Source of the DNA: Hexactinellida sp. DTS-2022
Taxonomy: Eukaryota; Porifera; Hexactinellida
Length of the DNA: 64,000 nt
Direction: 5' to 3'
Assembly: GCA_028753945.1 (NCBI GenBank)
Contig: JAPNXP010000013.1
Coordinates: 5,085,501-5,149,500, forward strand
The translations under genes were made by a program, and so were the position numbers. Position 1 is the first letter of the stretch; each line of letters starts with the position of its first letter. Below the pieces are notes generated by a model that was given only the letters and a program-made list of their open reading frames with translations, was not told where the DNA came from and made no database searches. Positions 1 to 64,000 of the stretch are shown piece after piece.

Positions 1-1
1 T

Positions 2-1392
2 GCAGCTATTGGCGGACATGACTGCTCTCATAGCGAAGATGCCTCTGTTATATGTTCTGCTCGCTGTAAGTTGTATTGTTGTTTGTTTGTCTAGTGACTC
101 TAGTCATTTATTCATTTACTTGTTAACATATTTGTTGTTTATTTGGTTGCTTTCTGTTTACTTTTTGTTTACCTGTTTGTTTATTTATTTGTTTATTTGT
201 TTGTTCATTTACTTGGTTACATATTTGTTGTTTATTTGTATATTTAATTGCTTGTTCATTTGTTTGATTCCTTGTATGTTACTTTTTGTTTGCCTGTTTG
301 TTTATTTGTTTGTTCATTTACTTGGTTACATATTTGTTGTTTATTTGTATATTTAATTGCTTGTTCATTTGTTTGATTCCTTGTATGTTACTTTTTGTTT
401 GCCTGTTTGTTTATTTGTTTGTTTGTTTGTTTGTTTGTTTGTTTGTTTGTTTGTTTGTTTGTTTGTTTGTTTGTTTGTTTGTTGTTTGTTTGTTTGTAAG
501 TTTGTTTACCTGTTTGTTTACCTGTTTGTTTACCTGTTTATTTACCTATATAGTGACATCCCCAGTGAGATTGGTGGGAGGGGCAGGCCCGAACGCCGGG
601 GTTGTTGAGGTGTACATTAGCGGCACATGGGGCACGGTGTGTGGTACACAATGGAGCTATAGAGAGACTAATGTAGTCTGTAGACAGCTAGGGTATTCCG
701 ATGTTAATAGCAGACTGGCGTTCGTGGGAGAGTTTGTGATACCAAATGCAACTGTACTGCTACAGAATGTATATTGCACTGTAAGTATTTAGTTGTTGTT
801 GTTGTTGTTATTGTTGTTGTTGCATTTGCACTTATATTCTCTCGTTATTTGTCATTTATTATTAGACTAATTATCCCCTTGTTTATTTGCTTGTATTTAA
901 TATCTCGTATATTGCACTGTAAATATTTCGTTTGTTTTTGTTGTTATGTCGCTGTTATTGCATTTGCATTTGTATTCGCTTGTTATTCGTTATTTATTAT
1001 TAGCTTTACATGTATTCCCTTGTTTATCTGCTTGTTGTTATAATAGAGTATACTTTATCATTTGTTTATTAGCTTGTTGTTATTATCTCTCCCATAGGGA
1101 TACGAGTCCTACATAACGAGCTGTCTACACGACCCAGTGGGTGCTATAACAGCACTATGTGGGACCCACTCAGGGGACGCAGGCGTGGTGTGTGAGGGGG
1201 GGCACAGCACTGTTCCAGTTAGGCTATCCGGAGACAGCAGTAGCCACAGGGAGGGGAGAGTAGAGGTGTTATATTCAGGTGTGTGGGGGAGTGTCTGTGA
1301 CGATTCTTGGGATAATAAGGATGCTACTGTGGTGTGTAGAATGCTGGGACTGAGCAGTAATGGAGCCCAGGCTGTTCCATCAGCAGGGTATG

Positions 1393-1442
<50 letters not shown>

Positions 1443-4400
1443 GTTTGTTTGCTTGCTTGTTATTGGTACGTAGGTTTGTTTTTGTTGTTTATTGTGTAGG
1501 TTTATTTTTTGTTGTTTCCTTTTAAGTTTGTGTGTTGTTGTTTGCTGTATAGGTTTGTTCTGCAAGTTTGTTTGTTGTTGTTGTTTACTCCGTATATTTG
1601 TTGTTGTTTACTGTGTAGGTTTGGGCGCGGGGTGGGACAGATCTGGCTTGACGAGGTACAATGCGACGGATCGGAATCTGCCCTCTGGGACTGCCCCAGG
1701 AATTCCTTTGGCATTCACAACTGTAACCATGGAGAGGATGCAGGTGTGACCTGTCAGATTCCAGATCCCCCCATTATACTCCAGGTGCGACTCAATGGTA
1801 CCAAGTACCCCTTCGAGGGAGCTGTTGAGGTTGCCATAGGGACAGGGGACAGGGAATGGGCGGGGGTGTGCGGGGGTGAGTTTACCTTTCCGGACGCAGA
1901 GGTGGTCTGTAGACAGCTGGGGTACCCCGGGGTTCTGAGGTTCTTCCGAGAGGGAATATTCGGTAACAGCGACACACCCATACTGATCTCACAGCTGGGC
2001 TGTAGGGGGGACGAGTATCAAGTTGCAGACTGCGTTATTGTGTGAGTTATTAGCTGTAGTGTTAATACAGTATGTAGATGCCGGATATAAGAACACTGGT
2101 TATTAGAACATGCCGGATATAAGAATATTATACTGGAAAAACGGTTGGCATATACCCTATATATTTATGCCGGTTATAAGAACATTATATACAGTTCCCT
2201 ACGATGTTCTTATAACCGGTATACTATATTTTGTTTACTTTATTATTATTATTAGAACAACAAATGCTACAAACTGCACCTCACGTGCTACCGTATTCTG
2301 CACTGAGTATCTGCCTGACTACTACCCGATAAGACTACATAACGGCTCCAGTATAAGCGACGGGACCCTCCAGGTGTTTCACCAGGGCGCCTGGGGGTTT
2401 GTGTGCCAGAATGGGTTCGGCTTAACTGAGACTAGAGTGGTCTGTAGACAGCTGGGATTTCAGGGGGCTATCCGGCCACTAATTGTGTCCCCATTCGAGA
2501 CCGGAAGTGGCACAATATGGCTCTCAGGTCTGAGGTGTGAGGGTGACGAGACCACTTTAGCTGAGTGCTCACAGGAGACATGGGGAGGGTGCTATAGCAA
2601 CGGGGTAGCCGGAGTGGAATGCACAGAACCTGCTCACCCATTAAGATTAGTTGGTTCGAACAGCAGCAGCGAAGGAACTGTATTGGTACGTTATAATACA
2701 ATAGTTACTTGCATACAGTGTATTATACAGCCATTTGTAAATGCACTCCTAATCCTGATCTGATCCGATTCCATACGCCTAAATAACAAATTAATGCTAC
2801 TGTATAGGAGATTCTGGAGAAGATTCCACAATTTTCGCCCTTTTAATTAAAATTTTCCAATAATCATGCTCCAAAAGGAGCGTCTCGCGCTCCTGGATAA
2901 TTCCTTGTTTGCAAGTCATACAGCTATACTCCAAGCACTTCGTTATAAACAGAGTTCACTGTAGTTTGTTTGCAAATCCTACAGTATACAGTAGTACCAG
3001 CGCCTGTTCTATATTTAGATATACAGAGAGGGCAAATGGGGCACGGTATGTGACGACCTTTGGGACCTGCTGGACGCCCTGGTGGTGTGTAAGCAGCTGG
3101 GATTCCCTGGCGTTATAAGCGCTGTCTCTCACAACAGATTTGGAGGGGGGCTCGGATATAGCATTCTCCTTGATGACGTCATATGTAACGGGAGTGAGAT
3201 CATGCTCAGCAGCTGTAGAGCCTCTGATTGGGCAGTGCACAACTGTGGGCACTCAGAGGATGCAGGCGTTATATGTGCTACTGCTCCTATCATTAGGGAA
3301 CAGACTGTGATAAGGCTAGTGGGGGGGAGTAGCCAGTTCGAAGGGCGGTTAGAAGTGAGTGCTTATTCTATACAGCAGTGGTTCCTAACCTGGATCCACA
3401 ATATCTTAAAAGTTGTATTATGTTCAATGGGAGGGGTCCATAGAATGTATAATATTTGCTATAGGGGGTCCACGGTTAAAAAAGGTTGGGAATCGCTGCC
3501 TATTGCAAATTAGGAACCGTTAAAATGATAACTTATGTAACGAATTTTCCCAAAATTTGACACCCTCTCCCTAACTATTTTACAATGCAATTGGTCTGTA
3601 CACATTAATTAACAACGTGTTACATAACGTTTGTAAGGCCCTTAATTAACACTTCCTAGTTACAAGATAGCTCAATAGGTATTCTATGACGATGAGTGGG
3701 GAAGTGTGTGTGATGACTCCTGGAGCAACCGCAACACACAAGTGGTATGCAGACAGCTGGGATTCGAAGGCCCGACAGAGACCGTGTCTGGCGATGTGTT
3801 TAGTGGCAGTTCTAGTTCCATATTGCTGGATGACGTAATTTGTATAGGCACAGAGAATGACATCGGGAACTGCTACAAGAACCAATGGGGACAACACGAC
3901 TGTACACATTTTGAGGTTTGACAATTGATAATAATTTCCAAACTTATTGCATAGTCAGTGTATTATACAGGCATTTGTAAATACGCTCCTAATCCTGGTA
4001 TGATCCAATTTCATACGCCTAAATCACAAATTCCTGTTACGGTATAGGAGAGGATTCCAATTTTTCGCGCTCCTAATTAATTTTTACTAAAATAAACTCC
4101 AAAAGGAGCGTCTCTCGCTCCTGTATAATTCCTTGTGCTAACATACTTATTACTTTTTAGGATGTTGGAATTCGGTGTTTGGTGGGCGTAACGCGTCCGA
4201 TTAACGAGACATACGACATACGATTGGTGGGGGGACAGAGTGGGAATATGGGAAAGCTGGAGCTGTATTACCACGAACACTGGGGAGCAATATGCGGGGC
4301 CAACTGGGATATCACAGACGCAAGTGTTGTGTGTAAACAGCTGGGATATGCTCGTGCTATACAGGCGTTAAACGGGAATATATTCGGTGCAACAGAGGGG

Positions 4401-7168
4401 TACCAGTTTGCTTGGTAAGAAAGTGTGAATTAGCTGTATTATGAAGTTGTTATGTTGTTGTTTACGTAGGTTGGATGGCGTTAACTGTGTAGGAACTGAA
4501 TCTAGGCTAATAGACTGTAGCCATGGAGTATTTGCCCCCGGGACTTGTATGGGAAATCCTGTGTATGAGACAGATAGTGAATTCGGTCCCGTCTCTGTTA
4601 TATGTGTTGAAGCACCTTACAATAGTAATCCTATTAGACTAACTGGTGGCTTAAAGGATACTGAGGGAACTGTGGAAATATTCTATCAAGTGAGCACAAC
4701 AACAAACAAACAAATAAATAAATAAACAAATAAATAAACAAACAAACAAACAAACAAACAAACAAACAAACAAACAAACAAACAAACAAGCAAGCAAACA
4801 AACAAACAACCAACCAAACAAACAACCAAACAAACAACCAAACAAACAAACAAACAAACAAACAAACAAACAAGCAAACAAACAAACAAACAAATAAACA
4901 AACAAACAAACAAACAAACAAACAAACAAACAAACAAACAAACAAACAAACAAACAACAACAACTACTAATTCCCTGTATCTTATTTAGAATAGGTGGGG
5001 TACTATTTGCAACATAAACTGGAGTTTAACAGAATCTAACATAACGTGTAAGAGCCTCGGATACGAGTATGCTCTGGAAAATAACGTGTCTTATTCCGGA
5101 ACTGGAACTAACACTCAGCTGTTAATAGCAGATATAGAATGTCTTGGCAACGAAACCTTCTTACAGGAATGTCCCCACTCCCCTTGGGGTGCAGGCATCA
5201 ATCAATCAGATTGCATTCCTGCAGTGGTTAGCTGTAAGGGCAGCAGTTATGACGTCAGAATAAGCACTCAGGGTGGTATGGTGGGACTAGTGGAGGTACT
5301 GTATAGAGGGGTGTGGGGGAGTATATGCAGTGAGGGGTTCACATACTTAGATGCTCAGGTTTGTTAGTAGGTACTCTGTTAGTAGGAACACCAGGGGACC
5401 GTGATAATATGTTTAGGCCCTTATCCGAGATTCGTAATGACAGTTGTTACTAAGTATTAAAAGCCTTTGAAGGTGACTGAAATGTGTACGACTGTACGTA
5501 CTATTAGCAATTTTACACTAATTTCGTATTAACCGTGTTTACTGTAGTAGAATCTAGTTATTATAAACACGCTTAAAACGAAATTGCTGTTAATTTGAAC
5601 TATATTTCAGTCCCCTTCAAAGCCTTTTCATTACAAATGATATAGGTAATAGAATTCCGGATAATGCGAACACATTTTGACGGTCCCCTGATGTTCCTAC
5701 TAACGAGGTTATACTGTATACTCTTAGGTTATATGCAATCAATTGGGATACCAAATTGTGGTTGGTATAACAACACATAATAACAGCAGTATACAGAGTG
5801 CGCCCATTTGGCTTAGCGGTCTCTCCTGCGTCGGCACAGAGAATAACATAGGGCAGTGTATATCGGACGGGTGGGGGGTACACTACTGCTCCCACCAACA
5901 AGATGTGTACTTGGAATGCAGCAACACACCTGTTGTTGTTTCTAATGACGTCACTATAAGGTTCCGAGGAGAGCTGGAGAGAGAGGGAGTTGTTGAGGTT
6001 AAAATAGGGGAGGGTACTTGGGGCACAATATGTACCCCTTCTGTTGGAGTGTCTGGTGTGGCTCAAGTAAGTGTGAATAGTATTTTGCTCCGAGGGTAGT
6101 TCTACCCGATTAATCGAAAATAATTCATTTTCCCAGAGTTACAAATTTGGATTCAAAAAACGAATATTTTGACTAAATAACCGAAATTTGATCTAATTAA
6201 CAGAAATATTTTTGTATTAACTTCTTTTGGTATGATTCTGTTCCTGAAAAAATTGCTTAATTACCCAGTAATCCCATTTAGCCTATCTACTGTATATACT
6301 TTAATTCTATTAATTCTTTATTTATTGTATTTATAACTTACAGGTTATTTGCCGAGAGATGGGGTTTCCCAACAGCGATGCAATTGCTTTACAGAGCAAT
6401 TCACTAACAGATAATGTGCCAATTAGTATTGCAGATATTTCGTGTGTGGGTACAGAAGAGTCAATAGGGGAGTGTCATTTTGTGACAACAACAACAACAA
6501 CAACAACAGATATAGTATGTACGCATACACAAGATTTGTTTGTTAAGTGTTTGTCGCCTGAAAAATGCAACAAATTATCAGCTGAATTTCCTCTGCTTAT
6601 TTCGCCTATGGATTCAAACGTCCCTGTTGGTACGAATTGTTACTTTATGTACATATTGTAAACAACAACAATAATAATAACGTTATTTGTAGGATTTGTT
6701 GCAGAATTCAGTTGTTCAGAAGGATCGTTGTTAGGCACATCTCGATTGGAATGCAGATCAAATGGAGAATGGGGACTGGTTAACAATTCGGGTCCAATTA
6801 ATTACCCAAAATGCTCAGTAATAGTTTGTATCTTCGAACCAGATTCAAACACGATAATAATAAACACAACAGACACACAGTTTTCAATCGGAACAGAGAT
6901 TACAGTTTCTTGCAAGAATGGGTTCACTCAACTCAGTGACACCTCTTATATTGCTGCCACTTGTGCCACTAATGGGTGGCAGCCTGTGCCACTTAACTGC
7001 ATTCATATTGTGTCTACAGTTCAGCCATTTGTTAGCACCAGATTAGTCGCAATTGGGGGTGTCATCGTTTCGCTCTTGTTGGCTCTTGTTATAGTTCTGG
7101 TTATAATCTCTATTGCATTTCTCCTGTATAGGCATAGGAAGAGAACAGAAGCCGCAGGTTAGTACTGG

Positions 7169-7210
<42 letters not shown>

Positions 7211-7468
7211 GTTTGCTAATATTCATAATTTGACACCCTTCAATGGAAACTAGCTCCAAATAGATTAGTTTTCGTTGCAAACAAACAATACCTGATTATT
7301 AACTTGACTATTGTTGTTTACTTCGCAGGGTTTGCAGTTCTGGAGGAGACGGTTACGATGAGCCACATTTATGACACCTTAGAAGACAAACAGGAACTAT
7401 CTGCCACCCAGAATACACCAGAGGGAGATCTGGATAAACTAATTCCTGACGATGACGACACACTATAG
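2..7468 (+). CDS. SRCR-repeat transmembrane receptor with two sushi domains (3' part)
   Basis: The 5' end lies outside the window. I read exons 2-65, 554-780, 1098-1387, 1619-2041, 2256-2685, 3019-3354, 3679-3915, 4161-4414, 4470-4689, 4990-5358, 5728-6066, 6344-6629, 6693-7157 and 7329-7468. All junctions are GT-AG and in phase, giving 1359 codons. They encode the end of one SRCR domain and ten more, each opening with an IRLVGG-like strand, then WGTVC and VVCRQLG blocks, and closing with a C-G-H-x-E-D-A-G-V-x-C block. Two sushi/CCP-like domains follow (about 6570-7005), then a TM segment (about 7036-7125), a basic stop-transfer YRHRKR and a 40-residue tail. The tail has a YDTL (YxxPhi) endocytic-type motif and a DDDD cluster. 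Scavenger-type recognition or self/non-self binding is inferred from the family; the ligand is unknown. Domains are split by introns in the middle of the SRCR fold. Confidence 0.9.
66..553 (+). repeat. SRCR intron filled with GTTT-type repeats
   Basis: The intron between the first two visible SRCR exons is built of GTTT/ATTT tetranucleotide units, with a near-pure GTTT array at about 413-483. It also contains an approximately 125-base direct duplication: the text starting near 178 recurs from about 299. Confidence 0.8.
1388..1618 (+). repeat. GTT microsatellite in SRCR intron
   Basis: About 17 GTT units begin within 10 bases of the GT donor (1394-1440). They are followed by several related segments ending in TGTGTAGGTTTG-like text, one of which supplies the real acceptor at 1617-1618. 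Confidence 0.75.
2062..2230. repeat. Palindromic 'ATAAGAAC' element
   Basis: Repeated GCCGGATATAAGAACA-type motifs at the left are mirrored by TGTTCTTATAACCGGTAT at the right. Similar copies occur at 26180-26250 and 34190-34314. It looks like a non-autonomous DNA element. It sits in an SRCR intron. Confidence 0.6.
2713..2912. repeat. Dispersed repeat with GGAGCG/CGCTCC hairpin, copy 1
   Basis: About 200 bases starting CAGTGTATTATACAGCCATT and ending with an AGGAGCG...CGCTCCT hairpin and TAATTCCTTG. It is closely similar to 3955-4135 and, in opposite orientation, to about 50852-50965. Confidence 0.65.
3374..3504. repeat. hAT-like MITE in SRCR intron
   Basis: The left end reads CAGCAGTGGTTCCTAACC. 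The right end read backwards is GGCAGCGATTCCCAACCTTT. Imperfect inverted ends of the CAGTGGTTCTCAACC type are characteristic of hAT-derived MITEs. A related copy is nested at 50325-50386. Confidence 0.55.
3955..4135. repeat. Dispersed repeat with GGAGCG/CGCTCC hairpin, copy 2
   Basis: Second copy of the element at 2713-2912, in the same orientation and in the next-but-one SRCR intron. It ends in a hairpin with GGAGCGTCTCTCGCTCC. Confidence 0.65.
4690..4968. repeat. CAAA tetranucleotide array
   Basis: About 260 bases of nearly pure CAAA units, with sporadic CAAT/CAAG/CAAC variants, inside an SRCR intron. The orientation is opposite to the GTTT arrays in most other introns. The long FVCL-type reading frames across it are artefacts of the repeat. 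Confidence 0.9.
5372..5718. mobile_element. Long palindromic MITE in SRCR intron
   Basis: The left end CTCTGTTAGTAGGAACACC is mirrored by GGTGTTCCTAC...ACTAACGAGG near the right end. The interior holds an AAGCCTTTGAAGG...CCTTCAAAGCCTT pair. TA dinucleotides flank it. It is a longer relative of the elements at 9928-10092 and 35664-35818. Confidence 0.65.
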
Positions 7469-8347
7469 CAATGTTGTTGTTGTTGTTGTTTGTATTCTGT
7501 GAAATTCTTATTCAAGGGTTATTAAAGTTTGAAGACATTTTCTATTTGGCGATTATGGGCGACAATCGCCCCTGCTCGATAATTATGCATTCTTACTTTC
7601 CATAATTATGCCATTTGATTATAACCCAAAGTTCACTAGTTCACTGTTATAGGAATTTGAAACCATTGTATGAGATTTCTATACAGAGAATAGAATTATT
7701 TAAAATGACCCATAACATTATTCTTGTGAATGAGTTTATAGTAGAATAATCTGAGTTATTATTTGCTTTACAAAACTTTTACACAACTTTCACAAAACAA
7801 ACTTTAGGTAAGTTGAGCTTCATGCTCTGGTGCTACCTGCACCTTATAACAAATAAAAGAGTTATTATTTAATATTGTTAAACTATAAAAATCCCATTAT
7901 CTTCACCATCTGCAATAATTAGATGCTTGATGTAAGAAATTATTGCACACATTCCTTTACGACCAATATTTTATGTCGGCCGCCTACTTTGGTTTGCTGA
8001 CATATAAGCATATTTCACCGACTAGTAAGGAATTCATCTATAATTGAACGAATTAAACGATCAGGAAAAGTACCTTGGAAGATTGAAAATAAATTATCTT
8101 ATGGAGGGAGTATAGAGGAAAGTCCAGAATTAACTGGATTGGCCAATTCATAATCCCTAATTTTGCTTATACCGTATGTAGCCGACAATTAAGTAATTTC
8201 ATTTATGTCGCTTATAAGAACATATATGCAATTACTGACTATATTCTTATAACCAGTAACAACTATTTAAAATTTACTTTCCCCTGGTGTTCCTACTAAC
8301 GAGGTTATACTGTAGTTAGCAACTAACTAGGTGCCTATTAGTCATCA
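7469..8347. other. Intergenic stretch between the SRCR gene and AP4E1
   Basis: It starts with the SRCR 3' UTR: a GTT run at 7472-7489, an ATTAAA-like signal near 7519 and AATAAA near 7853. A small GGCGATT...AATCGCC hairpin lies at about 7550-7572. At 8200-8315 there are ATAAGAAC motifs and a half-element ending GTTCCTACTAACGAGG just upstream of the AP4E1 start. I see no gene. Confidence 0.6.
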
Positions 8348-11300
8348 ATGAATAAGCAGCTGGGCAGACTGACAGAGATTGGCCTGGGCATAATCCCACT
8401 GCCCGGACACACGCGCACTTTCCAGCTGTTGGTTCGCCACATCGGAGAGTCACGCACTAAGTACGAAGAGGACAGGATAATGGCCAGAGAGGTGACATTC
8501 CTGAAACAGAACCTAATGGCTCCTGAGGTGTCCGTTAGACAACAGATGGAGTTCATTATACGCATGATATATGTAGAGATGCTAGGTGAGGGTGTTTGTT
8601 TGTTTGTTGGTTTGTTTATTTACTTGTTTCCTTATTCATCTACTTATTTGTGATTCTATTTATTTATTTACTTGTTTGTTTGCTTGTTTGTTTGATTTTC
8701 CTTGCCTGCATTTGTTCATTTGTTTGTTTGTATATTTATTTGTCTGTTTATTCACTTGTTTATATGTTTGTATATTTATTTGTCTGTTTATTCACTTGTT
8801 TATATGTTTGTATATTTATTTGTCTGTTTGTTTATTCACTTGTTTATATATTTATTTATCTACTAGTTTGTTTGCTTGGTTTATTCACTTGTTAGTATAC
8901 CCCCTATTTATACCCTATATACTGTGTGTCTCGCTAGGTCACGACGCCTCCTTCGGGTACATCCTCGCGGTTAACCTGACGCAGCACTCCACGCTGATGG
9001 CCCGGAGACTCGGGTACCTGGCCGCCGCTATGTTTCTGCACAAAGACTCGGATCTGGGAATGCTGCTGGTCAACTCTCTGCAGAAGGACCTATCATGTTC
9101 TGACGTCATGCGGGTACCTAATTATATACCAGCTTTATGTGTAGCATAAGGCATAGTTAGCTAGCCAATTATATCACAGCTTATGTGCCTACTGTACTGT
9201 AGTATAAGGTGTAGTAAAACTGTTGATTAACAACCGATTTAACATTCCCTTCATGCTCCCGGGGCACCGGGGAAACTGTCCCTATTTGTTCTAAATTTAG
9301 ATTCCATTTGGCGTTTAAGACTGTTGCATAAATTAGGATTGGGTTTACATGTAGACTGCTAATAGGAACACGGATAAGGGAATATCGGTTAATGAGTAAA
9401 AGGTTAATTCCCCTAGCCTATACAAATGCATGCAAGTGACTCCGGTTAATTAATACGAATTCCGGTTAATACGAACACATTAAGACGGTCCCCTGGTGTT
9501 CCTATTAACGAGTATCTGCTATTCCAATCTGTTATTCTGTTTAGATTTGCATGGCCCTGGTGTGTATCGGACACACGGTAACCCCTGAGATGTTGCCAGT
9601 AGTGCTACCCCTGGTTAGGGAGTGCCTAACGCACTCTAAAGAGATAGTCAGGAAGAAAGCAATAGTGGTGCTATACAAACTATACAAACAGCAGAATATA
9701 AATGAGGGAGCGACCAGTGTACTCACAATAGAGTCAGCTCCTTTGGTGTCGCTAGTAGAGAGGTGTTTGTCGGACAGGGACCCCGGGGTGATGTCCTCTG
9801 GTCTCTCTATTCTGTACAAACTCGTGTTGGAAGAACCCACTAAGTTCAAGGGATTAGTTGATAGCATGGTTAATATTCTGATGCAAGTGAGTTATATATA
9901 GTTAATACAATATATGCAGTCGAATTACAGTAGAACCTCGTTAGTAGTAAATCACTGTTAATTTGAATTCCGGTTAATACGAACACTATTTCAGTCCCCT
10001 TCAAAGCCTTTTCAATACAAATGATATTGGTTATACGAATTCCAAACGAATTTTGACGGTCCCCTGGTGTTCGTACTAACGAGGTTCTACTGTAATAAAA
10101 ATATAAACAGTTTGACAATATTCTCAAATAGTTTCTTATATACTTTCCGAGTAAATTTTTATTGACACCTCAAATTTCACCATTTGTTTTTTAATCATTT
10201 TCAGGCTGCCAATATTAGTATATTTATGAGCATTCCTTTGTCCTTTCCTGTATCCACGGAGTTTATATTAACACGCCCTTTCTATATTTAGATTGTGACT
10301 CACAAAGTTTCAGTTGACTTCGAATACCATTCAGTGGCTCTACCATGGACACAAATAAAAATGTTACAAATCCTGTCGATAATCGGACAAGATGACTATA
10401 GCATTTCTAAGCGTATGTATGAGGTGTTGGAGGTGTGTTTAGCCCGCGCGAATTCTGAGGTGGGACAGCTGATCGGTAAGGCGCTGATATTCGAGTGTGT
10501 CCGGACAATAAGCTCCATTTATCCGGAACCAGAACTGATTAGGAAGGCGGCCGCAGCCGTTGGTAACTTCCTGTCTTCTCCGAGTAACAATATTAAGTAC
10601 TTTGGTATTACCTCTCTAACTCTGCTAGTACAGGTAAGCAGTGTGTTTGGTATAGCAGTATATACTGTAGTATACAAGGTTAATTCCCTTAGTCTATACA
10701 AATACATGCAAGTGACTCCAGTTAATACGAACATATTAAGACGGTCCCATAGTGTTCCTTCCTATTAACGAGAGTCTACTGTAAATATATTTCAGCCAAC
10801 ACTTTTTTAAGACATTTTTTAGTTACTGTAGCTAGAATGTGTATGAATATGCCACTTAAATATGTCGCTAAATATGTCACTAATATACCACTAACATGCC
10901 ACTATATTGTGTCGTTTGTGCCACTATAATGTGCCACTATAATTGTGTCGCCTATAGGTGTCGGCAGAGCACGCGTTGGAGCACCAGGAAGTAATAATGC
11001 GATGTCTCGACGATCCCGATGACACCTTGAAAAGGAAAACTCTAGAACTATTGTGTCGCATCACGGGACCCGAAAACGTGTCCGTTATTTGCAGCAAACT
11101 TATCCAATATTTGGAGAGCGTCACTGACCAGTTTATAAGAGGAGATTTGGCGCGTAAAATCACAGAAATAGCGGAAAAACACGCGCCAAACCACGATTGG
11201 TTTCTGGAAACGGTTTCGCGCGTATTTCGATTGGCGGGCGATTTAGTGGCGCCTAATGTTGCGCATAACTTAATGCGATTAATCGCCGAGGGAACCGACA

Positions 11301-13408
11301 GTGGTAACGAAAGTGGCGAAAAGGAATTCAGAATGAAAGCTGTCGCTATATTTAGTAACATTCTTATTGAGGCCGAAACCGATTTAACAATCCCTGATTC
11401 ACTTTTACGAATTGTATGCTGGGTATTATCCGAATATTTATATTTGTGTCCGAATTTGAGTTCCATAAACACCGCTTCGCGACTAGCGAAACTTTACAAA
11501 GGAAACCGGTCTCCGCTTACACAGAATTGGATTATCCAATCAGTTATCAAGCTAGCTATACATGACGAAATAGTTAGGAATACCATTAACACCTTATTTG
11601 CCCAATCAAATCTGTTTCTTAACATCGATACTCAACAGAGATGGAATGAATACATTGGAATTATGAGTTCTAAATATAGATACGATTCTGTTCACCCATT
11701 GGACGCCAGCTGTGAGGATTTAGGAGTAGATTCAACTCTCGGGTTTCTCACGAAATTTTCCGTGGAATGTGAGAAAAGTGGCGCGCCACCCTATCAACCG
11801 CCACACGTACGAAGGAATGTCAAACCGACACCAAAAGCAACTGAGATTAATTACAAACCATACGAACCACCGACTATTCCAGCTCCAAAGCAAATAATCC
11901 CAGTGCCACTCTCGATTCAAGGTAAACAAATGGATAAATTCACACCTATTTCTATATCCACTGCACAAACAATTCCGTCTGTTATAAATCCTAGCGAAGA
12001 AATGACTCAGTTTAATACTACACAGTCCATTAACCGTCCGTGGTCCGTTAAGGGGTACAAGAACAAACAATCCAGTTTACAATCGGAACCAAATACCGTA
12101 GAATCTCAACAAACACAGTTAAGTAATAAACTAAGTTCTAACTTCACAAGTTACGAGCCCAACACTTCGGTTACAACTCACATAGCTGCGCCTACTATTT
12201 CGCAGGAAGACCCAAAGCGACGAGAAGCGAATTCTATTTTCGGACATTTGGCACCTCAAACTGGAGGTGGCATTCTTTCGCAGAATTCCAGAAAACAAAA
12301 AGTTTCCGCGCCGATTGTGGCTCGACAGGAAAGTCCACTTTTGGAGCCACAAATAGCGACACTTTTGGAGCCAACCAATCAAGAGACACCCCTCATATCC
12401 CATGACACGATTGAGAGTACTCAGGCTCCTTTGGAACTGGAACTAACACCTCAGTTGGTTCCAGATACAAACTCACTCCTCCCAGACCTAACAGCTGATC
12501 CCACACTCCCAGATTCTAGCAATAGTACAGAGCTACAGCCCAATATGGAACTAGAACCGGAACTAAACACCAATATGGAACTAAACACTTCTCAAACAGT
12601 TCTTTCGGAAATTCTCCTCAATGAAAATGGCAGCGGTTTCGCCTTCATAAACGAACCCTTTCCATTGGCAGAATACAACCCGTCTAAAGGTGTTGAAATT
12701 AATCCGGAACTAAACGAATTCCCGAAAGAAGAACAAAACTTTCTGGTGTCAGATTCTAATATTCGTGTGACGTATGTCAAGGTGTTTAAACCCGACACCT
12801 TAGTTCTATTTATAGTACTGACTAACCAAATACAGGAAGGTTTAACGGATATCCTATTCAAGTATCAATTCCCTTCCAATTTACGGCTAATTGGAACTGA
12901 AACTAAGAATGAAATTAGACTTGAGAACTTGTCAGGATTTGAGTCACATTCCGAGACTTTAGAGATCCGCTGCACTGCCCCAGCCATGAATCCAACCGTC
13001 AGTGGCGAACTGAGTTATAAGGACGCTAGGAAAACTCTACAAAGATTGTTTTTTAATTTGATTATAAGCATTCGGGATTTAATGCGACCGCTTAAATTCA
13101 CACCTCAAGAGTTCGAAAATGATTGGTCCGCTTCGCTTATGTTTAAAAAGAAACGAACAACCATTTCGCCAACTGGGATTTCAAATATTTCCGATTTTAT
13201 TTCTATGTTTCGACAGAAAGTAAATGTACATGAAGTTGATAGGAAGGGAAGTGAGCTATTATTTGCCGGCAATTTCATCTCAAATGTTAAATCGCTTTTT
13301 CATGTAACTTATAACGAAAAACTTTGTTCAGCAGAAGTGTCAATTCTATCTCGAAACCAACTTTTAACAGATTCCGTGGCTCACTATTTAGAGAAAAATC
13401 TGAAATAG
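8348..13408 (+). CDS. AP4E1: AP-4 adaptor complex subunit epsilon
   Basis: Exons 8348-8585, 8938-9113, 9545-9886, 10292-10633 and 10958-13408 join in frame to a 1182-residue protein; the human protein is 1137. The adaptin trunk starts at the ATG with LVRHIGESRTKYEEDRI and continues through EMLG-HDASFGYI, LPLVRECLTHSKEIVRKKA and the FEYHSVALPW block. These are the epsilon-type version of the large adaptin fold. Residues of about 600-950 form a Ser/Thr/Pro/Gln-rich hinge. The last 225 or so form an appendage-like domain. AP-4 sorts cargo from the trans-Golgi network in a clathrin-independent coat. The start ATG is preceded by no obvious upstream coding. The last exon is a single 2.45 kb block without introns. 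Confidence 0.93.
8586..8937 (+). repeat. GTTT/ATTT array in AP4E1 intron 1
   Basis: The intron is nearly all TTTATTTGTTTG-like tetranucleotides. It includes three copies of a 48-base-spaced unit around 8730-8830 containing TATATTTATTTGTCTG. Confidence 0.8.
9356..9517. mobile_element. MITE, TGCATGCA family
   Basis: The left end CTAATAGGAACACGG is mirrored by GTGTTCCTATTAACGAG. The interior has GGTTAATTCCCCTAGCC and AAATGCATGCAAGTGACTCC, hallmarks of the family seen at eight or more other places here. It sits in AP4E1 intron 2. Confidence 0.7.
9928..10092. mobile_element. MITE, CAGTAGAACCTCG family
   Basis: The termini CAGTAGAACCTCGTTAGTA and ACTAACGAGGTTCTACTG are near-perfect inverted repeats flanked by TA on each side. 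This is the Tc1/mariner-pogo type of end and target duplication. It sits in AP4E1 intron 3. Confidence 0.75.
10661..10782. mobile_element. Truncated MITE, TGCATGCA family
   Basis: It contains GGTTAATTCCCTTAGTC, a degenerate ATACATGCAAGTGACTCC and the right end TTCCTATTAACGAG...CTACTGTA. The left terminus is reduced. It sits in AP4E1 intron 4. Confidence 0.6.
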
Positions 13409-13895
13409 TTATGTCTATAATTTGGCAGATTATTATGTATATTATTATTATTATTATTAGTTGGTGACCTTTGATTTTGGTTGTAGTTATTAAATTTCAA
13501 AGATTAATTCATTTCAAGCAGAATTCGTATATAAATTAACGGTTTTTCGGTTATTTTTCTTCCAAAATTTGAAAATTACTGACCCCAATATTTTAGTCCA
13601 CATCATCAAATTAAGTTGCCAAAATTATTTGCCCACAAATTGCTAATATTCACATTTACTGAATTACTTCAAAGCCTTATTAGCTTAGTTGCAATAAGAC
13701 TAATATACGTAGTTAGTTGCATATTGAATATAATTACACGAATTGCAAACCATTAAACCACGACCAGCTAGTTCCACATAAGATATGGCATTTAATAGCA
13801 ATTAACTCAATTATCTACTAAGGCTATATATATACGCTTTCCCAATAAATCGATTTTCTATAAAACCTACTGCGATCGAATTTACTGTATATAAA
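13409..13895. other. Intergenic spacer AP4E1 to the Ig-vWA gene
   Basis: AT-rich 487 bases holding the AP4E1 3' UTR (a short ATT run at 13441-13459) and the presumptive promoter of the next gene, with TATATATATA at about 13826 and TATAAAA directly before the ATG. I see no gene or element. Confidence 0.5.
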
Positions 13896-16800
13896 ATGAA
13901 GTTATTTGTGTTTGTATTTATACTTTTAACAACAATAAATATAGTTTATTGTGATGTTAGAATCAAGAAAGGAGAATTGAAATTGGATCCAAATCGCCCA
14001 ACACTTCAATTCACACCTATTTCACGGGAATTAATTGGTTCCGATATATACATACACTCGGATTACCCCAGTGACATATTCTTAATTTGCGGTTTAGAAA
14101 CGACCCCATTTGGGCCCGTAGAATATCAATGGGAAGTTTTAGGTGCTAATTATAGCACAACTCGATTTGGTGAAATCGAACTAAGACAGATAAACACAAA
14201 TGTTGTTGTCAAATGTTTCGTTAAAGATTCTAACTCGCAAGATGAAGCTGTGAGTCAGATAGTTGCTGTTTCAAATATAGAGTGTAAGTTCTATTAATAG
14301 CCCCTATGCTATAAATATAGAATAGTTAAATGCTGTATTTATGTTATAAAACAGAACTTTTAAAAGTTGTATTTGTCTAATTATCTTATAAATTTTATAA
14401 GTTAGCTATTGTTGTAAGAACAGTTCAATTTGATTGAATAATGTTCTAAATTTATAATATTTAAAAAGTTGTATTTTATGTTGTAAATTTATACATTTTT
14501 AAAGTAGTAGCATTTATTGTAGCAAACATTTAATAGATTGGTTACCTAGATATATGTGTATGTAGTAGATTGGCAATTGTATTTATGAACTAATTCTATA
14601 TTTAGTACCAGACCGGCCATCTCTCCCGATTTACAAACTCCTGTCAGAAGGAGACCCTCGCTACTTAACAGAGCGTCTCACAGTTAGTGCCGGAAGTGGC
14701 ATTAATGTGTCCTGTGTGTCATACAGTGGTTTGGCTAACCACCGTATTCCAACCATTGCGAGAGGCGACGGACTAACTATGTCCAACCGAATTAATTTAA
14801 GCCGAAAACCGGGCGAAACCGTAATGAGCATAACAGGTATTACTGAGAAGGAAAGTGGAACCTACTTTTGTTCTGTGGAAGATTTGAATATCGGAGATTC
14901 TGTTAGTGGAAACAAATTAATATCCTGTCTTATTATTGAAGGTAAACAAGTAAACAAATTACAGTAGAACTCGGTTATAACGTACCCCCTCGGGAATGGA
15001 ATAAGTACGTACTAACCGAGTTTACCCTACATAGAAATACAAACTGCTTTATAAACTTGGTTAAATAAATTAGTACGTACTAACCCAGGTACGTTATAAC
15101 CGAGTATATTGTTTGTATTTACAGTAGAACTAGGAACACGGTTAATACGAACAAACAGTTCCACAAAATATGGTCCCTACAATGGCTATTAAATGGGCAT
15201 TACTCCGGTTAATACGAACTCTGGATATAGCGAACAAATTTTGACCTTCCTTTGGTATTCGTATTAGCGAGGTTCTACTGTACTTTATACCGAACATAAC
15301 AACAACAACAACAACAATTACTATTTATCTTCTAGTTGTATCGTGTCCTACGTACCCAGTATTCACAATCCCTTCCGGACAATCGATACGGTTTGGATAT
15401 CCCCTGACCCTCAAATGTTCCTCTACAACCCAATCCAACACACCTCCTTATATCAGTATACTCCGTAGCAACGCGAGTGGTACAATGGCACGTGGGTATA
15501 CCGGATTGGCAGAGTACCATATACAGTCCCTCAGCCAATCAACAGCTGGGGAATATGAATGTGTTGCTTATAACGAATGTGGCAACAAATCAACCAGCAT
15601 ACAAATTGCATGTAAGATATACTACTTTATAACCAGGTCTATTTAGTAGATTTATACACTTAGTTAATACACCTTTTCTAAGTAATTTTCATGCACTTAG
15701 CAAGGGCATTTTTGCTTACATCAAAATTCACCTTTTGGTAAGTCCGGTTTTTTATATTGAAATTTGTTGGTCGATATTCAAGTAAGCCCAAAATATATGT
15801 TTATAACTAAACGTTATTAATAAGCGTTATACAGTATAACTTGTATATAGCGGTCATTTTTGCCAGTCCCTTAAAGGGTGGCCTTATTAACAATTTCTAA
15901 GTATAGTTTACTCCACTTAATAGAGCCACCGGTTAATAGATTTCTCCGCTTAATCGAGTCAAAGCAACCTGGTCCCGAAGTGGCTCTATTAAGCGGAGTT
16001 GATTGTATTTGCTTATAAATAATACTAACAGATTTCTCTAAGTACTTATTTGAATTCTATATCTAGTGTGTCCTCCGCTATCTACTCTACAAAACTGTGT
16101 GTCTCCTTGCCCAAAGGATTGCAGCATTAACGAGACAGAGAGGTTTAACTGTTTCATTTCAGCCTCTAGGACATGTAATCCTGGGTGTGAATGTGTGACG
16201 GGTCACTCTCTCAATAATGGGATTTGTGTAGCAGATTATGATTGCCCAGGTAAGTACAGTAGAACCTCGTTAGTAGGAACACCATCAAAATGCGTTCGCC
16301 TTATCCGGAATTCGTATTAATCAATATAAGTTGTATTGAAAAGGCTTTAAAGGGGACTGAAATAGTGTTCGTATTTACTGTAATTGAATTATGTTAACTT
16401 ATGTTTAAAGATTCCTTACAACAAAATAGATTCTACTTATCAATATAGTTCGATAATTTACAGGTTTCATGTCAATTCAATTTAAATAAAATGCGAACGC
16501 ATTTGATTATTGCACTATTGATTGCCTGAATCGGTATTAAGTGCTATGGCTACTTAAGAGCATTAAAAGCGCCACTTAAGTGCTGGAAATTAGTTGCAGC
16601 ATTTGTAGGAGTTGTGATATGCCATCTGCTATATTGTGCTATTAAAGCCATTATAATTATCGTATTTCCAGAATAAGTTCCTTGATTTTTCGTGTACCAA
16701 ATTTAGCTTAAATTTTTTGAAAATTTTCAAAGAAAACTGTTTAGTTTAGTTAGATTTAAATGGTTCTTATCGAATTTCCTAAATAAAACGAATATTTTAT

Positions 16801-19800
16801 TTAGAACTTGCAAATGACATAAAATTGTGTCCACAATAAGGAGTTTAACTTAACCTTAACTAAACGAAAGTTACATCATTATAAAAAATCGACAAACTTT
16901 TTGATGAAACATGGATTACGAAAAAATATATATATTTGAGTTATATCTTTCACAACTCTGTATTATTCAAACCAAATATACTAAATTAGATATTATTTAG
17001 TCTAATATCTTCTTTCGGATATTTATACGGTGAAATTATAACATTTAAAATTTTCAAAAGCAAGTGGCAGGCAAGTGGAGCAGTTCACTTTTATGCTACG
17101 TCATCAAAACAATTTCTGAAAATTTTAATTTTTTGAATGCAATCGATAGAGAGGACAAAACCATGTGTAAATCCGAATTTTCTTGAAATTTGAATTATTT
17201 GATTGACCTATTTTCCTCCTGTTACACCGTGTATCAGTTAGGCAGTCTACAGTTAAAGTGTTGTCATTTTAGAGGGAAACAATAAATGCGCACCTCTTTC
17301 CAGTTTTATCGCGATTTTGCTTAGTTTGTATTTCAACATTACACAAGTACAACATACCCTCGGTCCAAATAATAGGGGCTCCTGAATCTGAATGAGAGGA
17401 GAGAGAGAGATGGGATCTGTGTCTGTGATTGCGTTTTCTGGAAACAGGTTCAGCGAGTATACTGGGATAAGCATTGCATGTTTTAGAGTGAGATTTCTTG
17501 AATGAGTTGTTAGAAGTTTAGACAGGAATGAGAGTATGACTGGAAGAGGCTTCGAACGACGGAGACGAGGAGAAGCTGGACGGGAGTGTCTGAGTATTAC
17601 GTCCCTATTATGCAACTACGTGTTTCACAATTGTAAATAACAGATTTTGGAAAATATACTTCGAATTTGATTAGGTTGGAGATGAGATACTAACATAGTT
17701 CGGATAGAAGATAAGAAATAATTCAATGTATAAATTTTCTTTTGTCTAAGTATAGACACTTTCAATATTGGATAAAGACCGTCTGTATAACAGATAGCCC
17801 CCCCTCCTACCTGGAGGAGAAGAGAATGTTATCATAGTGATAGTACGAGATCTTCACAGACGGAGGGATGGGGATAATATATGGACTCAATTACTAGTCT
17901 GCAACAAATTGATAAATTTATCCGATTTAGATTGATACAAGTGGTAACAAAAGTTATGACGTGGGACGCATGTTTTAGCATAACATACAAGAGGCAGTCT
18001 GTTGAGGATATACGTATGAAATTATAATGTACATAATTAATCATGATAACTTCTCCAGTTACAATGTAATCCATAATGTATATTACATAGGCATAATAAC
18101 AGCATATACCATATGTATATATGTAACTCGTTGCACACAATAAAAATTAACTGAATTGAAACATTTCATTTCGAAATGGTAGAAAGGGTAAATATTTGAT
18201 TCCTATATTTCACTAACCATTGACACAAAAAAAGATCATGATAAAGTAGTACTCCAAGCAAGATATACTGTGTGCAAGATTATTATAATACATGTTGTAT
18301 ATATTTTAAGAAATAAGAGTGATAATACACACTGTTCATTTGTGATTTTGAATAATTCTTTCTGAACAATTTGTATAGTTACACTAGACGAATTCCAATT
18401 GTGGCTAAATAAAGTGAGGTATTAGAGCTTTTTTATCTTTTTGAAGTAATAAGATATTGCGCTTTCAGTTTAGCATTAAATTGTAACGATTTTTGACATA
18501 ATAAAAATGGCCTACTTCCAGGTGGTGTGCCACTGTGCACTTTGTATATTGTTTGTCGTAGTCGACTTTCGCAGGCCCGTAGCACGCCAACATTTATTGG
18601 TGCGGCAGTGACGTCACCTTATTAATTATAATTCGCCATTAATCTTTTCTACATATACGCTCTTTACTATATGTTTTATGTTACTCAACTAAGGGTAATA
18701 CCAAAGTACAAAATACTAACCAAATTTAGTATTGTACTGTGTTTATTGAATCGTTGAAACAGTGCTACATGCTAAAAAATCTAATGGTTACAAATAATTA
18801 GATTATAATGGTACCGAACAGTGTGGCGTTGGCAACACCACCTATACCCAGTCAGGATTTACTATTAGGCTAAGTAAGCTATAGTCTTCGGGCCACTACA
18901 GGTCGACGGACCACTCACCTAGATTAAAATATTTAAAGTTAAAGCAGCAGCTGTAGAATCATCAAATATTATTAACCCAAAATTAACATTTTGCCGTTAA
19001 AAGGTTGAGGGCCAGCAAGATTTAGAAGTCAATTTGGGGCCTAATTTGGCAACTGAGTGTTGGTCGTCTTTTTATAAGAGTCGAACACCTTTAAGGTTAA
19101 ATTACCCCAGGTGAATGAAAGTTCTTGTATTAATCTGTAATTGTGAGAAATAGATCCCTGTACAATACAAAGCAATAAACAAAAAAGAAAATGTCTCTAT
19201 CTAACATGCTTTTTATTTTTTGTCGGTTTCAAAATTTGGCTAACACAAATCTCCCATAAGGCAATTTCCAAAAGTGATGGTCTAAATTATGCAGTATTTT
19301 TGGAATGCGGAGATCAATATCACAATGTGACAAAATATTAAAAAAATTTCGTTCCTGGGTTGCAAGTGATATTTCCTAATTCCTTACACATGTAAAGCAT
19401 TCAAAACTAGTTTTCATCTCTTCTAACTTTGCTTTTGTCATGTTGACAATGACATTAATAAATTTACCGAAATGTCTCACTTTTGATGCAGCTGTTATAC
19501 TTTTGAATTGCTTTAGTACAGAGACATTATATTCATGTTGCACTATGATATTTATAATTGATGGGAAAAAAAGTTGATAATACCAGTGATTTTGTATTGT
19601 AGATTTGTAAATTAAGAAATTTGTTTCATTGAGTAAAATCAAAGTCCTGATGTTGTTATCTCAAGATTCTATCCTTTTAGAGTATAAGGAATTAGGATAT
19701 TTCTACTGATAGCCAGGAAAAATTTTTTGTCACATTGTGTATTTGTTATCAAAATCAATATTTAAACATTACAAGCGTACGGAGTTGGTAGTCGGTTTAG

Positions 19801-22800
19801 ATTTTGAATTATGACTCCGAATTTATTTTTAAAACATTTTATCGAATATCACATAAAAACATGACCTTTTTGATAATTTTTTTGAGTTCAAAAGGTCGCA
19901 ATTTTTTTAATTTAGTTCAAATCAAAATTCTAAACAGGCCACCAACCGCCCATCACGATGATCTATGTGATATATAGCACAGAATATGTCTTTAGTAAAT
20001 AATGATCTTGCACACCACACACTTATCAGGTTGAGTCTGAAGAAATCCCCCTATGGGAGTTTTGTATTACAATAAAACTGCACGCCCCATAAATCAAATT
20101 TATAAAAGATAACACAGGCCTTCAAAAAAATGTTTTAAAAAAGTTGTTTTAATTTTGATCACTGATATGGACTAATTTTGGGGCGCTGATTCCGAATATC
20201 TAATCAGATTTTGCTAATCACGTACCGTTTTCTATCAACAAAATAATTTTTCGATTTTTGCCAAAATTAATTCTGAAATACAATTTATATTATATTAATT
20301 GTCTATCTATTTTCAATTATATAAAGTGACTTACTTCCTTATTTGTTTATATCTATAGTGTTATTATTTTGTGCTGTTATGTCTAAAAGAAAATGTTTCA
20401 ATTCCCCAGACATTTTTTGTTATATTTGTGGCTTCTACTCTCCGAAACCTCAGATTCAGAATATTACTGAATTTGTTATTCGTGCATACCATGCTTATTT
20501 CGAAGTTAAGCAGGGCGATTAGGACAAAAGTTTGGCACCGCATAAGGTCTGTAAATCTTGTGTTGATTTATTGCGATCTTGGACTAAGGGCAATGAGAAA
20601 CATCTCCAATTCGGTATTCCTATGATATCGAGAGAATCGAAAAATCATTTTGACGATTGTTATTTCTGCATGGAGAATGTGAAAGGTTGCAAAAAAAGTG
20701 ACAGAAACCTGCTGAATTACCCAAATTTAGAATCTGCAATTCGACCAGTCCCTCATTGTAGTGATCTACCTCAACCAATATTCACTGAATTTCTCGAATC
20801 TTCTCCATCAAGGGACAAAAATAACATTGTATCGTTACAGAGAGCAAGTTTTCCAACAGTTTTTCTCAGAAAAGGATTGTTTGGTGTATTGTCCAAATGT
20901 TGAGGGGCTTCTACTGGCAATGGGAATTGCAAACTACATAGGCGTCGACCATGCCGGGGCGGTCGGGGCGTGCCCCGGCATGATTAAAACATGCCGGGGC
21001 GGGCACTGTTCCGCCCCGGCATCAATTCGATTGGATTCGAGTGGAACCCAAAAACCTTTGGTTTCTGCTGAACTAAAAATTCTAAATCATCCATATCATC
21101 TCTGTTCGAAAGGTAATTAATAATAGTATTACAAATCGTATGTAAGTTGTTGAATTTGGACAATAACCGACAAAATGAATTGTGAGACAATAGTTATACG
21201 TCTTCCGTTAATCAGATTTTATTCCCACATTGAATAATATATATTGTGGCACATTCCATAATGATTAGCATGAAACACATTTGTAAGCATGGTTAGCTAT
21301 TACTTATCAAACAGATGAGCTAGCTAAACAGATTATAACATCCTTTGTAGAATAATTCCTGTAATTATATTTTATTGTGCTACCTAAATCTAAATTAACA
21401 CCCAACTACAAACCCAATTCGATAATTAATATATTTAATATCAGGGCCGGGTGTCCTATAAAAAGTACATATGTAATTCACAACAAGTTCGTAGTAATTG
21501 CTACACCGTAAATATCCTAGGGAACTAAAATTATTTCAAATGTGTGGGAAATCAAATTATGAATTGAGTAGTGAGTTTAATACAATAAAATAAGTTCTAG
21601 ACAGCTATTTATTATAGAAATTACTTATATAGAGCTGAGCTTTGTAGAGTTCAGTTTTTCACTATGTGATTCATGCACTGAGAAAGGTCAGTTTTTTTCC
21701 AGAGTTTGAAATTGACCTTTAGAAAGTCAGCCTGGGCTTTTAGTATGGGAAAAAATCTGAACTCTACAAAGCTCAGCTCTATATAAGGATTCCCTTTATT
21801 ATATTCGTGACTTAATTAAAGTTATGTGTAGAAATAGATTCTTGAGGCATTCAAAATGTATTTTATATTCTAGTAGTATTTGGATAATTGTTGTGTATTA
21901 GAAATTTTGGATAATAGTTTTGATTTGCAAAGCAGTAAATAAATGTAATAATATTCTCTTTTATTAGTTAAGGTGTCGGGGAGACACCAAGGCATAGAGC
22001 CAACTTACCTGTTTAGTTTTAGTTGAAAGTTGTGTAAAGTTTTAAGTAAAGCAAATAATCTTCCCTAAATCCTATCTTATATCTGATCTAGAATATAATG
22101 TTATGGTTGGTTTATAATATGTTCAAAATTCTAACTTTAACTAATTAATTAATTAATTCTAAATAAAGATTTAATTCATAAGTTAATTAGTAGACTGGTA
22201 TAATATACCGGATTCCTTTCCCTAATTAAACGCTTATTATTTGCAGACGGGTATCCTGAGGTGACAATAACCGGAACTGTAACACGAATTAGTTTCAATA
22301 CTCTGGATATATGTGAATCAGACCTTCCCTATTCCCTCCTCTGCGAAACGAGACCTGTGGACAGGACTGCTATAAGGTTCTATAAGAAAGGAGAGCAGCT
22401 AAGTAGGGACCAGAGTATAACTGTGGCAGAGAATGGTTCCCTTATTCTAACGGGAGAGGGAACACGGCTAACACACGCGGGGGTTTATGTTTGTGAGGGA
22501 AATATGTCCGGGAGAATATCTACAGCTTCTATTAAACTAAACGGTAAGTGTTGTACTATTGTATTGTAGACAAATGTTGTGTGTTTGTTTGTTTGTTGTT
22601 GTTGTTGTTTTGTTTGTTTGTTGTTGTTGTTTCAAACTTGTTTTGTTTGTGTTTTTGTTGTTTGTTTTTGTTGTTGTTTGTTTGTGTTTGTGTTTGTGTT
22701 TGTGTTTGTGTTTTTGTTTTGTTTTTGTTGTTGTTGTTGTTATTGTTATTGTTGTTGTTGTTGTTGTTTATATATATACCAATAGTTATCCCTGCTACTC

Positions 22801-25800
22801 TTGCCGTTGAGCTGACAACACAGTTCTCGCAGCTCCCAAACGCTGCCCACGGATTGGACACTCTCCTCTACTGCAGAGTTATAAATGCAGTCTCGCCTGC
22901 CTTCAGATACAAATGGTACCGAAATAATGTCAGAATATCCGGGGCATATCTACCTGCCTATCGACATAGGAGCGACAATGGAATGCAGAACTGGAACTAT
23001 ACGTGTCAGGTTTCGCACAGCTGTGGTGTCACATCCGGAGACAACACTTCTATAGTTATGAGTAAGTTGGGACCAAGCGGTCTATTTATGTACCCCAGGG
23101 AAAGGGGACCAAATTGCAGCAGAACCTCGTTAATACGAACACGGTTAATACGAATAAACATTTCCACAAAATCAAGTCCCTACAATGGCTATTCAATGGG
23201 TATTACTCCGGTTAATACGAACACATTTTGACCGTCCTTTGGTGTTCGTATTAACGAGGTTCTACTGTATAAACCCATGGGCAATTTGGTCTCCATTGGG
23301 TACTTAATTAAGTGCTAAAGTGGTCCAAATGGGTCTACTAATTGTGTCCTCTGGTTAACAAACTGGAACTAACTTTATATAGCCTCGGAATCTGTGTGGC
23401 ACTGGATTGAGCCACTTGACACCTCGGTATATGTTAACGAGACTATCAGATTAAGTTGCAGCTCTGACAACCAAGAGGTGCAATTGGAATGGGGAAACAC
23501 AATCCTGGGATTTGATTTGTCAAAAGAGGAGAGTCTTTCTGTAACAAAGGAGATCGTTAATGGAACTGAAACTATTATTCTAACAATATTAAGAGCCAAT
23601 CTAGAGCACTCCGGGACATACCTATGCTCCGCTTGTGTTGCTATGGAGTGTGACAGATTCCCACCGACTAACCGGAGAGTTATTTCTACTGAAATAGAAG
23701 GTAAACAAAAAGATAAATTGTTGTTGTTTTGTTTGCAAAATGTTGTTTTAATTCTTAACAACAACATACATACTCGTTAATAGGAACACGGATAAGGAAA
23801 TATCGGTTAAGGAGTACAAGGTTAATTCCCCTAGCCTATACAAATGCATGCAAGTGACTCCGGTTAATACGAATTCCGGATAATACGAACATATTAAGAC
23901 GGTCCCCTGGTGTTCCTAGTATTGACAGAGTCTACTGTATACATAATACGCTGTATTACTGTTGTTGTTGTTGTTGTTGTTTAGTGTTTGAGAGAGGAGC
24001 AGCCTGCATAACACCAGATAAGGAGCACAAAGACGGAGACACATTCTATACAGTGGATAAAGCGAACTGTCTCGACATGGTACTTCTAGTGGACCTGTCT
24101 ACGTCTATGGCAGATGCTATTCATTGGTTGGCTAATGTGTCGGCTCTGTTGGAAAGTAGGCTCGTAGAGGAGACAGGGGAATTTCGTTGCGAAGACAGGT
24201 TTGTGGAACTAATTAATTCGTTGTAACTTGAAAGGGAAATACTGTGGTGTTCGCATAATAGCAATTGTCCTTCCCCAAGCGAGCATTAAATTAATGTTAA
24301 TTCAGTTCGCCTATTAGCAAAGCAAATTTCGTGCAAAATGCGACTTGCTATTAGGCAATTATAAAAATGATGAAAAAACGTTTGTAAGGATAATTTTTCT
24401 ATAATTTGCGTTACGTAACGTTTGAACGATCCCTTAGTACCTGAACTAACTACTAATTAGATTTAATAATTTTAATACAATTTATTTATAATACGTACCA
24501 TAAATGAATACAAATACAATCTAGCAAAATAGCTCCATGACTTATCTAATAACATCAGACACACAACACTCAAAGAGTTACAATGTGCACCGTCATAAGT
24601 TAGATTTGGTCACTTCAACAATTTGCTAGTCCTCTTTAACTTTCACACTTTCAGGTGTGTCCGTATTTTCATCCGGTTCCATAAGATCATTGTCGTCTAA
24701 AGGCCGGCCGGGCAAAATCCCAGCGAAAGGACAAGACATTGCATTTGGGTCGAATTGAGTTCTTTCCTCGACTGTCATTTTCGGGAAAAATCTATCGATT
24801 AGAGCCGGGAATGCGCGTTTTATTTTTGGTAAAAGTGAAGTCCAGAACCAAACAAGGAGCGGAATCACGATGCACGATAGTCATACCATTTGTGACGAAA
24901 TAGAACTGAAACTAAGCTTGATATGGTTCCTATTTGCAACTTATTCAATATAGAGTTATAGGGATATAAATACATTTTGGTTCGAGTATAATACAATGGT
25001 GAATCAATGGATTTGTATGTGTGTAGGCTAAATAAAGCCATTGGAAATGCAACAAATTATAATTCCTTTTCAAAAGGGATGTAGTATTCATTTATTTGTA
25101 TTCTATGTGGGCTTATTAGTAGCCATATATTATTGGGGCGATAATAAAATACAAATGGAATTATTTGCTAATACTTAGAACTCTGTTATAACGTAACCCC
25201 TTTGGAAAGGAAGATAATACTTATTATCCGAATGTACGTACGTACTAACCGCAGTTTACCCTAAACAATGAATACCGTATTACCTCGAATAGTAGCCCCC
25301 CCCCTAAAGTACCAAATAAACATCTTTAGCTAAATATAAGTCTCAATACGATTATCAACCGATTATAATAAATAGTTTGTTATAAAATGTGATATTCTCG
25401 AAAATTCATAAAAATTTTTGTTCCCAATATGGCGAAAAAATCAATAATCGCCTTACTATTCGATACAGCTTTATAAAAATGGTTAAAAATAGTGGTACGT
25501 ACTAACCCAGGTACTTTATAACCGAGTTCTACTGTGCTTGACACCAAATAATTTATTGAATCATAAAACAGTGAATACAGTTAGGTTCTTTTATTATGAA
25601 CATTCAAGGGACCAAAAATAGTGTTTATAATAGAGAGACTTCATAATAAGCGAACTCAACTTAATACAAACCCTATGTAAGTTGTCAAATTGGGACCGTA
25701 GAGCTTGTTCATAATAATAAAAATCTTTATATTAAGCAGACGAAATCTTGTTCACAATAAGCAGACCTGACTGTAGTTAATTTGCTATTATCAGATTTGG

Positions 25801-28800
25801 GATTGCAACATTTGCTTTCAACCGGGATGGCAAACCCCGGCCCCTGCAGCTCTCAAGCAACAACCTATTCGGAACCGCAACTATGCTACGAGACGACATT
25901 CTACAGTTCCGGTATTCCGGTACTATTGAGGACGGATATTGGGGGATAGAAACCGTAGTGGACAAGTACGATTTTAGACGAGAAGCGAGGAAAATAATAG
26001 TAATACTAACAGATGAGGAGAGGGACAAGGAAAGAGAGGATCTTAATTTCTCGGCTATCTTAGAGCTACTGAATACAAACGGCATTACTTTATACGCTAT
26101 AGTAGAAGAACAGTTTGAAGTCAAATATAGTGAGTATTCATATTATGTAGTATCAGTTCCAATATAGAGCAATGTACAGTGGATACCGGTTATAAGAACA
26201 TCGTCGGGAACTGCATATAATGTTCTTATAACCGGTGTTCTTACTAATTCACTGTTGTAAAGTACTAAAGTGTATATATACTTTTGAGTATGTCACAGGT
26301 GTTCACATAAGTGGAACTATACTAGACTATACAGAGAATAACACCTGCATACAAACATCTGCTATTCTGTCTGTGATACAGAGAATAACACCTGCAACAG
26401 TAGCACGAAAAGTATAAATACAGTCAAGTTGTGAGATCTAACAGAATAGATGCTCTTATTGTAGCGACAGCGGCTCCTATTCTAGTATAGTCCCCCATCA
26501 CTTTAATATAAGCCGGACAATTAAGCGAACAACAATCGAGTTTTAATACGTATAGATATTTAGTTTCAGTTCCAATTTACTTGTACTATTCCTATAGAGG
26601 GCGAGCTGCACCGGGCAATGGGTTTAGATGATAAAGGAATTTCTTATATCCAAGACCCAGAGGATCCCAATGGGTACATCAAGGTGCCAAACGGTTCCTC
26701 CCAGAAGTTCTCTTCCTACCAGACAACTCACGAGGATTATGTAACTCTCTCCCATGCGACTGGGGGTGCCAGTTGGGATATAACGCTTATTCAGGATAAC
26801 CTGAGTGTATACGCTATGGCTTTGTTAGATGCGCTGTTTGAAGACTCGGTTAGACGGATCAGCTGTTCCAATTGCACTTGTGTGAGTGGGGAGTTAGTTT
26901 GTGACTCTTTAAAGGAATTCTCAGATATTCCAGACTGCATAGGTACGTTATAAGGTGTTAGGAACCCAATTTGAGAATGGCGCCTAAAATTTAAGTTTGG
27001 CGCCCGAAAATATAATTGGCGCCTTTTTTTAATTTAAGCGACATGTTTATTAGTGGCACCTAAAGGTATTTTTAACACCTTTAGAATTTATACTGGCGTT
27101 CAAATTTCAATCTGGGCACAAAATTTAAGTTTGGCGCCAAATCTTAAAATTCATCTATGCAATATTGTGGCTCCATCGGTACATAAATTTGGTATTTCTT
27201 TAAGTTTGCATTCATTTGAACTCTGTCAAAATTTGTTAGTCTTATCCGGAATTCGTATTAACCGGAGTTATTCACATGCATTTGTATAGGCTACAAAATA
27301 TAGCTTGTTCGCATAATTAACCGATATTTCGCCTTGTTCGAATTATACTGTATTTTATTTTAATTAAGTTGTTACTCATTTAGCTAAAAAACTTTTTAAG
27401 CTAATCGATTGACTTAATTAAGATTTTGGAATGGTTTTGATTAACTTTTGATAATAAACAAAAAATCAAATTAAAAACATTGTAATGAATAATTAGGATT
27501 ATTAGACACAACAAATATATTTCCTAATTGAGAAATGGAAATACCATTTGGGTCAATAAACTCTCCTTTCTTGTCGCCTTTCTTCCCAATGGTATGGATG
27601 TGCTGTCCGCTTTTTGAGAATATCTTTATGGCATTGTGTCCAGTGTCGCTAATGATGATATTCCCAGCTGGATCCAAACAGAAGAAGAAAGGGCCATACA
27701 CCAAACAATCCGGTTCCTCTCCCCGAGAGATACAGGAACTGAGGAGGGATCCATTCCTTGAAAAGAACTTAACACAGTTGGGACTCCAGTCCAGCACCAC
27801 GACACATTCCTTGGTTAGTTTCACGTCGCGTGGGCAGAAAAGTTGCTCAGTTCCGAGACACGTTTCGAATTGTAGCTCTTTGGAGTATCTTGATATTCTG
27901 TGATTTAAGCAATCTGCAACAAACACATCTCCATTTGTGTCGATAGCGAGGCCGTGAGAGAAACGTAGCTGTCCTTCTTCTTCCCCGTAAGTTCCAGTTC
28001 TGTTCTTTAATTTCCGGTCTTGCTTGCCGAACTGGAACAGAGAGTGGTGTCCTGTGTCCGTAACTAATATTTGTTCGTCTGTCACAGCTATGCCACATGG
28101 TGCCGTGAGTATTCCTTGTCCGAAGCTTGTTACGAACTTCCCTTCAAACGACACCACTTGAATTCGGGAGTTGCCACAATCAGCTATGTAGATTAGTTTG
28201 TTTGGTTCATCAATCGAGAGACCAGTTGCATAGAGTTGTTTGGCACCTGTCCCTTTCTTCCCAGCTGTTAGTATCGGTTCCACTTTCTTGGAATAATCGG
28301 GTACCTCCCAAACTGACAGCTCCCCGATACCTGAGATTACACTCCGTAGCGTTTGGAGAGTCGGACAGTCGAAGAGAGGGCACGGGAGTTTGATAGGTGT
28401 CGACAGGCCCTCTAGGCCCTGTTGGTACACCTCAGTGGCCTGTTGGTGAATAGGAATGTTCGTATTCACTTTGAGACTCATCAGCTGCAACTGTTGTCTC
28501 GTTAGTTCCAGTTCCTGAATGGCAGCCTCACGCGTGGTCTCCTTGATGGTGTAGTCCTCTCGGAGCTGGGACAGTTCGAGTAGGAGAGCGTCCCTCCTCG
28601 CGATCAGCTGTGCGATAAGAGGGTCAAAGGTTTGGGCTATTTCAATGGCAACAGCATCGAACTGTGCGAATGTGTTTAGTGGCACATTTGGTGGCAGATT
28701 AGTGGCCATTTTATTGTTGTTTGAAGTTAGTTTGTTCAAATAATTTATTTTAGTTCTATAGACTCTAAACTTATAGTACTTTGTAACCTGAGCATACCAT

Positions 28801-31800
28801 AGCTACTCAATTGTTGTTATGGTAATAACTGGAAAGTTAGGGAATTTTTTTTTGGTTACACGTGGCTAATTACATAACAACCATAATGTCTAATGGAATG
28901 GAAAAATTGCAATGTATCCCTTTTTCATTAAGAATGTTTATTACAATGACATTTCTATTTTGGCTTTGGCTTTGGCGCCAAAAACTTGCTATTTCTATTT
29001 TGGCGCCAAAACTTAGCTACTACAAATAATGGCGCTCAATTTTACGCGCCATTTATAACTATTCTTGGATAATAGCAAATAATTTAATATTGCTTTACAA
29101 TAGGAATACTAGATACCTATTACTACAACCAAATAATATCTAAAAGTATTAGTGCAACTTATATTGGAATAGCTATTAGACATACCCTTTGTTAGACAGT
29201 ATATATAATATTATTTCACTTCTGTTAACAGTTGCTGAAGAGAGAATTACACTGCAGGTGTCTCCCACTTCGGTTAACCTGGAAGTATACTCATCGGTCA
29301 CATTTATAGCTACAGTTAATATTCCAGGTGCCCTTATCCGTTGGCACCCTACTACCACATTTGGTAGAACAATACATCATGAGATTACCCGCATTAACTC
29401 TACACAGTATGCTATTAGAGTGTATGACGTCATGCAGTATTATGAATACACTAAATATAGCGTCACAGCTCAAATTGGAACTATAAGTGTTAGTGTCAGT
29501 GTTGATATCACTGTGAGAGCTATTGAGCTTACGATGCAACCAACTTATGTCTCTATCTACCAAGGTTTGTTGTTGTTGTTGTTGTTGTTGTTGTTATTGT
29601 TGTTGTTGTTGTTGTTGTTATTTTTATTGGTGTTGTTGTTGTTGTTGTTGTTGTTGTTATTATTATTGGTGTTGTTGTTGTTATTATTGTTGTTATTTTT
29701 ATTATTGGTGGTGTTGTTGTTATTGGTGTTGCTGTTATTATTGGTGTTGTTGTTGTTATTATTGTTGTTATTTTTATTATTGGTGGTGTTGTTGTTATTG
29801 GTGTTGCTGTTATTATTATTCTTGGTGTTGTTGTTGTTGTTGTTGTCATTATTTTTGTTGTTATTATTATTGGTGTTGTTATTACTTTTTTTATTATAAT
29901 ATTTATAAACAAGTTGCAAATATGATTATCGACTGAGTACATTGATTACACGCTACATTCCTATCTCCCTTATGTGTTGCTACTCCAATAGGAGGCGACC
30001 TGGCCCTTACCGCTACGCTTAACACTTCTTACCCGGATGTAGCCTGGATTTGGTACTACAGTCCCTTCTCCTTCCACTACACAGTATTGCTATCAAATCG
30101 TAACGGCGCTTATAGGGAGAGTCTGCAGCTGGACTCTCCCAGCCAATCGGTGCTGAGACTCAGAGGTGTTATGTCAAGTGGGTACTACATAGCGGTGCCA
30201 GCTGCTAATCAGTCGTCAGATGTATATTTCGTGCCTAGATACGTTATGGCAGGGGTGGAATGTAAGATAGTATAACCTTACTTTATGCAGATCTAATTAT
30301 ATATTTTGTTCCGTTTAGTGACACCGATTAGTTTGAGTGCTTGGGTGCTAAAAGCAGGGAATGATGATCCGAAAATACTAACTGTCTCCTCAGGTTAGTT
30401 TGTTAGTTGTTTGTTAGTTTGTTTGTTAGTTTGTTTGTTTGTTTGTTTGGTTGTTTGTTTGGTTGTTTGGTTATTTAGTTAGTTATTTGATTGTTTGTTT
30501 GTTTGTTTATTCATTCATTTGTTTATCAATTAGTTTGTTTGTTTGTTTATCTCCTCATTTGTTTGGTTATTTAGTTATTTATTTGATTGTTTACTCATTT
30601 GTTAGTTTATTTACTTGTTTACTGTTTGTTTACATGTGTATACCACAGGGTCAAGTGGCCAGTTTTTCGCAGCAGAGCTTTCCCTCCGAATTAACGCCAC
30701 ATTCACTTGGCACCACGTGAACAGATCTCAGTTAACTCAGTACTCAGATGGAGATATAGCTGATCTAGGGCATGTCAGCATTCTTAGCGTACATAACGTA
30801 ACTAGGGAGCTACAGGGGGTATGGGTAGTCAGTGCTGAGTTGGAAGATGGACTGAGACTAACGCAAGAGTTGTTCCTTATAGTTACACGTGAGTTGTTCT
30901 AGATTATTCTATAGCTATTCCTTGTTGTCACACGTAAGTATTCTATAGTTATTCTATAGTTATTCCTTATTGTTATATGTATTATATAGTAGTTATTCCT
31001 TGTTACACGTGAGTATTCTATAGTTATTCTATAGTTATTCCTTATTGTTATATGTATTATATAGTAGTTATTCCTTGTTACACGTGAGTATTCTATAGTT
31101 ATTCCTTGTAGTTAGTTATATGTAAGTATTCTATAGTTATTCTATAGTTATTCCTTGTTGTTATGTAAGTTATTATATAGTAAACTCCCGTTATAACGAA
31201 GTACTCGGGACCGTAGTTTCATTTTGTTTTAAGCGGAGTTTGTTATAACCGGAGTAAAATCAATAGCTTATAGGCTATATGGGTTTATAACTTATATAAT
31301 AAATAACATCGTTATAAGCGGAATTTCGTTATATCCATTTCGTTGTAAACGAAGTTTAATAATGTAATAAGATAGAAGGATTTTCGGACCATTTAACGAC
31401 TTCGTTATAAGCAGGTACTTCGTTATATCCGATTTGGTTATAACGGGAGTTGACTGTAATATTAATTAGGAACTACAGTAGACTTTGATGATAGAACACA
31501 GATAAGGAAATATCGGTTAAGGTGTACAAGGTTTAATTCCCCTAGCCTATACAAATGCATGCAAGTGACTCCGGTTAATACGAATTCCGGATAATATTAA
31601 TACGGTCCCCTGGTGTTCCTATTAACAGAGCTACTGTACATATTACATTCTATTTATAGAACTGAGTGAGGTGGACCTGTACATTGACTCGGTTGACTTG
31701 GCTCCCAACACTTTCCCTGTCCTCCACCAAAGCATAACTCTCCGCTGCATAGCCCAAGGGGACCCCAGACCCGAGTGTACCCTTAGGAGAGACGGCTATG

Positions 31801-34800
31801 TTCTGGTATCTGACAGCTCGCCTGTATCATATGCTATTAGTAGTATAGACTATTCGCATGTTGGTGTGTACTCCTGTGTGTGCCGTAATTCGGCCGGAGA
31901 GAAGAGAGATACATTCCAACTGAACAGTAAGTTGTATAGTAATGTTAGCTGTTTGTATAGTATAACTAGGTTATAACTGGGTTTAGTACGTACTAATTAT
32001 ACTAGATCAAGTTTATATAGCAGTTTATACAGTAGAAACTCGTTAATACTAACACGGTTAATATAATTCTGGTTAATATGAACCCTATTTCAGTTCCCTT
32101 GAAAGCCTTTTCAATACAAATGACATGGTTAATATGAATCCCGGATAAAGCGAACGCATTTTGACGGTCCCCTGGTATTCGTAATAACGAGCTTCTACTG
32201 TATTTATAAGTATATTAACACTCGGTTAATACGTACTTATTCCATTCCCGAGGGGGTACGTTATAATGAGTTCTACTGTAATAATAAACATAGTTTCAGT
32301 TCCATTTCTTCTTAGTTGGTTGTCACACAGATTCCTCAGCTCGTCCCTATCACCATGGTTACGCGGGGGGTATTTGCCGGACCATACAGGTCCCAGAGGA
32401 ACAGTTGGAGACTCAACCCATTTCCAGTTGCATTGTGTATTTCCTGGATGAAAGCAAGTCTATGGAGAATGAACATGTCTTCATTAAGAATATAACCGTA
32501 CTCATTCCTATACTGGGCAACGGTAATACCAGGCAAGTGTTTATATATTTGTTTATCTATTTGTTTATATCTTGTTACCTGTTTATTACACCTTTTTAGT
32601 TTACTTATTTGTTTAGCCACTTGTTTACCTTTAATATCCATTTTTACTGTAATTCTTGTTTCCCTATTTTTTACCCCTTTTTTTCATTTATTTGCCTATT
32701 TATTTACTTGTTGTTCACCGGTGTCTACCACTTTGTTTACCTCTTTGTTTACCTCTTTGTTTACCTCTTTGTTTACTTGTATCTACCCATTTGTTTACTT
32801 GTGTTTACTTGTTGCTTACCTCTTTGTTTACCTATATCTACTTATGTTTACCTTATGTCTACCTGTGTTTACCTGTGTTTACCTTATGTCTACCTGTGTT
32901 TACCTCTTTGTTTACCTGTATCTACTGTTGTCTACTTATGTTTACCTGTATCTACTGTTGTCTACTTATGTTTACCTGTATCTACTGTGTTTACCTTGTG
33001 TTTACCTGTATCTACTGTTGTCTACTTATGTTTACCTGTATCTACTGTGTTTACCTTGTGTTTACCTGTATCTACTGTTGTTTACCTGTATCTACTGTTG
33101 TTTACCTGTATCTACTGTGTTTACCTCTTTGTTTACCTCTTTGTTTACCTGTGTTTACCTGTATCTACTGTGTCTACTGTGTGTAGGTTTGCGGTGGTTG
33201 GCTTCGGCTCGTACGAACACGTGTCCGGTCAGATAATCCCTATGGACTCCAGCGGGAGAGTATTCGGAACTGCAGAGGAGGCACAGGCTGCTCTCAGAAG
33301 TGTTAGGACCAGGGGTACGTGAGTAGAGGTGTTAGAATGTTATTAATCGGTAGAGGTGTTATAATGTGTATAATCGGTGTGAGAACTATCTGCCCACAGT
33401 AGCTACACGTTAGTTCCAATTGGAACTATTAAGTTTGCAGCTCTTGTTCTACAATGAACTCCAGTATTAACTTATAACGAAATGGAGATTTTTCTCCAAA
33501 GCACTAAATATACTAATTATTATTCGCTTATAACGAAGGAATTTACAGGTCCCAATCACTTCGTTATAACGAGGGTCTACTGTATTTACAGGGCGAAGAG
33601 AAGACGGGTATCTGGCTATGATATCTCAGCTGGACAAGTTGGACCTCTCCAGCTGTTCCAGCCGCCAGTTCCTGCTCCTCACAGACGAGGACAGGGACGG
33701 TACCCTCGTGACGTCACACCCCGACCTCACATACACGTTTGTACGCGACACGCTGGCTGCACTTAACATAGTGCTACATGTTGTTGTTAAGGAAATGTAC
33801 GAAGGGCCTAATGGCGAACCTCTGTTTGGCATGGATTATAACCGGGTTGGTTATACGGTGGATACGGGAGATGTGGTCACTGGGGCTACCTGGATACGGG
33901 ATTCTGCTCACGGGAATACTAATAGCGAGTATACACAGCTAGCTTTCGAACTGAATGGGTCGGCGTGGGATATAACCAAACTCAGGAAATGTGAGTTATT
34001 ATATGTAGTGTATGTATTGGTATTATGTATAACCAGTTAGTAGTATACTGTTTATAGCAGTTTGGTTAATCTGTTAAGGAGTACAAGGTTTAATATACAA
34101 ATGCATGCAAGTGACTCCGGTTAATACAAATTCCGGGTAATGCGAACATATTTCAACAGTCCCTTGGTATTCCTATTACTGAGTGTACAGTAGATACCGG
34201 ATATAAGAACATTTATATTGGAAAACGGTTTCCATTTACCCTATATAATTTATGCCGGTTATAAGAACACTATATGCAGTTCCCGACGATGTTCTTATAA
34301 CCGGTATCCACTATACAACTAACAGTTATACTTTATTTACTTATCTCTATTTGCTACTATTCACTTGTTTACTTATCTCTGTTTGTTAGCTACAGTCGAA
34401 ATCGGGGTTTTTTCCCCCCAAAATGCACGACAAAAGGAGGCAAAAAAACCCAATAAGCAAAAAAACCCGATTTCGACTGTACTAACACTTGTTTACTTGT
34501 TAGTTAGTTAGCTATTCACTTATTTACTTATCTCTGTTTGTTAGTTGACCTCCGGGAGAGGTTTGCCTCTGCCCTGGTGTCCCGTATCCGCTCTACGCTG
34601 CACACTCTCTGCGAGGTTTGTAGCTGCGATCAGGGAAACTATTCCTGCTTTCCGGTCGCTACTAACGACACCCAACACACCTCTGCTCCGGTCCCTCCCA
34701 GCAGCCTCTATCTACCTGGTTAGTTGTTAACACATATTCCTTATGCAACATATGTGTTGTTAAGACATATTCCTTATGACACATAATTTCCAAAATTATA

Positions 34801-35438
34801 CATCCTCCCTATGTCATGCTTTTTTGAGAATTTTGTAATACCCTCCCCCTTGGAAGCGTTACATAACGTTTGAACGCTTCAGCATCAATTATCTAGTAGT
34901 TTATTGTATAGTATAACTTGGTTATAAGTTATACTGTACCTGGGTTAGTACGTACTAATTATTTAACAAAGTTTATATAGCAGTATATATTACGTACTTA
35001 TTCCATTCTTTATAACCGAGTTCTAATTTATATTAACCTTCAATTAACGACCACAAACTACAACATAATTTACAGTGGCACAAATTAACCACTTTATGGA
35101 AAATTGAATTTTGAATAATTATCATTCCTAATTTAGGGGAGACTATATTCTATGAACCTTCCAATCCGGTTATTAATCACGGAGAATCTATAACTCTCTC
35201 AGTTCACACCTCAACCTCTGCCACTTACATTGTGTCGTCACAGCCATATGTGGAATATAATGACACCTCTATATACATATACAACTCGACTCAGTATGAT
35301 GATATTCTCATTAATGTTACTGTTGTAATGAATGGGGGTATAATAGGAACTGAAATTGTTGTTTTTGTTGTTCCTTGTTCTGTTAAACAGTCAGCTTATT
35401 GTACTCCTGAGGATGTGAAGAAAAGATATTTCATATAA
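13896..35438 (+). CDS. Secreted Ig-TIL-vWA multidomain protein
   Basis: Twenty exons: 13896-14283, 14606-14941, 15336-15611, 16067-16249, 22247-22543, 22786-23061, 23383-23700, 23985-24198, 25795-26129, 26598-26942, 29232-29564, 29992-30261, 30319-30393, 30649-30888, 31660-31926, 32316-32532, 33187-33314, 33592-33990, 34545-34718, 35137-35438. They join with no stop to 1790 aa. All junctions are phase 1 except the one inside each vWA domain (phase 2). Residues 1-20 are a signal peptide. Domain order: three Ig-like; a Cys-rich TIL domain (about 334-394); three Ig-like; vWA1 with MIDAS DLSTS and ILTDE (about 715-875); a short Cys motif; three Ig-like folds without the disulfide cysteines; one canonical Ig; vWA2 with DESKS and LLTDE (about 1405-1630); a second Cys motif; and a last Ig-like fold. 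There is no TM segment, so an extracellular adhesion, matrix or immune protein (hemicentin-like in parts) is inferred. The splice after 32532 uses a GC donor. Two genes instead of one is possible but not favoured. Confidence 0.82.
14964..15111. mobile_element. MITE, CTCGGTTATAACG family
   Basis: The termini ACTCGGTTATAACGTACC and GGTACGTTATAACCGAGT are inverted repeats around an interior with AAGTACGTACTAACCGAG. Relatives lie at 25175-25535, 32215-32278 and 34906-35027. Confidence 0.7.
15122..15280. mobile_element. MITE, CAGTAGAACCTCG family
   Basis: It lies only ten bases from the preceding element. The ends CAGTAGAAC and GCGAGGTTCTACTG have TA flanks. The interior has ACGGTTAATACGAAC and GGTTAATACGAACTCTGG. 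Confidence 0.7.
15840..16006. mobile_element. MITE, 'CCGCTTAATAGAGCCAC' family
   Basis: Related inverted text CACTTAATAGAGCCACC...GTGGCTCTATTAAGCGGAGT ends in a TTGATTGTA-like right terminus. A sister copy is at 52142-52342 in the ACO1 gene. Confidence 0.6.
16257..16380. mobile_element. Partial MITE, CAGTAGAACCTCG family
   Basis: It begins eight bases into the intron with CAGTAGAACCTCGTTAGTAG and carries AAGGCTTTAAAGGGGACTGA. The right end is eroded to GTTCGTATTTACTG. Confidence 0.6.
20379..21120 (+). pseudogene. Degenerate transposon-associated zinc-finger ORF
   Basis: An ATG at 20379 opens a frame with a Cys-rich N-terminus (CYICGF, then CKSCVDLL, then CYFCM), followed by YPNLESAIRPVPH. 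From memory, this layout matches a multi-copy invertebrate protein family linked to mobile DNA, with a ZAD-like zinc-binding start. The copy is broken by an in-frame TAG at 20520-20522 and by a frame change near 20820, after which a family-like block EQVFQQFFSEKDCLVYCPN continues in another frame. A GC-rich palindrome at 20950-21022 interrupts what follows. It has no role in the host Ig gene. Family assignment is moderate and the breaks are seen directly. Confidence 0.55.
20950..21022. repeat. GC-rich palindrome cluster
   Basis: Four alternating inverted copies of a 12-14 base unit: CATGCCGGGGCG, CGTGCCCCGGCATG, CATGCCGGGGCGG and CCGCCCCGGCAT, separated by short spacers. GC content is far above the AT-rich surroundings, and it could fold into a strong hairpin or cruciform. 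Confidence 0.75.
21624..21787. mobile_element. MITE with perfect 31-base inverted ends
   Basis: Bases 21624-21654 are the exact reverse complement of 21757-21787 (31 of 31). They enclose about 102 bases with a second, weaker AAAGGTCAG...CTGACC-like pairing. Identical ends suggest a recent insertion. Confidence 0.8.
22544..22785 (+). repeat. GTTT/GTTGTT-rich intron
   Basis: Almost the whole intron is GTTTGT, GTTGTT and GTGTTT units. It joins two Ig-domain exons of the large secreted protein. Confidence 0.8.
23117..23266. mobile_element. MITE, CAGTAGAACCTCG family
   Basis: The ends CAGCAGAACCTCGTTAATAC and ATTAACGAGGTTCTACTG. The interior has ACGGTTAATACGAATAAAC and GGGTATTACTCCGGTTAATA, the long form also seen at 45882 and 49803. 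Confidence 0.72.
23771..23937. mobile_element. MITE, TGCATGCA family
   Basis: It carries CTCGTTAATAGGAACACGG, AAATGCATGCAAGTGACTCC and the right end GTGTTCCTAGTATTGACAGAG with CTACTGTA. Confidence 0.7.
24626..24883 (-). CDS. C18orf32/UPF0729-like small protein, start unclear
   Basis: A short antisense frame inside the vWA intron. It reads CIVIPLLVWFWTSLLP, then FFPKM, and ends in an acidic tail, PESVKVKED. The hydrophobic start and the Pro-Lys block resemble human C18orf32, which begins with a CIVIP-type signal-anchor and is a lipid-droplet/ER protein of unknown role. No ATG is in frame: an in-frame TGA lies just before the CIVIP block, while an ATG at about 24885 is out of frame by two bases. 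This may be a young pseudogene, a sequencing error or a non-AUG start. A possible AATAAA signal lies downstream at about 24482-24488 on this strand. Confidence 0.5.
25175..25535. mobile_element. MITE, CTCGGTTATAACG family, enlarged copy
   Basis: The left end CTCTGTTATAACGTAACCCC and the right end GGTACTTTATAACCGAG with TTCTACTG lie about 360 bases apart. AACCGCAGTTTACCCTA marks an internal half. A C-run and AT-rich insert separate the halves. Confidence 0.55.
25577..25774. mobile_element. MITE, 'GTCAGGTCTGCTTATT' family
   Basis: CAGTTAGGTTCTTTTATTATG at the left mirrors AATAAGCAGACCTGACTG at the right. The interior has ACTTCATAATAAGCGAACTC. Sister copies are at 39951-40139 and 53323-53474. 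Confidence 0.65.
26180..26250. repeat. Short 'ATAAGAAC' palindrome
   Basis: GATACCGGTTATAAGAACAT is followed, after a short loop, by ATGTTCTTATAACCGGTG. It is the compact form of the 2062-2230 element. Confidence 0.7.
26943..29231 (+). other. 2.3-kb intron containing the antisense NHL gene
   Basis: Between the first vWA block and the next Ig-like exon. It contains a GCGCC-rich short-motif patch (26980-27140, repeated TTTGGCGCC), a degenerate MITE piece near 27235-27300, and the complete NHL gene at 27471-28739 on the other strand. More GGCGCCAAAA motifs follow at 28970-29030. Confidence 0.65.
27471..28739 (-). CDS. Coiled-coil NHL-repeat protein, intronless and nested
   Basis: One 422-residue reading frame with its own ATG. 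Residues of about 25-100 are predicted helical/coiled-coil (IAQLIARRDALLLELSQLRE onward). Residues of about 165-420 hold NHL-type propeller repeats, each with a GLSID- or GIAV-like strand, then IYIADCGNSRIQV, ILVTDTGHHSLFQF, VFVADCLNHRISRY and IIISDTGHNAIKIF. There is no RING or B-box, so it is a TRIM-NHL-like protein lacking the ligase head. Such proteins often bind RNA or protein through the propeller; the target here is unknown. The gene is intronless and lies antisense in an intron, which fits a retrocopy. The frame is intact, so it is probably functional. Confidence 0.85.
   Translation of the reverse strand: MNKLTSNNNKMATNLPPNVPLNTFAQFDAVAIEIAQTFDPLIAQLIARRDALLLELSQLREDYTIKETTREAAIQELELTRQQLQLMSLKVNTNIPIHQQATEVYQQGLEGLSTPIKLPCPLFDCPTLQTLRSVISGIGELSVWEVPDYSKKVEPILTAGKKGTGAKQLYATGLSIDEPNKLIYIADCGNSRIQVVSFEGKFVTSFGQGILTAPCGIAVTDEQILVTDTGHHSLFQFGKQDRKLKNRTGTYGEEEGQLRFSHGLAIDTNGDVFVADCLNHRISRYSKELQFETCLGTEQLFCPRDVKLTKECVVVLDWSPNCVKFFSRNGSLLSSCISRGEEPDCLVYGPFFFCLDPAGNIIISDTGHNAIKIFSKSGQHIHTIGKKGDKKGEFIDPNGISISQLGNIFVVSNNPNYSLQCF
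29565..29991 (+). repeat. GTT/ATT trinucleotide array in Ig gene intron
   Basis: About 320 bases of GTT and ATT triplets, with a 60-75 base higher-order duplication (the GGTGGTGTTGTTGTTATTGG block recurs). The long Leu-, Cys- or Asn-rich frames over it are artefacts. Confidence 0.9.
30394..30648 (+). repeat. GTTT/GGTT tetranucleotide intron
   Basis: Composed of GTTT, GGTT and AGTT units, with an internal duplication of TTTGGTTATTTAGTTA. It separates the small 75-base exon from the next one. Confidence 0.75.
30889..31170 (+). repeat. Tandem 'CTATAGTTATTCCTT' minisatellite
   Basis: Several copies of a unit containing TATTCTATAGTTATTCC and ACACGTGAGT. The latter repeats the exon's donor sequence, so the array seems to have grown from the splice junction itself. 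Confidence 0.7.
31176..31459. mobile_element. MITE, 'ACTTCGTTATAAGCG' family
   Basis: The left end ACTCCCGTTATAACGAAG mirrors GGTTATAACGGGAGT at the right. The interior has CGTTATAAGCGGAATTTCG. Related copies are at 33418-33583 and 37917-38141. Confidence 0.7.
31473..31636. mobile_element. MITE, TGCATGCA family
   Basis: CAGTAGACTTTGATGATAG at the left is degenerate. GGTTTAATTCCCCTAGCC, AAATGCATGCAAGTGACTCC and GTGTTCCTATTAACAGAG are intact. Confidence 0.65.
32030..32200. mobile_element. MITE, CAGTAGAACCTCG family
   Basis: CAGTAGAAACTCGTTAATAC at the left and AATAACGAGCTTCTACTG at the right have TA flanks. The interior has CCTTGAAAGCCTTTTCAATA, as in the copy at 9928. Confidence 0.72.
32215..32278. 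mobile_element. Short MITE, CTCGGTTATAACG family
   Basis: A 60-base minimal form: ACACTCGGTTAATACGTAC...GTACGTTATAATGAGTTCTA, with TACTGTA at the right edge. Confidence 0.6.
32533..33186 (+). repeat. GTTTACCTGTATCTACTG minisatellite intron after a GC donor
   Basis: From about 32720 the intron is an array of GTTTACCT, GTATCTACTG and CTTTGTTTACCT units, with a higher-order period near 60 bases. The intron starts with GCAAGT instead of GT. It splits the second vWA domain at the same place as the 24199 intron splits the first. Confidence 0.85.
33418..33583. mobile_element. MITE, 'ACTTCGTTATAAGCG' family
   Basis: The right half ACTTCGTTATAACGAGGGTC with TACTGTA is clear. The left half is eroded (AACTCCAGTATTAACTTATAA). 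Confidence 0.5.
34190..34314. repeat. 'ATAAGAAC' element with TA ends
   Basis: CAGTAGATACCGGATATAAG at the left and TTCTTATAACCGGTATCCAC at the right enclose an internal GCCGGTTATAAGAACACTAT. This is the cleanest full copy of the 2062 family. Confidence 0.68.
34392..34481. mobile_element. 90-base MITE, CAGTCGAAATCGGG ends
   Basis: The ends TACAGTCGAAATCGGG and CCCGATTTCGACTGTA are perfect inverted repeats including the TA. The interior has GGTTTTTTCCCCCC and AAAAAAACCC tracts. Relatives are at 39450 and 48243. Confidence 0.78.
34906..35027. mobile_element. MITE, CTCGGTTATAACG family, rearranged
   Basis: It carries ATAACTTGGTTATAAG, GGGTTAGTACGTACTAATTA and TTTATAACCGAGTTCTA. The 34906-35027 segment is a scrambled or nested copy in the last intron of the Ig-vWA gene. 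Confidence 0.5.
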
Positions 35439-35871
35439 ACAACAACAACAATAATAACAATAATAACATTACCCACACTTCTTTCGAGCTTATTTGTTTA
35501 TTTTCTTCATTATTGTTGTTTACAAGGTATTAATTTATTTTGTTATTTATTATTGGAATTGAGTTTGTTGGTTGCAATATATTCTGTTTATTTCTTGTTA
35601 AAAATAATATTTCAACTGTTTTGTAAATTAATTATTTTATTATTTCCTAATTGTGAACATATACAGTATACTCTGTTAATAGGAACACCAGGGGACCGTC
35701 TTAATATGTTCGTATTATCCGGAATTCGTATTAACCGGAGTAACTTGCATGCATTGTATAGGCTAGGGGAATTAAACCTTGTACTCCTTAACTGTGTTCC
35801 TATTAACAGAGTCTACTGTACTTTATTCATTCAGTTACTAATAAACAACAACAACAACAACACTGGCTAAA
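35439..35871. other. Spacer between the Ig-vWA gene and ASCC2
   Basis: Starts with an AAC/AAT-rich 3' UTR (35438-35470), then AT-rich sequence and a TGCATGCA-family MITE at 35664-35818. The missing first coding exon of ASCC2 should lie here or further upstream; I could not identify it. Confidence 0.5.
35664..35818. mobile_element. MITE, TGCATGCA family
   Basis: ACTCTGTTAATAGGAACACC at the left pairs with GTTCCTATTAACAGAGTC at the right. CAGTATA/CTACTGTA outer ends. The internal GCATGCATTGTATAGGC is intact. Confidence 0.75.
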
Positions 35872-38359
35872 GAAGTTGGTTTGGAGGGTGTTCTTATTCC
35901 CTACACGGACCCCATAACTGGTATAAAACAGGATATCCCTTCGCTTGACGATAAGTGGGTTGTGGACATAGAATTCCTTCCCTATTGGTTATACCCACCT
36001 GACTCAATCCCAGATGACCAGGAGCTTTGGTTCCGGTCCCTAGAGGCGCTTAGAAATGACGTCATAACTCTGTTGAAACTCCCGTTACACCGGTTTTGGT
36101 CACAAGTTGTATTTGATCCCAAATTTCATGTTCTGCTTGATAATTTCCTGAAATTGACACCTGTTATTATGAAGGATTCTCCGGCTGTTTTGAAGTATGA
36201 TTTATTTCAATCTTTTCTTGAAGTTATGTTCAAAGTGTTTCTACGAATGGGGACAAACAGAGAGGCTCAGTATACTAAAAATACAACTTTTCCGGATTTC
36301 AGTACTAAGGCATTTGCTGATTTGCTTTATGATAACTATTTATTCGATTTACCGAAAATATTAGATTTGTGTCATATTTATGCCACAAATCGACAGCTTT
36401 TGGGCGAAATGTTTGAAGGAATTTTCCGTAAGCAAAGCAAGTATTTCTATGATATTCAAGAAATGATTCGGACAAGTTTAACTTTGCTGCAAAATGTTTG
36501 TGAAGAACTTGGTTGTCAATTAAGATTCGGCGAAGATGAAAGCAAACCAATACTTTTGGAAGAAAAAGCGAACAAATTCCTGAGTTTAAAAAGGTTTACT
36601 GATATCGTTTGTTTTGTCGAGAATTTATTTTCGAATTTGGAAGGTTTTTTTGCAACTTGTCCGTCAGCTAGCCAGTGTATCTCTCCTTTATTTATCAGTT
36701 ATTTTGTTAACTTTTACGAAAACTACATTCCAGCTGTGATTAACACTTGGTTAATACAAAAGAGTAAACTGGGGGAACAAGCTGAATTCGTACAAACAGA
36801 ATTGAGAAAAACCAAAGTTTATTTCTGTAGAATTATATCGTTTGTTTTTGAGAATTGTTATTTTAAGAAATTCTCAGTGACACCAATTGATATGGATTCT
36901 ATTTTAGTTCCATTAGAAGATTTCCTAAACATTTGCAACTTTGTTATTGGAACCAAATATTTATTGACAGAATATCTGAAATTCTTTGACCTCAAAACAA
37001 AGTTCATTAGTCTACGGGATTCCGGTATAATTGACTCGATACAATACGGTTACTTAACAACACCACTTAACACGCATTCAGAAGAACCCAAATCCAAACC
37101 GGAAGTCAATATGGAACTAGAACAAGCTATAGTTACGGTACAAACTATAATACCTAACCTAGACACTACTAGTATACGAAACGTATTATTACTACACAAC
37201 CTTAATGTCCCCAATGCTATTAACACTCTGTTCGAACAAATCCCAACTGTTAAGATAGAAACTGGAACTAAAGAGGTGTTAGTTCCAAAAGGCCCGCCTT
37301 CTCCAGAATTGGAACTCGTGTCGGAGCGATTAAATATTTTCACCGGCGATAAATTTGATATTTATACGCGTGACGATGTTGACACGAGTCAGATACACAT
37401 TGGGAAAAAGGAACATTACAATGACCCGAATGCGTTTCTAAGCAATCGAGATTCTATCGAAAAGACGCGCGCTTTGGCCCGACTAGAACTTGAATACGAA
37501 GATGAATACGACGATACTTATGACGATGTCCCTTCTGATGTAGGTGTTGATACCCAAGGGGTAGAAGGGGATGTTATAGACCGGCTTAACACGAAGGGAC
37601 TGTACTCTAACAGGTATAGACATTCTGTTCAGGAGGGAAATGAAGGGCCTGAGGGAACTGAGAACACGGGACCTGTGGTTGTTCCGTTTGTAAACAGGAA
37701 ACAGGATTATAGAGGGTACGTACTTATTGTATAGTTATATACAGTGTTATGTTATGTGGTGCAAACCTCTAGGAATTATACCAACCCTCCTATGTCACAC
37801 TTTTTTACCAGTTTGTGATATAAAAAGATAGTTTGTCACACATTGGTTAACCCCTTACCCCATTGAATCATTACATACGTTTTAACGGCCCTAATAGCAA
37901 AGTCCATGGCCCTTATTTTACTTCGTTATAAGCGAGTAATTCGTTATAACTTATAGCAACAATAAAATCAACAACAGTCATTGACTCAACTCCGTTATAA
38001 CGAGGTGTTTGGGACCTGGAAATCCCTTCGTTATATCCGGATATTCTTTCTAAGCGGATAATAATTATTGCATTTAGTGCTCTGGGGGAAATCTCCATTT
38101 CGTTATATCCTACATACTTCATTATAACGGGAGTTCTCTGTATTTACTTAGGTTAATAACACATGGATCTATTTGTTTACCTCTGTTCCCTCGCAGGTAC
38201 CGACACCACCAGAACCAGCTGGGGGACACACGGGAGACTCCGAGAGGTGACAAACCGGAAGTGAGAGGAGGGTACCACTCCCGGAAGCGGGGCTCCGCGG
38301 GAAGGGAGCAGCCACACCTCGATAGCGCCGGGGGGTACGGACCCAGGAATAGGTTCTGA
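35872..38359 (+). CDS. ASCC2: ASCC2, ASC-1 complex subunit 2 (CUE domain)
   Basis: A large exon to 37715 and a short one at 38197-38359 join in phase 2. About 665 residues are visible; human is 757. Evidence: the ASCC2-specific N-terminal helical region (LPLHRFWSQVVFDPKF; LLYDNYLFDLPKILDLCHIY), a CUE ubiquitin-binding domain at about 37117-37245 (VQTIIPNLD...LLHNLNVPNAINTLFE) and the hallmark EYEDEYDDTYDD acidic motif near 37490-37525. ASCC2 binds K63-linked ubiquitin and recruits the ASCC3 helicase/ALKBH3 complex to alkylation damage and collided ribosomes. There is no in-frame ATG: stops lie at 35839-35844 and the first clear family residues follow, so a short 5' exon is missing, with a possible acceptor at 35870-35871. 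The C-terminus is basic. Confidence 0.9.
37716..38196 (+). mobile_element. ASCC2 intron with MITE (37917-38141)
   Basis: An ACTTCGTTATAAGCGAG left end pairs with TTCATTATAACGGGAGT, and the interior has CTCCGTTATAACGAGG. The remainder contains no gene. Confidence 0.6.
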
Positions 38360-38423
38360 TTTGTTGTTTGGATATGGAGTTAAGTGGTATATATTGTTAT
38401 TTGACACCTTTGTATATGGTAGA

Positions 38424-38585
38424 TACTGTTAATAGGAACACCAGGGGACCGTCTTAATATGTTCGTATTATCCGGAATTCGTATTAACCGGAGTAACTTG
38501 CATGCATTTGTATAGGCTAGGGGAATTAACCTTGTACTCCTTAACCGATATTCCCCTTATCCGTGTTCCTACTAACGAGTCAAAT
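38424..38585. mobile_element. MITE, TGCATGCA family, between ASCC2 and HPSE
   Basis: The left end ACTGTTAATAGGAACACC is followed by TATTATCCGGAATTCG, TTGCATGCATTTGTATAGG and the right end GTGTTCCTACTAACGAG. It lies 30 bases upstream of the heparanase start and may overlap its promoter. Confidence 0.7.
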
Positions 38586-38616
38586 GTAATATTTATTGTT
38601 TGTTTACCAATATTAG

Positions 38617-41080
38617 ATGAAGCTCCTCTTTGTTTACTTGTTTGTTTACTTCACACCATTTGTTTACTCACAAGAAACATTCCTTTACATATGGAACGAT
38701 ACTCTAGCTTTTACAACAGATCCTTATTTCCTATCCTACAACATCGACGCGACGGTATTGCCGCAATGGAATGCGTATAACCTTATTCTCGACCGGAGGT
38801 TTCGCACCTTATTAGGCGCCATTTCTCCCGCGTGGTTGCGAATTGGTGGCACACAAGGTGACCACAATATATTCACACCTTCTGATGTTATAAATAGAAA
38901 TATATTGACACCTGATACTATAAATAGAAATATATTGAGACCTCATTATACTAAAAATAGAAATATATTGACACCTCATGATGATACTATAAATAGAAAT
39001 ATATTGACACCTCCTTCTGAAACTATAAATAGAAATATATTGACACCTCATGATGATACTATAAATAGAAATGAACCTAACACCTACAATTTGGCTACTT
39101 TTAAAGATTTCTGTTTGCTATCAAATGATTTTAGACTTAACTTAACTTTCGGTTTGAATTTACTGCAAAGAGATGGATTGAATTGGGACCCAACTAATTC
39201 GGAATTATTAATGAAAAATATAAAACAGATTAACCAGGGATGCAGAGTTAATTTCGAATTGGGAAACGAACCGGATATGTATTTCGCACAGGGATTTGTA
39301 GTTAATGAGTCTCAAGTGAGTTTGGCTATTAATCACATTATAACATTGCTCTAATATAACTTGTTAGTTCAGTTCCTATTATAACAGTTCTATTGACAAG
39401 CCATATCTACTGTATTAAGACCTGACAGTAACATTAGTAGTTAGTAATATAAGTACAGTCGAAACCGGTTTATTCTAACTAACAATTTTTTTTAATGTAT
39501 AAACAATTCCAATTTTGTTTTATTTTCAACCGGTTTATTCAAATTATCGGATTTTTCTTACTGTATTTTAATGCAAAGAATTTGCTAGAAAAAATTGTTT
39601 AGAAAATTGGTTAGAAAAGCGTATCAATGGTACTTTAATGCAGACATTATATATTTCTTAAGAATTCCATTCTACCATGTAGGTAGCCACGGCTTTCACC
39701 ACAGCTCGCAAGGCTATTGACAGCATTGAGTTTAAACAGAGACCCTTGTTGTTCGGACCGGATGTGGCCTCCCCTCTATACTCCGGATATTTCCTAGAGG
39801 TGTTAAAGTTCATGTCACCTAGTGTGTTGGATGGTGTCACGTATCACCATTTCTATGATCGGGCCACTATTGCTAATCCGGCATATTCGTATGACCCTAG
39901 GGTTCTAGATAAGTTCATTGGTATGTTGATAGGTTGTTAGTTAATACAGTCAGGTCTGCTTATTGTGAACAATTTTTCGTCTGCTTATTGTGAAGATTTC
40001 TTATAAAAACAAGCCCTATGGTCCCAATTTAGTAACTTACATAGGGTTTGTATTAAGTTGAGTTCGCTTATTATGAAGTCTCTCTATTATGAACACAATT
40101 TTTGGTCCCTTGAATGTTCATAACAAATAACTGACTGTAGTTACATAAACAAGGTAAATACTGTGGTGAAATACACAAATACATTATACTCTGTTAGTAG
40201 GAACACCAGGGGACCGTCTTAATATGTTCGTATTATCCGGTATTCGTATTAACCGGAGTCACTTGCATGCATTGTATAGGCTAGGGGAATTAACCTTGTA
40301 CTCCTTAACCGATATTCCCCTTATCCGTGTTCCTATTAACAGAGTATAGTATAACACGGTTGATTGTCTAATAGCTGAGTTATTTATAGAATGTGTCCTA
40401 TAGACAGAGCCACTATTGCCTCCAAATATGCTCAGAAGTACCAACCGAGTGCCATGTTGATATTGGGAGAAACAGCTGACTATACAGACGCAGGTGTAGA
40501 CGGGATTTCTAACACCTATCTACAAGGATTTATGTTCCTAGATTCCCTTGGAATCTCTGCTTATTTGAAACATTCGATTTATTTCAAACAGTCCTTATTC
40601 GGGACTAAATATAGCGCACTTCTGAATATAACTAACAAATCAACAGCTGACCCTATGCCTGCATTTTGGCTAACTCTTATTTACCGGAAATTAGTTAGTA
40701 ATAGAGTATTAACCGTAACCGGGAGTACCGATAAAAACCGGTATATACGAATGTACGCACATTGTCTTAATGGTTCTACAAACGGTTCTGTTGTTGTTTA
40801 CCTTATGAACCTAAACACAACAACACAGGAAATAAAACTATCTAATATTCCCCTTATTTTATCCCCTCAACATTGGTACCTATTATCCTATATAGATCCG
40901 GGTATGAGGGGTAATGAGATACTGCTTAATGGGAACAAACTTGTTATGAGCACCAACACGTCTATACCAGCCATAAAACCGGATATTAGACCGGCATCTG
41001 CTAGTATTAACTTCCCAGCCAGACATTATGGGTTTATAGTATTCCCTATGGCTAATGTTAAACCGTGTAAAGATAAGTAA
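38617..41080 (+). CDS. HPSE: Heparanase (GH79 endo-beta-glucuronidase)
   Basis: Exons 38617-39315, 39683-39920 and 40404-41080 give 537 residues; human is 543. A signal peptide (residues 1-18) is followed by the beta strand YLSYNIDAT-like start and LSPAWLRIGGTQGD. The proton donor Glu is in GNEPDMY (residue about 218) and the nucleophile Glu in ILGETADY (about 335), matching human E225 and E343. The VTYHHFYD and LTLIYRKLV blocks and the C-terminal beta-sandwich are present. The enzyme cleaves heparan sulfate in the matrix or lysosome. Between residues of about 85 and 152 a Asn-rich tandem repeat replaces the linker that is cut out of human proheparanase. The acceptor at 40401-40403 is chosen over the AG at 40387-40388, because the latter would run into a stop. 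Confidence 0.92.
38870..39072 (+). repeat. Coding minisatellite in heparanase
   Basis: About six units of 27-36 bases share CTATAAATAGAAATATATTG and ACACCT, translating to INRNILTP with variable spacers such as HDDT or PSET. All units keep frame, with total length divisible by three. Confidence 0.9.
39450..39600. mobile_element. MITE, CAGTCGAAACCGG family, in HPSE intron 1
   Basis: CAGTCGAAACCGGTTTATTC at the left, then CAACCGGTTTATTCAAAT. The right terminus is eroded. Its sister copy at 48243-48397 is more complete. Confidence 0.55.
39951..40139. mobile_element. MITE, 'GTCAGGTCTGCTTATT' family, in HPSE intron 2
   Basis: CAGTCAGGTCTGCTTATTGT at the left pairs with ATAACTGACTG at the right. 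The centre has AAGCCCTATGGTCCCAATTT, also found at 53410-53430. Confidence 0.68.
40188..40345. mobile_element. MITE, TGCATGCA family, in HPSE intron 2
   Basis: ACTCTGTTAGTAGGAACACC and GTGTTCCTATTAACAGAGT are near-perfect inverted ends. The inner GCATGCATTGTATAGGCTAG and CCGATATTCCCCTTATCC are intact. It sits about 60 bases from the exon 3 acceptor. Confidence 0.75.
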
Positions 41081-41535
41081 ATGTACATATACTGTATGTC
41101 CGATTTATAAAATAGGTGTTTTTATTGGATTCGATTCTTATTTTATTTTTGTTTGTTTTAGAAATATTGTTTTTTTTCGGATTCGGTTTTATTTTATTTG
41201 TTTGTTTTAGAAAATATTGTTTTTTTCGCATTCGGTTTATTTTATTTATTAGAATTTATATTGTTTACTTTATTGTGTTTGTTTACAGTTTATACTTGTT
41301 AGTTCCGATATGAGGATTGTAGAAATATTTTGTCCTTAACGTAACTCGTATAAACAGGTGGCGTAAGTAAAGAATGAAATGCAACATAAGTGTATCTCAA
41401 CAAATGCTGTATTTGTTTGGTTACCAAATTAGTCATTAGGCATTTGCAAAGCTATTAAAACCGATTTTATTCAATTAATAAGCAGACTTTATATGAGATT
41501 TAACTAATTTGTTGTTTGTATTATTAGCTATAAAT

Positions 41536-42426
41536 ATGATTTTTTTCGCACCTTTCATTATTCTTGCATTATTCCAGTTTTCAGTTTCAGTTCCAATTCA
41601 AAGAATCGACTGTGAATCTCTCAAATATATACACTGTCTTAGCAACGCAAAACTAATCCAGGAATGTAACAAACAGGAACTATGTCATAACACGACGCAG
41701 TTGGTTCCAGTTTATAGTTCCAATATCTGCCAATTCTGTCAGTTGGTAGCTTTTGAAGCTCTTGAGTACTACAAACAGGAATCCGATGAGGAATCGGAAC
41801 TGGAACTAGAGTTCTGCGATAGTTCCAATAACACCTGTCTCAGTATTATCGATAAAATATTCGATTATGTGAATAGTTTGAGTTCTGAAAACCTTCCTTC
41901 TTATACCCAGGTTTGTAAGACACTTAATATGTGCAGTAGTAATGACAGAGATTCGACCAGTAAGAATCCAGACTTGTCTATTGACATAGAAATTGCTGTC
42001 GATTCTGAGGAACAGCTGGAGGCTATTTATAGAATTCTAAATATAGATTCTATTCAGGGCCTGAGAAATAATAGAGATCTGCATAAGGTAATGTTTGTTT
42101 GTTAGTTTGTTTGTTTGTTTGATTGTTTGTTTGTTTGATTGTTTGTTTGTTTGTCTGTTTGTTTGCTTGTTTGCTTGTTTGTTAGTTTGTTTGTTTGTTT
42201 GTTAGTTAGTTCGTTAGTTCGTTAGTTAGTTAGTTAGTTTGATTGTTTGTTGATTTGTTTGTTTGTTTACTCTTTTATTGACATGTTTGTTTGTTTGTTT
42301 TAGTTGCTGGATTCGCTGCCCAAAGAAGGAGAGTTTCATTTGAAAGTCAAATATTTCAGTGAGAGAGGACACAAATTAAACAGAATACTCGAGTTTATAA
42401 AATCTTATTATTTCACTGAAACATAA
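41536..42426 (+). CDS. Saposin-like secreted protein
   Basis: Exons 41536-42087 and 42304-42426 join in phase 0 to 224 residues. The ATG opens a signal peptide (IFFAPFIILALFQFSVS). A first cysteine cluster (DCESLKYIHCLSN...CNKQELCHN) resembles a saposin-A half-domain. A second (CQFCQLVAFEALEYY...CDSSNNTC...VCKTLNMC) has the six-Cys pattern of a saposin-B domain, at about residues 62-140. A lysine-rich C-terminal part is unassigned. Saposins bind lipids and can activate lysosomal hydrolases or act on membranes; which applies here cannot be told. Upstream TTG codons could extend the frame, but the ATG directly before the signal peptide is preferred. Confidence 0.78.
42088..42303 (+). repeat. 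GTTT array in saposin gene intron
   Basis: The whole intron consists of GTTT, GATT and AGTT units right up to the TTTTAG acceptor. Confidence 0.85.
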
Positions 42427-42711
42427 CAACAACAACAACAAACTCTTATTATTATTTCTTTCTAATTTATTGGATTGGATTGTTTATAGTCATAAAATCA
42501 TGAATCAACAAAAAAATGTATTCTGTAAGTTATTGTTTATATTATAATGTGATTAATTCCAGTTCCACTATCTATATATATACTACCCCCAATAATGCTA
42601 TTATATTTGTTGTTATTAGTTAACTATTATTTGTTTGTTTATTTGTTGTTATTAGTTAACTTTTGTTTGTTTGTTTGTTTGTTGTTATTATAGTTAACTA
42701 TTTGTACTAAA

Positions 42712-45700
42712 ATGTCCCAAAAACCTAGTTTGGTTGACGAACTTTTGAGTCGTGTAATTCCAACAGAGACAAACGAGATAGAAAAGTTAACCCATAAAGT
42801 TAAGGAATATTACGAATTGAGTTCCTACCAACTAACCTATCTTATAGAAAGGTGTTATATTAAGAAGGACGTTAGTTGTTTGATTATTATCGAATTAAAG
42901 AAATTAAGTTTCGATTTAAATGAAACAAAAGATGAATCTTCTCAGAGAATAAATCGGGAATCGCATTTGACACTTCTGGTTGCTAAGAGGCGAGATGTGG
43001 AATTGGAACTAAACCAGATTTGCTCTCTAATTACAACTGTGGATCAGCTGATCACATTCCAAGAGCTCTATAGGGTTGCTAAGCTAGCTATACATGGGAA
43101 TTTCTATTTAGAAGCTGTTAAGAACATTCTAGAAACAAGTGAAGCATTGGAAAATGTAATACATAAACTCCCGGATAATTTAGCTGTTCATATCCGAACT
43201 GATTTTGAGCTAAATTTAGAATTTGTGCGTAATATGGTGCGAACAATTTGGTTTGAAATTATTCATTTAAGGTGTTACCCCCTTGATATTTCGACACCCG
43301 ACGACCTAATGTTTTTATTGCGTTTTTGGATAGTACTAAGTATTCTAAGATATCCCTGCAAATATTAGAGTTCTACTATCTATTAATCCATAGTTATGAA
43401 CTATGTAAGTTTCAATACAGTACTAATCCATACTAGCCAATAATTGAATTTTGAACCTTTATTTCATTTTTTAGCCCGAAACATGTCAATTATATATTAT
43501 ACCTGAGTCGATTCTCGAGGGTTTCAACCGCATCAGAATTTCAAAATTCCTCCGTCTTCCCCAACTTATTGTCATTTTTGTGAAATTGGTCCAAAAAATT
43601 GCCAAAATTTTGATTAAAAGTGTCCTAATTGAATATTTTTGTATTATAAGGCCAAAACTGCCGCGGTTGAAACCCTTCATCTACGTTTCCTGATCATTTA
43701 AAAAAAAAGTTTGACTTTCTATGATAAATATTCTGGATTTTACATTTTTTTTCCCAAACTCACTTTTTTTTTTATTCAAATTTTTTTTTAAAGTAAATAT
43801 TACGTAATTTAATTTTTTGTTTCTTAAATATTTTCGATTTTTCTGCATTTTTTTTAAAAAAAAATCACGGGTGACATTCTCTGTATCATTTAGAGTATTG
43901 CTGGAAGGAAATATCCCACTTTTAAAATTCCAATTATTTCACGAAATTTCATGCACGTATGCCCTTTTAAAAATTTTTTTTTTTTTTCTTAAATATTTTC
44001 GATTTTTTCTGACTTTAAAAAAAAAAAAAAATTATGGGTGACAATCAGTATATCATACAGAGTATTCCTGGTAAGAAATATTTTCACAATCAATGCCCCT
44101 GAATATCAAGGGGGAAACACCTTAAGTTTTCCAGAAAAAGTAGATAAATATGAAGATGCGATAAAAGTTAGTATTACTTTAGCTCAGCAATATGAAACTT
44201 ATTCGCTAAAGGAAATATGCGAAATGTTGTCACAGCTTAATTTATTGCAAGATTTGTTCAAACAGTTTTCACACTTATTTCTTAAGTTTGTTATAAAACC
44301 TATTTTTAGTATAAGAACAATCTCAGTAATTGTTAATGATTCTGATTTGGAAGATAAAATTAACTTTTCGCATCAAAATGGATTCAATAATTTACAAGAA
44401 TTACCGAAATTATTGACACGCACGCTGCGAATTGTGGCACAAACTTTCACACCTTTCGAATTGGGAAAAGAATTACTGATTGAATTCGGGTTAATTATTT
44501 GGGCGCCAATTACAAAGCTGTTAAATTCTCTCTTACTCGACCGGCAATTCGAAATGACAGAAACCCTAAAATGTGATTGGTTGGCATTTGAAGAAGACAT
44601 GATTTCTATCGGCATTCTAAAAATAGAACAAAAATCTGTTTATTCTCTGCTTTTGAAGTTGGACACTGGATTTAAAGAAAAGAGACAAGCCAACATACTT
44701 GGGGACACCCGTGACCTTATAAAATCCGATCTTTCTCTCACAAAAAACGTTAGTATAAAAGTAAATAATAATAAATTAACCGATTATTTGACTGAAAATA
44801 TTTCCGAATCGGATTTACAATCTCGTTTGTATCTCACAAACCATCCTTTAAGCAACTCTGAAAATAATTATTTGAAAGAAAATTTATTCATATTTCCTTC
44901 TTGTTCAGTTTCACTATTTACAATCGAATTTATTTACAAATGCCATCAATTAATGTTAGAAGCAACTCAAAACCAAACGCAACATGCATTCGATATTATA
45001 AAGACAATCCGTTTAATGCTACAAATGTTCATAAGTTTGACTCCTTACCATCATAAAGTACAGATAAATACTGTACCCAGATCAGTGGCAATATTCTATA
45101 ATAACTGTATGTATATCAGCCATCATCTCATCACACTAGGATTTGAATATAGGGAGAATATGCCAATTCCACTTAACTCTGAAATATGTACTTTCATAGA
45201 TTTCGTTCCGGTTATTAGGAATTTAGGAGAAGAGACTTGGTACGAAATGATTTTAAAACAGAAATCCGAAACGAAGGAAATAATTTCTCCGCTTGAAAAC
45301 TCTATTCAAGGATTATCCGATACGAAAGGTGATTTGGTACAAAAGTGCTTTATATCATTAATCTCACACATCAGTGAACTAAGCTTGGTTTTGAAAGACG
45401 TTCTACCTTTATACTTGGTCCGGGGGTCAATTGGCCTAATTCTTAATGGCACATTTGAATATTGTATAAACTCTGTTTTTAGCTTAACTGATATTTCCGC
45501 TAATGATGCAAGTAAAGCCGCGAATATTTACTCGTTGCTAAGCAACCGTTCTGTCGCTCTGTTCCATATAAACACCGGAAATGAGTCGGAGGTGTTAGGG
45601 GAGGAATGCGAAAGTTGGTTCCGGTTCCAACAGCTGATTTCCCTTCTGGAGGCCAGCTTGAATGAAATCCGCAGAAAATGGGACAAAGGAAGGGGGCCTT

Positions 45701-45798
45701 TCGGGGTGAATTTCAAAGCGAGCGAAGTTAGGAATTTTGTGAAAGGAAGTTTTAAGAATAGCGATAGAAGATCGGATTTGTTGTCTGAGATTAGTTAG
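42712..45798 (+). CDS. ZW10: ZW10, kinetochore and NRZ tethering subunit
   Basis: Exons 42712-43271 and about 44061-45798 join to 765 residues; human ZW10 is 779. Diagnostic blocks are VAIFYNNCMYISHHLITLGF, FIDFVPVIRNLGEETW and the C-terminal EASLNEIRRKWDKGRGPFGV with VRNFVKGSFKNSDRRSDLL. The N-terminal half is predicted helical, like the family. ZW10 recruits dynein/Spindly at kinetochores in the RZZ complex and tethers Golgi-to-ER vesicles in the NRZ complex with NAG and RINT1. The 3' side of the intron is uncertain: AGs before 44061 and before 44076 both keep frame, and a duplicated segment lies just upstream. The first exon could also run further, as reading-through residues look faintly ZW10-like but meet a stop at about 43366. 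Confidence 0.87.
43272..44060 (+). other. ZW10 intron with duplicated acceptor region
   Basis: The intron is T- and A-rich, with long homopolymer runs. Segments 43818-43915 and 43988-44083 are imperfect direct copies: both contain CTTAAATATTTTCGATTTTT, a poly(A) run, GGGTGACA and AGAGTATTxCTGG. The second copy carries the acceptor used for exon 2. An inverted-looking pair GGTTTCAACCGC (43522) / GCGGTTGAAACCC (43662) spans a possible small element. Confidence 0.65.
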
Positions 45799-45881
45799 AA
45801 TATGGAACTAATATTGTTATAGTTCCGGTTATAGTTTCATTAGTTGTGCGATTACTTATTTATCTTGTACTACAAGAGTTA

Positions 45882-46063
45882 CAGTAGAACCTCGTTAATA
45901 CGAACACCAACGGACAGTAATATGTGTTCGCTTTAACCGGAGTTCGTATTAACCGGAGTAATACCCATTGAATAGCCATTGCAGGGACCTGATTTTGTGG
46001 AACCGTTTGTTCGTCTTATCGGAAATTCGTATTAACCGTGTTCGTACTAACGAGGTTCGACTC
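45882..46063. mobile_element. MITE, CAGTAGAACCTCG family, between ZW10 and OGFOD2
   Basis: CAGTAGAACCTCGTTAATAC at the left and ACTAACGAGGTTCGACT at the right. The interior GGAGTAATACCCATTGAATA is shared with 49803-49966. Confidence 0.75.
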
Positions 46064-46110
46064 TATTTGTAAACACACTTGTTTATTTACAATTTTAATA
46101 ATTAGGATAA

Positions 46111-46567
46111 ATGGATTTGTTGGAAGAATTAACAGAATCAGACAGGTTCATATTCCATACATTCCTTACGGACACTGGTGTAACCATGCTAGATACATCA
46201 GCTAATCCTATAGATAGGCTAAAACAGCTGACTGAAATAGTGTCGTGTCATCACGGACACATTGTGCATGGTATTATTAACAAAATGGAAGTTAAACTGT
46301 TAAGTATAGCTTATATTCCCAAACACAAACATTTGTATTCTCTCAGAGATTGGCCGTTATGTGGGGAGTTAGTAACAGCTGTTAAAGAGGCTGAAATAGG
46401 GAAAATATCTAGCTCACTTATAGAGGTACTATATAGTAAACAAACAGATAAACAAATATACTAACTGATATACAAAGAAGTAAACAAATAGATAAACAAA
46501 TATACTAACTGATATACAAAGAAGTAAACAAAGTAACTGACGAACAAACAATCAAACATCTAACTAT

Positions 46568-46600
<33 letters not shown>

Positions 46601-46716
46601 ATGTATAAGTAAGCAAACTAACAAAGAAGTAAACAAACAGATAAACAAACACACTAACTGATATACCAAGAAGTAAACAAAGTAACTGACGAACAAACAA
46701 TCAAACATCTAACTAT

Positions 46717-46749
<33 letters not shown>

Positions 46750-48145
46750 ATGTATAAGTAAGCAAACTAACAAAGAAGTAAACAAACAGATAAACAAACA
46801 CACTAACTGATATACCAAGAAGTAAACAAAGTATGTAACTCTGACAAACAAACAAACAATCAAACATCTAACTAACTAACTAACAAGTATATAAGTAAGC
46901 AAACTAACTGACTGACTAACTATAGAACAAATATATAAGTGAACATACTACATCTAAATAAACATAATAAACAGCAAACTAACAAACAACAAGCAAACTA
47001 ACTAACAAACTAACTAACAAACAAACAAACAAACAAACAAACAAACAAACAAACAAACAAACAAACAAACAAACAAACAAACAAACAAACAACAAACAAA
47101 CAAACAAACAAACAAACAAACAAACAAACAAACAAACAAACAAACAAACAACAAACAAATAAACAAACAAACAAACAACAAACACCTCACTATTTACCCC
47201 TATAGGTGTCTCGAGGTATTTTCATGCTAGAAATATTGCCGCTAGATTTCTGTTCTCAGTTTTTGGAGGAAATATCTAACTTCGAAACCTGGTGCCATGG
47301 CAACCACATAGTTATGCACAGACCAAACTCAATGAACAGATTTGGAGCCATTCTCGATGAGTTCGGATTCAAATCTGTATTTGATGAATTAACCACATTC
47401 CTTCGGCCCTTATTCCGGTTGCTATACGGCGACACGAACGGAGATGTGCGTACTCATCACGGATTTGTGGTTGAGTATGAATTGGGGAAAGATTTAAATC
47501 TGGGATTCCATGTCGATGATGCTCAGGTTTGTAAACACAAACAATAATCATATTTCCACAGCTTATAGCGAAACTTCTATACTAGCGATATTAAATATCC
47601 AACCATTTTTGTATAATAATACAGTAGCTCTGTTATTAAGAACACCAGGGGCCCGTCTTAATATGTTCGTATTATCCAGAATTCATATTCTTTAACCGGA
47701 ATTCTTATAACCGGAGTCAATTGCATGCATTTGTATAGGCTAGGGGAATTAACCTTGTACTCCTTAACCGATATTTCCCTTATCCGTGTTCCTATTAACA
47801 GAGTATACTATATATATCACGTACTACTATCTATCTATCTGTTTGCAGGCTACACTGAATCTGTGTCTCGGCTCGGGGTTCACAGGGGGGGACATTTGGT
47901 TCTCAGGTGTCCGCTGTTCTTCTCACACCAACACCCCCCCTAACAAACAGGAATACTTCAGCTACAAACACAGACCCGGATTCGGCCTATTGCACCTGGG
48001 CAAACACAGACACGGGGCACATGACATTCTGTCTGGCAAGCGAACCAATCTGATTCTCTGGTTTAGAAATGAGGCAGAACGGGAGAGGGAGAGGGAGTAT
48101 TCTAAATATAGAATTTGTCCCGATTGGTGTTGGTATGACAAGTGA
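46111..48145 (+). CDS. OGFOD2: OGFOD2, 2-oxoglutarate/Fe(II) oxygenase
   Basis: Exons 46111-46425, 47206-47526 and 47849-48145 join in phase 0 to 310 residues; human is 350. The N-terminal part is the OGFOD2-specific helical region. The double-stranded beta helix has HRPNSMNRFGAIL, a metal-binding HxD in LGFHVDDAQ, and a distal His with the 2-oxoglutarate-binding Arg in GAHDILSGKRTNLILWFR. These match prolyl-4-hydroxylase-like dioxygenases. The substrate is unknown even in human. The start ATG at 46111 has a purine at -3 and family-like length. The last 15 residues are Cys/Trp-rich (CPDWCWYDK). The HPSE-to-ACO1 region is packed with genes on one strand. Confidence 0.88.
46426..47205 (+). repeat. 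CAAA arrays and 150-base satellite in OGFOD2 intron 1
   Basis: Bases of about 46455-46910 hold three copies of a unit near 150 bases, each with AGTAAACAAAGTAACTGACG, an ACTA run and ATGTATAAGTAAGCAAAC. From 46980 to 47190 follows a near-pure CAAA array. Its orientation is opposite to most intronic GTTT arrays here. Confidence 0.88.
47623..47808. mobile_element. MITE, TGCATGCA family, in OGFOD2 intron 2
   Basis: CAGTAGCTCTGTTATTAAGA at the left; GTTCCTATTAACAGAGTATA at the right. The interior has TTGCATGCATTTGTATAGGC and a small insert around 47690. Confidence 0.7.
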
Positions 48146-48242
48146 CAGGTTTATATGTGTACTACAGTCTACAGTAGACCCTCGCTAATCCGAACAGTGA
48201 TGACATGTTAGAATTAGTTAATACCATATAACGTATATTTGG

Positions 48243-48397
48243 GTACAGTTGAAACCGGTTTTTCTAACTAACTATTTATTCTAAATGTGTAAGAAATTCC
48301 AATTTTGTTTTATTTTCAATCGGTTTATTCTAACTATCGGATTTTTGATACTTTATTTCCTTGCAAAGAATTGGTTAGAAAAAACCGGTTTCGACTT
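48243..48397. mobile_element. MITE, CAGTTGAAACCGG family
   Basis: CAGTTGAAACCGGTTTTTCT at the left and AAAAAACCGGTTTCGACT at the right. The interior has CAATCGGTTTATTCTAACTA. It lies between OGFOD2 and the EGF-like gene. Confidence 0.68.
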
Positions 48398-48572
48398 ACT
48401 TTTATATATCGGCCAACACCTGCTAATATAATTTTATAGCTATTTGTTGTTGTTTATATTTATTTCTAAGTTTGTTTGTATTACTATTTACTATTTACTA
48501 AGTTATAGAATTCATTTAACATTTTTATTTATCTCATATCCTAGCTATTTATCACAAACACAAACACAACAA

Positions 48573-49656
48573 ATGTATTACAACCTGTTGTTTACCTGTT
48601 GTTTACTTGTCCTCCTACAAACCATCTCATCTCAGAACACAACAAACACAACAAACACCCCGTGTGCCATGCTACAGTTCCCCTGCTCACAAATTTGTAC
48701 CGGATCCAACCAATCAGCTGTTTGTTCATGCAACCAGGGGTGGTATCTACATAGCAACGGGTATGGGTGTGTGGAATGTGAACCTGGAACCTACGGGCAT
48801 AGCTGTCTGCAAAGGTTAGTGTTTGTTTATTTATTTGTTTACTTACTTGTTTACTAGTGTGTTTATAACACTGTTTACTAATGTGTTTATTTGTTTGTTT
48901 ATTTGTTTAGTTGATTGTATACTTGTTGTTTACCTGTTGTTTTAGTGTTTGAGTATGTATTTGTTTACTTGATGCTTTACTAGTTTGGTTACTTGTTGTT
49001 TACCTACATTGTTTACCTGTTGTTTACCTGTTGTTTACCTGTTGTTTACGTGTTGTTTACCTGTTGTTTACCTGTTGTTTACCTGTTGTTTACCTGTTGT
49101 TTACCTATTGTTTACCTGTTGTTTACTTGTTGTTTACCTATTGTTTACCTATTGTTTACCTGTTGTTTACCTGTTGTTTACTTGTTGTTTACCTGTTGTT
49201 TACGTGTTGTTTACTAGCTGCAACTGTGGACAGGGCAACGGCTGCGGTGCCATTAACGGCAGTTGCGAATGCAACTCCTGTTGGAGCGGTTTTATGTGCA
49301 GCGACCCTATATCTGCCAGCTGTTTCCGAGAGTTCCTGATTAGTCCGGACAAGTCACTTGACACCTACGGTAACAAGGTTCCGGTCCCACATAACACCTC
49401 GCAGATCCTCGACACCCTGAGGGGGTTCTTCACACCTGGGCTCGCCACGACACTTTTAGGTGTTAGTGTCATAATAGTGTCCGACCGGCCGGACAATGCC
49501 AGGGAACTGCTAAAACTGACCGTTAATTTGGACACAGTTAATTACCTGGCTGTATCGCAAGAAGCTACACTAGGAGCACGCGCAAAAGTTAAGCAGGGAG
49601 AGTGGAGGTGTACCCTCGTGGTTCCAGAGGATAACACCTGGATAATAAACATATAA
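48573..49656 (+). CDS. Small secreted EGF-like protein
   Basis: Exons 48573-48814 and 49218-49656 join in phase 2 to 226 residues. The ATG at 48573 opens a signal peptide ([17 protein letters not shown]). An EGF-like module follows (CAMLQFPCSQICTGSNQSAVC...CSCNQGWYLHSNGYGC), then a laminin/multi-EGF-type linker (CEPGTYGHSC) and a second Cys-rich EGF module (CNCGQGNGCGAINGSCECNSC). The last 110 or so residues have no cysteines apart from one or two and match nothing I recognise. They contain predicted beta strands (LLGVSVIIVSDRP; WRCTLVVPEDNTWII). There is no TM segment. Extracellular ligand or matrix function is inferred only. Confidence 0.72.
48815..49217 (+). repeat. TTGTTTACCTG minisatellite intron
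   Basis: From about 48990 the intron is about 18-20 copies of an 11-base unit, TTGTTTACCTG, with single-base variants. The last copy runs into the TTTACTAG acceptor. The same unit recurs in ACO1 intron at 52735-52883. Confidence 0.9.
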
Positions 49657-49986
49657 ACACACTCGTAAACAACAACAACATACTTATTATTATATTTATA
49701 CTTACTTTTTTTTTCAACTTTTCACTTTTTTTTGTTTTACTTTCTATGTTTTTTTCATAAGTTTTATTTGTTTATTACCAAACAAGTTAATCTGTTATAC
49801 TACTGTAGAACTTCGTTAATACAAACACCAACGGACGGTAAAACGTGTTCGTATTAACCGGAGTAATACCCATTGAATAGCCATTGTAGGGACCTGATTT
49901 TGTGTAACTGTTTTTTTCGTCGTTCATTATTCGTATTAACCGTGTTCGTACTAACGAGGTCTACTGTATATGTTGTTGTTGTTAGT
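49657..49986. other. Spacer between the EGF-like gene and ACO1
   Basis: It holds an AAC-rich 3' UTR start, a T-rich stretch (49706-49760) and a CTGTAGAACTTCG-family MITE at 49803-49966 ending 20 bases before the ACO1 ATG. The MITE would lie in the ACO1 5' UTR or core promoter. Confidence 0.6.
49803..49966. mobile_element. MITE, CAGTAGAACCTCG family, at the ACO1 start
   Basis: CTGTAGAACTTCGTTAATAC at the left; ACTAACGAGGTCTACTG at the right, with TA flanks. It carries the interior CCATTGAATAGCCATTG-like text. Confidence 0.7.
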
Positions 49987-52900
49987 ATGGCTGTTAAGTC
50001 GGCTAATCCATTCGATAAGCTCCTGGAGCCACTGGACTCCCCGGGGTGTGAGAACTGCCATTTCTACAATCCGCAGAAGTTGTCAGATCCGAGATATTCC
50101 CGACTCCCTTTCTCAATCCGAGTATTGTTGGAAGCAGCAATCAGGAACTGCGATGAGTTCCAAGTTTGTTGTTGTTTACAAATACAGTAGCTCTGTTAAT
50201 AGGAACACCAGGGGACCGTCTTAATGTGTTCGTATTATCCGGAATTAGTATTAACCGGAGTAACTTGCATGCATTTGTATAGGCTAGGGGAATTAACCTT
50301 GTACTCCTTAATTAAAGCGATTCCCAACCTTTTTAAACCGTGGACCCCTTATAACAAATATTATACAGTATATGAATCACTGGCTTAACAAATAATTCCC
50401 TTATCCGTGTTCTCCTATTAACAGAGTATACTGTTATACCAAAGTGTGTATTCTCTTATTACCATGTTATCTTATTACACAGGTTAAGAGGAGTGACGTC
50501 ACGACTATCCTGGATTGGGAGCGTCTCCAGACGGGCGCCCCCGTGGAGATCCCGTTTAACCCGAGTCGGGTTCTGTTGCAGGACTTCACAGGAGTGCCGG
50601 CTGTTGTGGACTTCGCGGGTATGCGTGACGCCGTTAAGCGGCTGGGGGGAGATCCCGCCAGGATAAACCCTGTGTGTCCAGCTGACCTGGTTATAGACCA
50701 TTCTGTACAGGTAGGGTATAGTGTGGGTATACGTATTAGTTCCTATTCCTTATTATCAAGATTGAAACCGAATACTGATATATTTGGTAGAACCGAATAT
50801 TATTTGCCGAATAGTTGATATTTGGTTGCGTCAACCGAATACAAGGGAATTATCCAGGAGCGAGAGACGCTCTTTGAAGTATAATTTTATTTTTAATTAA
50901 TTAGGAGCGCGAAATATTTGAATCTTCTCCTATATCGTAACATTAATTTGGGATTTAGGCTTATGGATTGTATGTGTGATAGGTTGATTATACTATGGTA
51001 TATACAGGTTATACTGTATACATATACAGTATGTACTACGGTGCTCTAATAGCTATAATATGTGTGGTAGGTGGATGCTACCGGTAAGGGAGCTCTTGAG
51101 AAGAACCAAGACATAGAGTTCGAGAGGAACCGAGAGAGATTCCAGTTCCTAAAGTGGGGGGCGCGGGCCTTTCACAACATGCTGATAGTCCCCCCTGGGT
51201 CCGGAATAGTGCACCAGGTTAACCTAGAGTTCCTAGCCCGCGTGGTGTTCTGTAGCGAGCAGTTAACCGGCAGAAGTCTGCTGTATCCGGATAGTCTGGT
51301 GGGTACCGACTCGCATACGACTATGATTAACGGATTGGGAATAGTCGGGTGGGGAGTAGGGGGCATTGAAGCAGAGGCAGTTATGCTAGGACAGTCCATA
51401 AGCATGGTGCTGCCTAAGTAAGTTTATACAGTGTAACACTGTTATATAATCACATTGTAACACCTTTAAAGTACCTCGTCCAACAGAATAGACTCGTTAA
51501 TAGGAACACAACAAATATCGGTTAAGGAGTACAAGGTTAATTCCCCTAGCCTATACAAATGCATGCAAGCTAATACGAATTCCTAATACGAACATATTTC
51601 GAGTTACGTAACGCTTCCAAGGGGGTAACCAAATTTACTAATGTGTGATAAACCATCCTTTTTGTGGTGCAAAATGGTAAAAAACGTGACATAGAGAGGG
51701 TGTCTAATTTTCGGAATATTTACACAAATACGTTATCAACGCACATGTACATATGTAATACGTCTAATTCTATAGAGTGGTTGGTTACGAGCTAACAGGG
51801 AAGTTGGGTCCCTTCACCACAAGTACTGACGTAGTACTGACTATAACGCGAAACCTGCGACAGATCGGTGTGGTTGGGAAGTTCGTGGAGTTCTACGGGC
51901 CCGGGGTATCCGCCCTGAGCATAGCCGATAGAGCCACTATATCCAATATGTGTCCCGAATACGGGGCCACTATTGGTTTCTTTCCTGTGGACTCACAAAG
52001 CGTGGAATATCTGAAACAGACAGGAAGGGATGATGTGATTGTGAAGCGAATTGAGACGTACATGCGAGCTGTTGGGATGTTCAGGGACTTCAATGATTCT
52101 AAACAAGTTAGGTGTCAACTGGCGTATGAACACTATATACAGTAGACTCCGCTTAATTAGGACACTTTGAGTATACTGTACTTTGGTCCGAGAGTAGTTT
52201 GATTCAATTAAGTTTGGAACTCAATTAACCGAAAATAATTAAGCCAAACTGTCACTCTGTCCTATAAATCCTGTGAAATTTTGACCACATTAAGCGGAGA
52301 AATCTATTAACCGGTGGTTCTATTAAGCGGAGTCGACTGTATATTTTATAACACCTGATTATATACATTTTAACACCTGATTATACACATTATAACACCT
52401 GTCCTAGGACCCCGTGTTCTCAGAGACGCACTCCCTGGACCTGAGCAGTGTGGTCAGCTGTGTGTCCGGACCCAAGCGCCCGCATGACAGGGTCGCTGTC
52501 ACGGACATGAAACAGGACTTCTTACAGTGCCTTACTAGCCATGTGAGATATTAATCACATTCTAACACCTTAGAAACATAATGCACTCCAATACTTATTA
52601 GCCAGTTCCATATAACAGTTCTATTGACAAGACATTCCACTCTATAAGGCCTGACGGTAATATTGAATAAATACAAATAATCCATAGCGTATCAATAGTA
52701 CATTAGTATGCAGGCCTTAAATACAGAGTTTCTACTATTATTTACTTGTTGTTTACCTATTGTTTACCTGTTGTTTACCTGTGTTTACCTGTTGTTTACT
52801 TGTTTACCTGTTGTTTACCTGTTGTTTACTTGTTGTTTACCTGTTGTTTACCTGTTGTTTACTTGTTGTTTACTTGTTTACAGGTCGGGTTTAAGGGCTA

Positions 52901-55145
52901 CAACATTTCCTCTGTCGCCCTTAAGACCACAGTAGAGTTCTCTCACGAGGGCCACACGTACCCCTTAACCCACGGTTCTGTTGTTATCAGTGCCATCACA
53001 TCTTGCACCAACACCAGTAACCCATCAGTAATGCTTGGAGCTGGCTTGCTAGCTCAGAAAGCTGTAGAGAGGGGGCTAAACGTGCTGCCGTATATAAAGT
53101 GTAGTCTGTCCCCCGGGTCCGGGGTGGTTATGGACTATCTGAGGGCAGGGGGCGTGGTGCCTTACCTGGAACAGCTCGGGTTCGGGTTGGTTGGGTACGG
53201 GTGTATGACTTGTATAGGGAACAGCGGACCTCTTTGTGATGAGGTGGCAGATGCTATTGAGAAGGGAGATTTAGTTGTGTGTGGTGTCCTGTCTGGAAAT
53301 AGGTAAATGGAGGTGTTATGTACAGTCAGGTTCTTTTTATGGACATCCAAAGGGACCAAATTGTGTTCGTAATAGAGAGAAATCATAAGTGAACTCAAAG
53401 TTGTTAAATTGGGACCATAGGGAGTTTTCATATTAAGCGGATATTATAAACAATAAGCATACCTGACTGTATATAGCTATTTGTATCCCAATGCTACTTA
53501 TTTCAATCGTTTAATTAGGAATTTCGAGGGTCGTATCCATCCCCTTACGCGGGCTAACTATCTGGCTTCGCCTCTGCTGGTCATAGCCTACGCAATAGCC
53601 GGGACTGTATGCATAGACTTCGATAAGGATCCTATTGGAACTGACACTAGTGGCCAGCCGGTGTTCCTGAGTGAGATTTGGCCGAGCAGAGAGGAGATAC
53701 AAGTGGCGGAAAAGAAGTTCGTACTTCCGGCCATGTTCCGAGAGGTGTATGCCAAGATATCTGAGGGCACCCCGAGATGGAATGGTTTGGAGGTTTGTAG
53801 CCATTCTTAGTTCCTATTATAGTTCCTATTATAGTTCTACTGTACAGTATATGTTAATTTATTGTTCTAATAATAGTTCAAAATCAAACAATGAATAGAA
53901 AGCTAGAGTATAATAAATTTGAATTAAAACACAACCATAGAACCCTTACAGTATTACCATGCTTACTCACAATTCGCACTAAGTGTGACAGTATATCTGT
54001 ATAGACTCCTGATTCACTGCTATACCCTTGGGATGAGACGTCTACGTACATCAAGCAGCCTCCCTTCTTCCAGACAATGGGTCGGGACTTGCCCCCTCTC
54101 ACCGGTATAACAGAGGCACATTGTCTCCTCCTGTTAGGGGACTCTGTGACCACAGATCATATATCCCCAGCCGGCTCCATAGCCAGGAACAGTCCGGCCG
54201 CTAGGCTGCTGGGCTCCAAGGGACTCACTCCTCGGGAGTTCAACTCGTATGGGGCCAGACGCGGGAACGATGCTATTATGGCTAGAGGTTGTTGTTGTGT
54301 TGTTGTTGTTGTTGTTGTTGTTGTGTTGTTGTTGTTGTGTTGTGTTGTACGACCCCTATCACGAACTATCATCTGCCTTGTACGACCACTTTTCTAGCAT
54401 GGATAGTACAGTATACTTTCTGACTTTTTTTGAAGGCCATGGTCTTAAATGACAGGTTTTACTGTATTTGTTATTGTTATTACTTGTTGTTGTTGTTGTT
54501 GTTGATTTAACACCTGTTTTTATGACCACTTTTTGGGAACGCTGTGTGGTTGTAAATGACAGTTTTACTTTAAGTATTTGTCATTAGTACTTGTTGTTGT
54601 TGTTGTTGTTGTCACAATACATTACCATACTATGTACCCTAGGAACGTTCGCCAACATCCGCCTTGTGAACCGACTGGTCCCCAAGCCGGGCCCACGGAC
54701 CCTACACATCCCCTCCGGAGACGAAATGGATATTTTCGACGCGGCAGAGCGGTACCGGTCCGAGAACCGACAGCTCGTAATTATATCCGGCAAGGAATAC
54801 GGATCCGGATCCTCCAGAGATTGGGCGGCCAAGGGTCCCCTGTTGCTCGGAATAAGAGCAGTCATCGCAGAGAGCTATGAGCGCATTCACAGGTCAAACT
54901 TGGTGGGAATGGGAATAGTTCCGCTCCAATTCATGCCGGGGGAAAATGCCGAATTCCTAGGGTTAACCGGAAAAGAGAAGTTTACTGTTAACCTCCCCTC
55001 AGCTTTGAAGCCAGGGGATGAAGTTACAGTTACAATGGATACAAGCCAGGAATTTAGAGCGATAGCTCGGTTTGATACTGATGTGGAATTAGTGTACTTC
55101 AGACATAGGGGTATACTCAACTATATGGTGAGACAAATGCTGTAA
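49987..55145 (+). CDS. ACO1: Cytosolic aconitase / iron regulatory protein 1
   Basis: Nine exons: 49987-50163, 50483-50710, 51071-51417, 51776-52106, 52408-52542, 52884-53302, 53519-53792, 54005-54287 and 54643-55145. They join in frame to 898 residues; human IRP1 is 889. The three [4Fe-4S] ligands are in SCTNTSNPS (Cys about 447) and [12 protein letters not shown] (about 513 and 516), with the same spacing as human C437/C503/C506. Aconitase hallmarks are [56 protein letters not shown], and [17 protein letters not shown]. The protein interconverts citrate and isocitrate in the cytosol; animal IRP1 also binds IRE hairpins when the cluster is lost. Whether RNA binding is kept here cannot be read from sequence. 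All cluster and substrate motifs are intact. Confidence 0.95.
50186..50433. mobile_element. MITE (TGCATGCA family) with a nested hAT-like insert
   Basis: CTCTGTTAATAGGAACACC at the left pairs with CTCCTATTAACAGAGTATA at the right. Its second half is interrupted at about 50325-50386 by AGCGATTCCCAACCTTTTTA...GAATCACTGGC, a hAT-type MITE like 3374-3504. The nesting dates the outer element as older. Confidence 0.75.
50852..50965. repeat. GGAGCG/CGCTCC dispersed repeat, copy 3 (reverse)
   Basis: GGAATTATCCAGGAGCGAGA and TTAGGAGCGCGAAA...TTCTCCTATA match the reverse complement of the elements at 2713 and 3955. This shows those are mobile repeats and not only products of SRCR intron duplication. 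Confidence 0.65.
51487..51602. mobile_element. Truncated MITE, TGCATGCA family
   Basis: ACTCGTTAATAGGAACACA, GGTTAATTCCCCTAGCC and AAATGCATGCAAGC are present; the right end is lost. Confidence 0.6.
52142..52342. mobile_element. MITE, 'CCGCTTAATAGAGCCAC' family
   Basis: CAGTAGACTCCGCTTAATTAG at the left and ATTAAGCGGAGTCGACTGTA at the right form inverted ends with TA flanks. It starts 35 bases after the exon 4 donor. Confidence 0.7.
52735..52883 (+). repeat. TTGTTTACCTG minisatellite in ACO1 intron 5
   Basis: About 12 copies of the same 11-base unit as in the EGF-like gene intron 3.5 kb upstream. It abuts the TTTACAG acceptor. Confidence 0.9.
53323..53474. mobile_element. MITE, 'GTCAGGTTC' family, in ACO1 intron 6
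   Basis: CAGTCAGGTTCTTTTTATGG at the left and ACAATAAGCATACCTGACTG at the right. The interior has AAATTGGGACCATAGGG. Confidence 0.7.
54288..54642 (+). repeat. GTT-rich last intron of ACO1
   Basis: GTT runs at 54288-54345, 54484-54503 and 54594-54613 are separated by AT-rich text with GACCACTTTT motifs. I see no transposon ends. Confidence 0.7.
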
Positions 55146-55315
55146 TCAGGTACTGTCTTATGATGCTGTTTTATTAGCTCTAGGGTATTAACTTGCGAAT
55201 ATTTATTTATCTTATTTGTGTTTGTGTGATAGTGTTTATATGTATGTATTTATCAAAGGGTATATTTAACAAACTAATAATTTACGTCTGATACTATTTA
55301 CTTATTTATAAAGAA

Positions 55316-57043
55316 TCATTGTAATCCTTCAAGGTCATCTTGAGCCACATTTTCTTCCACTTGTGCCACATTTTCTGCCACTTGTGCTCCATTTTCTGCC
55401 ACTTGTGCTACATTTTTTGCCACTTGTGCTCCATTTTCATTTTCAATTATTTCATATTCATCTTCAGGATTAAATTTGTCAAAAAAAAACTTGTAAAATT
55501 GTTCGTTTGAAATTCTACTCTCAGGGTTTGGGAAGGTACACCTGAATTTCCTAAATAGATCTGGTTTTAGATTTTTCATAATATAATATGCGATTCTGAC
55601 GGACAAACCGCCGCTTCCGCCGGAAAACGCCCCCAAGACCGCCCCCCCGGCTATCGCTATTGGCCCGCCCAAAACACCAACGGCTGCGAAAACCACTGCG
55701 CCACCTAAAGCGCCACCAGTCACTGGGCCAACCGCGCCAACTAATTCCAAACCTTTGTCGAGAACACATTTCGAACGACACCGGTTCTGAACTCTAATTT
55801 CCTCGATGAATCGCTCCATTTCTGATATAACTGCATGGTCCACATAGTGTTTCCCTTCCGACACTTCCTTTACTAGTAAACAGGTCCTGACGATTCGTTC
55901 TAGACATTCACGCGGGGTTTGGTTGTCAAGTGCTACCCAGGTATGTCTCTTCCCAACTTTTCGGAAAATATTCCTTACGCCTTCATTTTCACAATTGTTT
56001 CTAATTTCCTGCTCAAAATGTTGTTGTTCTCTAACTTTGAAAATAATGAAGGTGTAGTCCCAGAATTTGTCTCCCCCTTCAAGCGAATATCTGTTTGGCA
56101 AGCTACAAATCAAATCATAAATTCCATCTGTGAAGGCATTTGTTAAACTGATGAGTATAATCATCACGGTTATGCCTTTGCCGATTTCTTTCAGGTTTTT
56201 GGCCGCTGCTTTAATTTCCTCTTTCAGTTCCAACTCGCCATCTCTGAAAGGCTCAATGTCATGACTGAACAAACACTCAATGTCATACTTTTGCTTGTGT
56301 ATCATATTATTATCGTTTATGTCAAGAAATTGTTTCATACTATCAGCTTTGAAGTCGGTATTTCCATGAAACATCATTCGTAGGGTTGGTTTTGAGAGTG
56401 CGAATAGTTCAGTTAGTATTTCCATTTGTGCCTCGGGTTCTTGATTAATTGCGTTCACATACATATACCTATCTCCTATCATTCCAAGGATATATTTGAA
56501 CCAGTTCCATTCGTCCGTTTCACATTTTTCTTTCAGCTTTGCGTCTAAGTTTTCTTTATTTATTTCTACCCCTGGATCTAGGGTCTGGTCTGTATGTGTG
56601 AATACGACAAGTGCGTTGCTGAAAAAGCTATATGATGCCTTTGCCAGGTTCTTAGCTAGCGCGAGAATTGACCTCACCAAATCTGGACTCACGACCTCAG
56701 ATGCTAGATTAACTACAATCACGAATGTTACAGATAGCAATGGCTTTGATGTACGAATGCATTCAATTAGATTCTTGCTGTGATTTGCTAGCTTAACACT
56801 AGGGTCAGTCAAACCGGGCTGATCGAATATTTCAATTTTTATTTCTTCGGTGTTCCCATTGAATGTCCCCTTGGGTATTGTTCTGGTATAAAACTGGACC
56901 TTCTGTGTTTGCCCCCTTGCCTCTTGATTGACGTGTGCCTGGAACACATTTTCCCCGGCGATGAGGTTCCCTAGCGAGCTCTTACCATCTCCCAATTTAC
57001 CCATTAATATGAAGCTACGCTGACAAGTAGCTTTGTTTCCCAT
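55316..57043 (-). CDS. AIG1/GIMAP-like GTPase with second pseudo-GTPase domain
   Basis: One 575-residue frame with an ATG, convergent with ACO1 (170 bases apart) and divergent from the next gene (385 bases). The GTPase domain (residues 10-215) has a P-loop GKLGDGKS (15-22), DQPG (74-77) and FTHTD (148-152). A second copy of the fold (220-395) has HGNTDF in place of the P-loop, a MIILISLTNAF beta strand and WDYTFIIFK, but no GKS or DxxG. Residues 431-480 are a Gly/Ala/Val-rich hydrophobic segment that could insert into membrane. The tail (537-569) is four to five AQVAEN-type heptads. Starting MGNKATC suggests N-myristoylation and palmitoylation. Family members act in immune or vesicle-membrane scaffolding; the role here is unknown. 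Confidence 0.85.
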   Translation of the reverse strand: MGNKATCQRSFILMGKLGDGKSSLGNLIAGENVFQAHVNQEARGQTQKVQFYTRTIPKGTFNGNTEEIKIEIFDQPGLTDPSVKLANHSKNLIECIRTSKPLLSVTFVIVVNLASEVVSPDLVRSILALAKNLAKASYSFFSNALVVFTHTDQTLDPGVEINKENLDAKLKEKCETDEWNWFKYILGMIGDRYMYVNAINQEPEAQMEILTELFALSKPTLRMMFHGNTDFKADSMKQFLDINDNNMIHKQKYDIECLFSHDIEPFRDGELELKEEIKAAAKNLKEIGKGITVMIILISLTNAFTDGIYDLICSLPNRYSLEGGDKFWDYTFIIFKVREQQHFEQEIRNNCENEGVRNIFRKVGKRHTWVALDNQTPRECLERIVRTCLLVKEVSEGKHYVDHAVISEMERFIEEIRVQNRCRSKCVLDKGLELVGAVGPVTGGALGGAVVFAAVGVLGGPIAIAGGAVLGAFSGGSGGLSVRIAYYIMKNLKPDLFRKFRCTFPNPESRISNEQFYKFFFDKFNPEDEYEIIENENGAQVAKNVAQVAENGAQVAENVAQVEENVAQDDLEGLQ

Positions 57044-57428
57044 TGTCTTAATGGCGATCTTGAGTTAATTTTTTGAGTTTAATTGTTTGTATTTGAGTGT
57101 ACATAGGCATACTGTTGAGGTTATATGATATCTCATAATATGTAGTGAGATATTCAATCCATTTTGCTATTAAGGTATTACGTATAACATAATGTTTATA
57201 TGATTGTATTCAATCCTGTTGATTGACTTATACAATATAGTTCTCTTTAACAAAGGTTGAAACAAGTATTCATACATAGAGTAAATACTTGTAAATACTT
57301 AATAAAAATGTACTTTCTTAATCTTGTAAATTGAACTTTTCCATAAAGAAAAAAGGTTTAATCAGTAGTAGCCCGAGGTTGGTATATTATTGTTTTGCTT
57401 CTGAATATTTACATTAGAAAGCAGCATT
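57044..57428. promoter_or_regulatory. Shared divergent promoter region of two GIMAP-like genes
   Basis: An AT-rich 385-base interval separates the starts of the 575-residue gene (minus) and the 219-residue gene (plus). No MITE or microsatellite is present. I cannot point to specific binding sites. Divergent expression is inferred from layout. Confidence 0.4.
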
Positions 57429-58088
57429 ATGGGAAACCGGTACAGGATTTTGGTCCTCGGGAATAATGCAGTCGAATCCTCACAATTGTTTGAAAAGTTG
57501 CAACTCTCCTACCCATACAATAACTGTATTGAAACCGGGAAAGGACGACTCGAGTTCTATGCTTATCCTGATCTCGATCTGTACAACAGATTCCAAGAAC
57601 CTCAAATTGATGATACCATTAGCAATTTGGTTAGTGACACTAGCGATCATGGAAGAGTTTCTCTCTTCCTAATTTTGATCAGTCAAACTGAAGTTTTCAG
57701 TAATAATATGCGAGATATGATAATAAATCTGTCTAAAAATAGACAGTTTCCCAGTGAAAAGTATTTTTGGGATCACGCGACAATTCTGTTCTCTTTTGAG
57801 GATAAGATAGAAAATAACGATATGGAAGTGTCGAAATCCATTAAAGGAAATGTAGGGATCGAAGAAGTTGTTAAAAAGGCGGGGAACAGGTACATTTGTA
57901 TGTCAAATCGCACCTCGAAAGATGAAATCCTACACAGCATTATATCAATGTGTGAACGCAGGAGCATTCCATCCAAGTGTGAAGAAGTAGTACAGGCAAA
58001 TAAACCTTGGGGTGCTGGTATTAAACAAGTCTGTCTTACCATTTTGTGTTTTTTTTGTTTGTGTTTATTTATTTCTTATCTTAATTAA
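57429..58088 (+). CDS. Orphan AIG1-like pseudo-GTPase domain, tail-anchored
   Basis: The 219-residue frame begins MGNRYRILVLGNNAVESS. The GNNAVESS stretch occupies the P-loop position but lacks the GKS. YAYPDLDLYNRF replaces the DxxG motif. FLILISQTEVF, YFWDHATILFSFED and NRYICMSNR correspond to beta strands 4, 5 and 6 of GIMAP proteins. It therefore equals the second domain of the neighbouring two-domain proteins without the first. Residues of about 200-219 are a C-terminal hydrophobic anchor (LTILCFFCLCLFISYLN). A Gly at position 2 suggests possible myristoylation. It cannot be expected to bind GTP in the usual way; a partner or decoy role is inferred. DNA in its first half is very close to the gene at 62659. 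Confidence 0.78.
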   Translation: MGNRYRILVLGNNAVESSQLFEKLQLSYPYNNCIETGKGRLEFYAYPDLDLYNRFQEPQIDDTISNLVSDTSDHGRVSLFLILISQTEVFSNNMRDMIINLSKNRQFPSEKYFWDHATILFSFEDKIENNDMEVSKSIKGNVGIEEVVKKAGNRYICMSNRTSKDEILHSIISMCERRSIPSKCEEVVQANKPWGAGIKQVCLTILCFFCLCLFISYLN

Positions 58089-58353
58089 TTTAGGTATTAA
58101 TACTGATAATTTGTTCCCAAAACTTTGTAAGTAAGTTACCCACTGATCAGTTTTATCTTGCAAATGTCTTCCCTCTTACATATCTACGACACATGATAAA
58201 ACCTCTCCTTTGTTACTAGTAAAAGAGAAACGAACTTTTATAATGCAATTTTACATTCATGTACTTCTAGTTATGTAGTAAATCCAATGCAATAGTTTAA
58301 TTATTCGAATGCATTTATTATACTTACTATATTGAAGCAGTTTGACTTGATAA

Positions 58354-60045
58354 ATGCATTCTGGTGAAATATTTATTAATACATATCCATTGTATCATTT
58401 CAATTTAGTATCCATGGGACAAGGCACTTCAGCTCCGCAACCACCTCCAGAGAAACCTAATGATCGCGTTTTCATCATGCTCGGAAAAGTTGGATTTGGA
58501 AAGAGCACATTTGGTAACTTCTTGGTTGGAGGAGACTATAACTCCTTCAACATCGGTGAAGAGTCCCGCTGTTATAGCTTGACTAGTAGAGTCCAATCAG
58601 TAGTTACTACCCTGTCCCCTGAAACACTAGCCGGTATGGGTGTTAGAAATCAAAATGAAATGGGTGTTAGAAATCAAAATGAAAAAATTGCAATTAAGGT
58701 AATAGACCAGCCAGGCATGGATGATGCTAATTTCAAAGTAATGGATCATTGTAAGAGTTTAATTAAATGCCTGGAGAATTCGGATGCGAAGACCTTCGCT
58801 ACATTTTTGATTGTGATAAATCTTGAATCGAAGCGTTTATCAGATGATCGCTGTGTCTTATTAGTTCAACTGTCAGAATTGTTGACACAAGCTTCGTATA
58901 GCTTTTTCTCGCATGCCATCATTGTGTTTACGCATGCAGATAAAGTCGGGATAGTTTCCTCCTACGACAATAGAGAAGAGTTGATGCAAATTGTTAGAAG
59001 AAAAATACAAGAACTGAAAGGCTGGGAAGAGTTAGGAGAGATCTTCCAAGCTGTTAACGAGCGATGTATCTTTGTGAACGGAACATGTCGGGACGGGAAT
59101 TACAGAATCCAAATAATGAAAGAACTGTTTGAACTGTCCAAGAGCACACTCACCATACGATTTCATGCAAATAATGACTTTACATCTGAGTACATTCAAG
59201 ATAAATTGGGTGCGCGTGGTGGTGGAATAATGCAAGAGGAATTTTACAATCTTGATTTTCAATTTCATCCCGATCTCAATATATACTGGCGTGATGAGTA
59301 TAGGGGTGAAAATTTGGGGAGTCAGATTAACAAAGCCATTCAGACAATGATAAGTTTGGGGGAAGGTGTTTCCGCTATGGTAGTGCTGATCAGTCTTGTC
59401 AATCCGTTTAGCACACAGATGGAGGAACTAATTATGAACCTACCTGGTTGCTACATTCCAGGAGATGGCCCAGCTGTTGAATCTACGGTGATGCAGTGGT
59501 GGAGGCAAACGTTTATTGTGTTTAAAGTAACAAACGAGAGAGATGCTAAATCGTTTGTCCAGACAAATATTGAAATGAATCCACGAATCAAATATCTAGT
59601 TGGCAAGGTGTCTAACAGATGGACTTGGGTTGCCGAAGATACCAGTGCTATAACATGCAAGGATAGAATGAGTGGCATGTGCATTGCTTTGAGGAAGGAA
59701 GTCGCTGGAAGAAACTTTATCCAGAATACTGTTATTAAAGAAATTAAGATTAAAATGAAAGAAACCGTTGAATTATCAGATATAAAAACTGAAGTAAGGG
59801 TCTTTACACCAAAGTTCCATAATTTGATGGCTAAAGGAGCTCTTACCATAATGGAATCAAAAAATTCTGTGTTTGTAAAACTCGGTGGCATTCCGTTTAA
59901 ACAGAAATTTTCAGTTGTGTCCATGCGTCTCATTCTAAGGAGTACTTGTTTGAGTGCTGAACAGATTAACCGTTTTAAAGCTAGGTACACTAATGCTCAG
60001 GATAAAGTTTCTATTGAAGAAGTTCTTCGCTTTCTAGCTAACTGA
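58354..60045 (+). CDS. AIG1/GIMAP-like GTPase with second pseudo-GTPase domain
   Basis: The frame gives 563 residues from the ATG at 58354. A better start is the ATG at 58414 (MGQGTSAP, 543 residues): it has a Met-Gly acylation context, and TTTAG just upstream may be the acceptor of a 5' UTR intron. The P-loop is GKVGFGKS, switch II DQPGMDD and G4 THADK; these are intact. The second domain starts TIRFHANNDF, then VVLISLVNPF and WWRQTFIVFKV, with no nucleotide motifs. A 24-base direct duplication at 58636-58683 repeats MGVRNQNE between G1 and G3. The C-terminal 100 residues are not hydrophobic, so any membrane contact would be by the N-terminal lipid. Confidence 0.85.
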   Translation: MHSGEIFINTYPLYHFNLVSMGQGTSAPQPPPEKPNDRVFIMLGKVGFGKSTFGNFLVGGDYNSFNIGEESRCYSLTSRVQSVVTTLSPETLAGMGVRNQNEMGVRNQNEKIAIKVIDQPGMDDANFKVMDHCKSLIKCLENSDAKTFATFLIVINLESKRLSDDRCVLLVQLSELLTQASYSFFSHAIIVFTHADKVGIVSSYDNREELMQIVRRKIQELKGWEELGEIFQAVNERCIFVNGTCRDGNYRIQIMKELFELSKSTLTIRFHANNDFTSEYIQDKLGARGGGIMQEEFYNLDFQFHPDLNIYWRDEYRGENLGSQINKAIQTMISLGEGVSAMVVLISLVNPFSTQMEELIMNLPGCYIPGDGPAVESTVMQWWRQTFIVFKVTNERDAKSFVQTNIEMNPRIKYLVGKVSNRWTWVAEDTSAITCKDRMSGMCIALRKEVAGRNFIQNTVIKEIKIKMKETVELSDIKTEVRVFTPKFHNLMAKGALTIMESKNSVFVKLGGIPFKQKFSVVSMRLILRSTCLSAEQINRFKARYTNAQDKVSIEEVLRFLAN

Positions 60046-60514
60046 AATCCATGGAGATGATCAATGCTAATATACAGTTGAACTGTTTTTATTTTTTTAA
60101 GATTTACGTTGTCACATTAGAAACGTTTACAAACTTTTATATATAATTTGAATTTCAATTTATGTATAATATTGTATATATAACTGTGTTCATTAAGTAC
60201 TTTTGTAGATTGAGACAGTGATTCACTGTATGTTTGCCTACCGTAAAAATTTTCATTTATGTAATTAATGATGATTCCTTAGTTGGATCATGCTTTTTAT
60301 ATGTTCTCAAAAAAATTATAATTTGAGTTTCCATATTATACATTGTAGTATGTTGGGCAAGTTTCTAAAAACACTTTCTGCTTTCAATAATGCTGTAAAT
60401 TGCACAAATTACGTCTCACAGTTGCATTTAGCTTAATAGTACATCAAGTTAAATGCTCCAATCACCATTTTAATTTGCTTGAGTAGTTATCCTGTTATTT
60501 AGAATTCCATAGCA
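60046..60514. other. Intergenic spacer in the GIMAP-like cluster
   Basis: AT-rich 469 bases with no gene, MITE or microsatellite that I can see. TTTAG at 60498-60502, twelve bases before the next ATG, could again mark a 5' UTR acceptor. Confidence 0.45.
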
Positions 60515-61816
60515 ATGCATTGCACCGCTAGGAATCTAGTGTTGCTGGGACGGGTAGAGAGTGGCAAGAGTCTGCTCACGGAGCTCATAATGGGAGAGGG
60601 TGCTAGAAGGAATAATATCTGTGGAGAAGTAGACATTAAACTAACTCCAGATGAACCAGGTATTCGCGTGAGACTGTTTGAACCAGTTGCTGCAGATAGA
60701 AATAGAGTCTGTTTAGACATTGTCAGTGAGCAAACAACTGACACCTGTTTTGTTGTTGTTGTTGACATTAACAAGAGTGTTGAGTTTGGGAATGAGTTAG
60801 TCAGTCTGAAAGAACTATCAGAGCACCTCTCTGAATATTCTTATTCCCTATTCGGTAACTGTATGCTTGTCTTTACACACATTGATGAGCTACCAGCAGA
60901 AGTTAACAGAGTCCGTGTGGAGCAACAGGGTTTCGATGAGATTCTAGCTCTCGTGGACAACAGGTGTATGTTCCTTAATTGCACTGATCGGAGTAAGGAT
61001 AACAGGGATAGGGCGCAGAGTGAGATCGTACTACTCTCTAAACCGTCTCTAAGAATTGTGTGTTACGGGAATAATGCTTATAAGAGTGAATCATTTCTTC
61101 CTAATTTATTCGGAGAAATATCTGAAAATGTGTACCTCTATCGTGCGCAAGATCTCAACATATTTAATCAATTCGTACATGAGACCACACCCGAGCTTAG
61201 GAATTTGATTGGGGATCAACAGCATATCGGCAAGGGAGTATCTGTATTTGTGATTCTGATTAGTCAGAGCGAAATATTCAGTCGCTCTATGCTCGATTTA
61301 ATCAAACGTATTCCGTCATTTCTTGAGTTAGATGCTGAAAGTGAAAGCTACTTTTGGGATAGAGTATTAATTGTGTTTGATACCAAAGGAGGCGAAAACT
61401 CTGATAGGATAATTCAAGACTCAATCAATAGAAATATTGGTATCAAGGAAATTGTCGAAACAGCAGGAGGGAGATGCACTTATGTTTCGTCAGAAATTGA
61501 TTCCCTGTCAAGAATTGTGATGAATTGTCAGGAAATAGGTCAAGCTAACAATCATAGAGAATTCATAGGGGGAATGGGTCTTCGTGCAAGAGCACTAAAT
61601 TATGCTATATTCCAAGTTCCAACTATTCGACACATAGTATTATCAAAAATGTACAAACACAAATTAGTATTGTTAGTTTTGGGGGTAGCTATTTTTGGGG
61701 GAATAGGATATAATTTTCCAACAATCTCAAAAGCATTTTTGACTTGTCTTTCAAATTTCCAAAATATTCCGGGATACTTCTCTAAAATTTTAAAGAATAT
61801 AATCGCGTTTTTTTAG
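60515..61816 (+). CDS. Divergent AIG1-like GTPase with pseudo-GTPase domain and C-terminal anchor
   Basis: A 433-residue frame. The first domain has a good P-loop, GRVESGKS (12-19), and G4-like FTHIDEL. The DxxG motif is replaced by FEPVAADR, so hydrolysis may be impaired. The domain is shorter than in the paralogues. The second domain (from about 185) starts RIVCYGNNAY and has FVILISQSEIF, YFWDRVLIVFDTK and GRCTYVSS. A C-terminal segment of about 20 hydrophobic residues (LVLLVLGVAIFGGIGYNF, about 385-405) plus amphipathic helices suggests membrane anchoring. This protein has both GTPase and anchor halves, intermediate between the two-domain soluble and orphan anchored forms. Confidence 0.8.
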   Translation: MHCTARNLVLLGRVESGKSLLTELIMGEGARRNNICGEVDIKLTPDEPGIRVRLFEPVAADRNRVCLDIVSEQTTDTCFVVVVDINKSVEFGNELVSLKELSEHLSEYSYSLFGNCMLVFTHIDELPAEVNRVRVEQQGFDEILALVDNRCMFLNCTDRSKDNRDRAQSEIVLLSKPSLRIVCYGNNAYKSESFLPNLFGEISENVYLYRAQDLNIFNQFVHETTPELRNLIGDQQHIGKGVSVFVILISQSEIFSRSMLDLIKRIPSFLELDAESESYFWDRVLIVFDTKGGENSDRIIQDSINRNIGIKEIVETAGGRCTYVSSEIDSLSRIVMNCQEIGQANNHREFIGGMGLRARALNYAIFQVPTIRHIVLSKMYKHKLVLLVLGVAIFGGIGYNFPTISKAFLTCLSNFQNIPGYFSKILKNIIAFF

Positions 61817-62658
61817 CATATACTCAGTGGTAGGAAATATCGCTTCCTCCCTGATATGCTGTTTGTCAGCCTGTTTTTACCTCTCTTCAGTCTGTTACTT
61901 TTGTACCATTCAATCATTTAGGTCTTGTATTTATGTAATAATTAGGCAGGTTTTACCTGTTGATACATTGTGATATATTAATGTATTCAAGAGAAATGAA
62001 TGGATATAAATGAACAATTTTATAACGACCTTACCATATTGAACCGCCTACTAGATTACATTTCCTAGCAATATGGCCACTTTGATTAAGCCCATGTATA
62101 ATTATATTTTAACACTGCACAATATACCAATTGAAGCTGGGCCACCGAATAGAGATTTTGATCGAAACTTTATATGTTGGGAAAGGTTAACAGTGGGAAA
62201 GCCAGGGGCGCAGAACCATGGTATATTATACCTATTACCGCAAGTCGTCTGAGTTAAATAATCTCGGAGCCGAGTTTTCTGACACCTTTCTTGTCGTGTG
62301 TGACATGAGTGGGAATTGTTTTCAAAACGAAGTGATTATATATATCCTTCTAAATATTTCTGGAAAGTTTTATTGCATTAATTTCGAATATTATATGGTT
62401 ATAGCCTAAGGTCCTAAACTCCTAATGAACCTCTATTAAGTATTTTTTAATTTTGATCTGTAAGTAATACACCCCTTATTACTATTCTAAATGTTTACCT
62501 AAAGTATAGCAACTTATATTGTCCTGTTTCGTTTAAATGAGACTTCCCTGGACATTTACGCGATTTATTCATTTTGCTTGATTTAATTTTTTATACTAGT
62601 GGGATATATTTTAAACACATGAATTTAGGTTGAAAATCCTGCAGTTTATAGGCCAATT
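61817..62658. other. Spacer with a GTPase relic
   Basis: AT-rich sequence without MITEs. Its central part (62162-62400) retains decayed GTPase coding, listed separately. The rest shows nothing that I can assign. Confidence 0.5.
62162..62400 (+). pseudogene. Relic of an AIG1-type GTPase domain
   Basis: At 62174 one frame reads MLGKVNSGKA, close to the P-loop region of the 563-residue protein (MLGKVGFGKS). Some 100 bases later another frame reads FSDTFLVVCDMSGNCFQNEV, resembling TDTCFVVVVDINKSVEFGNE of the 433-residue protein. Frame changes and stops separate them, and much of the domain is missing. It lies about 300 bases upstream of the orphan second-domain gene at 62659 in the same orientation. 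Confidence 0.6.
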
Positions 62659-63555
62659 ATGGACGAATATCATGGTTGTCCCAAACAATCTTATAGGATT
62701 TTGGTTCATGGGAATAATGCAGTCGAATCCTCACAATTGTTTGAAAAATTGCAACTTTCCTACCCAAATGATCAATGTATCCAAATGGGGCATCCACTCG
62801 AGTTCTATGCTTATCCTGATCTCGATCTGTACAACAAATTCCAAGAACCTCAAATTGATGATAACATTAGCAAATTGGTTAGTGACACTAGCGATCGCGG
62901 AGGAATTTCTCTTTTCATAATATTGATCAGTCAAACTGAAGTTTTTAGTCCTACTATGCGAGAGATGATAACAAAAATTCCTAAAGATATGCATTTCAAA
63001 AGTGAGAATTATTTTTGGGATCACGCGGCAGTTATGTTTTCGTTTGAAGAAAAGAAAACAAATTACCAAGAGGAAGTGTCGAAATCCATGACAAGGAATG
63101 TAGGCATTAGAGAAGTGGTGGAAAGGACTCGGAACAGGTACATTTGGATGTCCAATTTTAATACAAAAGAGGAAATCGCAGAGAAAATTCTATCACAATG
63201 TAAAGACATAGACAATGGACATTTTCTTCAGGTTCATTGCAACAAGAACAACTACAATAGTTGCAAATATCTGTGTAACATGATGCGGAGTGTTATATCT
63301 TGGTGGTGTATTCTATTGATGTTCATATTCATAGGAACTGTTATATTTCTTGTGTTTACCGGTATAATCATATTCGTTCTTCCTCCAACAACGGTTTTGA
63401 TTATTGTTGTCGGGCCAATTATTTCTGTTTTTTTCGCTTGCGGATATTGTATGCTACGTGGAATTCCCTCGGTATATAACAAATATGTGGGACACCTGCG
63501 GTATGCAATCAAGCATGTTAATAGGAATGTTAGGTGGCTGGTGTTTTTGTGTTAA
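62659..63555 (+). CDS. Orphan AIG1-like pseudo-GTPase domain with two TM segments
   Basis: A 298-residue frame. Residues 12-200 match the gene at 57429 almost line by line: YRILVHGNNAVESS in place of a P-loop, YAYPDLDLYNKF, FIILISQTEVF, YFWDHAAVMFSFEE and NRYIWMSN. It lacks GKS, DxxG and a TKxD-type motif. The C-terminus differs: two long hydrophobic stretches (about 215-265: WWCILLMFIFIGTVIFLVF and TTVLIIVVGPIISVFFACGY) could form a hairpin membrane anchor. The start lacks Gly-2, unlike its twin. An acceptor-like TTATAG lies seven bases before the ATG. An unseen upstream exon is possible, but the upstream GTPase half is decayed. Confidence 0.78.
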   Translation: MDEYHGCPKQSYRILVHGNNAVESSQLFEKLQLSYPNDQCIQMGHPLEFYAYPDLDLYNKFQEPQIDDNISKLVSDTSDRGGISLFIILISQTEVFSPTMREMITKIPKDMHFKSENYFWDHAAVMFSFEEKKTNYQEEVSKSMTRNVGIREVVERTRNRYIWMSNFNTKEEIAEKILSQCKDIDNGHFLQVHCNKNNYNSCKYLCNMMRSVISWWCILLMFIFIGTVIFLVFTGIIIFVLPPTTVLIIVVGPIISVFFACGYCMLRGIPSVYNKYVGHLRYAIKHVNRNVRWLVFLC

Positions 63556-64000
63556 TTACGTATTTTTATCCAAACTAACTGACCATTTGTATTTATTATA
63601 TTTTGTTTTCTGCATTGATCTGTTTCCAAATAATTACGTAAAATTTAATTACCTGTATAATATCAATAAATAAATAAAATATTTTCTTTTTCATTAATCA
63701 ACTAAATCAGTGGCCTAGTGGTCCTCAACCTTTTCTGGCCTCCCCCCTCAGTTCTAACATTATTTCCTATCCCCTCCCAATTACTTTGAAATTCATTTCT
63801 TATTTAGTAACATCTACTGAGTAACTGTAATTAATAGGAATGACGAATTCTGTGTGTTTGCAGGTGTTTATACATTATTATAATGATAAGAAGTTAAAAT
63901 GAATTAATGGCAGATACTGTTTTATGAAATATATCTATATATATATTACAATTGCATTCAGGGCCGTGCCACTAATACAAACTGACCAGGTCAAACCCGG
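63556..64000. other. 3' flank with hAT-like repeat end
   Basis: AATAAATAAAT near 63666 is a likely poly(A) signal for the preceding gene. At 63706-63740 the text CAGTGGCCTAGTGGTCCTCAACCTTTT resembles a hAT-family terminus; the matching right end is not visible and may lie beyond the window. No gene is seen. Confidence 0.5.

Follow-up and report, generated by a model that had tools for sequence, protein, structure and literature searches.

Putative pseudoGTPase domains of AIG1 type within and beside GIMAP-like proteins in a hexactinellid sponge gene cluster

Genes and domains of the cluster

The window analysed here is a stretch of 64,000 nucleotides from Hexactinellida sp. DTS-2022 (contig JAPNXP010000013.1, positions 5,085,501 to 5,149,500, forward strand). 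At 55316-63555 of the window lies a cluster of five uninterrupted genes, and in three of them an AIG1/GIMAP-type domain (D1) precedes a further region (D2). The gene coordinates and lengths in Table 1 agree with those given by a first-pass annotation made from the sequence alone. A sixth gene, P0007 (P7), is a copy of P0002 and begins about 0.2 kb beyond the window end, and a two-domain relative, P0006 (P6), lies on contig C10 of the same genome. An NHL-repeat gene was found near each of the two loci and a further one inside the window at 27471-28739, so the linkage to the two-domain loci may be plain abundance.

Table 1. Positions of the genes, domains and sequence features of the cluster, numbered within the window.
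Feature	Position	Strand	Evidence or remark
P0001 (P1), two-domain gene, 575 aa	55316..57043	-	Pfam AIG1 4.6e-15, 55.9 bits
P0001 D1, residues 1-219, GKLGDGKSS / DQPG / FTHTD	56387-57043	-	Motif table
P0001 D2, degenerate	about 55838-56386	-	
P0001 N-terminal MGNKATC, matches N-myristoylation consensus	57023..57043	-	PROSITE pattern PS00008
P0001 Gly-rich hydrophobic stretch after D2, residues 434-473, possible membrane segment	55625..55744	-	Hydropathy
P0005 (P5), 219 aa, D2 without D1, C-terminal transmembrane tail (residues 194-219)	57429..58088	+	Hydropathy
P0005 D2	57429-57950	+	Sub-threshold Pfam AIG1, E 0.0015, 18.3 bits
P0002 (P2), 543 aa	58414..60045	+	Pfam AIG1 2.8e-9, 37.1 bits
P0002 alternative start at the upstream (first) ATG, giving 563 aa	58354	+	
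P0002 D1, GKVGFGKST / DQPG / FTHAD	58414-59145	+	Motif table
P0002 D2	59146-59712	+	Tail after D2 without transmembrane segment
P0002 MGQGTSA, matches N-myristoylation consensus		+	If the start is 58414
P0003 (P3), 433 aa	60515..61816	+	Pfam AIG1 20.2 bits, under the 27-bit cut-off
P0003 D1, GRVESGKSL, G3 ambiguous	60515-61045	+	
P0003 D2	61046-61555	+	D2 followed by a single hydrophobic segment at residues 383-404 (hydropathy)
P0004 (P4), 298 aa, D2 without D1, hydrophobic stretch of about 60 residues (205-267)	62659..63555	+	Hydropathy
P0004 D2	62686-63207	+	67% identity to P0005 in D2
Probable decayed D1 relic upstream of P0004	62142..62203	+	Frameshift-tolerant alignment to P0002 D1

D1 was scored with the AIG1/GIMAP family model PF04548, for which the curated Pfam cut-off is 27 bits. 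Four of the five D1s exceed it (P6 with 47.7 bits and P7 with 42.8, besides P1 and P2), and P3 misses it. The G1 (GxxxxGK[ST]), G3 (DxPG) and G4-like ([TS]HxD) motifs are all present in P1, P2, P6 and P7; the D1 of P3 has G1 and G4, and its status as an intact GTPase domain is, from its motifs, doubtful. Of the five D1s, only those of P2 and P7 keep the R that opens the R(F/Y)(S/T) box; in GIMAP7 this arginine is reported by Schwefel 2013 to have a catalytic role.

Membrane attachment of the cluster proteins is predicted from consensus. Four two-domain proteins (P1, P2, P6 and P7) start with MGxxx[ST], which matches the N-myristoylation consensus (PROSITE PS00008); for P2 and P7 this reading depends on the second ATG as start. 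Hydropathy marks hydrophobic stretches after D2 in P1, P3, P4, P5 and P6, and the long stretch of P4 would have room for two or three putative transmembrane segments.

Relationship of D2 to AIG1 domains

A profile of six D2 sequences, with the D2 of P6 held out, was tested against 2000 shuffled decoys, the best of which reached 0.24. The profile matched two sequences of the same genome, C2a (3e-11) and C18 (1.4e-6), as well as the GIMAP C1 (1.9e-5), the held-out D2 of P6 (1.4e-4) and the D1 of P1 (1e-3), and the remaining GIMAPs and D1s of the set fell between 0.0022 and 58. C18 and C2a are single-domain relatives whose matches to the AIG1 model cover most of the model but stay below the cut-off. 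C18 has a full P-loop (GKS) and ESPG, and C2a has GQT and ESPG with the Walker-A lysine gone; the two form graded single-domain intermediates. A profile made from C18 and C2a found P5 (7e-9), P4 (2e-8) and the D2 of P3 (1e-5) against a best decoy of 0.27, and left the D2s of P6, P1, P7 and P2 at decoy level (0.19 to 28). With a D1 profile, P5 alone among the D2s was detected (0.0017, best decoy 0.056); the others did not go beyond decoy (P4 0.26, P3 0.63, P1 2.7, P6 4, P2 87, P7 110).

In a profile-profile comparison D1 and D2 aligned in register through the latter half of the domain (E 1.5e-4, probability 51). Against PDB sequences, the joint profile of D2, C2a and C18 gave GIMAP7 as its top match (E 3e-4), and the D2-only profile also put GIMAP7 on top, though not significantly by itself (E 0.26). 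The first-pass annotation had held that a named Pfam domain covering D2 would speak against its proposal; none of the seven D2s passes any Pfam cut-off, six have no AIG1 match at all, and the sub-threshold match of P5 is the only one.

Searches with C18 and C2a in the sponge's own genome gave no further member among the best candidates scored, and the counts given here are lower bounds. In a viral contig collection the D2 profile gave 43 pattern matches and no relatives, and in a genome contig collection the P2 query gave 57 pattern matches and no relatives; both collections consist of viral and prokaryotic contigs, so these absences say little.

HGNTDF, HANNDF and YGNNAY were located at the P-loop position of D2, where they had been placed at first reading, and neither GKS nor DxPG occurs at the aligned D2 positions. 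Two strand motifs proposed for all three two-domain proteins of the cluster held in part: ILIS is found in two of them and reads VLIS in the 543-residue protein, and WD(Y/R)xxIVF is literally present only in the 433-residue protein, the counterparts being WDYTFIIF in P1 and WWRQTFIVF in P2. Across the set, none of the seven D2s retains the Walker-A lysine or DxPG, GN(N/T) or ANN occupies the P-loop position in six, and in all seven the R(F/Y)(S/T) box has lost its arginine (A, P, I, V, V, P and K in its place). What D2 retains is the pattern of hydrophobic strands and, in the last-strand box, the arginine. Five D2s share 14 invariant columns, among which are LIS in the fourth strand, the W preceding the fifth and the R of the last. 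Apart from P4, the other cluster D2s are 21-36% identical to P5. At the G4 position P4 and P5 have FSFEEK and FSFEDK. This loss is weaker than that of G1, since the corresponding residues are FTRKEE in GIMAP7, FTHKED in GIMAP5, and FTNERE and FNHEKK in the same-genome GIMAPs C1 and C3.

The proposal that D2 is a catalytically dead domain of AIG1 type is thus supported by sequence profiles and motif loss, and D2 may be described as a degenerate AIG1 domain turned pseudoGTPase. By sequence it falls under the published definition of a pseudoGTPase, a GTPase-like domain missing one or more G motifs (PMC5593906).

Origin of D2 and constraint on the D2-only genes

In the phylogenetic tree the D2s group together (87/92), as do the D1s (93/90), neither branch being starred, and because of this the two-domain architecture of loci C5 and C10 looks to have had one origin. 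D2 is placed with C18 and C2a, and D1 with the other GIMAPs, at 92/93 (not starred); a constraint grouping the cluster D2s with C18 and C2a, P6 D2 excluded, gave a p-AU of 0.102. The D2 of P6 and the D1 of P3 are long branches of unsure placement, and branching within the cluster D2s is poorly supported (54/8). Intragenic duplication as the source of D2 is disfavoured by the tree, yet a constraint holding D1 and D2 together was not rejected (p-AU 0.071); fusion with a single-domain lineage is the favoured origin.

The D2-only genes are under constraint, with a pN/pS of 0.59 between the D2s of P4 and P5 (p 0.0024). Comparing the D2 of P3 with P5 (p 4e-8) likewise gave constraint, at a divergence where synonymous sites are close to saturated. 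Between P2 and P7, pN/pS is 0.27 in D1, 0.54 in D2 and 1.12 in the tail, and constraint on D2 is not significant for this pair (p 0.10).

Upstream of P4 there is a probable relic of D1, made up of the N-terminal stretch and P-loop, shortened and interrupted by a frame change. Its frameshift-tolerant score against the D1 of P2 was equalled in a first set of resamples by 1 of 150, in a larger set of first-order Markov resamples by 4 of 3000, and by none of 65 real windows. With the D1 of P3 the score was equalled by 2 of 150 resamples, but at a different, out-of-order place, and with the D1 of P1 by 47 of 150. No relic stood out upstream of P5 with the D1 of P1, P2 or P3, and plain tblastn upstream of P4 gave at best 18.9 bits, a score within the range reached by 300 shuffles (median 17.7, best 25.4). 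The relic is graded only as probable because six query-region pairs were tried.

Possible roles of the degenerate domain

Pairing of G domains is thought to control GIMAP GTPases, and GIMAP2, which on its own binds GTP without hydrolysing it, is promoted to hydrolysis by GIMAP7 (PMC8201404). Degenerate septins still serve as G interface partners (PMC10731463). In the reading put forward here, membrane-attached GIMAP-like proteins would combine a D1 with intact motifs (doubtful in P3) and a pseudoGTPase D2 that, unable to bind nucleotide, serves as an invariable partner for interaction. D2 would most likely meet D1, of the same chain or another, through the GIMAP dimerisation face, and the GTP cycle of D1 would set the opening and closing of this contact at the membrane. 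The D2-only transmembrane proteins would be free partners that either dock D1-bearing proteins at the membrane or compete for them. D2 might also regulate or template assembly, as the first-pass annotation proposed, and the proteins may have a role in immunity. To the whole explanation, D2 as a nucleotide-free, membrane-located partner regulated through the GTP cycle of D1, we would give slightly under an even chance. A wider scheme of two-tier control is speculative and rather doubtful: one dead AIG1 lineage would act in cis, as a partner inside a live GIMAP, and in trans, as free transmembrane proteins, encoded in the same gene cluster, that dock, cap or titrate live ones at membranes. In this scheme the dead domain would derive from fusion with a motif-losing single-domain lineage, and loss of D1 from two-domain genes would have produced the trans partners.

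D2 may instead serve as a decoy or as a target surface, in which case pathogen or symbiont effectors would attack this dead copy in place of the working GTPase. By analogy, Irgb2-b1, a tandem IRG protein of mice, protects further IRG proteins against a kinase complex of a parasite (PMC3810784). AIG1-family genes of the sponge D. avara (PMC11229196) and of a coral (PMC3723955) respond to microbes. The faster evolution of D2 and tail than of D1 between P2 and P7 also fits, but the D2s of P4 and P5 are under constraint, and we consider a decoy unlikely. The strong divergence of the cluster D2s other than P4 from P5 would suit a fold remnant, a mere spacer or membrane-proximal platform whose surface has no particular binding; against this stand the open frame and constraint of the D2-only genes and the invariant columns, and we take it to be decidedly unlikely.

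It is very improbable that D2 is a sensor whose old pocket holds a different ligand such as ATP or a phosphorylated metabolite: the recurrent GN(N/T) or ANN speaks for such a pocket, but the Walker-A lysine is gone and there is no common replacement motif beyond these residues. That D2 is unrelated to GTPases, its likeness due to chance and a short common motif, seems hardly credible. Pfam fails to recognise D2 and the D1 profile detects P5 alone, as such a reading would have it, but the D2 profile's matches to C2a and C18, and those of the C18 and C2a profile to P5, P4 and the D2 of P3, lie at least four orders of magnitude past the decoys, and C18 and C2a appear to bridge the gap as graded intermediates.

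Compared with known systems, the dead AIG1 domain and its free-standing membrane copies are the new part, and tandem AIG1 proteins are already known. Dual or triple AIG1 proteins are described from the snail Biomphalaria, where they account for 8 of 91 AIG genes, and from lancelets and vertebrates (GIMAP8); three of the snail proteins also have transmembrane domains, and in lancelets the AIG1 domains at the C-terminus group separately (PMC7053062, PMC12373286, PMC8201404). GIMAP in the sense of PMC7053062 means AIG1 with an adjacent coiled coil. These proteins share with the sponge cluster more than one AIG1-type domain per chain, but their domains were found with AIG1 models, whereas all seven D2s here stay below the Pfam cut-offs and lack the Walker-A lysine. 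The passages of these accounts on multi-domain proteins do not mention free-standing dead membrane proteins, though 'partial AIGs' missing motifs are listed in the snail paper. GIMAP2 and GIMAP7 likewise have AIG1 domains, with one non-hydrolysing partner and one promoting partner, and GIMAP2 has a hydrophobic tail (PMC8201404); GIMAP2 still binds GTP, whereas D2 has no binding motifs left and forms one chain with D1.

Outside the family, class I septin pseudoGTPases (Spn7 and, tentatively, Spr28) have a related paraseptin GTPase domain with a decayed pocket, in Spn7 at G1, G3 and G4, and keep the use of the G interface (PMC10731463), but they are separate filament subunits without tandem fusion, unlike the D1-D2 proteins. 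Irgb2-b1 also has two immune GTPase units per chain and acts against a pathogen kinase complex (PMC3810784), but it belongs to another GTPase family and arises from two adjacent coding units joined by splicing. In p190RhoGAP the pseudoGTPase domains pG1 and pG2, with evidence for absent nucleotide binding, stand beside a GTP-binding GTPase domain in one protein (PMC5593906); these are Rho-GAP signalling proteins, outside the AIG1 family.

A survey of this genome for AIG1 with Pfam only would miss the D2s and the D2-only genes, and for this reason published counts of tandem AIG1 proteins may be too low. Together, the D1-D2 fusion, the dead-only membrane copies and the full-P-loop C18 make up a set of constructs for asking if a GIMAP can be switched or held by a partner that carries no nucleotide. 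Each part has precedents; in combination they could be used to test by what means a dead GTPase may control a live one.

The gene cluster and its first domains

The genome (112.4 Mb in 18 contigs), whose segment C5:5085501-5149500 is the window, carries five uninterrupted open frames at 55316-63555, each with an in-frame stop followed shortly by an ATG; the gene models are these open reading frames, taken from DNA alone. In P0001, P0002 and P0003 an AIG1/GIMAP-type first domain (D1) is followed by a second domain (D2), while P0004 and P0005 consist of D2 and hydrophobic stretches that, by hydropathy, suit transmembrane segments. Two further relatives, P0006 and P0007, lie outside the window, and the fragments near P0006 are its decayed neighbours.

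Features of the cluster, its relatives and its surroundings (positions without a prefix count within the window)
Feature	Position	Strand	Observation
P0001	55316-57043	-	Protein of 575 aa in open frame of 582 aa
P0001 C-terminus	~55330-55440		Series of short AQVAEN-like units
P0005	57429-58088	+	Protein of 219 aa in open frame of 227 aa
P0002	58414-60045	+	Protein of 543 or 563 aa in open frame of 563 aa
Repeat in P0002	~58636-58683		MGVRNQNE twice in tandem, one related unit (MGVRNQYA) in P0007; points to a recent in-frame repeat
P0003	60515-61816	+	Protein of 433 aa in open frame of 437 aa
P0004	62659-63555	+	Protein of 298 aa in open frame of 308 aa
P0004/P0005 alignment	57429-57950, 62686-63207		DNA 93% identical in codons 41-80, 79% in flanking 40-codon blocks
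P0007	Start ~0.2 kb beyond window end		Sixth gene; copy of 543-aa P0002, 93% identity, 533 codons
P0006	Contig C10		Two-domain gene, 567 aa
P0006-related fragments	G000:C10:572087-572410 + 574755-574874		45% and 63% identity; 8 stops in the first
AIG1-domain frame	L011:1399-3633 (G000 contig C12)		AIG1 domain, then long charged, coiled-coil-looking stretch; weak Vint/Hint match in same frame, 22.6 bits (cut-off 27)
NHL-repeat open frames	27471-28739, L039:6991-8238, L041:8224-9492		One frame inside the window, the others close to the two GIMAP loci
SRCR-domain frame	2110-2763		1.4e-23
AP-4 epsilon-like frame	10958-13408		
ZW10-like frame	44038-45798		

Against the Pfam AIG1 cut-off of 27 bits, D1 scored 55.9 bits in P0001, 37.1 in P0002, 47.7 in P0006 and 42.8 in P0007, and G1, G3 and G4-type nucleotide motifs were all found in these four. 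D1 of P0003 fell under the cut-off (20.2 bits), and its G3 is ambiguous: the alignment gives DEPG, whereas the strand pattern suggests a changed site slightly downstream. The solved structures nearest to P0001 were GIMAP4 (E 3.9e-6), GIMAP5 (1.6e-4) and GIMAP7 (0.0021), and P0002 reached only GIMAP4 (E 0.024). As for the AIG1-domain frame on contig C12, a combination of AIG1 and Hint is reported in snail and lancelet (PMC7053062, PMC12373286).

The second domain

The observation is real, and sequence comparison gives good support for D2 as a degenerate AIG1 domain. Scanned alone, none of the seven D2s exceeded any Pfam cut-off; the sole AIG1 match was that of P0005, sub-threshold at 18.3 bits, in the G4-to-G5 region. 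A genome search with P0005 reached beyond the cluster to contig C2 (8e-6) and, weakly, to C18 (0.85) and C6 (2.4). The C2 and C18 frames gave two single-domain proteins, C2a and C18, matching each other at 8e-20; C2a lies upstream of an ordinary GIMAP gene, at a distance of ~0.4 kb. Both match Pfam AIG1 under the cut-off (C18 4e-5, C2a 5e-5). C18 has the motifs GNSGCGKSS, ESPG and FTHAD, and C2a GKSGSGQTS, ESPG and FTAID; at the P-loop position of the D2s stand sequences such as GNNAVESSQ, and DxPG is absent from them. At the level of sequence, these two proteins bridge the gap between the D2s and AIG1 domains.

Local profile tests were judged against 2000 shuffled decoys. The six-D2 cluster profile (best decoy 0.24) found C2a (3e-11), C18 (1.4e-6), the ordinary GIMAP C1 (1.9e-5), the held-out D2 of P0006 (1.4e-4) and D1 of P0001 (1e-3). 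Other GIMAPs of this genome followed (C3 0.0022, C2b 0.03, C12 0.13), as did the D1s of P0007 (0.026), P0002 (0.03), P0003 (6.3) and P0006 (58); the remaining GTPases of the set were at 72 or more, or absent from the list. The converse profile of C18 and C2a (best decoy 0.27) found P0005 (7e-9), P0004 (2e-8) and D2 of P0003 (1e-5), with the D2s of P0006 (0.19), P0001 (0.24), P0007 (5.1) and P0002 (28) at decoy level. With a D1 profile, P0005 (0.0017) was the only D2 to beat the best decoy (0.056). These results tie the D2 group as a whole to AIG1 through C2a and C18; single D2s besides those of P0005, P0004 and P0003 are not recognisable alone in these profiles.

The first-pass annotation had read the second region as GTPase-like, and in the profile-profile check the second halves of D1 and D2 aligned in register (E 1.5e-4, probability 51). 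When the D2 profile was run against PDB (177,635 distinct sequences), GIMAP7 ranked top but not significantly (E 0.26). Adding C18, C2a and the P0006 and P0007 D2s to the profile placed GIMAP7 first at 3e-4, and the next, unrelated match at 0.021.

The Walker-A lysine and DxPG are missing in 7/7 D2s. In the R(F/Y)(S/T) box, whose arginine we take to be the catalytic one of GIMAP7 (residue 108 of chain 3zjc by alignment), all seven have another residue (A, P, I, V, V, P, K). The fourth motif is gone from D2 of P0001, P0002, P0003 and P0007, while P0006 retains LTHSN; its loss is less clear in P0004 and P0005, because FTRKEE stands at this place in GIMAP7, FTHKED in GIMAP5, and FTNERE and FNHEKK in two of this genome's GIMAPs. 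The hydrophobic strand pattern is preserved, as are F(S/T) behind the lost arginine (6/7), the W ahead of the fifth strand (all but P0006) and the last-strand R (7/7). Five D2s compared share 14 invariant columns.

Origin and constraint

In a tree of 18 domains, with none of the quoted branches starred, the D2s form one group (87/92) and the D1s another (93/90); a branch separates D1 plus the ordinary GIMAPs from D2 plus C18 and C2a (92/93). A single fusion predating the separation of the C5 and C10 loci is favoured by the tree; the alternative, duplication inside the gene, was not rejected in the topology test (p-AU 0.071). The D2-only proteins nest among the D2s, where the outermost row is that of the two-domain gene P0006, so loss of D1 would be the simplest history for the D2-only genes. 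A D1 relic probably lies upstream of P0004: its score was matched by 4/3000 resamples and 0/65 real windows, and plain tblastn there did not separate it from noise.

P0004 and P0005 are not simply decaying, because their D2s differ at pN/pS 0.59 (Fisher p 0.0024) and P0005 and P0004, each against D2 of P0003, give p 4e-8 and 1.9e-7, with synonymous sites close to saturation. Their codons 41-80 may have undergone gene conversion. Between P0002 and P0007, D1 is constrained (pN/pS 0.27, p 6e-4), constraint on D2 is not significant (0.54, p 0.10) and the tail has none (1.12).

Predicted membrane routes and a proposed partnership

An MGxxx[ST] start, which we take to be the N-myristoylation consensus, occurs in P0001, P0002, P0007 and P0006; in P0002 and P0007 it depends on a start at the ATG that lies 20 codons into the open frame, and the test is uninformative for P8 and P9, whose translations have no initial methionine. 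P0003, P0004 and P0005 do not match it and have hydrophobic segments after D2; P0001 and P0006 have a glycine-rich hydrophobic stretch there as well. Together these features predict a membrane route for all seven proteins.

Among the openly licensed papers surveyed, none was found to describe a GIMAP whose second domain is dead and which is accompanied by free-standing dead copies. Dual AIG1 genes are reported in a snail (8/91), three of these also with transmembrane and coiled-coil domains, as are 'partial AIGs' (PMC7053062). AIG1 genes are stated to be absent from the sponge Amphimedon (PMC3723955, PMC7053062); those of another sponge respond to microbes (PMC11229196).

GIMAPs are described as controlled by pairing: GIMAP2 by itself binds GTP without hydrolysing it, and hydrolysis by GIMAP2 is stimulated by GIMAP7 (PMC8201404). 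Septins with lost pockets still function at the G-interface (PMC10731463). By analogy with both, D2 may serve D1 as a nucleotide-free partner in cis; in trans, the partners would be the D2-only proteins.
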